DNA from: Chamaelirium japonicum
Taxonomy: Eukaryota; Streptophyta; Magnoliopsida; Liliales; Melanthiaceae
NCBI GenBank assembly: GCA_947650365.1
Contig: OX393551.1
Location: 61,993,173-62,057,172 of the forward strand
Length of the DNA: 64,000 nucleotides
Reading direction: 5' to 3'
The notes under the pieces were generated by a model that ran no database searches, had not been told where the DNA came from, and saw only the letters and a list, made by a program, of their open reading frames with translations. Shown one piece after another: positions 1 through 64,000 of this stretch (position 1 is its first letter; each line of letters begins with the position of its first letter). The position numbers and the translations under genes are program-made.

Positions 1-911
1 AATGAATTAGAATGGATCGTACGAATGAATTGGAATGAATCGTACGAATAAATTAGAATGGATACATTCGTACGAATGGATTAGAATGGATCATACGAAT
101 GAATTAGAATGGATCGTACGAATGAATTAGAATAGATCGTGGGAATGAATTAGAATGGATCATACAAATGAATTAGAATTGATCGTGCGAATGAATTAGA
201 ATGGATTGTACGAATGAATTAGAATGGATAAATTCGTGCGAATGAAGTAGAATGGATCGTACGAATGAATTAGAATGGATCGTACGAATGAATTAGAATG
301 AATCGTACGAATGAATTAGAATGGATACATTCGAACAAATGAATTAGAATAGATCGTAGGAATGAATTAGAATGGATCATACGAATGAATTAGAATTGAT
401 CGTGCGAATGAATTAGAATGGATTGTACGAATGAATTAGAATGGATACATTCGTGCGAATGAAGTAGAATGGATCGTACGAATGAATTAGAATGGATCGT
501 ACGAATGAATTAGAATGAATCGTACGAATCAATTATAATGGATACATTCGAACGAATGAATTAGAATAGATCGTAGGAATGAATTAGAATGGATCGTATG
601 AATGAATTTGAATGGATCGTACAAATGAATTTGCGAATGAAGTAGAATGGATCGTACGAATGAATTAGAATGGATCGTACGAATGAATTAGAATGAATCG
701 TACGAATGAATTAGAATGGATACATTCGAACGAATAAATTAGAATAGATCGTAGGAATGAATTAGAATGGATCATACGAATGAATTAGAATTGATCGTGC
801 GAATGAATTAGAATGGATTGTACGAATGAATTAGAATGGATATATTCGTGCGAATGATGTAGAATGAAGTAGAATGAATTAGAATGGATTGTACGAATGA
901 ATAAGAATGGA
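1..911 (+). repeat. Satellite domain 1 (+)
   Basis: G-rich orientation. GAAG monomers at 244 and 461 are 217 bp apart; the next, at 639, follows a truncated monomer ending AATTTGCG. The first 230 bp are less regular. The domain ends at a GGATCC palindrome centred on 911/912. Most of it is repeated 1,196 bp downstream. Confidence 0.9.
60..860 (+). repeat. 1,196-bp-offset duplication, copy 1
   Basis: Private marks at 71 (TACGAATGGA), 631 (TTGCGAATGA after AATTTG) and 731 (CGAATAAATT) all recur 1,196 bp later. The reverse domain 2 lies between the copies. Confidence 0.9.
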
Positions 912-1158
912 TCCATTCTAATTCATTCCTACGATCTATTCTAATTCATTCGTTCGAATGTATCCATTCTAATGCATTCGTACGATTCATTCTAATTCAT
1001 TCGTACGATCCATTCTAATTCATTCGTACGATCCATTCTACTTCATTCGCACGAATGTATCCATTCTAATTCATTCGTACGATCAATTCTAATTCATTCG
1101 TTCGAATGTATCCATTCTAATTCATTTGTACAATCCATTCTAATTCATTCGCACGAAT
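912..1158 (-). repeat. Satellite domain 2 (-)
   Basis: A block of about 250 bp in reverse orientation, reading CCATTCTAATTCATTC on +. It begins at GGATCC. It leaves through a CATTCGCACGAAT dyad and an irregular joint (AGATACATACGTGCG). Confidence 0.88.
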
Positions 1159-2240
1159 AGATACATACGTGCGAATGAAGTAGAATGGATCGTACGAATG
1201 AATTAGAATGGATCAAACGAATGAATTAGAATGAATCGTACGAATGAATTAGAATGGATACATTCGTACGAATGGATTAGAATGGATCATACGAATGAAT
1301 TAGAATGGATCGTACGAATGAATTAGAATAGATCGTAGGAATGAATTAGAATGGATCATACAAATGAATTAGAATTGATCGTGCGAATGAATTAGAATGG
1401 ATTGTACGAATGAATTAGAATGGATACATTCATGCGAATGAAGTAGAATGGATCGTACGAATGAATTAGAATGGATCGTACGAATGAATTAGAATGAATC
1501 GTACGAATGAATTAGAATGGATACATTCGAACGAATGAATTAGAATAGATCGTAGGAATGAATTAGAATGGATCATACGAATGAATTAGAATTGATCGTG
1601 CGAATGAATTAGAATGGATTATACGAATGAATTAGAATGGATACATTCGTGCGAATGAAGTAGAATGGATCGTACGAATGAATTAGAATGGATCGTACGA
1701 ATGAATTAGAATGAATCGTACAAATAAATTAGAATGGATACATTCGAACGAATGAATTAGAATAGATCGTAGGAATGAATTAGAGTGGATCGTACGAATG
1801 AATTTGAATGGATCATACAAATGAATTTGCGAATGAAGTAGAATGGATCGTACGAATGAATTAGAATGGATCGTACGAATGAATTAGAATGAATCGTACG
1901 AATGAATTAGAATGGATACATTAGAACGAATAAATTAGAATAGATCGTAGGAATGAATTAGAATGGATCATACGAATGAATTAGAATTGATCGTGCGAAT
2001 GAATTAGAATGGATTGTACGAATGAATTAGAATGGATACATTCGTGCGAATGAAGTAGAATGAATCGTACGAATGAATTAGAATGGATCGTACGAATGAA
2101 TTAGAATGGATCATACGAATGAATTAGAATTGATCGTGCGAATGAATTAGAATGGATTGTACGAATGAATTAGAATGGATACATTCGTGAGAATGAAGTA
2201 GAATGGATCGTACGAATGAATTAGAATGGATCGTACGAAT
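1159..2240 (+). repeat. Satellite domain 3 (+)
   Basis: HOR units with GAAG at 1,177, 1,440 and 1,657; the last two are 217 bp apart. It repeats the variants of domain 1, including the truncated AATTTGCG monomer at about 1,827. It ends in an 11-bp inverted pair (GGATCGTACGA and TCGTACGATCC, 3-base spacer) at the switch. Confidence 0.9.
1256..2056 (+). repeat. 1,196-bp-offset duplication, copy 2
   Basis: Matches 60-860 at offset 1,196: marks at 1,267, 1,827 and 1,927. A few bases differ (GTAGG/GTGGG, GAGTGG/GAATGG). Confidence 0.9.
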
Positions 2241-3716
2241 GTCGTACGATCCATTCTAATTCATTCGTACGATCCATTCTACTTCATTCTCACGAATGTA
2301 TCCATTCTAATTCATTCGTACAATCCATTCTAATTCATTCGCACGATCAATTCTAATTCATTCGTATGATCCATTCTAATTCATTCCTATGATCATTTCT
2401 AATTCATTCGTTCGAATGTATCCATTCTAATTAATTCATACGATTCATTCTAATTCATTCGTACGATCCATTCTAATTCATTCGTACGATCCATTCTACT
2501 TCATCCGCACGAATGTATCCATTCTAATTCATTCGTACAATCCATGCTAATTCATTCGCACGATCAATTCTAATTCATTCGTATGATCCATTCTAATTCA
2601 TTCCTACGATCTATTCTAATTCATTCGTTCGAATGTATCCATTCTAATTTATTCGTATGATCCATTCTAATTCATTCGTACGATCCATTCTACTTCATTC
2701 GCACGAATGTATCCATTCTAATTCATTCGTACAATCCATTCTAATTCATTCGCTCGATCAATTCTAATTCATTCGTATGATCCATTCTAATTCATTCCTA
2801 CGATCTATTCTAATTCATTCGTTCGAATGTATCCATTCTAATTCATTCGTACGATTCATTCTAATTAATTCGTACGATCCATTCTAATTCATTCGTACGA
2901 TCCATTCTACTTCATTAGCACGAATGTTTCCATTCTAATTCATTCGTGCAATCCATTCTAATTCATTCGCACGATCATTTCTAATTCATTCGTATGATCC
3001 ATTCTAATTCATAACTACGATCTATTCTAATTCATTCGTACGATCCATTCTAATTCATTAGCACGATCCATTCTAATTTATTCGTACGATCCATTCTATT
3101 TCATTCGTACGATCCATTCTTACTCATTCGTACGATCCATTCTAATTCATTCGTACGAATGTATCCATTCTATTCTAATTCATTCGTACGATCCATTCTA
3201 ATTCATTCGCACGATCCATTCTAATTCATTCGTACGATCCAGTTTAAATCATTCGCACGATCCATTCTAATTCATTCATACGATCCATTCTAATTCATTC
3301 ATACAATCCATTCTAATTCATTCGCACGAATATATCCATTCTAATGCATTCGTACGATCCACCCTAATTCCTTCGTATGATCCATTCTAATTCATTCGGA
3401 CGAATGTATCCATTGTAATTCATTCGTACGATCCATTCGAATTCATTCATACGATCCATTCTAATTCATTTATACGATCCATTCTAATTCATTGGCACGA
3501 ATGTATTCATTCGGACAATCTATTCTAATTTATTCGTACGATCCATTCTAATTCATTAGCACGATCCATTCTAATTCATTCGTACGATCCATTCTATTTC
3601 ATTTGTATGATCCATTCTTACTCATTCGTACGATCCATTCTAATTCATTCGTACGATCCATTCTAACTCACTCGTACGATCCATTCTACTTCATTCGCAC
3701 GAATGTATCCATTCTA
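2241..3716 (-). repeat. Satellite domain 4 (-)
   Basis: Reverse-orientation HORs: ACTTC markers at 2,498, 2,692 and 2,909 give one 194-bp and one 217-bp unit. From about 3,040 onward the units are diverged 23-mers with no clean 217-bp period, including a partial copy of the 226-bp block B at about 3,508-3,650. It ends at CCATT-CTA-AATGG. Confidence 0.88.
3508..3650 (-). repeat. Block B, partial copy
   Basis: Starts with CATTCGGACAATC and follows block B through CATTTGTATGATCC and TTACTCATTCG, then departs into unrelated reverse monomers. Confidence 0.85.
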
Positions 3717-6700
3717 AATGGATCATACGAATGAATTAGAATTGATCGTGCGAATGAATTAGAATGGATTGTACGAATGAATTAGAATGGATACATTCGT
3801 GCGAATGAAGTAGAATGGATCGTACGAATGAATTAGAATGGATCGTACGAATGAAGTAGAATGGATTGTACGAATGAATTAGAATGGATCATACGAATGA
3901 ATTAGAATTGATTGCGCGAATGAATTAGAATGGATTGTACGAATGAATTAGAATGGATATATTCGTGCGAATGAAGTAGAATGGATCGTACGAATGAATT
4001 AGAATGGATCGTACGAATGAATTAGAATGAATCGTACGAATGAATTAGAATGGATACATTCGAACGAATGAATTAGAATAGATCGTAGGAATGAATTAGA
4101 ATGGATCATCGTAGGAATGAATTAGAATGGATCATACGAATGAATTAGAATGGATCGTACGAATGAATTAGAATGAATCGTACGAATGAATTAGAATGGA
4201 TACATTCGAACGAATGAATTAGAATAGATCGTAGGAATGAATTAGAATGGATCATACGAATGAATTAGAATTGATCGTGCGAATGAATTAGAATGGATTG
4301 TACGAATGAATTAGAATGGATACATTCGTGCGAATGAAGTAGAATGGATCGTACGAATGAATTAGAATGGATCGTACGAATGAATTAGAATGGATACATT
4401 CGAACGAATGAATTAGAGTAGATCGTAGAAATGAATTAGAGTGGATCATACGAATGAATTAGAATTGATCGTGCGAATGAATTAGAATGGATTGTACGAA
4501 TGAATTAGAATGGATACATTCATGCGAATGAAGTAGAATGGATCGTACGAATGAATTAGAATGGATCGTACGAATGAATTAGAATGAATCGTATGAATGA
4601 ATTAGAATGGATACATTCGAACGAATGAATTAGAATAGATCGTAGGAATGAATTAGAATGGATCATACGAATGAATTAGAATTGATCGTGCGAATGAATT
4701 AGAATGGATTGTACGAATGAATTAGAATGGATACATTCGTGAGAATGAAGTAGAATGGATCGTACGAATGAATTAGAATGGATCGTACGAATGAATTAGA
4801 ATGAATCGTACGAATCAATTAGAATGGATACATTCGAACGAATGAATTAGAATAGATCGTAAGAATGAATTAGAATGGATCATACGAATGAATTAGAATT
4901 GATCATGCGAATGAATTAGAATGGATTGTACGAACGAATTAGAATGGATACATTCGTGCGAATGAAGTAGAATGGATCGTACGAATGAATTAGAATGGAT
5001 CGTACGAATGAATTAGAATGGATACATTCGAACTAATGAATTAGAATAGATCGTAGGAATGAATTAGAATTGATCATACGAATGAATTAGAATTGATCGT
5101 GCGAATGAATTAGAATGGATTGTACGAATGAATTAGAATGGATACATTCGTGCGAATGAAGTAGAATGGATCGTACGAATGAATTAGAATGGATCGTACG
5201 AATGAATTAGAATGGATACATTCGAACGAATGAATTATAGTAGATCGTAGGAATGAATTAGAATGGATCATACGAATGAATTAGAATTGATCGTGCGAAT
5301 GAATTAGAATAGATTGTACGAATGAATTAGAATGGATACATTCATGCGAATGAAGTAGAATGGATCGTACGAATGAATTAGAATGGATCGTACGAATGAA
5401 TTAGAATGAATCGTATGAATGAATTAGAATGGATACATTCGAACGAATGAATTAGAATAGATCGTAGGAATGAATTAGAATGGATCATACGAATGAATTA
5501 GAATTGATCGTGCGAATGAATTAGAATGGATTGTACGAATGAATTAAAAAGGATACATTCGTGAGAATGAAGTAGAATGGATCGTACGAATGAATTAGAA
5601 TGGATCGTACGAATGAATTAGAATGAATCGTACGAATGAATTAGAATGGATACATTCGAACGAATGAATTAGAATAGATCGTAGGAATGAATTAGAATGG
5701 ATCATACGAATGAATTAGAATTGATCGTGCGAATGAATTAGAATGGATTGTACGAATGAATTAGAATGGATACATTCGTGCGAATGAAGTAGAATGGATC
5801 GTACGAATGAATTAGAATGGATCGTACGAATGAATTAGAATGAATCGTACGAATGAATTAGAATGGATACATTCGAACGAATGAAATAGAATAGATCGTA
5901 GGAATGAATTAGAATGGATCATACGAATAAATTAGAATTGATCGTGCGAATGAATTAGAATGGATTGTACGAATGAATTAGAATGGATACATTCATGCGA
6001 ATGAAGTAGAATGGATCGTACGAATAAATTAGAATGGATCTTACGAATGAATTAGAATGGATCGTACGAATGAATTAGAATGAATCGTACGAATGAATTA
6101 GAATGGATACATTCGAACGAATGAATTAGAATAGATCGTAGGAATGAATTAGAATGGATCATACGAATGAATTAGAATTGATCGTGCGAATGAAGTAGAA
6201 TGGATCGTACGAATGAATTAGAATGGATCGTACGAATGAATTAGAATGAATCGTACGAATGAATTAGAATGGATACATTCGAGCGAATGAATTAGAATAG
6301 ATCATAGGAATGAATTAGAATGCATCATACGAATGAATTAGAATTGATCGTTCGAATGAATTAGAATGGATTATACGAATGAATTAAAATGGATACATTC
6401 GTGCGGATGAAGTAGAATGGATCGTACGAATGAATTAGAATGGATCGTACGAATGAATTAGAATGGATACATTCGAACGAATGAATTAGAATAGATCGTA
6501 GGAACGAATTAGAATGGATCATACGAATGAATTAGAATTGATCGTGCGAATGAATTAGAATGGATTGTACGAATGAATTAGAATGGATACATTCGTGCGA
6601 ATGAAGAATAATGGATCGTACGAATGAATTAGAATGGATCGTACGAATGAATTAGAATGGATACATTCGAACGAATGAATTAGAATAGATCGTAGGAATG

Positions 6701-6858
6701 AATTAGAATGGATCATACGAATGAATTAGAATTGATTGTGCAAATGAATTAGAATGGATTGTACGAATGAATTAGAATGCAATGGATCGTATGAATGAAT
6801 TAGAATGGATCGTACGAATGAATTAGAATGGATCGTGCTAATGAAGTAGAATGGATCG
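3717..6858 (+). repeat. Satellite domain 5 (+)
   Basis: A 3.1-kb tract of fairly regular HORs. It mixes 217-bp units with 194-bp units lacking monomer 3 (GAAG 4,336 to 4,530, for example). The GTGAG variant of monomer 9 is at 4,739 and 5,561. The last 100 bp are diverged, and the switch sits on ATCGAT. Confidence 0.91.
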
Positions 6859-8584
6859 ATTCTAATTCATTTGCACGATCCATTCTAATTCATTCGTACG
6901 ATCCATTCTACTTCATTCTTACGATCCATTCTACTTCATTCGCACGAATGTATCCATTCTAATTCATTCGTTCAATCCATTCTAATTCATTCGCACGATC
7001 AATTCTAATTCATTCGTATGATCCATTATAATTCATTCCTACGATCTATTCTAATTCATTCGTTCGAATGTATCCATTCTAATTCATTCGTACGATTCAT
7101 TCTAATTCATTCGTACGATCCATTCTAATTCATTCGTACGATCCATTCTACTTCATTCGCACGAATGTATCCATTCTAATTCATTCGTACAATCCATTCT
7201 AATTCATTCGCACGATCATTTCTAATTCATTCGTATGATCCATTCTAATTCATTCCTACGATCTATTCTAATTCATTCGGTCGAATGTATCCATTCTAAT
7301 TCATTCGTACGATTCATTCTAGTTCATTCGCACGATCATTTCTAATTCATTCGTATGATCCATTCTAATTCATTCCTACGATCTATTCTAATTCATTCGT
7401 TCGAATGTATCCATTCTACTTCATTCATACGATCCATTCTACTTCATTCGCACGAATGTATCCATTCTAATTCATTCGTACAATCCATTCTACTTCATTC
7501 GCACGAATGTATCCATTCTAATTCATTCGGATCCATTCTAATTCATTCCTACGATCTATTCTAATTCATTTGTTCGAATGTATCCATTCTAATTCATTCG
7601 TACGATTCATTCTAATTCATTCGTACGATCCATTCTAATTCATTCGTACAATCCATTCTACTTCATTCGCACGAATGTATCCATTCTAATTCATTCGTAC
7701 AATCCATTCTAATTCATTCGCACGATCAATTCTAATTCATTCGTATGATCCATTCTAATTCATTCCTACGATCTATTCTAATTTATTCGTTCGATCCATT
7801 CTACTTCATTCGCACGAATGTATCCATTCTTCGTACGATCCATTCTAATTCATTCGTACGATCCATTCTAATTCATTCATACAATCCATTCTAATTCTTT
7901 CGTATGATCCATTCTAATTCATTCGTACGATCCATTCTAATTCATTCGTACGATCCATTCTACTTCATTCGCACGAATGTATCCATTCTAATTCATTCGT
8001 ACAATCCATTATAATTCATTCGCACGATCAATTCTAATTTATTCGTATGATCCATTCTAATTCATTCCTACGATCTATTCTAATTCATTCGTTCGAATGT
8101 TTCCATTCTAATTCATTCGTACGATTCATTCTAATTCATTCGTACGATCCATTCTAATTCATTCACACGATCAATTCTAATTCATTCGTATGATCCATTC
8201 TAATTCATTCTAATTCATTCGTACGATCCATTCTACTTCATTCGCACGAATGTATCCATTCAAATTCATTCGTACAATCCATTCTAATTCATTCGCACGA
8301 TCAATTCTAATTCATTCGTATGATCCATTCTAATTCATTCCTACGATCTATTCTAATTCATTCGTTCGTTTCGCACGAATGTACCCATTCTAATTCATTC
8401 GTACAATCCATTCTAATTCATTCGCACGATCAATTCTAATTCATTCGCACGAATGTATCCATTGTAATTCATTCGTGCAATCCATTCTAATTCATTCGCA
8501 CGATCAATTCTAATTCATTCGTATGATCCATTCTAATTCATTCCTACGATCTATTCTAATTCATTCCTTCGAATGTATCCATTC
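6859..8584 (-). repeat. Satellite domain 6 (-)
   Basis: Reverse-orientation HORs interrupted by several partial units (near 7,500-7,560, 7,800-7,900 and 8,360-8,460). It ends at the 10-bp palindrome CATTCGAATG, about 8,582-8,591. Confidence 0.9.
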
Positions 8585-9788
8585 GAATGAATTATAATTG
8601 ATCGTGCGAATGAATTAGAATGGATCGTACGAATGAATTAGAATGAATCGTACGAATGAATTAGAATGGATACATTCGAACGAATAAATTAGAATAGATC
8701 GTAGGAATGAATTAGAATGGATCATACGAATGAATTAGAATTGATCGTGCGAATGAATTAGAATGGATTATACGAATGAATTAGAATGGATTGTACGAAT
8801 GAATTAGAATGAATCGTACGAATGAATTAGAATGGATACACTCTAACGAATGAATTAGAATAGATCGTAGGAATGAATTAGAATGTATCATACGAATGAA
8901 TGAGAATTGATCGTGCGAATGAATTAGAATGGATTGCACGAATGAATTAGAATGGATACATTCGTGCGAATGAAGTAGAATGGATCGTACGAATGAATTA
9001 GAATGGATCGTACGAATGAATCAGAATGGATCGTACGAATGAATTAGAATGAATCGTACGAATGAATTTGAATGGAAACATTCGAACGAATGAATTAGAA
9101 TAGATCGTAGGAATGAATTAGAATGGATCATACGAATGAATAAGAATTGATCGTGCGAATGAATTAGAATGGATTGTACGAATGAATTAGAATGGATACA
9201 TTCGTGCGAATGAAGTAGAATGGATCGTACGAATGAATTAGAATAGAATGGATACATTCGTGCGAATGAATTAGAATGGATCGTACGAATATGTAAGAAT
9301 GGATCGTACGAATGAAATAGAATGGATCGTACGAATAAATTAGAATGGATTGTACGAATGAATTAGAATGGATTGTACGAATGAATTAGAATAGATACAT
9401 TCGTGCGAATGAAGTAGAATGGATCGTACGAATGAATTAGAATGGATCGTACGAATGAATTAGAATGAATCGTACGAATGAATTAGAATGGATACATTCG
9501 AACGAATGAATTAGAATAGATCGTAGGAATGAATTAGAATGGATCATACGAATGAATTAGATTTGATCGTGCGAATGAATTAGAATGGATTGTACGAATG
9601 AATTAGAATGGATACATTCGTGCGAATGAACTAGAACGGATCGTACGAATGAATTAGAATGAATCGTACGAATGAAATAGAATGGATACATTCGAACGAA
9701 TGAATTAGAATAGATCGTAGGAATGAATTAGAATGGATCATACGAATGAATTAGAATTGATCGTGCGAATGAATTAGAATGGATTGTA
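8585..9788 (+). repeat. Satellite domain 7 (+)
   Basis: HORs including a 10-monomer form with an extra GAATCAG monomer near 9,019. A diverged stretch of plain 23-mers lies at about 9,240-9,400. Its last 105 bp form the outer left arm of the 588-bp palindrome. Confidence 0.9.
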
Positions 9789-9975
9789 CGATCCATTCAA
9801 ATTCATTCGTACGATCCCATTCTAATTCATTCGTACGATTCATTCTACTTCATTCGCAGGAATGTATCCATTCTAATTCATTCGTACAATCCATTCTAAT
9901 TCATTCGCACGATCAATTCTAATTCATTCGTATGATCCATTCTAATTCATTCCTACGATCTATTCTAATTCATTC
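9789..9975 (-). repeat. Satellite domain 8 (-)
   Basis: A 187-bp reverse segment that is the inverted copy of domain 9, lying inside the 588-bp palindrome. It carries two marks shared with domain 9: an extra C (ATCCCATT) at about 9,815-9,819 and ATTCAAATT near 9,796. Confidence 0.92.
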
Positions 9976-10168
9976 GAACGAATGAATTAGAATAGATCGT
10001 AGGAATGAATTAGAATGGATCATACGAATGAATTAGAATTGATCGTGCGAATGAATTAGAATGGATTGTACGAATGAATTAGAATGGATACATTCGTGCG
10101 AATGAAGTAGAATGGATCGTACGAATGAATTAGAATGGGATCGTACGAATGAATTTGAATGGATCGTA
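9976..10168 (+). repeat. Satellite domain 9 (+)
   Basis: Inverted copy of domain 8, entered through the dyad CATTCGAACGAATG (9,971-9,984). It has the matching extra G (AATGGGATC) at about 10,134-10,142 and AATTTGAATGG near 10,152. It ends at GGATCGTACAATCC. Confidence 0.92.
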
Positions 10169-11069
10169 CAATCCATTCTAATTCATTCGCACGATCAATT
10201 CTAATTCATTCGTATGATCCATTCTAATTCATTCCTACGATCTATTCTAATTCATTCGTTCGAATGTATCCACATTCGCACGAATGTATCCCTTCTAATT
10301 CATTCGTACAATCCATTCTAATTCATTCGCACAATCAATTCTAATTCATTCGTATGATCCATTCTAATTCATTCCTACGATCTATTCTAATTCATTCGTT
10401 CGAATGTATCCATTCTAATTCATTCGTACGATTCATTCTAATTCATTCGTACGATCCATTCTAATTCATTCGTACGATCCATTCTACTTCATTCGCACGA
10501 ATGTATCCATTCTAATTCATTCGTACAATCCATTCTAATTTATTCGCACGATCAATTCTAATTCATTCGTATGATCCATTCTAATTCGTTCGCACGAATG
10601 TATCCATTCTAATTCATTCGTACGATCCATTCTCATTCATTCGCACGATCCTTTCTAATTCATTCATACAATCCATTGTAATTCATTCATATGATCCATT
10701 CTAATTCATTCGTACGATCCATTCTAATTCATTCGTACGATTCATTCTAATTCATTCGTACGATCAATTCTAATTCATTCGTACGATCCATTCTACTTCA
10801 TTCTCACGAATGTATCCATTCTAATTCATTCGTATAATCCATTCTAATTCATTCGCACGATCAATTCTAATTCATTCGTATGATCCATTCTAATTCATTC
10901 CTACGATCTATTCTAATTCATTCGTTCGAATGTATCCATTCTAATTCATTCATACGATTCATTCTAATTCATTCGTACGATCCATTGTAATTCATTCGTA
11001 CGATCCATTCTACTTCATTCGCACGAATGTATCCATTCTAATTCATTTGCACGATCCATTCTAATTCAA
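10169..11069 (-). repeat. Satellite domain 10 (-)
   Basis: Reverse HORs. The first 103 bp belong to the palindrome. At 10,272 the order breaks abruptly (GTATCC-ACATTCGCACG). It ends on TCAATTGA, an 8-bp palindrome. Confidence 0.9.
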
Positions 11070-13670
11070 TTGATCGTGCGAATGAATTAGAATGGATTGT
11101 ACGAATGAATTAGAATGGATACATTCGTGCGAATGAAGTAGAATGGATCGTACGAATGAATTAGAATGGATCGTACGAATGAATTAGAATGAATCGTACG
11201 AATGAATTAGAATGGATACATTCGAACGAATGAATTAGAATAGATCATAGGAATGAATTAAAATGGATCATACGAATGAATTAGAATTGATCGTGCGAAT
11301 GAATTAGAATGGATTGCACGAATGAATTAGAATGGATACATTCGAATGAATGAATTAGAATAGATCGTAGTAATGAATTAGAATGGATCATACGAATGAA
11401 TTAGAATTGATCGTGCGAATGAATTAGAATGGATTGTACGAATGAATTAGAATGGATACATTCGTACGAATGAATTAGAATGGATCGTACGAATGAATTA
11501 GAATGAATCGTACGAATGAATTAGAATGGATACATTCGAACGAATGAATTAGAATAGATCGTAGGAATGAATTAGAATTGATCGTGCGAATGAAGTAGAA
11601 TGGATCGTACGAATGAATTAGAATAGATCGTACGAATGAATTAGAATGAATCGTACGAATGAATTAGAATGGATACATTCGAACTAATGAATTAGAATAG
11701 ATCGTAGGAATGAATTAGAATGGATTATACGAATGAATTAGAATTGATCGTGCGAATGAATTAGAATGGATTGTACGAATGAATTAAAATGGATACATTC
11801 GTGCGAATGAATTAGAATGGATCGTACGAATGAATTAGAATGGATCGTACGAATGAATTAGAATGGATACATTCGAACGAATGAATTAGAATAGATCGTA
11901 GGAATGAATTAGAATGGATCATACGAATGAATTAGAATTGATCGTGCGAATGAATTAGAATGGATTGTACGAATGAATTAGAATGGATACATTCGTGCGA
12001 ATGAAGTAGAATGGATCGTACGAATGAATTAGAATGGATCGTACGAATGAATCAGAATGGATAGTACGAATGAATTAGAATGAATCGTACGAATGAATTA
12101 GAATGGAAACATTCGAACGAATGAATTAGAATAGATCGTAGGAATGAATTAGAATAGATCATACAAATGAATTAGAATTGATCGTGCGAATGAATTAGAA
12201 TGGATTGTACGAATGAATTAGAATGGATACATTCGTGCGAATGAAGTAGAATGGATCGTACGAATGAATTAGAATGGATCGTACGAATGAATTAGAATGA
12301 ATCGTACGAATGAATTAGAATGGATACATTCGAACGAATGAATTAGAATAGATCGTAGGAATGAATTAGAATGAATCATACGAATGAATTAGAATTGATC
12401 GTGCGAATGAATTAGAATGGATTGTACGAATGAATTAGAATGGATACATTCGTGCGAATGAAGTAGAATGGATCGTACGAATGAATTAGAATGGATCGTA
12501 CGAATGAATCAGAATGGATCGTACGAATGAATTAGAATGAATCGTACGAATAAATTAGAATGGATACATTCGAACGAATGAATTAGAATAGATCGTAGGA
12601 ATGAATTAGAATGGATCATACGAATGAATTAGAATTGATCGTGCGAATGAATTAGAATGGATTGTACGAATGAATTAGAATGGATACATTCGTGCGAATG
12701 AAGTAGAATGGATCGTACGAATGAATTAGAATGGATCGCGAATGAATCAGAATGGATCGTACGAATGAATTAGAATGAATCGTACGAATAAATTAGAATG
12801 GATACATTCGAACGAATGAATTAGAATAGATCGTAGGAATGAATTAGAATGGATCATACGAATGAATTAGAATTGATCATGCGAATGAATTAGAATGGAT
12901 TGTACGAATGAATTAGAATGGATACATTCGTGCGAATGAAGTACAATGGATCGTACGAATGAATTAGAATGGATCGTACGAATGAATTAGAATGAATCGT
13001 ACGAATGAATTAGAATAGATACATTCGAACGAATGAATTAGAATAGATTATACGAATGAATTAGAATGAATCATACGAATGAAATAGAATTGATCGTGCG
13101 AATGAATTAGAATGGATTGTACGAATGAATTAGAATGGATACATTCGTGCGAATGAAGTAGAATGAATCAGAATGGATCGTACGAATGAATTAGAATGAA
13201 TCGTACGAATGAATTAGAATGGAAACATTCGAACGAATGAATTAGAATAGATCGTAGGAATGAATTTGAATGGATCATACGAATGAATTAGAATTGATCG
13301 TGCGAATGAAGTAGAATGGATCGTACGAATGAATTAGAATGGATCGTACGAATGAATTAGAATGGATACATTCGAACGAATGAATTAGAATAGATCGTAG
13401 GAATGAATTAGAATGGATCATACGAATGAATTAGAATTGATCGTGCAAATGAATTAGAATTGATACATTCGAACGAATGAATTAGAATAGATCGTAGGAA
13501 TGAATTAGAATGGATCATACGAATGAATTAGAATTGATCGTGCGAATGAAATAGAATGGATTGTACGAATGAATTAGAATGGATACATTCGTGCGAATGA
13601 AGTAGAATGGATCGTACGAATGAATTCGAATGGATCGTACGAATGAATCAGAATGGATCGTACGAATGAG
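11070..13670 (+). repeat. Satellite domain 11 (+)
   Basis: A 2.6-kb HOR tract with mixed unit lengths: GAAG at 12,243, 12,460, 12,700 and 12,938 gives 217, 240 and 238 bp. The 240-bp unit has a tenth monomer (GAATCAG); the 238-bp one is the same minus 2 bp at about 12,740. It ends at AGATCT. Confidence 0.91.
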
Positions 13671-13864
13671 ATCTATTCTAATTCATTCGTTCGAATGTAT
13701 CCATTCTAATTCATTCGTACGATCCATTCTAATTCATTCGTACGATCCATTCTACTTCATTCGCACGAATGTATCCATTCTAATTCATTCGTACAATCCA
13801 TTCTAATTTATTCGCACGATCAATTCTAATTCATTCGTATGATCCATTATAATTCATTCGTACA
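13671..13864 (-). repeat. Satellite domain 12 (-)
   Basis: A reverse segment of about 195 bp, less than one full HOR. Its exit joint (CATTCGTACATTCGTGCGAA, then TGATGTAG) is the same as the one at about 35,757. Confidence 0.88.
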
Positions 13865-15242
13865 TTCGTGCGAATGATGTAGAATGGATTATACGAATGA
13901 ATCAGAATGGATCGTACGAATGAATTAGAAGGGATCGTATAAATGAATTAGAATGGATCGTGCGAATGAATTAGAATGGATCGTATGACTGAATTTGAAT
14001 GGATACATTCGTGCGAATGAATTAGAATGGATCGTACGAATGAGTAAGAATGGATCATACAAATGAAATATAATGGATCGTACGAATGAATTAGAATGGA
14101 TCGTGCTAATGAATTAGAATGGATCGTACGAATAAATTAGAATAGATTGTCCGAATGAATTAGAATGGATCGTATGAATGTATTAGAATGGATCGTATGA
14201 ATGAATTAGAATAGATCATACGAATGAATTAGAATTGATACATTCGTGTGAATGAATTAGAATAGATCGTACGAATGAATAAGAATGGATACATTCGTGC
14301 CAATGAAGTAGAATGGATCGTACGAATGAATTAGAATGGATCGTACGAATGAATTAGAATGAATCGTACGAATGAATTAGAATGGATACATTCGAACGAA
14401 TGAATTAGAATAGATCGTAGGAATGAATTAGAATGGATCATACGAATGAATTAGAATTGATCGTGCGAATGAATTAGAATGGATTGTACGAATGAATTAG
14501 AATGGATACATTCGTGCGAATGAAGTAGAATGGATCGTACGAATGAATTAGAATGGATCGTACGAATGAATTTGAATGGATACATTCGAACGAATGAATT
14601 AGAATAGATCGTAGTAATGAATTAGAATGGATCATACGAATGAATTAGAATTGATCGTGCGAATGAATTAGAATGGATTATACGAATGAATTAGAATGGA
14701 TACATTCGTGCTAATGATGTAGAATGGATCGTACGAATGAATCAGAATGGATCGTACGAATGAATTAGAATGAATCGTACGAATGAATTAGAATGGATAC
14801 ATTCGAACGAATGAATTAGAATAGATCATAGGAATGAATTAGAATGGATCATACGAATGAATTAGAATTGATCGTGCGAATGAATTAGAATGGATTGTAC
14901 GAATGAATTAGAATGGATACATTCGTGCGAATGAAGTAGAATGGATCGTACGAATGAATTAGAATGGATCGTACGAATGAATCAGAATGGATCGTACGAA
15001 TGAATTAGAATGGATACATTCGAACGAATGAATTAGAATAGATCGTAGGAATGAATTAGAATGGATCATACGAATAAATTAGAATTGATCGTGCGAATGA
15101 ATTTGAATGGATTGAACGAATGAATTAGAATGGATACATTCGTGCGAATGAAGTAGAATGGATCGTACGAATGAATTAGAATGGATCGAACGAATGAATT
15201 AGAATGGATCGTACGAATGAATTAGAATGAATAAGAATGAAT
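13865..15242 (+). repeat. Satellite domain 13 (+)
   Basis: Starts with about 430 bp of diverged 23-mers holding a complete block B (13,932-14,157), then returns to 217-bp HORs from about 14,290. It ends in a joint without an obvious palindrome (GAATGAATCCATTCG). Confidence 0.9.
13932..14157 (+). repeat. Block B, 226 bp, third full copy
   Basis: Same length and order as 28,522-28,747, from GGATCGTATAAATG to ATTGTCCGAATG. A partial reverse copy lies at about 3,508-3,650, and looser relatives at about 55,430-55,860. Confidence 0.91.
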
Positions 15243-16815
15243 CCATTCGTACGATCCATTCTAATTCATTCGTACGATCCATTGTAATTCATTCGTACGA
15301 TCCATTCTAATTCATTCGTACGATCCATTCTAATTCATTCGTACGATCCATTCTAATTCATTCGTACGATCCATTCTACTTCATTCGCAAGAATGTATCA
15401 ATTCTAATTCATTCGTACAATCCATTCTAATTCATTCGCACGATCAATTCTAATTCATTCGTATGATCCATTCTAATTCATTCCTACAATCCATTCTAAT
15501 TCATTCGTTCAAATGTATCCATTCTAATTCATTCGTACGATTCATTCTAATTCATTTGTACGATCCATTCTAATTCATTCGTACGATCCATTCTACTTCA
15601 TTCGCACGAATGTATCCATTCTAATTCATTCGTACAATCCATTCTAATTCATTCCTACGATTCATTCTAATTCATTCGTACGATCCATTCTAATTCATTC
15701 GTACGAACCATTCTACATTATTCGCACGATTGTATCCATTCTAATTCATTCGTACGATCCATTCTAATTCATTCGCACGATCCATTCTAATTAATTCTCA
15801 CAAATTTAACCTTTCTAATTCATTTGCACGATCTATTCAAATTCATTCGCACTATCCATTCTAATTCATTTGTACGATCCATTCTAATTCATTCGTACGA
15901 TCCATTCTAATCCATTCGTACGATCCATGGTAATTCTTTCGTACGATCCATTCTAATTCATTCCTACGATTCATTCTACTTCATTCGCACGAATGTATCC
16001 ATTCTAATTCATTCGTACAATACATTCTAATTCATTGGCACGATCAATTCTAATTCATTCGTACGATCCATTCTAATTCATTCCTACGATCTATTCTAAT
16101 TCATTCGTTCGAATGTATCCATTCTAATTCATTCGTACGATTCATTCTAATTCATTCGTACGATCCATTCTAATTCATTCGTACGATCCATTCTACTTCA
16201 TTCGCTCGAATGTATCCATTCTAATTCATTCATGCAATCCATTCTAATTCATTCGCACGATCAAATCTAATTCATTCGTATGATCCATTCTAATTCATTC
16301 CTACGATCTATTCTAATTCATTCGTTCGATTGTATCCATTCTAATTCATTCGTGCGATTCATTCTAATTCATTCGTACGATCCATTCTAATTCATTCGTA
16401 CGATCCACTCTACTTCATTCGCACGAATGTATCCATTCTAATTCATTCGTACAATCCATTCTAATTCATTCGCACGATCAATTCTAATTCATTCGTATGA
16501 TCCATTCTAATTCATTCCTACGATCTATTCTAATTCATTCGTTCAAATGTATCCATTCTAATTCATTCGTACAATTCATTCTAATTCATTCGTACGATCC
16601 ATTCTAATTCATTCGTACGATCCATTCTACTTCATTCGCACGAATGTATCTATTCTAATTCATTCGTACAATCCATTCTAATTCATTCGCAAGATCAATT
16701 CTAATTCATTCGTATGATCCATTCTAATTCATTCCTACGATCTATTCTAATTCATTCGTTCGAATGTATCCATTCTAATTCATTCGTACGATTCATTCTA
16801 ATTCATTCGTACGAT
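15243..16815 (-). repeat. Satellite domain 14 (-)
   Basis: The first 700 bp are diverged and include block C (15,796-15,935). Regular units follow, with ACTTC at 16,195, 16,412 and 16,629 exactly 217 bp apart. Its exit joint GATCAATGAATTAG recurs at 60,595. Confidence 0.9.
15796..15935 (-). repeat. Block C copy 1
   Basis: A 140-bp run of strongly diverged reverse monomers: CTCACAAATTTAACC, TTGCACGATCTATTCAAATT, GCACTATCC and CCATGGTAATT. The same order recurs 7,270 bp and 9,920 bp downstream. Confidence 0.9.
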
Positions 16816-17651
16816 CAATGAATTAGAATGGATACATTCGTGCGAATGAAGTAGAATGGATCGTACGAATGAATTAGAATGGATCGTACGAATCAATTAG
16901 AATGGATCATGCTAATGAATTAGAATGGATCGTACGAATGACTTAGAATAGATTGTGCGAATGAATTAGAATGGATCGTACGAATGAATTAGAATGGATT
17001 GTATGAATGAATTAGAATGAATCGTATGAATGAATTAGAATGGATACATTCGAACGAATGAATTAGAATAGATCGTAGGAATGAATTAGAATGGATCATA
17101 CGAATGAATTAGAATTGATCGTGCGAATGAATTAGAATGGATTGTACGAATGAATTAGAATTGATCGTACGAATGAATTAGAATGAATCATACGAATGAA
17201 TTAGAATGGATACATTCGAACGAATGAATTAGAATAGATCGTAGGAATGAATTAGAATGGATCATACGAATGAATTAGAATTGATCGTGCGAATGAATTA
17301 GAATGGATTGTACGAATGAATTAGAATGGATCGTACGAATGAATTAGAATGAATCGTACGAATGAATTAGAATGGATTGTACGAATGAATTAGATTGGAT
17401 ACATTCGTGCGAATGAAGTAGAATGGATCGTACGAATGAATTAGAATGGATCGTACGAATGTATTAGAATGAATCGTACGAATGAATAAGAATGGATACA
17501 TTTGAACGAATGAATTAGAATAGATCGTAGGAATGAATTAGAATGGATCATACGAATGAATTAGAATTGATCGTGCGAATGAATTAGAATGGATCGTACG
17601 AATGAATTAGAATGGATGCATTCGTGCGAATGATGTAGAATGGATCGTACG
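16816..17651 (+). repeat. Satellite domain 15 (+)
   Basis: Scrambled HOR pieces in which the order of monomers 1-9 is broken several times, for example two successive monomer 3-to-4 passages near 17,030 and 17,190. It ends at GGATCGTACGTATGATCC. Confidence 0.88.
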
Positions 17652-18762
17652 TATGATCCATTATAATTCATTCCTACGATCTATTCTAATTCATTCGTTC
17701 GAATATTTCCATTCTAATATTTGTACGATTCATTCTAATTCATTCGTACGATCCATTCTGATTCATTCGTACGATCCATTCTAATTCATTCGTACGATCC
17801 ATTCTACTTCATTCGCACGAATGTATCCATTCTAATTCATTCATAATATCCATTCTAATTCATTCGTACGATTCATTCTAATTCATTCGTACGATCCATT
17901 CTAATTCATTCGTACGATCCATTCTAATTCATTCATATGATCCATTCTAATTCATTCGTACGATCCATTCTAATTCATTCGTATGATCCATTCTACTTCA
18001 TTCGCACGAATGTATCCATTCTAATTCATTCGTACAATCCATTCTAATTCATTCGCACGATCAATTCTAATTCATTCGTATGATCCATTCTAATTCATTC
18101 CTACGATCTATTCTAATTCATTCGTTCGAATGTATCCATTCTTATTCATTCGTACGATTCATTCTAATTCATTCGTACGATCCATTCTAATTCATTCATA
18201 CGATCTATTCTACTTCATTCGCACGAATGTATCCATTATAATTTATTCGTGCAATCCATTCTAATTCATTCGCACGATCATTTCTAATTCATTCGTATGA
18301 TCCATTCTAATTCATTCCTACGATCTATTCTAATTCATACGTTCGAATGTTTCCATTCTAATTCATTCGTACGATTCATTCTAATTCATTCGTACGATTC
18401 ATTCTAATTCATTCGTATGATCCATTCTGAATGTATCCATTCTAATTCATTCGTACGATTCATTCTAATTCATTCTTCGATCCATTCTAATTCATTCGTA
18501 CGATCCATTCTAATTCATTCTCATGAATGTATCTATTCTAATTCATTCGTACAATCCATTCTAATTCATTCGCACGATCAATTCTAATTCATTCGTATGA
18601 TCCATTCTAATTGATTCCTACGTTCTATTCTAATTCATTCGTTCGAATGTATCCATTCTAATTCATTCATACGATTCATTCTAATTCATTCGTACGATCC
18701 ATTCTAATTCACTCGTACGATCCATTCTACTTCATTCGCACGAATGTATCCATTCTAATTCA
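17652..18762 (-). repeat. Satellite domain 16 (-)
   Basis: Reverse HORs with several local breaks (near 17,720 and 18,430). The exit joint is CATGG, where a reverse monomer is cut in its core and the next begins inside a 28-mer tail. Confidence 0.88.
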
Positions 18763-19107
18763 TGGATACATTCGAATGAATAAATTAGAATAGATCGTAG
18801 GAATGAATTAGAATGGATACATTCGTGCGAATGAAGTAGAATGGATCGTACGAATGAATTAGAATGAATCGTACGAATAAATTAGAATAGATACATTCGA
18901 ACGAATGAATTAGAATAGATCGTAGGAATAAATTAGAATGGATCATACGAATGAATTAGAATTGATCGTGCGAATGAATTAGAATGGATTGTACGAATAA
19001 ATTAGAATGGATACATTCATGCGAATGAAGTAGAATGGATCGTAAGAATGAAGTAGAATGGATCGTACGAATAAATTAGAATGGATCGTGCAAATGAATT
19101 AGAATCG
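18763..19107 (+). repeat. Satellite domain 17 (+)
   Basis: A 345-bp + segment. It ends with AAATGAATTAGAATCGATCC, a switch sequence also seen at about 25,025 and 35,416. Confidence 0.9.
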
Positions 19108-21485
19108 ATCCATTCTACTTCATTAGCACGATCCATTCTAATTCATTCGTACGATCCATTCTAATTCATTCATACGATCCATTGTAATTCATTCATATGA
19201 TCCATTCTAATTCATTCGCACGAATGTATCAATTCTAATCATTCGTACGATCCATTCTAATTCATTCGTACGATCCATTCTACTTCATTCGTACGAATGT
19301 ATCCATTCTAATTCATTCGTACAATCTATTCTAATTCATTCGCACGATCAATTCTAATTCATTCGTATGATCTATTCTAATTCATTCCTACGATCAATTC
19401 TAATTCATTCGTTCGAATGTTTCCATTCTAATTCATTCGTACGATTCATTCTAATTCATTCGTACGATCCATTCTGATTCATTCGTACGATCCATTCTAA
19501 TTCATTCGCATGAATGTATCCATTCTAATTCATTCGTACAATCCGTTCTAATTCATTCACACGATCATTTCTAATCCATTCGTATGATCCATTCTAATTC
19601 ATTCCTACGATTTATTCTAATTCATTCGTTCGAATGTATCCATTCTAATTCATTCGTACGATTCATTCTAATTCATTCGTACGATCCATTCTAATTCATT
19701 CGTTCGATCCATTCTACTTCATTCGTATGATCCATTCTAATTCATTCGTACGATTCATTCTAATTCATTCGTACGATCTATTCTACTTCATTCGCACGAA
19801 TGTATCCATTCTAATTCATTCGTACAATCCATTCTAATTCATTCGCACGATCAATTCTAATTCATTCGTATGATCCATTCTAATTCATTCCTACGATCTA
19901 TTCTAATTCATTCGTTCGAATGTATCCATTCTAATTAATTCGTACGATTCATTGTAATTCATTCGTACGATCCATTCTAATTCATTCGTACAATCCATTC
20001 TACTTTATTCTCACGAATGTATCCATTCTAATTCATTCGTACAATCCATTCTAATTTATTCGCACGATCAATTCTAATTCATTCATATGATCCATTCTAA
20101 TTCATTCCTACGATCTATTCTAATTCATTCGTTCGAATGTATCCATTCTAATTCATTCATACGATTCATTCTAATTCATTCGTACGATCCATTCTAATTC
20201 ATTCGTACGATCCATTCTACTTCATTCGCACGAATGTATCCATTCTAATTCATTCGTACAATCCATTCTAATTCATTCGCACGATCAATTCTAATTCATT
20301 CGTATGATCCATTCTAATTCATTCCTACGACCTATTCTAGTTCATTCGTTCGAATGTATCCATTCTAATTCATTCGTACGATCCATTCTAATTCATTCGT
20401 ACGATCCATTCTACTTCATTCGCACGAATGTATCCATTCTAATTCATTCGTACAATCCATTCTAATTCATTCGCACGATCAATTCTAATTCATTCGTATG
20501 ATCCATTCTAATTCATTCCTACGATCTATTCTAATTCATTCGTTCGAATGTATCCATTCTAATTCATTCGTACGATTCATTCTAATTCATTCGTACGATC
20601 CATTCTAATTCATTCGTACGATCCATTCTACTTCATTCGCACGAATGTGTCCATTCTAATTCATTCGTGCAATCCATTCTAATTCATTCGCACGATAATT
20701 TCTAATTCATTCGTATGATCCATTCTAATTCATTCCTACGATCTATTCTAATTCATTCGTTCGAATGTATCCATTCTAATTCATTCGTACGATTCATTCT
20801 AATTCATTCGTACAATCCATTCTAATTCATTCGTACAATCTATTCTAATTCATTCGTACGATCCATTCTAATTCATTCTAATTCATTCCTACGATCTATT
20901 CTAATTCATTCGTTTGAATATATCCAATCTAATTCATTCATACGATTCATTCTAATTCATTCGTACGATTCATTCTAATTCATTCGTACGATCCATTCTA
21001 CTTCATTCGCACGAATGTATCCATTCTAATTCATTCGTACAATCCATTCTAATTCATTCGCACGATCAATTCTAATTCATTCGTATGATCCATTCTAATT
21101 CATGCCTACGATCTATTCTAATTCATTCGTTCGAATGTTTCCATTCTAAATCATTCGTACGATTCATTCTAATTCATTCGTACAATCCATTCTAATTCAT
21201 TCGTACGATCCATTCTACTTCAATCGCACGAATGTATCCATTCTAATTCATTCGTACAATCCATTCTAATTCATTCACACGATCAATTCTAATTCATTCG
21301 TATGATCCATTCTAATTCATTCCTACGATCTATTCTAATTCATTCGTTCGAATGTATCCATTCTAATTCATTCGTACGATTCATTCTAATTCATTCGTAC
21401 GATCCATTCTACTTCATTCGCACGAATGTATCCATTCTAATTCATTCCTACGATCTATTCTAATTTATTCGTTCGAATGTATCCA
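19108..21485 (-). repeat. Satellite domain 18 (-)
   Basis: A 2.4-kb reverse tract of HORs: ACTTC at 20,219, 20,413 and 20,630 shows a 194-bp and a 217-bp unit. The first 150 bp are diverged type-B monomers. It ends GTATCCATGAATTAG. Confidence 0.91.
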
Positions 21486-22695
21486 TGAATTAGAATGGAT
21501 ACATTCGTGCGAATGAAGTAGAATGGATCGTACGAATGAATTAGAATGGATCGTACGAATGAATTAGAATGAATCGTATGAATGAATTAGAATGGATACA
21601 TTCGAACGAATGAATTAGAATAGAACGTAGGAATGAATTAGAATGGATCATACGAATGAATTAGAATTGATCGTGCGAATGAATTAGAATGGATTACACG
21701 AAAGAATTAGAATGGATACATTCGTGAGAATGAATTAGAATGGATCGTACGAATGAATTAGAATGGATCGAAGAATGAATTAGAATGAATCGTAATAATG
21801 AATTAGAATGGATACATTTGAACGAATGAATTAGAATAGATCGTAGGGAATCGTACGAATGAATTAGAATGGATACATTCGAACGAATGAATTAGAATAG
21901 ATCGTAGGAATGAATTAGAATGGATCATACGAATGAATTAGAAATGATCGTTCGAATGAATTAGAATGGATTGTACGAATGAATTAGAATAGATACATTC
22001 GTGCGAATGAAGTAGAATGGATCATACGAATGAATTAGAATGGATCGTACGAATGAATTAGAATGAATCGTACGAATGAATTAGAATGGATACATTCGAA
22101 CGAATAAATTAGAATAGATCGTAGGAATGAATTAGAATGGATCATACAAATGAATTAGAATTGATCGTAGGAATGAATTAGAATGGATTGTACGAATGAA
22201 TTAGAATGGATCGTACGAATGAATAAGAATGAATTGTACGAATGAATTAGAATGGATACATTCGTGCGAATGAAGTAGAATGGATCATACGAATGAATTA
22301 GAATGGATCGTACGAATGAATTAGAATGAATCGTACGAATGAATTAGAATGGATACATTCGAACGAATGAATTAGAATAGATCGTAGGAATGAATTAGAA
22401 TGGATCATACGAATGAATTAGAATTGATCGTGCGAATGAATTAGAATGGATTGTACGAATGAATTAGAATGGATACATTCGTGCGAATAAAGTAGAATGG
22501 ATCGTACGAATGAATTAGAATGGATCGTACGAATGAATTAGAATGAATCGTACGAATGAATTAGAATGGATACATTCGAACGAATGAATTAGAATAGATC
22601 GTAGGAATGAATTAGAATAGATCATACGAATGAATTAGAATTGATCGTGCGAATGAAATAGAATGGATTGTACGAATGAATTAGAATGGATACAT
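21486..22695 (+). repeat. Satellite domain 19 (+)
   Basis: HORs with several short losses, at about 21,845 (AGGGAATCG) and 22,200. It ends by running from a 28-mer tail (GGATACATTC) directly into TAATTCATTC. Confidence 0.9.
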
Positions 22696-23708
22696 TCTAA
22701 TTCATTCGTACGATCCATTCTAATTCATTCGTACGATCAATTCTAGTTCATTCGCACGAATGTATCCATTCTAATTCATTCGTACAATCCATTCTAATTC
22801 ATTCGCACGATCAATTCTAATTCATTCGTATGATCCATTCTAATTCATTCCTACGATCTATTCTAATTCACTCGTTCGAATGTATCCATTCTAATTCATT
22901 CGTACGATTCATTCTAATTCCTTCGTACGATCCATTCTAATTCATTCGTACGATCCATTCTACTTCATTCGCACGAATGTATCCATTCTAATTCATTCGT
23001 ACGATCCATTATAATTCATTCGTACGATCCATTCTAATTCATTCGCACGATCCATTCTAATTCATTCTCACAAATTTAACCTTTCTAATTCATTTGCACG
23101 ATCTATTCAAATTCATTCGCACTATCCATTCTAATTCATTTGTATGATCCATTCTAATTCATTCGTACGATCCATTCTAATCCATTCGTACGATGCATGG
23201 TAATTCATTCGTACGATCCATTCTAATTCATTCCTACGATCCATTCTACTTCATTCGCACGAATGTATCCATTCTAATTCATTCGTACAATCCATTCTAA
23301 TTCATTCGCACGATCAATTCTAATTCATTCGTATGATCCATTCTAATTCATTCCTACGATCTATTCTAATTCATTCGTTCGAATGTATCTATTTTAATTC
23401 ATTCGTACGATTTATTCTAATTCATTCGTACGATCCATTCTAATTCATTCGTACGATCCATTCTACTTCATTCGCACGAATGTATCCATTTTAATTCATT
23501 CGTACGATCAATTCTAATTCATTCGTATGATCCATTCTAATTCATTCCTATGATCTATTCTAATTCATTCGTTCGAATGTATCCATTCTAATTCATTCGT
23601 ACGATTCAACCTAATTCATTCGTATGATCCATTCTAATTCATTCGTACGATCCATTCTACTTCATTCGCACGAATGTATCCAATCTAATTCATTCGTACA
23701 ATCCATTC
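22696..23708 (-). repeat. Satellite domain 20 (-)
   Basis: Left part of the first copy of the 2.65-kb duplication; includes block C (23,066-23,205). It ends at ATCC-ATTC-GGAT, repeated exactly 2,650 bp later. Confidence 0.91.
23066..23205 (-). repeat. Block C copy 2
   Basis: Same variants as 15,796-15,935; differs by GTATGATCC and GATGCATGG. It sits in the first copy of the 2.65-kb duplication. Confidence 0.9.
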
Positions 23709-24321
23709 GGATACATTCGTGCGAATGAAGTAGAATGGATCGTACGAATGAATTAGAATGGATCGTACGAATGAATTAGAATGAATCGTACGAATGAATT
23801 AGAATGGATATATTCGAACGAATGAATTAGAATAGATCGTAGGAATGAATTAGAATGGATCATACGAATGAATTAGAATTGATCGTGCGAATGAATTAGA
23901 ATGGATTGTACGAATGAATTAGAATGGATACATTCGTGCGAATGAAGTAGAATGGATCGTACGAATGAATTAGAATGGATCGTACGAATGAATTAGAATG
24001 AATCGTACGAATGAATTAGAATGGATACATATGAACGAATGAATTAGAATAGATCGTAGGAATGAATTAGAATGGATCATACGAATGAATTAGAATTGAT
24101 CGTGCGAAAGAATTAGAATGGATTGCACGAATTAATTAGAATGGATACATTCGAGCGAATGAAGTAGAATGGATCGTACGAATGAATTAGAATGAATCGT
24201 ACGAATGAATTAGAATGGATACATTCGAACGAATGAATTAGAATAGATCGTAGGAATGAATTAGAATGGATCATACGAATGAATTAGAATTGATCGTGCG
24301 AATGAATTAGAATGGATTGTA
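23709..24321 (+). repeat. Satellite domain 21 (+)
   Basis: Regular HORs; the unit near 24,181 lacks one 23-mer that its duplicate retains. It ends at GGATTGTACGATCT. Confidence 0.9.
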
Positions 24322-24406
24322 CGATCTATTCTAATTCATTCGTTCGTACGATCTATTCTAATTCATTCGTACGATCCATTCTAATTCATTCGTTCGAATG
24401 TATCCA
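24322..24406 (-). repeat. Satellite domain 22 (-)
   Basis: A reverse insert of only 85 bp, duplicated as domain 26. It leaves at GTATCCAATGAATTAG. Confidence 0.9.
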
Positions 24407-25025
24407 ATGAATTAGAATGGATCATACGAATGAATTAGAATTGATCGTGCGAATGAATTAGAATGGATTGTACGAATGAATTAGAATGGATACATTCGTG
24501 CGAATGAAGTAGAATGGATCGTACGAATGAATTAGAATGGATACATTCGTGCGAATGAAGTAGAATGGATAGTACGAATGGATTAGAATGGATCGTACGA
24601 ATGAATTAGAATGAATCGTACGAATGAATTAGAATGGAAACATTCGAACGAATGAATTAGAATAGATCGTAGGAATGAATTAGAATGGATCATACGAATG
24701 AATTAGAATTGATCGTGCGAATGAATTAGAATGGATTGTACGAATGAATTAGAATGAATACATTCGTGCGAATGAAGTAGAATGGATCGTACGAATGAAT
24801 TAGAATGAATCGTACGAATGAATTAGAATGGATACATTCGAACGAATAAATTAGAATAGATCGTAGGAATGAATTAGAATGGATCATACGAATGAATTAG
24901 AATTGATCGTGTGAATGAATTAGAATGGATTGTACGAATGAATTAGAATGGATACATTCGTGCGAATGAAGTAGAATGGATCGTACGAATGAATTAGAAT
25001 GGATCGTGCAAATGAATTAGAATCG
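24407..25025 (+). repeat. Satellite domain 23 (+)
   Basis: HORs, duplicated in domain 27. One monomer 3-type step is missing near 24,781 relative to the other copy. It ends with the shared AATCGATCC joint. Confidence 0.9.
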
Positions 25026-26358
25026 ATCCATTCTACTTCATTAGCATGATCCATTCTAATTCATTCGTACGATCCATTCTAATTCATTCATACGATCCAT
25101 TGTAATTCATTCATAAGATCCATTCTAATTCATTCGCACGAATATATCAATTCTAATTCATTCGTACGATCCATTCTAATTCATTCATACGATCCATTCT
25201 ACTTCATTCGCACGAATGTATCCATTCTAATTCATTCGTACAATCCATTCTAATTTATTCGCACGATCAATTCTAATTCATTCGTACAATCCATTCTAAT
25301 TCATTCCTACGATCTATTCTAATTGATTCGTTCGAATGTATCCATTCTTATTCATTCGTACGATCCATTCTAATTCATTCGTATGATCCATTCTACTTCA
25401 TTCGCACGAATGTATCCATTCTAATTCATTCTTACAGTCCATTCTAATTCATTCGCACGATCAATTCAAATTCATTTGTATGATCCATTCTAATTCATTC
25501 CTACGATCTATTCTAATTCATTCGTTCGAATGTATCCATTCTAATTCATTCGTACGATTCATTCTAATTCATTCGTACGATCCATTCTAATTCATTCGTA
25601 CGATCCATTCTACTTCATTCGCACGAATGTATCCATTCTAATTCATTCGTACGATCCATTATAATTCATTCGTACGATCCATTCTAATTCATTCGCACGA
25701 TCCATTCTAATTCATTCTCACAAATTTAACCTTTCTAATTCATTTGCACGATCTATTCAAATTCATTCGCACTATCCATTCTAATTCATTTGTATGATCC
25801 ATTCTAATTCATTCGTACGATCCATTCTAATCCATTCGTACGATTCATGGTAATTCATTCGTATGATCCATTCTAATTCATTCCTACGATCCATTCTACT
25901 TCATTCGCACGAATGTATCCATTCTAATTCATTCGTACAATCCATTCTAATTCATTCGCACGATCAATTCTAATTCATTCGTTTGATCCATTCTAATTCA
26001 TTCCTACGATCTATTCTAATTCATTCGTTCGAATATATCCTTTCTAACTCATTCATACGATTCATTCTAATTCATTCGTACGATCCATTCTAATTCATTC
26101 GTACGATTCATTCTACTTCATTCGCACGAATGTATCCATTCTAATTCATTCGTACGATCAATTCTAATTCATTCGTATGATCCATTCTAATTAATTCCTA
26201 CGATCTATTCTAATTCATTCGTTCGAATGTATCCATTCTAATTCATTCGTACGATTCATTCTAATTCATTCGTGCGATCCATTCTAATTCATTCGTACGA
26301 TCCATTCTACTTCATTCGCACGAATGTATCCATTCTAATTCATTCGTACAATCCATTC
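25026..26358 (-). repeat. Satellite domain 24 (-)
   Basis: Begins with diverged type-B monomers, like domains 18 and 36. From about 25,350 it is the second copy of domain 20, with block C at 25,716-25,855. Confidence 0.91.
25716..25855 (-). repeat. Block C copy 3
   Basis: Exactly 2,650 bp after copy 2, with GATTCATGG in place of GATGCATGG. A short remnant (TCCATTCGTACGATCCATGG) is at about 58,061. Confidence 0.9.
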
Positions 26359-26995
26359 GGATACATTCGTGCGAATGAAGTAGAATGGATCGTACGAATG
26401 AATTAGAATGGATCGTACGAATGAATTAGAATGAATCGTACGAATGAATTAGAATGGATATATTCGAACGAATGAATTAGAATAGATCGTAGGAATGAAT
26501 TAGAATGGATCATACGAATGAATTAGAATTGATCGTGCGAATGAATTAGAATGGATTGTACGAATGAATTAGAATGGATACATTCGTGCGAATGAAGTAG
26601 AATGGATCGTACGAATGAATTAGAATGGATCGTACGAATGAATTAGAATGAATCGTACGAATGAATTAGAATGGATACATTCGAACGAATGAATTAGAAT
26701 AGATCGTAGGAATGAATTTGAATGGATCATACGAATGAATTAGAATTGATCGTGCGAATGAATTAGAATGGATTGCACGAATTAATTAGAATGGATACAT
26801 TCGAGCGAATAAAGTAGAATGGATCGTACGAATGAATTAGAATGGATCGTACGAATGAATTAGAATGAATCGTACGAATGAATTAGAATGGATACATTCG
26901 AACGAATGAATTAAAATAGATCGTAGGAATGAATTAGAATGGATCATACAAATGAATTAGAATTGATCGTGCGAATGAATTATAATGGATTGTAC
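26359..26995 (+). repeat. Satellite domain 25 (+)
   Basis: Second copy of domain 21, with offset 2,650 rising to 2,673 once the extra 23-mer is passed. Same entry and exit joints. Confidence 0.91.
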
Positions 26996-27080
26996 GATCT
27001 ATTCTAATTCATTCGTTCGTACGATCCATTCTAATTCATTCGTACGATTCATTCTAATTCATTCGTTCGAATGTATCCAA
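26996..27080 (-). repeat. Satellite domain 26 (-)
   Basis: Second copy of the 85-bp domain 22, with offset about 2,673. The exit reads GTATCCAAAGAATTAG, one base different. Confidence 0.9.
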
Positions 27081-27900
27081 AGAATTAGAATGGATCATAC
27101 GAATGAATTAGAATTGATCGTGCGAATGAATTAGAATGGATAGTACGAATGAATTAGAATGGATACATTCGTGCGAATGAAGTAGAATGGATCGTACGAA
27201 TGAATTAGAATGGATACATTCGTGCGAATGAAGTAGAACGGATAGTACGAATGAATTAGAATGGATCGTACGAATGAATTAGAATGAATCGTACGAATGA
27301 ATTAGAATGGAAACATTCGAACGAATGAATTAGAATAGATCGTAGGAATGAATTAGAATGGATCATACGAATGAATTAGAATTGATCGTGCGAATGAATT
27401 AGAATGGATTGTACGAATGAATTAGAATGGATACATTCGTGCGAATGAAGTAGAATGGATCGTACGAATGAATTAGAATGGATCGTACGAATGAATTAGA
27501 ATGAATCGTACGAATGAATTAGAATGGATACATTCGAACGAATAAATTAGAATAGATCGTAGGAATGAATTAAAATAGATCATACGAATGAATTAGAATT
27601 GATCGTGCGAATGAATTAGAATGGATTGTACGAATGAATTAGAATGGATACATTCGTGCGAATGAAGTAGAATGGATCGTACGAATGAATTAGAATGGAT
27701 CGTACGAATGAATTAGAATGAATCGTACGAATGAATTAGAATGGATACATTCGAACGAATGAATTAGAATAGATCGTAGGAATGAATTAGAATGGATCAT
27801 ACGAATGAATTAGAATTGATCGTGCGAATGAATTCGAATGGATTGCACGAATGAATTAGAATGGATACATTCATGCGAATGAAGTAGAATGGATCGTACG
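27081..27900 (+). repeat. Satellite domain 27 (+)
   Basis: Second copy of domain 23 up to about 27,700, then about 200 bp of ordinary HOR. It is cut off at GGATCGTACG, followed by CATTCGGAC of block B. Confidence 0.9.
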
Positions 27901-28126
27901 CATTCGGACAATCTATTCTAATTTATTCGTACGATCCATTCTAATTCATTAGCACGATCCATTCTAATTCATTCATACGATCCATTCTATTTCATTTGTA
28001 TGATCCATTTTTACTCATTCGTACGATCCATTCTAATTCATTCGCACGAATGTATCCATTCTAATTTAGTCATACGATCCATTCTAATTCATTCGCACGA
28101 TCCATTCTAATTCATTTATACGATCC
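27901..28126 (-). repeat. Block B, 226 bp, inverted copy
   Basis: Diverged-monomer block running from CATTCGGAC to TATACGATCC. Its reverse complement matches 28,522-28,747 over the same 226 bp with about five mismatches. Marks are GACTAAATT, GAGTAAA, AAATGAAATAG, GTGCTAATG and GATTGTCCG. It forms an inverted repeat with a 395-bp spacer. Confidence 0.92.
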
Positions 28127-28196
28127 ATTCTAATTCATTCGTACGATCCATTCTGATCCATTCGTACGATCCATTCTACATCATTCGCACGAATGT
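27901..28196 (-). repeat. Satellite domain 28 (-)
   Basis: Almost all block B in reverse (27,901-28,126), then diverged monomers. It leaves through CATTCGCACGAATG. Confidence 0.91.
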
Positions 28197-29640
28197 ACGA
28201 ATGAATTAGAATGGATCATACGAATGAATTAGAATTGATCGTGCGAATGAATTAGAATGGATTGTACGAATGAATTAGAATGGATACATTCGTGCGAATG
28301 AAGTAGAATGGATCGTACGAATGAATTAGAATGGATCGTACGAATGAATTAGAATGGATACATTCGAACGAATGAATTAGAATAGATCGTAGGAATGAAT
28401 TAGAATGGATCATACGAATGAATTAGAATTGATCGTGCGAATGAATTAGAATGGATTGTACAAATGAATTAGAATTGATTGTAGGAATGAATTAGAATGG
28501 ATCATACGAATGAATTAGAATGGATCGTATAAATGAATTAGAATGGATCGTGCAAATGAATTAGAATGGATCGTATGACTGAATTAGAATGGATACATTC
28601 GTGCGAATGAATTAGAATGGATCGTACGAATGAGTAAGAATGGATCATACAAATGAAATAGAATGGATCGTACGAATGAATTAGAATGGATCGTGCTAAT
28701 GAATTAGAATGGATCGTACGAACAAATTAGAATAGATTGTCCGAATGAATACATTCGTGCGAATGAATTAGAATGGATCGTATGAATGAATTAGAATGGA
28801 TGGTATGAATGAATTTGAATGGATCGTACGAATGAATTACAATGGATACATTCGTCCGAATGAATTAGAATGGATCGTACGAATGAATTAGAATGGATCG
28901 TACGAATGAATTAGAATGGATACATTCGAACGAATGAATTAGAATAGATCGTAGGAATGAATTAGAATGGATCATCCGAATGAATTAGAATTGATCGTGC
29001 GAATGAATTAGAATAGATTGTACGAATTAATTAGAATGGATACATTCGTGCGAATGAATTAGAATGGATCGTACGAATGAATTAGAATGGATCGTACGAA
29101 TGAATTAGAATGAATCGTACGAATGAATTAGAATGGATACATTCGAACGAATGAATTAGAATAGATCGTAGGAATGAATTAGAATGGATCATACGAATGA
29201 ATTAGAATTGATCATGCGAATGAATTAGAATGGATTGTACGAATGAATTAAAATGGATACATTCGTGCGAATGAAGTAGAACGGATCGTACGAATGAATT
29301 AGAATGGATCGTACGAATGAATTAGAATGAATCGTACGAATGAATTAGAATGGATCGTACGAATGAATTAGAATGGATACATTCATGCGAATGAATTAGA
29401 ATGGATCGTACGAATGAATTAGAATGGATCGAACGAATAAATTAGAATGGATCATACGAGTGAATTAGAATTGATCGTGCGAATGAATTAGAATGGATTG
29501 TACGAATGAATTAGAATGGATACATTCGTGCGAATGAAGTAGAATGGATCGTACGAATGAATTAGAATGGATCTTACGAATGAATTAGAATGAATCGTAC
29601 GAATGAATTAGAATGGATCATACGAATGAATTAGAATGGA
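28197..29640 (+). repeat. Satellite domain 29 (+)
   Basis: About 290 bp of HOR, then block B in + orientation (28,522-28,747) and diverged monomers to about 28,850, then HORs. From 29,390 it is the outer left arm of the large inverted repeat. It ends on a GGATCC palindrome centred at 29,640/29,641. Confidence 0.91.
28522..28747 (+). repeat. Block B, 226 bp, direct copy
   Basis: From GGATCGTATAAATG to ATTGTCCGAATG. It contains nine 23-mers and one 28-mer in an order different from the main HOR, without the GAAGTAG and TAGATCGTAGG diagnostic monomers, so it represents an older or separate HOR lineage. Confidence 0.91.
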
Positions 29641-29700
29641 TCCATTCTAATTCATTCGTACGATCCATTCTAATTCATTTGTACGATCCATTCTACTTCA
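29581..29700. repeat. Palindrome at the GGATCC switch
   Basis: Arms 29,581-29,640 and 29,641-29,700 pair at 56 of 60 positions; the inner 20 bp on each side are exact. It could form a cruciform. The mirror switch at 34,524/34,525 has a similar palindrome with one mismatch in the inner 21 bp. Confidence 0.9.
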
Positions 29701-30475
29701 TTCGCACGAATGTATCCATTCTAATTCATTCGTACAATCCATTCTAATTCATTCGCACGAGCAATTCTAATTCATTCGTATGATCCATTCTAATTCATTC
29801 CTACGATCTATTCTAATTCATTCGTTCGAATGTATCCATTCTAATTCATTCGTACGATTCATTCTAATTCATTTGTACGATCCATTCTAATTCATTCGTA
29901 CGATCCATTCTACTTCATTCGCAAGAATGTATCCATTCTAATTCATTCGTACAATCCATTCTAATTCATTCGCACGATCAATTCTAATTCATTCGTATGA
30001 TCCATTCTAATTCATTCCTACGATCTATTCTAATTCATTAGTTTGAATGTATCCATTCTAATTCATTCGTACGATTCATTCTAATTCATTCGTACAATCC
30101 ATTCTAATTCATTCGTACGATCCATTCTAATTCATTCATATGATCCATTCTAATTCATTCCTACGATCTATTCTAATTCATTCGTTCGAATGTATCCATT
30201 CTAATTCATTCGTATGATTCATTCTAATCCATTCGTACGATCCATTCTAATTCATTCGTATGATCCGATCTACTTCATTCGCACGAATGTATCCATTCTA
30301 ATTCATTCGTACAATCCATTCTAATTCATTCGCACGATCAATTCTAAGTCATTCATATGATCTATTCTAATTCATTCCTACGATCCATTCTAATTCATTC
30401 GTACGATCCATTCTAATTCATTCCTATGTACGATCCATTCTAATCTATTCCTGTGATCCATTCTAATTCATTCGT
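29641..30475 (-). repeat. Satellite domain 30 (-)
   Basis: Reverse HORs forming part of the left arm of the large inverted repeat and mirrored by domain 33. It leaves through CATTCGTGCGAATG. Confidence 0.92.
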
Positions 30476-31150
30476 GCGAATGAATTAGATTGCATCGTAC
30501 TAATGAATTAGAATGGATCGGACGAATGAATTAGAAAATGGATACATTCGAACGAATGAATTAGAATAGATCGTAGGAATGAATTAGAATGGATCATACG
30601 AATGAATTAGAATTGATCGTGCGAATGAATTAGAATGGATTGTACGAATGAATTAGAATGGATACATTCGTGCGAATGAAGTAGAATGGATCGTACGAAT
30701 GAATTAGAATGGATCGTAAGAATGAATTGAATGAATTAGAATTGATCGTAGGAATGAATTAGAATGGATCATACGAATGAATTAGAATTGATCGTGCGAA
30801 TGAATTAGAATGGATTGTACGAATGAATTAGAATGGATACATTCGTGAGAATGAAGTAGAATGGATCGTATGAATGAATTAGAATGGATCGTACGAATGA
30901 ATTAGAATGAATCGTACGAATGAATTAGAATGGATACATTCGAACGAATGAATTAGAATAGATCGTTGGAATGAATTAGAATGGATCATACGAATGAATT
31001 AGAATTGATCGTGCGAATGAATTAGAATGGATTGTAGGAATGAATTAGAATGGATACATTCGTGCGAATGAAGTACAATGGATCGTACGAATGAATTAGA
31101 ATGGATCGTACGAATGAATTAGAATGGATCGTACGAATGAATTAGAATGG
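30476..31150 (+). repeat. Satellite domain 31 (+)
   Basis: HORs; 30,476-30,985 still belongs to the left arm. It carries the private variant GAAAATGG (30,534-30,541) and a short joint AATGAATTGAATG at about 30,721. It ends at AATGGAATGTATCC, a joint repeated at 57,445. Confidence 0.91.
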
Positions 31151-31665
31151 AATGTATCCATTCTAATTCATTCGTGCAATCCATTCTAATTCATTCGCAC
31201 GATCCATTCTACTTCATTCGCACGAATGTATCCATTCTAATTCATTCGTACAATCCATTATAATTCATTCGCACGATCAATTCTAATTCATTCGTATGAT
31301 CCATTCTAATTCATTCCTACGATCTATTCTAATTCATTCAATTCATTCGTACGATCCATTCTAATTCATTCGTACGATCCATTCTACTTCATTCGCACGA
31401 ATGTATCCATTCTAATTCATTCGTACGATTCATTCTAATTCATTCGTACGATCTATTCTAATTCATTCGTACGATCCATTCTAATTCATTCGTACGATCC
31501 ATTCTAATTCATTCGTACGATCCATTCTAATTCATTCGTATGATCCATTCTAATTCATTCGTACGATCCATTCTAATTTATTCGTTCGAATGTATCCATT
31601 CTAATTCATTCGTATGATTCATTCTAATTCATTCGTACGATCCATTCTAATTCATTCGTATGATC

Positions 31666-31811
31666 ATTATGGCAATTTGATCATCCTCACAAAAAATTAA
31701 CAAAATCTGAAAGTTCTAAGGGCGCCGATTGAATCAAACGTTTCTGAACCGTCTATTTGAACCGTTAATTTAAATAACACATTTGACACCCTTATAAGTT
31801 TCCGAATTTGC
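31666..31811. other. Non-satellite tag, 146 bp
   Basis: The longest stretch that cannot be aligned to the monomer. It includes a GGCGCC palindrome (31,721-31,726), two GAACCGT copies 14 bp apart (31,746 and 31,760) and ATTTAAAT. It has no useful open frame, no transposon terminus I recognise and no RNA fold I can support. TGATC stands on both sides (31,661-31,665 and 31,812-31,816), but TGATCC is also normal reverse-monomer sequence, so a target-site duplication is not proven. It lies inside domain 32, in the core of the large inverted repeat. It could be captured flanking DNA or a fragment of an unknown element. Confidence 0.9.
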
Positions 31812-32200
31812 TGATCCATTCTAATTCATTCGTACGATCCATTCTAATTCATTCGCACAAATGTATCCATTCTAATTCATTCGCTCGAATATATCCATTT
31901 TAATTCATTCGTACGATCCATTCTAATTCATTCGTACGATCTAATTCATTCATACGATCCATTATAATTCATTCGTATGATCGATTCTAATTCATTTGCA
32001 CGATCCATTCTAATTCATTCGTACGATCCATTCTAATTCATTCGTATGATTCATTCTAATCCATTCGTACGATCCATTTAATTCATTCGTACGATCAATT
32101 CTAATTCATTCTCACAAATGTAACATTTCTAATTCATTTGTACGATCCATTCAAATTCATTCGTACGATCCATTCTAATTCATTCCTACGATCTATTCTA
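31746..32200 (-). repeat. Tag-linked block, copy 1
   Basis: The tag's right half plus about 390 bp of diverged reverse monomers with distinctive variants: CGCACAAATG, CGCTCGAATATATCC, GATCGATTC and CTCACAAATGTAAC. The same set in the same order follows the second tag, so the whole block was duplicated. Confidence 0.85.
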
Positions 32201-33690
32201 ATTCATTCGTTCGAATGTATCCATTCTAATTTATTCATACGATCCATTCTAATTCATTCGTACGATCCATTCTACTTCATTCGCACGAATGTATCCTTTC
32301 TAATTCATTCGTACAATCCATTCTAATTCATTTGCACGATCAATTCTAATTCATTCGTATGATCCATTCTAATTCATTCCTACGATCTATTCTAATTCAT
32401 TCGTTCGAATGTATCCATTCTAATTCATTCGTACGATTCATTCTAATTCATTCGTACGATCCATTCTATTTCATTCGTACGATCCATTCTACTTCATTCG
32501 CACGAATGTATCCATTCTAATTCCTTCGTACAATCCATTCTAATTCATTCGCACGATCAATTCTAATTCATTCGTATGATCCATTCTAATTCATTCCTAC
32601 GATCTATTCTAATTCATTAGTTCGAATGTATCCATTCTAATTCATTCGTACGATTCATTCTAATTCATTCGTACGATCCATTCTAATTCATTCGTACGAT
32701 CCATTCTACTTCATTCGCATGAATGTATCTATTCTAATTCATTCGTACAATCCATTCTAATTCATTCGCACGATCAATACTAATTCATTCGTATGATCCA
32801 TTCTAATTCATTCCTACGATCTATTCTAATTCATTCGTTCGAATGTATCCATTCTAATTCATTCGTACGATTCATTCTAATTCATTCGTACGATCCATTA
32901 TGATTCATTCGTACGATCCATTCTAATTCATTCGCACGATCAATTCTACTTCATTCGTATGATCTATTCTAATTTATTCCTACGATCTATTCTAATTCAT
33001 TCGTTCGAATCTTTCCATTCTAATTCATTCGTACGATTCATTCTAATTCATTCGTACGATCCATTGTGATTCATTCGTACGATCCATTCTAATTCATTCG
33101 TACGATCCATTCTACTTCATTCGCACGAATGGATCCATTCTAATTCATTCGTACAATCCATTCTAATTCATTCGTACAATTCATTCTAATTCATTCCTAC
33201 GATCTATTCTAATTCATTCGTTCGAATGTTTCCATTCTAATTCATTCGTACGATTCATTCTAATTCATTCGTACGATCCATTCTAATTCATTCATACGAT
33301 CCATTCTACTTCATTCTCACGAATGTATCCATTCTAATTCATTCGTACAATCCATTCTAATTCATTCGCACGATCAATTCTAATTCATTCGTATGATCCA
33401 TTCTAATTCATTCCTATGATCAATTCTAATTCATTCAATTCATTCTTACGATCCATTCTAATTCATTCGTACGATCCATTCTACTTCATTCGCACGAATG
33501 TATCCATTCTAATTCATTCGTACAATCCATTCTAATTCATTCGCACGATCAATTCTAATTCATTCGTATGATCCATTCTAATTCATTCCTACGATCTATT
33601 CTAATTCATCCGTTCGAATGTATCCATTTTCTAATTCATTCGTCCGATCCATTCTAATTCATTCGTACGATGCAATCTAATTCATTCGCA

Positions 33691-34524
33691 CGAATGAATT
33701 AGAATGGATCACAGGAATAGATTAGAATGGATCGTACATAGGAATGAATTAGAATGGATCGTACGAATGAATTAGAATGGATCGTAGGAATGAATTAGAA
33801 TAGATCATATGAATGACTTAGAATTGATCGTGCGAATGAATTAGAATGGATTGTACGAATGAATTAGAATGGATACATTCGTGCGAATGAAGTAGAACGG
33901 ATCATACGAATGAATTAGAATGGATCGTACGAATGGATTAGAATGAATCATACGAATGAATTAGAATGGATACATTCGAACGAATGAATTAGAATAGATC
34001 GTAGGAATGAATTAGAATGGATCATACGAATGAATTAGAATGGATCGTACGAATGAATTAGAATGGATTGTACGAATGAATTAGAATGAATCGTACGAAT
34101 GAATTAGAATGGATATATTCGAACTAATGAATTAGAATTGATCGTAGGAATGAATTAGAATGGATCATACGAATGAATTAGAATTGATCGTGCGAATGAA
34201 TTAGAATGGATTGTACGAATGAATTAGAATGGATACATTCGTGCGAATGAAGTAGAATGGATCGTACGAATGAATTAGAATGGATCGTACGAATGAATTA
34301 GAATGAATCGTACGAATGAATTAGAATGGATACATTCGAACGAATGAATTAGAATAGATCGTAGGAATGAATTAGAATGGATCATACGAATGAATTAGAA
34401 TTGATCGTGCGAATGAATTAGAATGGATTGTACGAATGAATTAGAATGGATACATTCGTGCGAATGAAGTAGAATGGATCGTACGAATGAATTAAAATGG
34501 ATCGTACGAATGAAATAGAATGGA
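33691..34524 (+). repeat. Satellite domain 33 (+)
   Basis: Mirror image of domain 30 (positions sum to 64,165). It shares private marks such as GACTTAG near 33,815 and GAATGGATTAG near 33,931. It ends on GGATCC centred at 34,524/34,525. Confidence 0.92.
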
Positions 34525-34752
34525 TCCATTCTAATTCATTCGTACGATTCATTCTAATTCATTCGTACGATCCATTCTAATTCATTCGTACGATCCATTC
34601 TACTTCATTCGCACGACTGTATCCATTCTAATTCATTCGTACTATCCATTCTAATTCATTCGCACGATCAATTCTAATTCATTCGTATGATCCATTCTAA
34701 TTTATTCGTTCGATCCATTCTAATTCATTCGTACGATCCATTCTAATTCATT
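34525..34752 (-). repeat. Satellite domain 34 (-)
   Basis: Mirror of 29,390-29,640, apart from one 23-bp monomer (tail ATCATAC) present only on the left side. It shares the rare GGATCGAACGAATAAATT mark. It ends CATTCGGATCATACG. Confidence 0.91.
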
Positions 34753-35416
34753 CGGATCATACGAATGAATTAGAATGAATCGTACGAATGAATTAGAATG
34801 GATACATTCGAACTAATGAATTAGAATAGATCGTAGGAATGAATTAGAATGGATCATACGAATGAATTAGAATTGATCGTGCGAATGAATTAGAATGGAT
34901 TGTACGAAGGAATTAGAATAGATCATACGAATGAATTAGAATGGATCGTACGAAAGAATTAGAATGAATCGTACGAATGAATTAGAATGGATACATTCGA
35001 ACGAATGAATTAGAATAGATCATAGGAATGAATTAGAATGGATCATACGAATGAATTAGAATTGATCGTGCGAATGAATTAGAATGGATTGTACGAATGA
35101 ATTAGAATGGATACATTCGTGCGAATGAAGTAGAACGGATCGTACGAATGAATTAGAATGGATCGTACGAATGAATTAGAATGAATCGTACGAATGAATT
35201 AGAATAGATCGTAGGAATGAATTAGAATGGATCGTATGAATTAGAATGGATCATACGAATGAATTAGAATTGATCGTGCGAATGAATTAGAATGGATTGT
35301 ACGAATGAATTAGAATGGATACATTCGTGCGAATAAAGTAGAATGGATCGTAAGAATAAAGTAGAATGGATCGTACGAATGAATTAGAATGGATCGTGCA
35401 AATGAATTAGAATCGA
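34753..35416 (+). repeat. Satellite domain 35 (+)
   Basis: Partial HORs, ending in diverged type-B monomers and the shared AATCGATCC joint. Confidence 0.9.
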
Positions 35417-35756
35417 TCCATTCTACTTCATTAGCACGATCCATTCTAATTCATTCATTCAATCCATTCTAATTCATTCGTATGATTCATTCTACTTCAT
35501 TCTAATTCATTCGCACGATCAATTCTAATTCATTCGTATGATCCATTCTAATTCATTCCTACGATCTATTCTAATTCATTCGTTCGAATGTATCTATTCT
35601 AATTCATTCGTATGATCCATTCTAATTCATTCGTACGATCCATTCTACTTCATTCGCACGAATGTATCCATTCTAATTCATTCGTACAATCCATTCTAAT
35701 TCATTCGCACGATCAATTCTAATTCATTCGTATGATCCATTCTAATTCATTCGTAC
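35417..35756 (-). repeat. Satellite domain 36 (-)
   Basis: A 340-bp reverse segment; the first 80 bp are shuffled (TACTTCATTCTAATTCATTC near 35,490). It ends with the joint also found at 13,864. Confidence 0.9.
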
Positions 35757-38700
35757 ATTCGTGCGAATGATGTAGAATGGATCGTACGAATGAATCAGAA
35801 TGAATCGTACGAATGAATTAGAATGGATACATTCGAACGAATGAATTAGAATAGATCGTAGGAATGAATTAGAATGGATCATACGAATGAATTAGAATTG
35901 ATCGTGCGAATGAATTAGAATGGATTGCACGAATGAATTAGAATGGATCGTACGAATGAATTAGAATGAATCGTACGAATGAATTAGAATGGATATTTTC
36001 GAACGAATGAATTAGAATAGATCGTAGGAATGAATTAGAATGGATCATACGAATGAATTAGAATTGATCGTGCGAATGAATTAGAATGGATTGCACGAAT
36101 GAATTAGAATGGATACATTCGTGCGAATGAAGTAGAATGGATCGTACGAATGAATTAGAATGGATCATACGAATGAATTATAATGAATCGTACGAATGAA
36201 TTAGAATGGATACATTCGAACGAATGAATTAGAATATATCGTAGGAATGAATTAGAATGGATCATACGAATGAATTAGAATTGAACGTGCGAATGAATTA
36301 GAATGGATTGTACGAATGAATTAGAATGGATACATTCGTGCGAATGAATCAGAATGGATACATTTGTGCGAATGAATTAGAATGGATCGTACGAATGAAT
36401 TAGAATGGATACATTCGAACGAATAAATTAGAATAGATCGTAGGAATGAATTAGAATGGATCATACGGATGAATTAGAATTGATCGTGCGAATGAATTAG
36501 AATGGATTGTACGAATGAATTAGAATGGATACATTCGTGCGAATGAAGTAGAATGGATCGTACGAATGAATTAGAATGGATCGTACGAATGAATTAGAAT
36601 GAATCGTACGAATGAATTAGAATGGATACGTTCGAACGAATGAATTAGAATAGATCGTAGGAATGAATTAGAATGGATCATACGAATGAATTAGAATTGA
36701 TCGTGCGAATGAATTAGAATGGATTGTACGAATGAATTAGAATGGATACATTCGTGAGAATGAAGTAGAATAGATCGTACGAATGAATTAGAATGGATCG
36801 TACGAATGAATTAGAATGAATCATACGAATGAATTATAATGGATAAATTCGAACGAATGAATTAGAATAGATCATAGAAATGAATTAGAATGGATCATAC
36901 GAATGAATTAGAATTGATCGTGTGAATGAATTAGAATGGATTGTACGAATGAATTAGAATGGATACATTCGTGCGAATGAAGTAGAATGGATTGTACGAA
37001 TGAATTAGAATGGATCGTATGAATGAATTAGAATGAATCGTATGAATGAGTTAGAATGGATACATTCGAACGAATGAATCAGAATAGATCGTAGGAATGA
37101 ATTAGAATGGATCATACGAATGAATTAGAATTGATCGTGCGAATGAATTAGAATGGATTGTACGAATGAATTAGAATGGATACATTCGTGAGAATGAAGT
37201 AGAATGGATCGTACGAATGAATTAGAATGGATCGTACGAATGAATTAGAATGAATATACGAATGAATTAGAATGGATACATTCGAACGAATGAATTAGAA
37301 TAGATCGTAGGAATGAATTAGAATGGATCATACGAATGAATTAGAATTGATCATGCGAATGAATTAGAATGGATTGTACGAATGAATTAGAATGGATACA
37401 TTCGTGCGAATGAAGTAGAATGGATCGTACGAATGAATTAGAATGGATCGTACGAATGAATTAGAATGAATCGTACGAATGAATTAGAATGGATACATTC
37501 GAACGAATGAATTAGAATAGATCGTAGGAATGAATTAGAATGGATCATACAAATGAATTAGAATTGATCGTGCGAATGAATTAGAATGGATTGTACGAAT
37601 GAATTAGAATGGATACATTCGTGCGAATGAAGTAGAATGGATCGTACGAATGAATTAGAATGGATCGTACGAATGAATTAGAATGAATCGTACGAATGAA
37701 TTAGAATGGATACATTCGAACGAATGAATTAGAATAGATCGTAGGAATGAATTAGAATGGATCATACGAATGAATTAGAATTGATCGAGCGAATGAATTA
37801 GAATGGGTTGTACGAATGAATTAGAATGGATACATTCGTGAGAATGAAGTAGAATGGATCGTACGAATGAATTAGAGTGGATCGTACGAATGAATTAGAA
37901 TGAATCATACGAATGAATTAGAATGGATACATTCGAACGAATGAATTAGAATAGATCGTAGGAATGAATTAGAATGGATCATACGAATGAATTAGAATTG
38001 ATCATGCGAATGAATTAGAATGGATTGTACGAATGAATTAGAATGGATACATTCGTGCGAATGAAGTAGAATGGATCGTACGAATGAATTAGAATGGATC
38101 GTACGAATGAATTAGAATGAATCGTACGAATGTATTAGAATGGATACATTCGAACGAATGAATTAGAATAGATCGTAGGAATGAATTAGAATGGATACAT
38201 TCTGCGAATGAATTAGAATGGATTGTACGAATGAATTAGAATGGATACATTCGTGCGAATGAAGTAGAATGGATCGTACGAATGAATTAGAATGGATCGT
38301 ACGAATGAATTAGAATGAATCGTACGAATGAATTAGAATGGATACATTCGAACGAATGAATTAGAATAGATCGTAGGAATGAATTAGAATGGATCATACG
38401 AATGAATTAGAATTGATCATGCGAATGAATTAGAATGGATTGTACGAATGAATTAGAATGGATACATTCGTGAGAATGAAGTAGAATGGATCGTACGAAT
38501 GAATTAGAATGAATCATACGAATGAATTAGAATGGATACATTCGAACGAATGAATTAGAATAGATCGTAGGAATGAATTAGAATAGATCAAACGAATGAA
38601 TTAGAATTGATCGTGCGAATGAATTAGAATGGATTATACGAATGAATTAGAATGGATACATTCGTGCGAATAAAGTAGAATGGATCGTACGAATGAATTA

Positions 38701-39479
38701 GAATGGATCGTACGAATGAATTAGAATGAATCGTAAGAATGAATTAGAAAGGATACATTCGAACGAATGAATTAGAATAGATCGTAGGAATGAATTAGAA
38801 TGGATCATACGAATGAATTAGAATTGATCGTGCGAATGAATTAGAATGGATTGTACGAATGAATTAGAACGGATACATTCGTGCGAATGAAGTAGAATGG
38901 ATCGTACGAATGAATTAGAATGGATCGTACGAATGAATTAGAATGAATCGTACGAATGAATTAGAATGGATACATTCGAACGAATGAATTAGAATAGATC
39001 GTAGGAATGAATTAGAATGAATCATACGAATGAATTAGAATTGATCGTGCGAATGAATTAGAATGGATTGTACGAATGAATTAGAATGGATACATTCGTG
39101 AGAATGAAGTAGAATGGATCGTACGAATGAATTAGAATGGATCGTACGAATGAATTAGAATGAATCATACGAATGAGTTAGAATGGATACATTCGAACGA
39201 ATGAATTAGAATAGATCGTAGGAATGAATTAGAATGGATCATATGAATGAATTAGAACTGATCGTGCGAATGAATTAGAATGGATTGTACAAATGAATTA
39301 GAATGGATACATTCGTGCGAATGAAGTAGAATGGATCGTACGAATGAATTAGAATGGATCGTATGAATGAATTAGAATGAATCGTACGAATGAATTAGAA
39401 TGGATACATTCGAACGAATGAATTAGAATAGATCGTAGGAATGAATTAGAATGGATCATACGAATGAATTAGAATTGAT

Positions 39480-40210
39480 CGTGCGAATGAATTAGAATGG
39501 ATTGTACGAATGAATTAGAATGGATACATTCATGAGAATGAAGTAGAATGGATCGTACGAATGAATTAGAATGGATCGTACGAATGAATCATACGAATGA
39601 ATTAGAATGGATACATTCGATCGAATGAATTAGAATAGATCGTAGGAATGAATTAGAATGGATCATACGAATGAATTAGAATTGATCGTGCGAATGAATT
39701 AGAATGGATTGTACGAATGAATTAGAATGGATACATTCGTGCGAATGAAGTAGAATGGATCGTACGAATGAATTAGAATGGATCGTACGAATGAATTAGA
39801 ATGAATCGTACGAATGAATTAGAATGGATACATTCGAACGAATGAATTAGAATAGATCATTGGAATGAATTAGAATGGATCATACGAATGAATTATAATT
39901 GATCGTGCGAATGAATTAGAATGGATTGTACGAATGAATTAGAATGGATACATTCGTGCGAATGAAGTAGAATGGATCGTACGAATGAATTAGAATGGAT
40001 CGTACGAATGAATTAGAATGAATCGTACAAATGAATTAGAATGGATACATTCGAACGAATGAATTAGAATAGATCGTAGGAATGAATTAGAATGGATCAT
40101 ACGAATGAATTAGAATTGATCGTGCGAATGAATTAGAATGGATTGTCTGAATGAATTAGAATGGATACATTCGTGAGAATGAAGTAGAATGGATCGTACG
40201 AATGAATTAG
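39480..40210 (+). repeat. Third, partial copy of a macro-repeat segment
   Basis: Carries CATGAG (39,531), CATTCGATCG (about 39,613), GATCATTGG (about 39,856), GTACAAATG and GATTGTCTG (40,141) in the order seen at 44.9-45.6 and 49.7-50.4 kb. Offset to the former is 5,412 before and 5,422 after a private 10-bp loss. Units outside do not share the marks. Confidence 0.88.
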
Positions 40211-41478
40211 AATGGATCGTACGAATGAATTAAAATGAATCATACGAATGAATTAGAATGGATATATTCGAACGAATGAATTAGAATAGATCGTAGGAAT
40301 GAATTAGAATGGATCATACGAATGAATTAGAATTGATCGTGCGAATGAATTAGAATGGATTGTACGAATGAATTAGAATGGATACATTCGTGCGAATGAA
40401 GTAGAATGGATCGTACGAATGAATTAGAATGGATCGTACGAATGAATTAGAATGAATCGTACGAATGAATTAGAATGGATACATTCGAACGAATGAATTA
40501 GAATAGATCGTAGGAATGAATTAGAATGGATCATACGAATGAATTAGAATTGATCGTGCGAATGAATTAGAATTGATTGTACGAATGAATTAGAATGGAT
40601 ACATTCGTGAGAATGAAGTAGAATGGATCGTACGAATGAATTAGAATGGATCGTACTAATGAATTAGAATGAATCATACGAATGAATTAGAATGGATACA
40701 TTCGAACGAATGAATTAGAATAGATCATAGGAATGAATTAGAATGGATCATACGAATGAATTAGAATTGATCGTGCGAATGAATTAGAATGGATTGTACG
40801 AATGAATTAGAATGGATACATTCGTGCGAATGAAGTAGAATGGATCGTACGAATGAATTAGAATGGATCGTACGAATGAATTAGAATGAATCGTACGAAT
40901 AAATTAGAATGGATATATTCGAACGAATGAATTAGAATAGATCGTAGGAATGAATTAGAATGGATCATACGAATGAATTAGAATTGATCGTGCGAATGAA
41001 TTAGAATGGATTGTACGAATGAATTAGAATCGATACATTCGTGCGAATGAAGTAGAATGGATCGTACGAATGAATTAGAATGGATCGTACGAATGAATTA
41101 GAATGAATCGTACGAATGAATTAGAATGGATACATTCGAACGAATGAATTAGAATAGATCGTAGGAATGAATTAGAATGGATCATACGAATGAATTAGAA
41201 TTGATCGTGCGAATGAATTAGAATGGATTGTACGAATGAATTAGAATGGATACATTCGTGAGAATGAAGTAGAATGGATCGTACGAATGAATTAGAATGG
41301 ATCGTACGAATGAATTAGAATGAATCATACGAATAAATTAGAATGGATACATTCGAACGAATGAATTAGAATAGATCGTAGGAATGAATTAGAATGGATT
41401 ATACGAATGAATTAGAATTGATCGTGCGAATGAATTAGAATGGATTGTACGAATGAATTAGAATGGATACATTCGTGC

Positions 41479-41695
41479 GAATGAAGTAGAATGGATCGTA
41501 CGAATGAATTAGAATGGATCGTACGAATGAATTAGAATGAATCGTACGAATGAATTAGAATGGATACATTCGAACGAATGAATTAGAATAGATCGTAGGA
41601 ATGAATTAGAATGGATCATACGAATGAATTAGAATTGATCGTGCGAATGAATTAGAATGGATTGTACGAATGAATTAGAATGGATACATTCGTGC
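41479..41695 (+). repeat. Reference 217-bp higher-order repeat unit
   Basis: This unit shows the consensus of the nine-monomer HOR. In order: m1 41,479-41,501 (GAAGTAG variant); m2 41,502-41,524 (standard); m3 41,525-41,547 (GAATGAATCG in place of GAATGGATCG); m4 41,548-41,575 (28 bp, tail ending CATTCGAAC); m5 41,576-41,598 (AATAGATCGTAG); m6 41,599-41,621 (tail ATCATAC); m7 41,622-41,644 (AATTGATCGTGC); m8 41,645-41,667 (tail ATTGTAC); m9 41,668-41,695 (28 bp, tail ending CATTCGTGC). The sum 7x23 + 2x28 gives 217. The next unit starts at 41,696 with the same GAAGTAG monomer. Diagnostic variants such as GAAGTAG and TAGATCGTAGG recur at this spacing through most of the window, in both orientations. 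Confidence 0.96.
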
Positions 41696-44600
41696 GAATG
41701 AAGTAGAATGGATCATACGAATGAATTAGAATGGATCGTACGAATGAATTAGAATGAATCATACGAATGAATTAGAATGGATACATTCGAACGAATGAAT
41801 TAGAATAGATCGTAGGAAAGAATTAGAATGGATCATACGAATGAATTAGAATTGATCGTGCGAATGAATTAGAATGGATTGTACGAATGAATTAGAATGG
41901 ATACATTCGTGAGAATGAAGTAGAATGGATCGTACGAATGAATTAGAATGGATCATACAAATGAATTAGAATGAATCCTACGAATGAATTAGAATGGATA
42001 CATTCGAACGAATGAATTAGAATAGATCGTAGGAATGAATTAGAATGGATCATACGAATGAATTAGAATTGATCGTGCGAATGAATTAGAATGGATTGTA
42101 CGAATGAGTTAGAATGGATACATTCGTGCGAATGAAGTAGAATGGATCGTACGAATGAATTAGAATGGATCGTACGAATGAATTAGAATGAATCGTACGA
42201 ATGAATTAGAATGGATACATTCGAACGAATGAATTAGAATAGATCGTAGGAATGAATTAGAATGGATCATACGAATGAATTAGAATTGATCGTGCGAATG
42301 AATTAGAATGGATTGTACGAATGATTTAGAATGGATACATTCGTGCGAATGAAGTAGAATGTATCGTACGAATGAATTAGAATGGATCGTACGAATGAAT
42401 TAGAATGAATCGTACGAATGAATTAGAATGGATACATTCTAACGAATGAATTAGAATAGATCGTAGGAATGAATTAGAATGGATCATACGAATGAATTAG
42501 AATTGATCGTGCGAATGAATTAGAATGGATTGTACGAATGAATTAGAATGGATACATTCGTGCGAATGAAGTAGAATGGATCGTACGAATGAATTAGAAT
42601 GGATCGTACGAATGAATTAGAATGAATCGTACGAATGAATTAGAATAGATATATTCGAACGAATAATTAGAATAGATCGTAGGAATGAATTAGAATGGAT
42701 CATACGAATGAATTAGAATTGATCGTGCGAATGAATTAGAATGGATTGTACGAATGAATTAGAATCGATACATTCGTGCGAATGAAGTAGAATGGATCGT
42801 ACGAATGAATTAGAATGGATCGTACGAATGAATTAGAATGAATCGTACGAATGAATTAGAATGGATACATTCGAACGAATGAATTAGAATAGATCGTAGG
42901 AATGAATTAGAATGGATCATACGAATGAATTAGAATTGATCGTGCGAATGAATTAGAATGGATTGTACGAATGATTTAGAATGGATACATTCGTGCGAAT
43001 GAAGTAGAATGTATCGTACGAATGAATTAGAATGGATCGTACGAATGAATTAGAATGAATCGTACGAATGAATTAGAATGGATACATTCTAACGAATGAA
43101 TTAGAATAGATCGTAGGAATGAATTAGAATGGATCATACGAATGAATTAGAATTGATCGTGCGAATGAATTAGAATGGATTGTACGAATGAATTAGAATG
43201 GATACATTCGTGCGAATGAAGTAGAATGGATCGTACGAATGAATTAGAATGGATCGTACGAATGAATTAGAATGAATCGTACGAATGAATTAGAATAGAT
43301 ATATTCGAACGAATAATTAGAATAGATCGTAGGAATGAATTAGAATGGATCATACGAATGAATTAGAATTGATCGTGCGAATGAATTAGAATGGATTGTA
43401 CGAATGAATTAGAATGGATACATTCGTGCGAATGAAGTAGAATGGATCGTACGAATGAATTAGAATGGATCGTACGAATGAATTAGAATGAATCGTACGA
43501 ATGAATTAGAATAGATATATTCGAACGAATAATTAGAATAGATCGTAGGAATGAATTAGAATGGATCATACGAATGAATTAGAATTGATCGTGCGAATGA
43601 ATTAGAATGGATTGTACGAATGAATTAGAATGGATACATTCGTGCGAATGAAGTAGAATGGATCGTACGAATGAATTAGAATGGATCGTACGAATGAATT
43701 AGAATGAATCGTACGAATGAATTAGAATGGATACATTCGAACGAATGAATTAGAATAGATCGTAGGAATGAATTAGAATGGATCGTACGAATGAATTAGA
43801 ATTGATCGTGCGAATGAATTAGAATGGATTGTACGAATGAATTAGAATGGATACATTCGTGAGAATGAAGTAGAATGGATCGTACGAATGAATTAGAATG
43901 GATCGTACGAATGAATTAGAATGAATCATACGAATGAATTAGAATGGATACAATCGAACGAAAGAATTAGAATAGATCGTAGGAATTAATTAGAATGGAT
44001 CATACGAATGAATTAGAATTGATCGTGCGAATGAATTAGAATGGATTGTACGAATGAATTAGAATGGATACATTCGTGCGAATGAAGTAGAATGGATCAT
44101 ACGAATGAATTAGAATGGATCGAATGAATGAATTAGAATGAATCGTACGAATGAATTAGAATGGATACATTCGAACGAATGAATAAGAATAGATCGTAGG
44201 AATGAATTAGAATGGATCATACGAATGAATTAGAATTGATCGTGCGAATGAATTAGAATGGATTGTACGAATGAATTAGAATGGATACATTCGTGCGAAT
44301 GAAGTAGAATGGATCGCACGAATGAATTAGAATGGATCGTACGAATGAATTAGAATGAATCGTACGAATGAATTAGAATGGATACATTCGAACGAATGAA
44401 TTAGAATAGATCGTAGGAATGAATTAGAATGGATCATACGAATGAATTAGAATTGATCGTGCGAATGAATTAGAATGGATTGTACGAATGAATTAGAATG
44501 GATACATTCGTGAGAATGAAGTAGAATGGATCGTACGAATGAATTAGAATGGATCGTACGAATGAATTAGAATGAATCATACGAATGAATTAGAATGGAT

Positions 44601-47167
44601 ACATTCGAACGAATGAATTAGAATAGATCATAGGAATGAATTAGAATGGATCATACGAATGAATTAGAATTGATCGTGCGAATGAATTAGAAAGGATTGT
44701 ACGAATGAATTAGAATGGATACATTCGTGCGAATGAAGTAGAATGGATCGTACGAATGAATTAGAATAGATCATACGAATGAATTAGAATGAATCGTACG
44801 AATGAATTAGAATGGATACATTCGAACGAATGAATTAGAATAGATCGTAGGAATGAATTAGAATGGATCATACGAATGAATTAGAATTGATCGTGCGAAT
44901 GAATTAGAATGGATTGTACGAATGAATTAGAATGGATACATTCATGAGAATGAAGTAGAATGGATCGTACGAATGAATTAGAATGGATCGTACGAATGAA
45001 TTAGAATGAATCATACGAATGAATTAGAATGGATACATTCGATCGAATGAATTAGAATAGATCGTAGGAATGAATTAGAATGGATCATACGAATGAATTA
45101 GAATTGATCGTGCGAATGAATTAGAATGGATTGTACGAATGAATTAGAATGGATACATTCGTGCGAATGAAGTAGAATGGATCGTACGAATGAATTAGAA
45201 TGGATCGTACGAATGAATTAGAATGAATCGTACGAATGAATTAGAATGGATACATTCGAACGAATTAATTAGAATAGATCATTGGAATGAATTAGAATGG
45301 ATCATACGAATGAATTAGAATTGATCGTGCGAATGAATTAGAATGGATTGTACGAATGAATTAGAATGGATACATTTGTGCGAATGAAGTAGAATGGATC
45401 GTACGAATGAATTAGAATGGATCGTACGAATGAATTAGAATGAATCGTACAAATGAATTAGAATGGATACATTCGAACGAATGAATTAGAATAGATCGTA
45501 GGAATGAATTAGAATGGATCATACGAATGAATTAGAATTGATCGTGCGAATGAATTAGAATGGATTGTCTGAATGAATTAGAATGGATACATTCGTGAGA
45601 ATGAAGTAGAATGGATCGTACGAATGAATTAGAATGGATCGTACGAATGAATTAGAATGAATCATACGAATGAATTAGAATGGATACAATCGAACGAAAG
45701 AATTAGAATAGATCGTAGGAATGAATTAGAATGGATCATACGAATGAATTAGAATTGATCGTGCGAATGAATTAGAATGGATTGTACGAATGAATTAGAA
45801 TGGATACATTCGTGCGAATGAAGTAGAATGGATCATACGAATGAATTAGAATGGATCGAACGAATGAATTAGAATGAATCGTACGAATGAATTAGAATGG
45901 ATACATTCGAACGAATGAATAAGAATAGATCGTAGGAATGAATTAGAATGGATCATACGAATGAATTAGAATTGATCGTGCGAATGAATTAGAATGGATT
46001 GTACGAATGAATTAGAATGGATACATTCGTGCGAATGAAGTAGAATGGATCGTACGAATGAATTAGAATGGATCGTACGAATGAATTAGAATGAATCGTA
46101 CGAATGAATTAGAATGGATACATTCGAACGAATGAATTAGAATAGATCGTACGAATGAATTAGAATGGATCATACGAATGAATTAGAATTGATCGTGCGA
46201 ATGAATTAGAATGGATTGTACGAATGAATTAGAATGGATACATTCGTGAGAATGAAGTAGAATGGATCGTACGAATGAATTAGAATGGATCGTACGAATG
46301 AATTAGAATGAATCATACGAATGAATTAGAATGGATACATTCGAACGAATGAATTAGAATAGATCATAGGAATGAATTAGAATGGATCATACGAATGAAT
46401 TTGAATTGATCGTGCGAATGAATTAGAATGGATTGTACGAATGAATTAGAATGGATACATTCGTGCGAATGAAGTAGAATGGATCGTACGAATGAATTAG
46501 AATGGATCGTACGAATGAATTAGAATGAATCGTACGAATGAATTAGAATGGATACATTCGAACGAATGAATTAGAATAGATCGTAGGAATGAATTAGAAT
46601 GGATCATACGAATGAATTAGAATTGATCGTGCGAATGAATTAGAATGGATTGTACGAAAGAATTAGAATGGATACATTCGTGCGAATGAAGTAGAATGGA
46701 TCGTACGAATGAATTAGAATGGATCGTACGAATGAATTAGAATGAATCGTACGAATGAATTAGAATGGATACATTCGAACGAATGAATTAGAATAGATCG
46801 TAGGAATGAATTAGAATGGATCATACGAATGAATTAGAATTGATCGTGCGAATGAATTAGAATGGATTGTACGAATGAATTAGAATGGATACATTCGTGA
46901 GAATGAAGTAGAATGGATCGTACGAATGAATTAGAATGGATCGTACGAATGAATTAGAATGAATCATACGAATGAATTAGAATGGATACATTCGAACGAA
47001 TGAATTAGAATAGATCGTAGGAATGAATTTGAATGGATCATACGAATGAATTAGAATTGATCGTGCGAATGAATTAGAATGGATTGTACGAATGAATTAG
47101 AATGGATACATTCGTGCGAATGAAGTAGAATGGATCGTACGAATGAATTAGAATAAATCGTACGAAT
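41530..47167 (+). repeat. Macro-repeat of the long tract, copy 1 (about 26 HORs)
   Basis: Private variants in order: GTAGGAAAG 41,812; GAATGAGTT 42,102; GATTTAG 42,322; CAATCGAAC 43,951; GGATCGCACG 44,311; AAAGGATTG 44,691; CATGAG 44,943; CAATCGAAC 45,687; AATAAATCG near 47,151. The first three recur at +5,639 (26x217-3) and the rest at +4,773 (22x217-1). Both copies keep the order. The left edge is uncertain by several units. Confidence 0.92.
42322..42971 (+). repeat. 650-bp (three-HOR) local duplication
   Basis: GATTTAG (42,322), GTATCGTACG (42,361) and CATTCTAACG (about 42,436) recur exactly 650 bp later (42,972, 43,011, about 43,086). So does a rare monomer 4-5 pair ending AATAATTAG, one base short. 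A further single unit of 216 bp repeats that pair again at about 43,506. Copy 2 of the macro-repeat has this motif set only once (47,961-48,310). Confidence 0.92.
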
Positions 47168-50100
47168 GAATTAGAATGAATCATACGAATGAATTAGAAT
47201 GGATACATTCGAATGAATGAATTAGAATAGATCGTAGGAATGAATTAGAATGGATCATACGAATGAATTAGAATTGATCGTGCGAATGAATTAGAATGGA
47301 TTGTACGACTGAATTAGAATGGATACATTCGTGCGAATGAAGTAGAATGGATCATACGAATGAATTAGAATGGATCGTACGAATGAATTAGAATGAATCA
47401 TACGAATAAATTAGAATGGATACATTCGAACGAATGAATTAGAATAGATCGTAGGAAAGAATTAGAATGGATCATACGAATGAATTAGAATTGATCGTGC
47501 GAATGAATTAGAATGGATTGTACGAATGAATTAGAATGGATACATTCGTGAGAATGAAGTAGAATGGATCGTACGAATGAATTAGAATGGATCATACAAA
47601 TGAATTAGAATGAATCCTACGAATGAATTAGAATGGATACATTCGAACGAATGAATTAGAATAGATCGTAGGAATGAATTAGAATGGATCATACGAATGA
47701 ATTAGAATTGATCGTGCGAATGAATTAGAATGGATTGTACGAATGAGTTAGAATGGATACATTCGTGCGAATGAAGTAGAATGGATCGTACGAATGAATT
47801 AGAATGGATCGTACGAATGAATTAGAATGAATCGTACGAATGAATTAGAATGGATACATTCGAACGAATGAATTAGAATAGATCGTAGGAATGAATTAGA
47901 ATGGATCATACGAATGAATTAGAATTGATCGTGCGAATGAATTAGAATGGATTGTACGAATGATTTAGAATGGATACATTCGTGCGAATGAAGTAGAATG
48001 TATCGTACGAATGAATTAGAATGGATCGTACGAATGAATTAGAATGAATCGTACGAATGAATTAGAATGGATACATTCTAACGAATGAATTAGAATAGAT
48101 CGTAGGAATGAATTAGAATGGATCATACGAATGAATTAGAATTGATCGTGCGAATGAATTAGAATGGATTGTACGAATGAATTAGAATGGATACATTCGT
48201 GCGAATGAAGTAGAATGGATCGTACGAATGAATTAGAATGGATCGTACGAATGAATTAGAATGAATCGTACGAATGAATTAGAATAGATATATTCGAACG
48301 AATAATTAGAATAGATCGTAGGAATGAATTAGAATGGATCATACGAATGAATTAGAATTGATCGTGCGAATGAATTAGAATGGATTGTACGAATGAATTA
48401 GAATGGATACATTCGTGCGAATGAAGTAGAATGGATCGTACGAATGAATTAGAATGGATCGTACGAATGAATTAGAATGAATCGTACGAATGAATTAGAA
48501 TGGATACATTCGAACGAATGAATTAGAATAGATCGTAGGAATGAATTAGAATGGATCGTACGAATGAATTAGAATTGATCGTGCGAATGAATTAGAATGG
48601 ATTGTACGAAGGAATTAGAATGGATACATTCGTGAGAATGAAGTAGAATGGATCGTACGAATGAATTAGAATGGATCGTACGAATGAATTAGAATGAATC
48701 ATACGAATGAATTAGAATGGATACAATCGAACGAAAGAATTAGAATAGATCGTAGGAATGAATTAGAATGGATCATACGAATGAATTAGAATTGATCGTG
48801 CGAATGAATTAGAATGGATTGTACGAATGAATTAGAATGGATACATTCGTGCGAATGAAGTAGAATGGATCATACGAATGAATTAGAATGGATCGAACGA
48901 ATGAATTAGAATGAATCGTACGAATGAATTAGAATGGATACATTCGAACGAATGAATAAGAATAGATCGTAGGAATGAATTAGAATGGATCATACGAATG
49001 AATTAGAATTGATCGTGCGAATGAATTAGAGTGGATTGTACGAATGAATTAGAATGGATACATTCGTGCGAATGAAGTAGAATGGATCGCACGAATGAAT
49101 TAGAATGGATCGTACGAATGAATTAGAATGAATCGTACGAATGAATTAGAATGGATACATTCGAACGAATGAATTAGAATAGATCGTAGGAATGAATTAG
49201 AATGGATCATACGAATGAATTAGAATTGATCGTGCGAATGAATTAGAATGGATTGTACGAATGAATTAGAATGGATACATTCGTGAGAATGAAGTAGAAT
49301 GGATCGTACGAATGAATTAGAATGGATCGTACGAATGAATTAGAATGAATCATACGAATGAATTAGAATGGATACATTCGAACGAATGAATTAGAATAGA
49401 TCATAGGAATGAATTAGAATGGATCATACGAATGAATTAGAATTGATCGTGCGAATGAATTAGAAAGGATTGTACGAATGAATTAGAATGGATACATTCG
49501 TGCGAATGAAGTAGAATGGATCGTACGAATGAATTAGAATAGATCATACGAATGAATTAGAATGAATCGTACGAATGAATTAGAATGGATACATTCGAAC
49601 GAATGAATTAGAATAGATCGTAGGAATGAATTAGAATGGATCATACGAATGAATTAGAATTGATCGTGCGAATGAATTAGAATGGATTGTACGAATGAAT
49701 TAGAATGGATACATTCATGAGAATGAAGTAGAATGGATCGTACGAATGAATTAGAATGGATCGTACGAATGAATTAGAATGAATCATACGAATGAATTAG
49801 AATGGATACATTCGATCGAATGAATTAGAATAGATCGTAGGAATGAATTAGAATGGATCATACGAATGAATTAGAATTGATCGTGCGAATGAATTAGAAT
49901 GGATTGTACGAATGAATTAGAATGGATACATTCGTGCGAATGAAGTAGAATGGATCGTACGAATGAATTAGAATGGATCGTACGAATGAATTAGAATGAA
50001 TCGTATGAATGAATTAGAATGGATACATTCGAACGAATGAATTAGAATAGATCATTGGAATGAATTAGAATGGATCATACGAATGAATTAGAATTGATCG

Positions 50101-51940
50101 TGCGAATGAATTAGAATGGATTGTACGAATGAATTAGAATGGATACATTCGTGCGAATGAAGTAGAATGGATCGTACGAATGAATTAGAATGGATCGTAC
50201 GAATGAATTAGAATGAATCGTACAAATGAATTAGAATGGATACATTCGAACGAATGAATTAGAATAGATCGTAGGAATGAATTAGAATGGATCATACGAA
50301 TGAATTAGAATTGATCGTGCGAATGAATTAGAATGGATTGTCTGAATGAATTAGAATGGATACATTCGTGAGAATGAAGTAGAATGGATCGTACGAATGA
50401 ATTAGAATGGATCGTACGAATGAATTAGAATGAATCATACGAATGAATTAGAATGGATACAATCGAACGAAAGAATTAGAATAGATCGTAGGAATGAATT
50501 AGAATGGATCATACGAATGAATTAGAATTGATCGTGCGAATGAATTAGAATGGATTGTACGAATGAATTAGAATGGATACATTCGTGCGAATGAAGTAGA
50601 ATGGATCATACGAATGAATTAGAATGGATCGAACGAATGAATTAGAATGAATCGTACGAATGAATTAGAATGGATACATTCGAACGAATGAATAAGAATA
50701 GATCGTAGGAATGAATTAGAATGGATCATACGAATGAATTAGAATTGATCGTGCGAATGAATTAGAATGGATTGTACGAATGAATTAGAATGGATACATT
50801 CGTGCGAATGAAGTAGAATGGATCGTACGAATGAATTAGAATGGATCGTACGAATGAATTAGAATGAATCGTACGAATGAATTAGAATGGATACATTCGA
50901 ACGAATGAATTAGAATAGATCGTACGAATGAATTAGAATGGATCATACGAATGAATTAGAATTGATCGTGCGAATGAATTAGAATGGATTGTACGAATGA
51001 ATTAGAATGGATACATTCGTGAGAATGAAGTAGAATGGATCGTACGAATGAATTAGAATGGATCATACGAATGAATTAGAATGAATCATACGAATGAATT
51101 AGAATGGATACATTCGAACGAATGAATTAGAATAGATCATAGGAATGAATTAGAATGGATCATACGAATGAATTAGAATTGATCGTGCGAATGAATTAGA
51201 ATGGATTGTACGAATGAATTAGAATGGATACATTCGTGCGAATGAAGTAGAATGGATCGTACGAATGAATTAGAATGGATCGTACGAATGAATTAGAATG
51301 AATCGTACGAATGAATTAGAATGGATACATTCGAACGAATGAATTAGAATAGATCGTAGGAATGAATTAGAATGGATCATACGAATGAATTAGAATTGAT
51401 CGTGCGAATGAATTAGAATGGATTGTACGAAAGAATTAGAATGGATACATTCGTGCGAATGAAGTAGAATGGATCGTACGAATGAATTAGAATGGATCGT
51501 ACGAATGAATTAGAATGAATCGTACGAATGAATTAGAATGGATACATTCGAACGAATGAATTAGAATAGATCGTAGGAATGAATTAGAATGGATCATACG
51601 AATGAAATAGAATTGATCGTGCGAATGAATTAGAATGGATTGTACGAATGAATTAGAATGGATACATTCGTGAGAATGAAGTAGAATGGATCGTACGAAT
51701 GAATTAGAATGGATCGTACGAATGAATTAGAATGAATCATACGAATGAATTAGAATGGATACATTCGAACGAATGAATTAGAATAGATCGTAGGAATGAA
51801 TTTGAATGGATCATACGAATGAATTAGAATTGATCGTGCGAATGAATTAGAATGGATTGTACGAATGAATTAGAATGGATACATTCGTGCGAATGAAGTA
51901 GAATGGATCGTACGAATGAATTAGAATAAATCGTACGAAT
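47168..51940 (+). repeat. Macro-repeat of the long tract, copy 2 (about 22 HORs)
   Basis: Directly follows copy 1. It lacks 866 bp present there, exactly the local 650-bp and 216-bp duplications at 42.3-43.7 kb. It ends after AATAAATCG (51,924), where monomer order collapses at about 51,940. Confidence 0.92.
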
Positions 51941-52929
51941 GAATTAGAATGGATCGTACGAATGACTTAGAATAGATTGTGCGAATGAATTAGAATGGAT
52001 CGTACGAATGAATTAGAATGGATCGTGCGAATGAATTAGAATGGATTGTACGAATGAATTAGAATGGATACATTCGTGCGAATGAAGTAGAATGGATCGT
52101 ACGAATGAATTAAAATGGATCGTACGAATGAATTAAAATGGATATATTCGAGCGAATGAATTAGAATGGATACATTTGTGCGAATGAATTAGAATGGATC
52201 GTACAAATGAATTAGAATTGATCGTGCGAATGAATTAGAATGGATTGTACGAATGAATTAGAATGGATACATTCGTGCGAATGAAGTAGAATGGATCGTA
52301 CGAATGAATTAGAATGGATCATACGAATGAATTAGAATGGATTGTACGAATGAATTAGAATGGATACATTCGTGCGAATGAAGTAGAATGGATCGTACGA
52401 ATGAATTAGAATGGATCGTACGAATGAATTAGAATGGATACATTCGAACGAATAAATTAGAATAGATCGTAGGAATGAATTAGAATGGATCATACGAATG
52501 AATTAGAATAGATCGTAGGAATGAATTTGAATGGATCATACGAATGAATTAGAATTGATCGTGCGAATGAATTAGAATGGATTGCACGAATGAATTAGAA
52601 TGGATCGTACGAATGAATTAGAATGAATCGTACGAATGAATTAGAATGGATACATTCGAACGAATGAATTAGAATAGATCATAGGAATGAATTAGAATGG
52701 ATCATACGAATGAATTAGAATTGATCGTGCGAATGAATTAGAATGGATTGCACGAATGAATTAGAATGGATACATTCGTGCGAATGAAGTAGAATGGATC
52801 GTAATGGATCGTACGAATGAATTAGAATAGATCATACGAATGAAGTAGAATGGATCGTACGAATGAATTAGAATAGATCGTACGAATGAATTAGAATGAA
52901 TCATACGAATGAATTAGAATGGATCGTAC

Positions 52930-53486
52930 AATCCATTCTAATTCATTCGTACAATCCATTCTAATTCATTCGCACGATCAATTCTAATTAATTCGAATGA
53001 TCCATTCTAATTCATTCCTACGATCTATTCTAATTCATTCGTACGATCCATTCTACTTCATTCGTATGATCCATTCTAATTCATTCGTACGATCCATTCT
53101 AATTCATTCGTACGATCCATTCTACTTCATTCGCACGAATGTATCGATTCTAATTCATTCGTACAATCCATTCTAATTCATTCGTACAATCCATTCTAAT
53201 TCATTCGCACGATCAATTCTAATTCATTCGTATGATCCATTCTATTTCATTCCTACGATCTATTCTAATTCATTCGTTCGAATGTATCCATTCTAATTCA
53301 TTCGTACGATTCATTCTAATTCATTCGTACGATCCATTCTAATTCATTCGTACGATCCATTCTACTTCATTCGCACGATCCATTCTAATTCATTCGTACG
53401 ATGCATTCTACTTCATTCGCACGAATGTATCCATTCTAATTCATTCGTACAATCCATTCTAATTCATTCGCACAATCAATTCTAAG
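52930..53486 (-). repeat. Satellite domain 38 (-)
   Basis: A 557-bp reverse segment of shuffled HOR pieces. It leaves in the middle of a monomer (CAATTCTAAGTACGAATG). Confidence 0.9.
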
Positions 53487-56400
53487 TACGAATGAATTAG
53501 AATGGATCCATTCGTGCGAATGAAGTAGAATGGATCGTACGAATGAATTAGAATGGATCGTACGAATGAATCAGAATGGATCGTACGAATGAATTAGAAT
53601 GAATCGTACGAATGAATTAGAATGGAAACATTCGAACGAATGAATTAGAATAGATCGTAGGAATGAATTAGAATGGATCATACGAATGAATTAGAATTGA
53701 TCGTGTGAATGAATTAGAATGGATTGTACGAATGAATTAGAATGGATGCATTCGTGCGAATGAAGTAGAATGGATCGTACGAATGAATTAGAATGGATAC
53801 ATTCGTGCGAATGAAGTAGAATGGATCGTACGAATGAATTAGAATGGATCGTACGAATGAATTAGAATGAATCGTACGAATGAATTAGAATGGAAACATT
53901 CGAACGAATGAAATAGAATAGATCGTAGGAATGAATTAGAATGAATCGTACGAATGAATTAGTACGAATGAATTAGAATGGATACATTCGTGCGAATGAA
54001 GTAGAATGGATCGTACGAATGAATTAGAATGGATACATTCGTGCGAATGAAGTAGAATGGATCGTACGAATGAATTAGAATGGATCGTACGAATGAATTT
54101 GAATGAATCATACGAATGAATTAGAATTGATCGTACAAATGAATTAGAATGGAAACATTCGAACGAATGAATTAGAATAGATCGTAGGAATGAATTAGAA
54201 TGGATCATACGAATGAATTAGAATGGATCGTATGAATGAATTAGAATAGAACGTGTGAATGAACTAGAATGGATCGTACAAATGAAGTAGAATGGATCCA
54301 TTCGAGCAAATTAGTTAGAATGGATCGTACGAATGACTTAGAATGGATACATTCGAACGAATGAATTAGAATAGATCGTAGGAATGAATTAGAATGGATC
54401 ATACGAATGAATTAGAATTGATCGTGCGAATGAATTAAAATGGATTGTATGAATGAATTAGAATGGATCGTACGAATGAATTAGAATGGATCGTACGAAT
54501 GAATTAGAATGAATCATACGAATGAATTAGAATGGATACATTCGAACGAATGAATTAGAATAGATCGCAGGAATGAATTAGAATGGATCATACGAATGAA
54601 TTAGAATGGATCGTACGAATGAATTAGAATGGATCGTACGAATGAATTAGAATGGATCGTACGAATGAATTAGAATGGATCGTACGAATGAATTAGAATG
54701 AATCGTACGAATGAATTAGAATGGTTCGTACGAATGAATTAGAATGGATACATTCATGCGAATGAATTAGAATGGATCGTACGAATGAGTAAGAATGGAT
54801 CGTACGAATGAAATAGAATAGATCGTACGAATGAATTAGAATGGATCGTACGAATGAATTAGAATGGATACATTCGAATGAATGAATTAGAATAGATCAT
54901 AGGAATGAATTAGAATGGATCATACGAATGAATTAGAATTGATCGTGCGAATAAATTAGAATAGATCGTAGGAATGAATTAGAATGGATCATACGAATGA
55001 ATTAGAATTGATCGTGCGAATGAATGTACGAATGAATTAGAATGGATCGTACGAATGAATTAGAATGGATACATTCGAACGAATGAATTAGAATAGATCG
55101 TAGGAATGAATTAGAATGGATCGTACGAATGAATTTGAATGGATCGTACAAATGAATTAGAAAGGTTACATTTGTGAGAATGAATTAGAATTGATCGTAC
55201 GAATGAATTAAATGGATCGTACGAATGGATTAGAATGAATCATACGAATGAATTAGAATGGATCGTAGGAATGAATTAGAATGGATCGTGCAAATGAATT
55301 AGAATCGATCATAAGAATGAATTAGAATGGATCGTATGAATGAATTAGATCGTACGAATGAATTAGAATGGATCGTACGAATGAATTAAAATGGATATAT
55401 TCGAGCGAATGAATTAGAATGGATACATTTGTGCGAATGAATTAGAATGGATCGTATGAATGAATTAGAATGGATCGTATGAATGAATTCGAATAGATCG
55501 TACGAATGAATTACAATGGATACATTCGTCCGAATGAATTAGAATGGATGATACGAAGGAATTAGGGTGGATCGTACGAATGCATTTGAATGGATATATT
55601 CGTGCGAATGAATTAGAATGGATTGTATGAATGAATTAGAATGGATCGTATGAATGAATTAGAATGGATCGTGCGAATGAATTAAACTGGATCGTACGAA
55701 TGAATTAGAATGGATCGTATGAATTAATTAGAATGGATCGTTCGAATGAATTAGAATGGATCGTACGAATGAATTAGAATAGAATGGATACATTCGTGCG
55801 AACGAATTAGAATGGATCGTACGAATGACTAAGAGTGGATCGTACGAATGAAATAGAATGGATCGTACGAATGAATTGGAATGAATCGTACGAATGAATT
55901 AGAATGGAAACATTCGAACGAATGAATTAGAATAGATCGTAGGAATGAATTAGAATGGATCATACGAATGAATTAGAATTGATCGTGCGAATGAATTAGA
56001 ATGGATTGCACGAATGAATTAGAATGGATACATTCGTGCGAATGAAGTAGAATGGATCGTACGAATGAATTAGAATGGACCGTACGAATGAAGTAGAATG
56101 GATCGTACGAATGAATTAGAATGGATCGTACGAATGGGATACATTCGAACGAATAAATTAGAATAGATCGTAGGAATGAATTAGAATGGATCATACGAAT
56201 GAATTAGAATTGATCGTGCGAATGAATTAGAATGGATTGTACGAATGAATTAGAATGGATACATTCGTGCGAATGAAGTAGAATGGATCGTACGAATGAA
56301 TTAGAATGGATCGTACGAATGAATTAGAATGAATCATACGAATGAATTAGAATGGATACATTCGAACGAATAAATTAGAATAGATCATAGGAATGAATTA

Positions 56401-57445
56401 GAATGGATCATACGAATGAATTAGAATTGATCGTGCGAATGAATTAGAATGGATTGTACGAATGAATTAGAATGGATTGTGCGAATGAATTAAACTGGAT
56501 CGTACGAATGAATTAGAATGGATCGTACGAATAAATTAGAATGAATCGTACGAATGAATTAGAATGGATACATTCAAACTAATGAATTAGAATAGATCGT
56601 AGGAATGAATTAGAATGGATCATACGAATGAATTAGAATTGATCGTGCGAATGAATTAGAATGGATTGTACGAATGAATTAGAATGGATACATTCGTGAG
56701 AATGAAGTAGAATGGATCGTATGAATGAATTAGAATGGATCGTACGAATGAATTAGAATGGATACATTCGAACGAATGAATTAGAATAGATCGTAGGAAT
56801 GAATTAGAATGGATCATACGAATGAATTAGAATTGATCGTGCGAATGAATTAGAATGGATTGTACGAATGAATTAGAATGGATACATTCGAATGAATCGT
56901 ACGAATGAATTAGAATGGATCGTACGAATGAATTTGAATGGATACATTCGTGGGAATGAAGTAGAATGGATCGTCGGAATGAATTAGAATGGATCGTACG
57001 AATGAATTACCATGGATCGTACGAATGGATTAGAATGGATCGTACGAATGAATTAGAATGGATCATACGAATGAATTAGAATTGATCGTGTGAATGAATT
57101 AGAAAGGATTGTACGAATGAATTAGAATGGATACATTCGTGAGAATGAAGTAGAATGGATCGTACGAATGAATTAGAATGGATCGTACGAATGAATTAGA
57201 AAGAATCGTACGAATGAATTAGAATGGATACATTCGAACGAATGAATTAGAATAGATCGTAGGAATGAATTAGAATGGATCATACGAATGAATTAGAATT
57301 GATCGTGCGAATGAATTAGAATGGATTGTACGAATGAATTAGAATGGATACATTCGTGCGAATGAAGTAGAATGGATCGTACGAATGAATTAGAATAGAT
57401 CGTACGAATGAATTAAAATGGATCGTACGAATGAATTAGAATGGA
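53487..57445 (+). repeat. Satellite domain 39 (+)
   Basis: A 4-kb + tract. It alternates short HOR runs (53,510-54,210, 55,860-57,440) with diverged plain 23-mers (54,240-54,340, 54,600-54,860, 55,180-55,860). The diverged parts resemble block B units (GAGTAAG, GAAATAG monomers). Confidence 0.91.
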
Positions 57446-58092
57446 ATGTATCCATTCTAATTCATTCGTGCAATCCATTCTAATTCATTCGCACGATCCA
57501 TTCTACTTCATTCGCACGAATGTATCCATTCTAATTCATTCGTACAATCCATTCTAATTCATTCGCACGATCAATTCTAATTCATTCGTATGATCCATTC
57601 TAATTCATTCCTACGATCTATTCTAATTCATTCGTTCGAATGTATCCATTCTAATTAATTCGTACGATTCATTCTAATTCATTCGTACGATCCATTCTAA
57701 TTCATTCGTATGATCCATTCTACTTCATTCGCACGAATGTATCCATTCCAATTCATTCGTATAATCCATTCTAATTCATTCGCATGATCAATTCTAATTC
57801 ATTCGTATGATCCATTCTAATTCATTCCTACGATCTATTCTAATTCATTCGTTCGAATGTATCCATTCTAATTCATTCGTACGATTCATTCTAATTCATT
57901 CGTACGATCCATTCTAATTCATTCGTACGATCCATTCTACTTCATTCTCACGAATGTATCCATTCTAATTCATTCGTACAATCCATTCTAATTCATTCGC
58001 ACGATCAATTCTAATTCATTCGTATGATCCATTCTAATTCATTTGTACGATCCATTCTAATCCATTCGTACGATCCATGGTAATTCATTCGT
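57446..58092 (-). repeat. Satellite domain 40 (-)
   Basis: Reverse HORs whose entry joint and first 180 bp match 31,151-31,330. It ends with a fragment of block C (TCCATTCGTACGATCCATGG, about 58,061-58,080) and leaves through the perfect palindrome CATTCGTACGAATG (58,086-58,099). Confidence 0.9.
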
Positions 58093-58134
58093 ACGAATGA
58101 ATTAGAATGGATCATACGAATGAATTAGAATTGA
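58093..58134 (+). repeat. Satellite domain 41 (+), under two monomers
   Basis: About 42 bp in + orientation between two reverse domains, the first of a cluster of very short flips. It ends at GAATTGATCCATTC. Confidence 0.85.
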
Positions 58135-58194
58135 TCCATTCTAATTCATTCGTACAATCCATTCTACTTCATTCGCATGAATGTATCCATTCTA
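58135..58194 (-). repeat. Satellite domain 42 (-), about 60 bp
   Basis: A short reverse piece with the ACTTC monomer and its 28-mer neighbour. It ends within a monomer core (CCATTCTAACGAATG). Confidence 0.85.
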
Positions 58195-58231
58195 ACGAAT
58201 GAATTAGAATGGATTGTACGAATGAATTACA
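58195..58231 (+). repeat. Satellite domain 43 (+), under two monomers
   Basis: About 37 bp in + orientation. It ends GAATTACAATGTATCCATTC, joining a monomer core to a reverse 28-mer. Confidence 0.85.
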
Positions 58232-60595
58232 ATGTATCCATTCTAATTCATTCGTACGATCAATTCTAATTCATTCGTATGATCCATTCGAATGTATCCA
58301 TTCTAATTCATTCGTACGATTCATTCTAATTCATTCGTACGATCCATTCTGATTCATTCGTACGATCCATTCTACTTCATTCGTACGATCCATTCTACTT
58401 CATTCGCAAGAATGTATCCATTCTAATTCATTCGTACAATCCATTCTAATTCATTCGCACGATCAATTCTAATTCATTCATATGATCCATTCTAATTCAT
58501 TCCTACGATCTATTCTAATTCATTCGTTCGAATGTATCCATTCTAATTCATTCGTACGATCCATTCTAATTCATTCGTACAATCCATTCTACTTCATTCG
58601 CACGAATGTATCCATTCTAATTCATTCATACAATCCATTCTAATTCATTCATTCGTACAATCCATTCTAATTTATTCGTACAATCAATTCTAATTCATTC
58701 GTATGATCCATTCTAACTCATTCCTACGATCTATTCTAATTCATTCGTTCGAATGTATCCATTCTAATTCATTCATACGATTCATTCTAATTCATTCGTA
58801 CGATCCATTGTAATTCATTCGTACGATCCATTCTACTTCATTCGCACGAATGTATCCATTCTAATTCATTCGTACGATCCATTCTAATTCATTCGTACGA
58901 TCCATTCTAATTCATTCGTACGATCTATTCTACTTCATTCTCACGAATATATCCATTCTAATTCATTCGTACAATCCATTCTAATTCATTCGCACGATCA
59001 ATTCTAATTCATTCGTATGATCCATTCTAATTCATTCCTACGATCTATTCTAATTCATTCGTTCGAATGTATCCATTCTAACTCATTCGTACGATTCATT
59101 CTAATTCATTCGTACGATCCATCCTAATTATTCATACGATCCCTTCTACTTCATTCGTACGATCCATTCTACTTCATTCGCACGAATGTATCCATTCTAA
59201 TTCGTTCATACAATCCATTCTAATTCATTCGCACGATCAATTCTAATTCATTCGTATGATCCATTCTAATTCATTCTTACGATCTATTCTAATTCATTCG
59301 TTCGAATGTATCCGTTCTAATTCATTCGTACGATCCATTCTAATTCATTCGTACGATCCATTCTACTTCATTCGCACGAATGTATCCATTCTAATTCATT
59401 CATACAATCCATTCTAATTCATTCGCACGATCAATTCTAATTCATTCGTATGATCCATTCTAATTCATTCCTACGATCTATTCTAATTTATTCGTTCATT
59501 CGTACGATCCATTTTTACTCATTCGTACGAATGTATCCATTCTAATTCATTCGTACAATCCATTCTAATTCATTCGCACGATCAATTCTAATTCATTCGT
59601 ATGATCTATTCTAATTCATTCCTAGGAACTATTCTAATTCATTCGTTCGAATGTATCCATTCTAATTCATTCGTACGATTCATTCTAATTCATTCGTACG
59701 ATCCATTCTAATTCATTCGTACGATCCATTCTACTTCATTCGCTCGAATGTATCCATTCTAATTCATTCATGCAAACCATTCTAATTCATTCGCACGATC
59801 AATTCTAATTCATTCGTATGATCCATTCTAATTCATTCCTACGATCTATTCTAATTCATTCGTTCAAATGTATCTATTCTAATTCATTCGTACGATTCAT
59901 TCTAATTCATTCGTACGATCCATTCTGATTCATTCATACGATCCATTCTACTTCATTCGCACGAATGTATCCATTCTAATTCATTCGTACAATCCATTCT
60001 AATTCATTCGCACGATCAATTCTAATTCATTCGTATGATCCATTCTAATTCATTCCTACGATCTATTCTAATTTATTCGTTCGAATGTATCCATTCTAAT
60101 TCATTCGTATGATTCAGTCTAATTCATTCGTACGATCCATTCTAATTCATTCGCACGATCCATTCTACTTTATTCGCACGAATGTATCCATTCTAATTCA
60201 TTCGTACAATCCATTCTAATTCATTCGCACGATCAATTCTAATTCATTTGTATGATCCATTCTAATTCATTCGTACGATCCATTCTAATTCATTCGTACG
60301 ATCCATTCTACTTCATTCGCACGAATGTATCCATTCTAATTCATTTGTACAATCCATTCTAATTCATTCGCACGATCAATTCTAATTCATTCGTATGATC
60401 CATTCTAATTCATTCCTACGATCTATTCTAATTTATTCGTTCGAATGTATCCATTCTAATTCATTCGTACGATTCATTCTAATTCATTCGTACGATCCAT
60501 TCTAATTCATTCGTACGATCCATTCTACTTCATTCGCACGAATGTATCCATTCTAATTCATTCGTACAATCCATTCTAATTCATTCGCACGATCA
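58232..60595 (-). repeat. Satellite domain 44 (-)
   Basis: A 2.4-kb reverse tract of HORs with breaks near 58,285, 58,650, 59,130 and 59,495. It leaves at GATCAATGAATTAG, as at 16,815. Confidence 0.91.
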
Positions 60596-60668
60596 ATGAA
60601 TTAGAATGGATCGTATGAATGAATTAGAATGAATCGTACGAATGAATTAGAATGGATACATTCGAACG
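60596..60668 (+). repeat. Satellite domain 45 (+), about 73 bp
   Basis: Three + monomers ending in an unusual joint, CATTCGAACGGGATAAATTCG, where GGG and AAATT do not fit either orientation. Confidence 0.87.
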
Positions 60669-60946
60669 GGATAAATTCGTACGATCTATTCTAATTCATT
60701 CGTTCGAATGTATCCATTCTAATTCATTCGTACGATTCATTCTAATTCATTCGTACGATCCATTCTAATTCATTCGCACGATCAATTCTAATTCATTCGT
60801 ACGATCCATTCTACCTCATTCGCTCGAATGTATCCATTCTAATTCATTCGTGCAATCCATTCTAATTCATTCGTACGATTCATTCTAATTCATTCGTACG
60901 ATCCATTCTAATTCATTCGTACGATCCATTCTACTTCATTCGCTCG
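60669..60946 (-). repeat. Satellite domain 46 (-)
   Basis: A short reverse HOR run. It leaves through CATTCGCTCGAATA, an imperfect dyad. Confidence 0.89.
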
Positions 60947-61301
60947 AATAAATTAGAATAGATCATAGGAATGAATTAGAATGGATCATACGAATGAATT
61001 AGAATTGATCGTGCGAATGAATTAGAATGGATTGTACGAATGAATTAGAATGGATACATTCGTGCGAATGAAGTAGAATGGATCGTACGAATGAATTAGA
61101 ATTGATCGTACGAATGAATTAGAATGAATCGTACGAATGAATTAGAATGGATACATTCGAACGAATGAATTAGAATAGATCGTAGGAATGAATTAGAATG
61201 GATCATACGAATGAATTAGAATTGATCGTGCGAATGAATTAGAATGGATTGTACGAATGAATTAGAATGGATACATTCGTGCGAATGAAGTAGAATGGAT
61301 C
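60947..61301 (+). repeat. Satellite domain 47 (+)
   Basis: About 355 bp containing one complete HOR (GAAG at about 61,069 and 61,286, 217 bp apart). It ends GAATGGATCCGTACG. Confidence 0.9.
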
Positions 61302-62200
61302 CGTACGATTCATTCTAATTCATTCGTACGATCCATTCTAATTCATTCGTACGATCCATTCTACTTCATTCGCACGAATGTATCTATTCAAATTCATTCG
61401 TACAATCCATTCTAATTCATTCGCACGATCAATTCTAATTCATTCGTATGATCCATTCTAATTCATTCCTACGATCTATTCTAATTTATTCGTTCGAATG
61501 TATCCATTCTAATTCATTCGTACGATTCATTCTAATTTATTCGTACGATCCATTCTAATTCATTCGTACGATCCATTCTACTTCAATCGCACGAATGTAT
61601 CCATTCTAATTCATTCGTACAATCCATTCTAATTCATTCGCACGATCAATTCTAATTCATTCGTACGATCCATTCTAATTCATTCGTACGATCCATTATA
61701 CTTCATTTGCACGAATGTATCCATTCTAATTCATTCGTACAATCCATTCTAATTCATTCGCACGATCAATTCTAATTCATTCGTATGATCCATTCTACTT
61801 CATTCGTATGATCCATTCTAATTCATTCGTACAATCCATTCTAATTCATTCGCACGATCAATTCTAATTCGTTCGTATGATCCATTCTAATTCATTCCTA
61901 TGATCTATTCTAATTCATTCGTTCGATTGCATTCATTCTAATTCATTCGTACGATTCATTGATCCATTCTAATTCATTTGTACGATCCATTCTACTTCAT
62001 TCGCACGAATGTATCCATTCTAATTCATTCGCATAATCCATTCTAATTCATTCGCACGATCAATTCTAATTCATTCGTATGATCCATTCTAATTCATTCC
62101 TACGATCTATTCTAATTCATTTGTTCGAATGTATCCATTCTAATTCATTCGTACGATCCATTCTAATTCATTCATACGATCCATTCTAATTTATTCGCAC

Positions 62201-62266
62201 GAACCGTCTATTTGAACCGTTAATTTAAATAACACATTTGACGCCCTTATAAGGTTCCGAATTTGC
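62201..62266. other. Second, shorter copy of the tag, 66 bp
   Basis: It matches 31,746-31,811 at 64 of 66 bases (differences GACGCC/GACACC and AAGGTT/AAGTTT) in the same orientation. The left 80 bp of the first tag are missing: reverse monomer ending TTCGCAC runs straight into GAACCGTC. The satellite that follows is also shared with the first copy, so this is a copied segment and not an independent insertion. Confidence 0.92.
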
Positions 62267-62870
62267 TGATCCATTCTAATTCATTCGTACGATCCATTCT
62301 AATTCATTCGCACAAATGTATCCATTCTAATTCATTCGCTCGAATATATCCATTTTAATTCATTCGTACGATCCATTCTGATTCATTCACACGATCAATT
62401 CTAATTCATTCGTATGATCCATTCTAATTCATTCCTACGATCCATTCTAATTCATTCGTACGATCCATTCTAATTCATTCGTACGATTCATTCGAATTCA
62501 TTCGTACGATCCATTCTAATTCATTCGTACGATCCATTCTACTTCATTCGCACGATTGTATCCATTCTAATTCATTCGTACAATCCATTCTAATTCATTC
62601 GCACGATCAATTCTAATTCATTCGTTCGTACGATCCATTCTAATTCATTCGTATGATCGATTCTAATTCATTTGCACGATCCATTCTAATTCATTCGTAC
62701 GATCCATTCTAATTCATTCGTATGATTCATTCTAATCCATTCGTACGATCCATTTAATTCATTCGTACGATCAATTCTAATTCATTCTCACAAATGTAAC
62801 CTTTCTAATTCATTTGTACGATCCATTCAGATTCATTCGTACGATCCATTCTAATTCATTCCTACGATCT
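62201..62870 (-). repeat. Tag-linked block, copy 2
   Basis: Same order of variants as 31,746-32,200, with about 230 bp of ordinary reverse HOR material added at about 62,380-62,635. CGCTCGAATATATCC is at about 62,336 and CTCACAAATGTAACC at about 62,785. Confidence 0.83.
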
Positions 62871-63211
62871 ATTCTAATTTGTACGATCCATTCTACTTCA
62901 TTCGCACGAATGTATCGATTCTAATTCATTCGTACAATCCATTCTAATTCATTCGCACGATCAATTCTAATTCATTCGTATGATCCATTCTAATTCATTC
63001 CTACGATCTATTCTAATTCATTCGTTCGAATGTATACATTCTAATTCATTCGTACTATTCATTCTAATTCATTCGTACGATCCATTCTAATTCATTCGTA
63101 CGATCCATTCTACTTTATTCGTATGATCCATTCTAATTCATTCCTACGATCTATTCTAATTCATTCGTTCGAATGTATCCATTCTAATTCATTCGTATGA
63201 TCAATTCTAAT

Positions 63212-63483
63212 AAATTCGAACGAATGAATTAGAATAGATCGTAGGAATGAATTAGAATGGATCATACGAATGAATTAGAATTGATCGTGCGAATGAATTA
63301 GAATAGATTGTACGAATGAATTAGAATGGATACATTCGTGCGAATGAAGTAGAATGGATCGTACGAATGAATTAGAATAGATCGTACGAATGAATTAGAA
63401 TGGATACATTCGAACGAATGAATTAGAATAGATCGTAGGAATGAATTAGAATGGATCATACGAATGAATTAGAATTGATCGTA
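63212..63483 (+). repeat. Satellite domain 49 (+)
   Basis: One HOR and a part. It ends on the 12-bp palindrome GATCGTACGATC. Confidence 0.9.
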
Positions 63484-64000
63484 CGATCCAATCTAATTCA
63501 TTCGTACGATCCATTCTAATTCATTCGTACGATCCATTCTAATTCATTCGTACAATCCATTCTAATTCATTCGTACGATCCATTCTACTTCATTCTCACG
63601 AATGTATCCATTCTAATTCATTCGTACAATCCATTCTAATTCATTCGCACGATCAATTCTAATTCATTCGTATGATCCATTCTAATTCATTCCTACGATC
63701 TATTCTAATTCATTCGTTCGAATGTATCCATTCTAATTCATTCGTACGATTCATTCTAATTCATTCGTACCATCCATTCTAATTCATTCGTACGATCCAT
63801 TCTAATTCATTCGTACGATCCATTCTACTTCATTCGCACGAATGTATCCATTCTAATTCATTCGTACAATCCATTCTAATTCATTCGCACGATCATTTCT
63901 AATTCATTCGTATGATCCATTCTAATTCATTCCTACGATCTATTCTAATTCATTCGTTCGAATGTATCCATTCTAATTCATTCGTACGATTTATTCTAAT
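63484..64000 (-). repeat. Satellite domain 50 (-), runs off the window
   Basis: Reverse HORs; ACTTC at 63,587 and 63,827 are 240 bp apart, a ten-monomer unit. The array is still in full repeat at the window edge, so its end is not seen. Confidence 0.92.

What the first reader, a model, noticed from the sequence alone, without database searches (positions are those of the whole stretch)
29390..34752. Giant inverted repeat (arms about 1.6 kb) around a core with the non-satellite tag
Mirrored positions sum to 64,165 across 1.3 kb of each arm, and continue outward with one 23-bp shift. At least six private variants are mirrored. The unique tag, one of only two non-satellite sequences in the window, sits in the core about 340 bp from the geometric centre. 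The whole resembles a composite unit that might move or invert as one piece.
Basis: partly seen in the sequence, partly recalled or inferred. Interest (0 to 1): 0.85.

Follow-up and report, generated by a model that had tools for sequence, protein, structure and literature searches.

The report
Inverted duplication inside holocentromere satellite
The mirror-image structure is real, but it looks like a by-product of a plant centromere repeat that keeps breaking and rejoining; the foreign scrap at its core is useful as a natural tracer of how such repeats spread along a chromosome.

Summary
In detail: 29390-31152 and 33013-34752 mirror each other (sum 64165 over 1411 bp, 1389 identical, then a 23-bp shift).

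The array matches the 23/28-bp Chio1/Chio2 holocentromere satellite of Chionographis japonica, and the assembly's size and N50 match the published genome. The 'tag' is a 148-bp internal piece of a dispersed palindromic MITE flanked by TA runs. All examined copies share the same joints to the satellite, so it was probably captured once, at TGATC/TGAT microhomology, then amplified (37 intact copies).

The arms are two members of a roughly 97%-identical block family, local sisters (support 97/99) in inverted orientation. The full composite was found once more, 30.5 Mb away on the same chromosome. Of 19 other tag loci examined only that one has both arms; nine of them were seen with just 1.5 kb flanks. 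Five of five other arms examined lack an intact tag beside them. So it is not a mobile unit. Breaks inside the tag show 0-5 bp microhomology, which suggests repeated microhomology-mediated joining or template switching.

Bolder lead: tag and inversion joints are nearly confined to two satellite units of one chromosome plus seven unplaced contigs, which would make them tracers of exchange between centromere units.

The parts
1..64000 (.). 23-bp / 28-bp satellite array (Chio1/Chio2-type) with 49 orientation switches
   Evidence: unit spacings 23 bp (1994) and 28 bp (513); 50 orientation runs
29390..31152 (+). left arm of the inverted repeat: one member of a ~1.75-kb block family; internal switches near 29641 and 30474
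31139..31169 (+). left-arm/core joint (+ to - switch at 31152/31153); the same 31-base joint recurs at 57433-57463 and at 90 places in the genome
   Evidence: C3 30.16-31.50 Mb 23, C3 61.27-62.08 Mb 12, C5 1, seven unplaced contigs 54
31153..33012 (-). core between the arms: minus-orientation satellite with the tag
31666..31813 (+). tag: 148-bp internal fragment of a dispersed palindromic MITE, joined to satellite at TGATC (left) and TGAT (right)
33013..34752 (-). right arm (inverted copy of the left arm); internal switches near 33688 and 34525
62201..62268 (+). second tag copy, truncated: tag positions 81-148 only, same right flank
   Evidence: the same breakpoint in 3 of 20 right-joint loci read

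Best explanation
The structure is a local inverted duplication of a higher-order block inside a megabase-scale holocentromere satellite. (1) A 148-bp internal fragment of a MITE was joined into the satellite, probably once, at short microhomologies (shown: same joints in all copies read; single capture is inferred). (2) The tagged satellite was amplified. (3) During and after amplification, breaks or stalled forks were rejoined or switched template at 0-5 bp microhomologies, often onto the opposite strand, helped by the palindromic GATC, CGTACG and TCGTACGA words in the monomer. This made new inversion joints and, now and then, long inverted repeats; the window's arms are one such pair, formed or homogenised locally (inferred). 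(4) Successful products were copied on by ordinary satellite amplification, including one more copy of this composite in another satellite unit of the same chromosome. No transposase, recombinase or coding function is implied.
For: Arms are sisters in a tree of 11 copies (97/99; inner-left arm of the second composite left out); other pairs that neighbour each other on a contig are also sisters, in direct orientation (B_R/B_far and C139_336/C139_326 starred; 5 and 10 private SNVs), so duplication is local and orientation is incidental. Nine distinct breakpoints inside the unique tag, read in 40 of 94 left-joint and 20 of 199 right-joint sites, show overlaps of 3 (or 0), 2, 4, 1, 4, 3, 1, 5 and 0 bp; mean 2.2-2.6 against 0.77 for random joins, with 8 and 0 of 20,000 random draws reaching those means. 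Of the five breakpoints that keep the tag's left end, positions 15, 73 and 87 lead straight into opposite-strand satellite (9, 21 and 3 loci) and 80 and 90 do so after a short stretch: breakage and inversion go together. 62 distinct orientation switches among 185 in the window and 36 loci have mostly 0-4 bp overlap (36 of 60 kept), with an excess at 6 bp or more (10 of 60 against 5.1% in random joins, p 0.0009; 2 of 62 dropped as metric artefacts). Long inverted repeats recur: L065 has 1187-bp arms at 98.2% with a truncated tag in each, and six more head-to-head left-joint pairs 2.1-2.4 kb apart are listed.
Against: The two classes of mechanism (end joining, template switching) are not separated by these data. 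Most orientation switches have overlaps no longer than random joins. Breakpoints that keep the tag's right end are mostly direct, not inverted, joints, so inversion is not universal. L039 (C3:30162911) keeps the left-arm/core joint and carries an 88.9% relative of the right arm about 1 kb nearer the tag, and C128:642 kb looks similar by coordinates, so arms and tag are not wholly unlinked. Single capture is inferred from shared joints, not dated.
Confidence: 0.78

Rival explanations
1. A composite mobile or invertible element: the arms act as terminal inverted repeats that carry the tag as cargo.
For: A second full copy exists 30.5 Mb away in opposite orientation, core 96.6-98.1% identical; arm family has many copies; L039 and, by coordinates, C128:642 kb hold a partial or diverged arrangement.
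Against: 1 of 19 other tag loci examined has both arms; 5 of 5 other arms examined have no intact tag inside. The left arm's similarity continues outward beyond the supposed ends in the second locus's other arm blocks, and the second locus sits in a 6.73-kb direct repeat. Arm identity equals that of unlinked copies. The tag's own MITE termini are absent.
Confidence: 0.06
2. A single block copied and homogenised by homologous recombination or gene conversion alone, with the arms kept alike by intra-palindrome conversion.
For: A 42-bp deletion and 3 SNV states are shared only by both window arms and the inner-left arm of the second composite, while the right arm of the second composite lacks the deletion and is sister to its direct neighbour: patchy similarity as conversion would give.
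Against: Homologous exchange does not by itself create new orientation joints; nine breakpoints in unique sequence with 0-5 bp overlap need a second process. Probably both act.
Confidence: 0.1
3. Assembly artefact: fold-back read chimera or collapsed haplotypes.
For: Satellite in a Hi-C-scaffolded assembly; no reads were available here.
Against: Arms differ by about 2% plus 23-bp and 5-bp indels, whereas a fold-back read would give near-identical arms; the left-arm/core joint recurs at 90 places; the composite recurs elsewhere. No N was found in the 28.4-kb second locus.
Confidence: 0.05

Closest known systems
Chio1/Chio2 holocentromere satellite of Chionographis japonica (Kuo et al. 2023, PMC10264360; abstract, sections 8, 14, 29 and passages read)
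   Same: 23- and 28-bp monomers, an 8-bp dyad symmetry, mixed forward and reverse arrays, a Chio1/2 higher-order cluster, megabase units on 12 chromosomes; published N50 81.11 Mb equals contig C8 (81,106,678 bases) and total 1.526 Gb is close to 1.519 Gb here
   Different: The parts of the paper that I read do not mention a MITE tag, long inverted-repeat blocks, joint microhomology, or joints private to one chromosome; its figures and supplements were not seen, so the monomer was not compared letter by letter
TA-microsatellite-targeting foldback MITEs: MuTAnT (PMC4486113), SaTar/Micron (PMC5907723); passages read
   Same: The dispersed parent element is short, palindromic, begins with a G run, and is flanked by TA runs in the consensus of 16 copies
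   Different: Different sequence; the window holds only an internal 148-bp fragment without ends or TA flanks, placed in satellite by microhomology rather than transposition
Human satellites 2/3 (PMC4022460; passages read)
   Same: Short-monomer pericentromeric satellite in which reads matching both strands were noted as possible inversion breakpoints
   Different: No captured transposon tag or arm-core-arm block was discussed in the passages read

Membership tests
Chio1/Chio2 satellite | monomers of 23 and 28 bp | tested here: met
   spacings 23 (1994) and 28 (513)
Chio1/Chio2 satellite | 8-bp dyad symmetry in the monomer | tested here: met
   TCGTACGA in the 23-bp unit
Chio1/Chio2 satellite | mixture of forward and reverse arrays | tested here: met
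   50 orientation runs in 64 kb
Chio1/Chio2 satellite | several arrays along each of 12 chromosomes, genome as published | tested here: met
   satellite matches at several places on C3-C6, C10 and C11; plant genes; total and N50 agree. Number of chromosomes was not counted here
Chio1/Chio2 satellite | published monomer letters | not testable with these tools
   consensus is in a figure and a supplementary table, not held
Chio1/Chio2 satellite | CENH3 enrichment | not testable with these tools
   no ChIP data
TA-targeting MULE-type MITE (parent of the tag) | long terminal inverted repeats, palindromic, flanked by TA microsatellite | tested here: met
   consensus of 16 of 21 dispersed copies scored
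TA-targeting MULE-type MITE (parent of the tag) | 8-11 bp target-site duplication; transposase relative | not tested
   duplications are unreadable in TA runs; no transposase search was made
TA-targeting MULE-type MITE (the window tag itself) | element ends and TA flanks at the insertion | tested here: not met
   internal fragment only, joined at TGATC/TGAT
Composite mobile unit | cargo consistently flanked by the same inverted arms | tested here: not met
   1 of 19 other tag loci; 0 of 5 other arms with an intact tag
Composite mobile unit | target-site duplication or constant ends | tested here: inconclusive
   flanks are repetitive; the second copy's similarity fades near 29365 on the left
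Invertible segment with site-specific recombinase | core seen in both orientations between the same flanks | not testable with these tools
   needs reads or haplotypes

The most novel reading that the evidence does not exclude
The tag and the inversion joints are natural barcodes showing that two centromere units about 30 Mb apart on one holocentric chromosome draw on one recently amplified, chromosome-private satellite pool: units on the same chromosome exchange satellite (for example within a shared chromocenter) far more than units on different chromosomes do. Left tag joint: 28 sites in C3 30.07-31.48 Mb, 15 in C3 61.38-62.10 Mb, 51 on seven unplaced contigs, 0 on other chromosomes (94 of 94 listed). 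A tag-free inversion joint: 16, 22, 60 and 0 on the same two units and the same seven contigs (98 of 98). The composite's own joint: 23, 12, 54, plus 1 on C5 (90 of 90). Tag breakpoints 73, 81 and 133 each occur in both units. Mis-scaffolding of one unit, or an old inversion that split one unit, is not excluded; both units carry the tag mostly on + (19 of 28 and 13 of 15), which does not favour a simple split by inversion.
Probability: 0.4. Interest if true: 0.75.

Novelty: new member of a known kind. Interest (0 to 1): 0.5.

Why it matters
How repeat-based holocentromeres multiply and spread their units is an open question in the Chionographis paper (section 14: interlocus conversion, inversions with one breakpoint in an array, or circular DNA). 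A unique, once-captured fragment inside the satellite turns anonymous repeats into traceable ones: breakpoints, strand switches and transfers between units can be counted in unambiguous sequence. The inverted repeat itself is an expected product of that traffic.

Tried and rejected
Mobile or invertible composite unit: rejected as the main reading because arms and tag mostly occur apart. Arms specially alike because paired: rejected on identity (97.9% against 97.8% for unlinked copies), kept in part because of private variants and the tree. Site-specific switching: orientation joints have many different sequences (62 distinct of 185). Monomer letters in the literature library: no paper holds three 23-base rotations searched as text. 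Control joints from other arrays (C11 and C184) have 1 exact copy plus 3 with one mismatch (C4, C82) and 2 copies, none on C3; these are only two controls, and they show that joints elsewhere are not amplified rather than how other pools are shared. Not done: reading all 37 intact tags; arms were compared in 12 copies of at least 16 long matches.
Full report
Setting. The window is G000:C3:61993173-62057172 of a 1,518,659,071-base assembly in 3253 contigs. It is a plant by its chlorophyll-binding protein genes (28 matches). The 23-bp monomer with a 28-bp variant (1994 and 513 spacings), the 8-bp palindrome TCGTACGA in the monomer and the mixed strands (50 runs, so 49 switches) match Chio1/Chio2 of Chionographis japonica as described in PMC10264360 (abstract, sections 8, 14, 29 and passages read). 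The published contig total is 1,526,137,861 bp and the scaffold N50 81.11 Mb; contig C8 here is 81,106,678 bases. The species is inferred from these agreements; no tool named it.

The observation. Blastn gives 95.9% over 1752 bp. For inverted matches of 1.5-2 kb the next best in the window is 93.0%; shorter ones reach 97.6% (from a list cut at 20,000).

The tag. A search of the genome scored 40 of 1155 candidates: 19 (window included) are the 148-bp piece alone, and 21 are full palindromic copies with the other half inverted beside it. Sixteen of those 21 were aligned: the parent element is roughly 560-580 bp, palindromic, with inverted ends and TA runs on both sides in the consensus. It resembles the TA-targeting foldback MITEs MuTAnT and SaTar/Micron (passages of PMC4486113 and PMC5907723) in kind, not in sequence. 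The window piece lacks both ends. Its left joint shares TGATC and its right joint TGAT between satellite and MITE, and 13 of the 19 other tag copies compared have the same tag sequence, the window differing from them at two sites. Genome-wide there are 37 tags with both joints exact, all with the same spacing, 94 left joints and 199 right joints with up to one mismatch, and 0 for reversed controls. So many copies are broken. The window's second non-satellite stretch is one of these broken copies.

The arms. The 1.74-kb left arm has at least 16 long relatives on C3 and unplaced contigs (only 40 of 8134 candidates were scored). Twelve copies were aligned. The window arms are 97.9% alike; the left arm is 96.9-97.8% like nine others and 92.7% like the inner-left arm of the second composite. 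Yet the two window arms share 6 private SNV states, second of 55 pairs (first is a direct pair on C139 with 10), or 4 if that inner-left arm is included, plus a 42-bp deletion shared only with it. They form a clade at 97/99 in a tree of 11 copies. Contig neighbours in direct orientation behave the same way. So the arms are local sisters that happen to be inverted.

Does it travel as a unit? A second full composite lies at C3:31.4757-31.4812 Mb in opposite orientation: right arm 94.4%, right core 96.6%, tag 96.6%, left core 98.1%, left arm 89.2% by blastn; along the alignment most 100-bp bins from 29665 to 34713 are 94-100%, with a weaker stretch (89-92%) at 33113-33413 and a few indels, and similarity fades past 29365. 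That locus lies in a 6.73-kb direct repeat of arm-bearing blocks. Of 19 other tag loci examined, this is the only one with both arms. Nine others were read with 2.5-4 kb flanks: the best arm hits over more than a third of an arm are 92.3% and partial. The remaining nine were read with 1.5 kb flanks: left-side best hits are 82-91%, so the left arm is not intact beside the core. One of the nine with longer flanks, L039, keeps the left-arm/core joint and an 88.9% full-length relative of the right arm about 1 kb nearer; C128:642 kb appears alike by coordinates but was not read with flanks. Five other arms, read 4 kb inward, have no intact tag (one has 15 bp of it). The whole does not behave as a mobile unit.

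How it forms. Because the tag is unique sequence, breaks in it are unambiguous. Forty left-joint and 20 right-joint sites were read, chosen as not intact. Left-end-keeping breaks fall at tag positions 15 (9 loci), 73 (21), 87 (3), 80 (1) and 90 (1); 3 of the 40 were in effect intact and 2 had only a small internal change. Right-end-keeping breaks fall at 133 (13), 81 (3), 97 (3) and 101 (1). The first group leads into satellite of the opposite strand, the second mostly into the same strand. Overlaps at the nine joints are 0-5 bp, more than random joins give. Across 185 orientation switches, 62 distinct, overlaps are mostly 0-4 bp with an excess of 6 bp or more. Palindromic words in the monomer make strand switching cheap; this step is inference. 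Long inverted repeats are common products: the locus L065 has 1187-bp arms, 98.2% alike, each with a tag cut at position 73, and seven head-to-head tag pairs in all are listed at 2.1-2.4 kb spacing.

Where the joints are. The left tag joint is on C3 only (28 sites near 30-31.5 Mb, 15 near 61.4-62.1 Mb) and on seven unplaced contigs (51). A tag-free inversion joint gives 16, 22 and 60 on the same places, and the composite's own joint 23, 12 and 54, plus one on C5. The satellite itself is on many chromosomes. Twenty 300-bp samples of C3 show satellite at 29.95-32.0 Mb (7 of 7 samples), at 60.8 and at 61.2-62.15 Mb (4 of 4), and other DNA at 29.6, 29.8, 46.0, 61.0 and 62.25-63.0 Mb. Breakpoints 73, 81 and 133 occur in both C3 units. 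This is what exchange between units on one chromosome would leave, and the paper's section 14 proposes such exchange; but mis-scaffolding and an old split of one unit remain possible.

Verdict. Observation confirmed; interpretation partly supported. It is a new member of a known kind (inversion-rich centromere satellite), with a tracer that could make an open question testable.

Noticed in passing
L065 (C3:31208700-31216700), 2356-3542 and 4414-5599: Another long inverted repeat, 98.2% over 1187 bp, with a tag truncated at position 73 in each arm; six more head-to-head tag pairs with 2.1-2.4 kb spacing are listed.
   Followed up: partly
C3 30.07-31.50 Mb and 61.27-62.10 Mb, contigs C124, C128, C139, C166, C167, C176, C240: Three different joints share nearly the same distribution (94, 98 and 90 sites), with 0, 0 and 1 site on other chromosomes; the seven contigs probably belong to the same arrays.
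   Followed up: partly
window 19092, 25010 and 35400: One inversion joint (ATCGAT type) occurs three times in the window and 98 times in the genome.
   Followed up: partly
window 33686-57445: Long 217-bp higher-order array, 110 copies, 89% matches, almost all on +: an unusually quiet stretch beside the inversion-rich parts.
   Followed up: no
L023-L038: Dispersed palindromic MITE of about 560-580 bp inside TA runs; 1155 first-look candidates for its half in the genome.
   Followed up: partly
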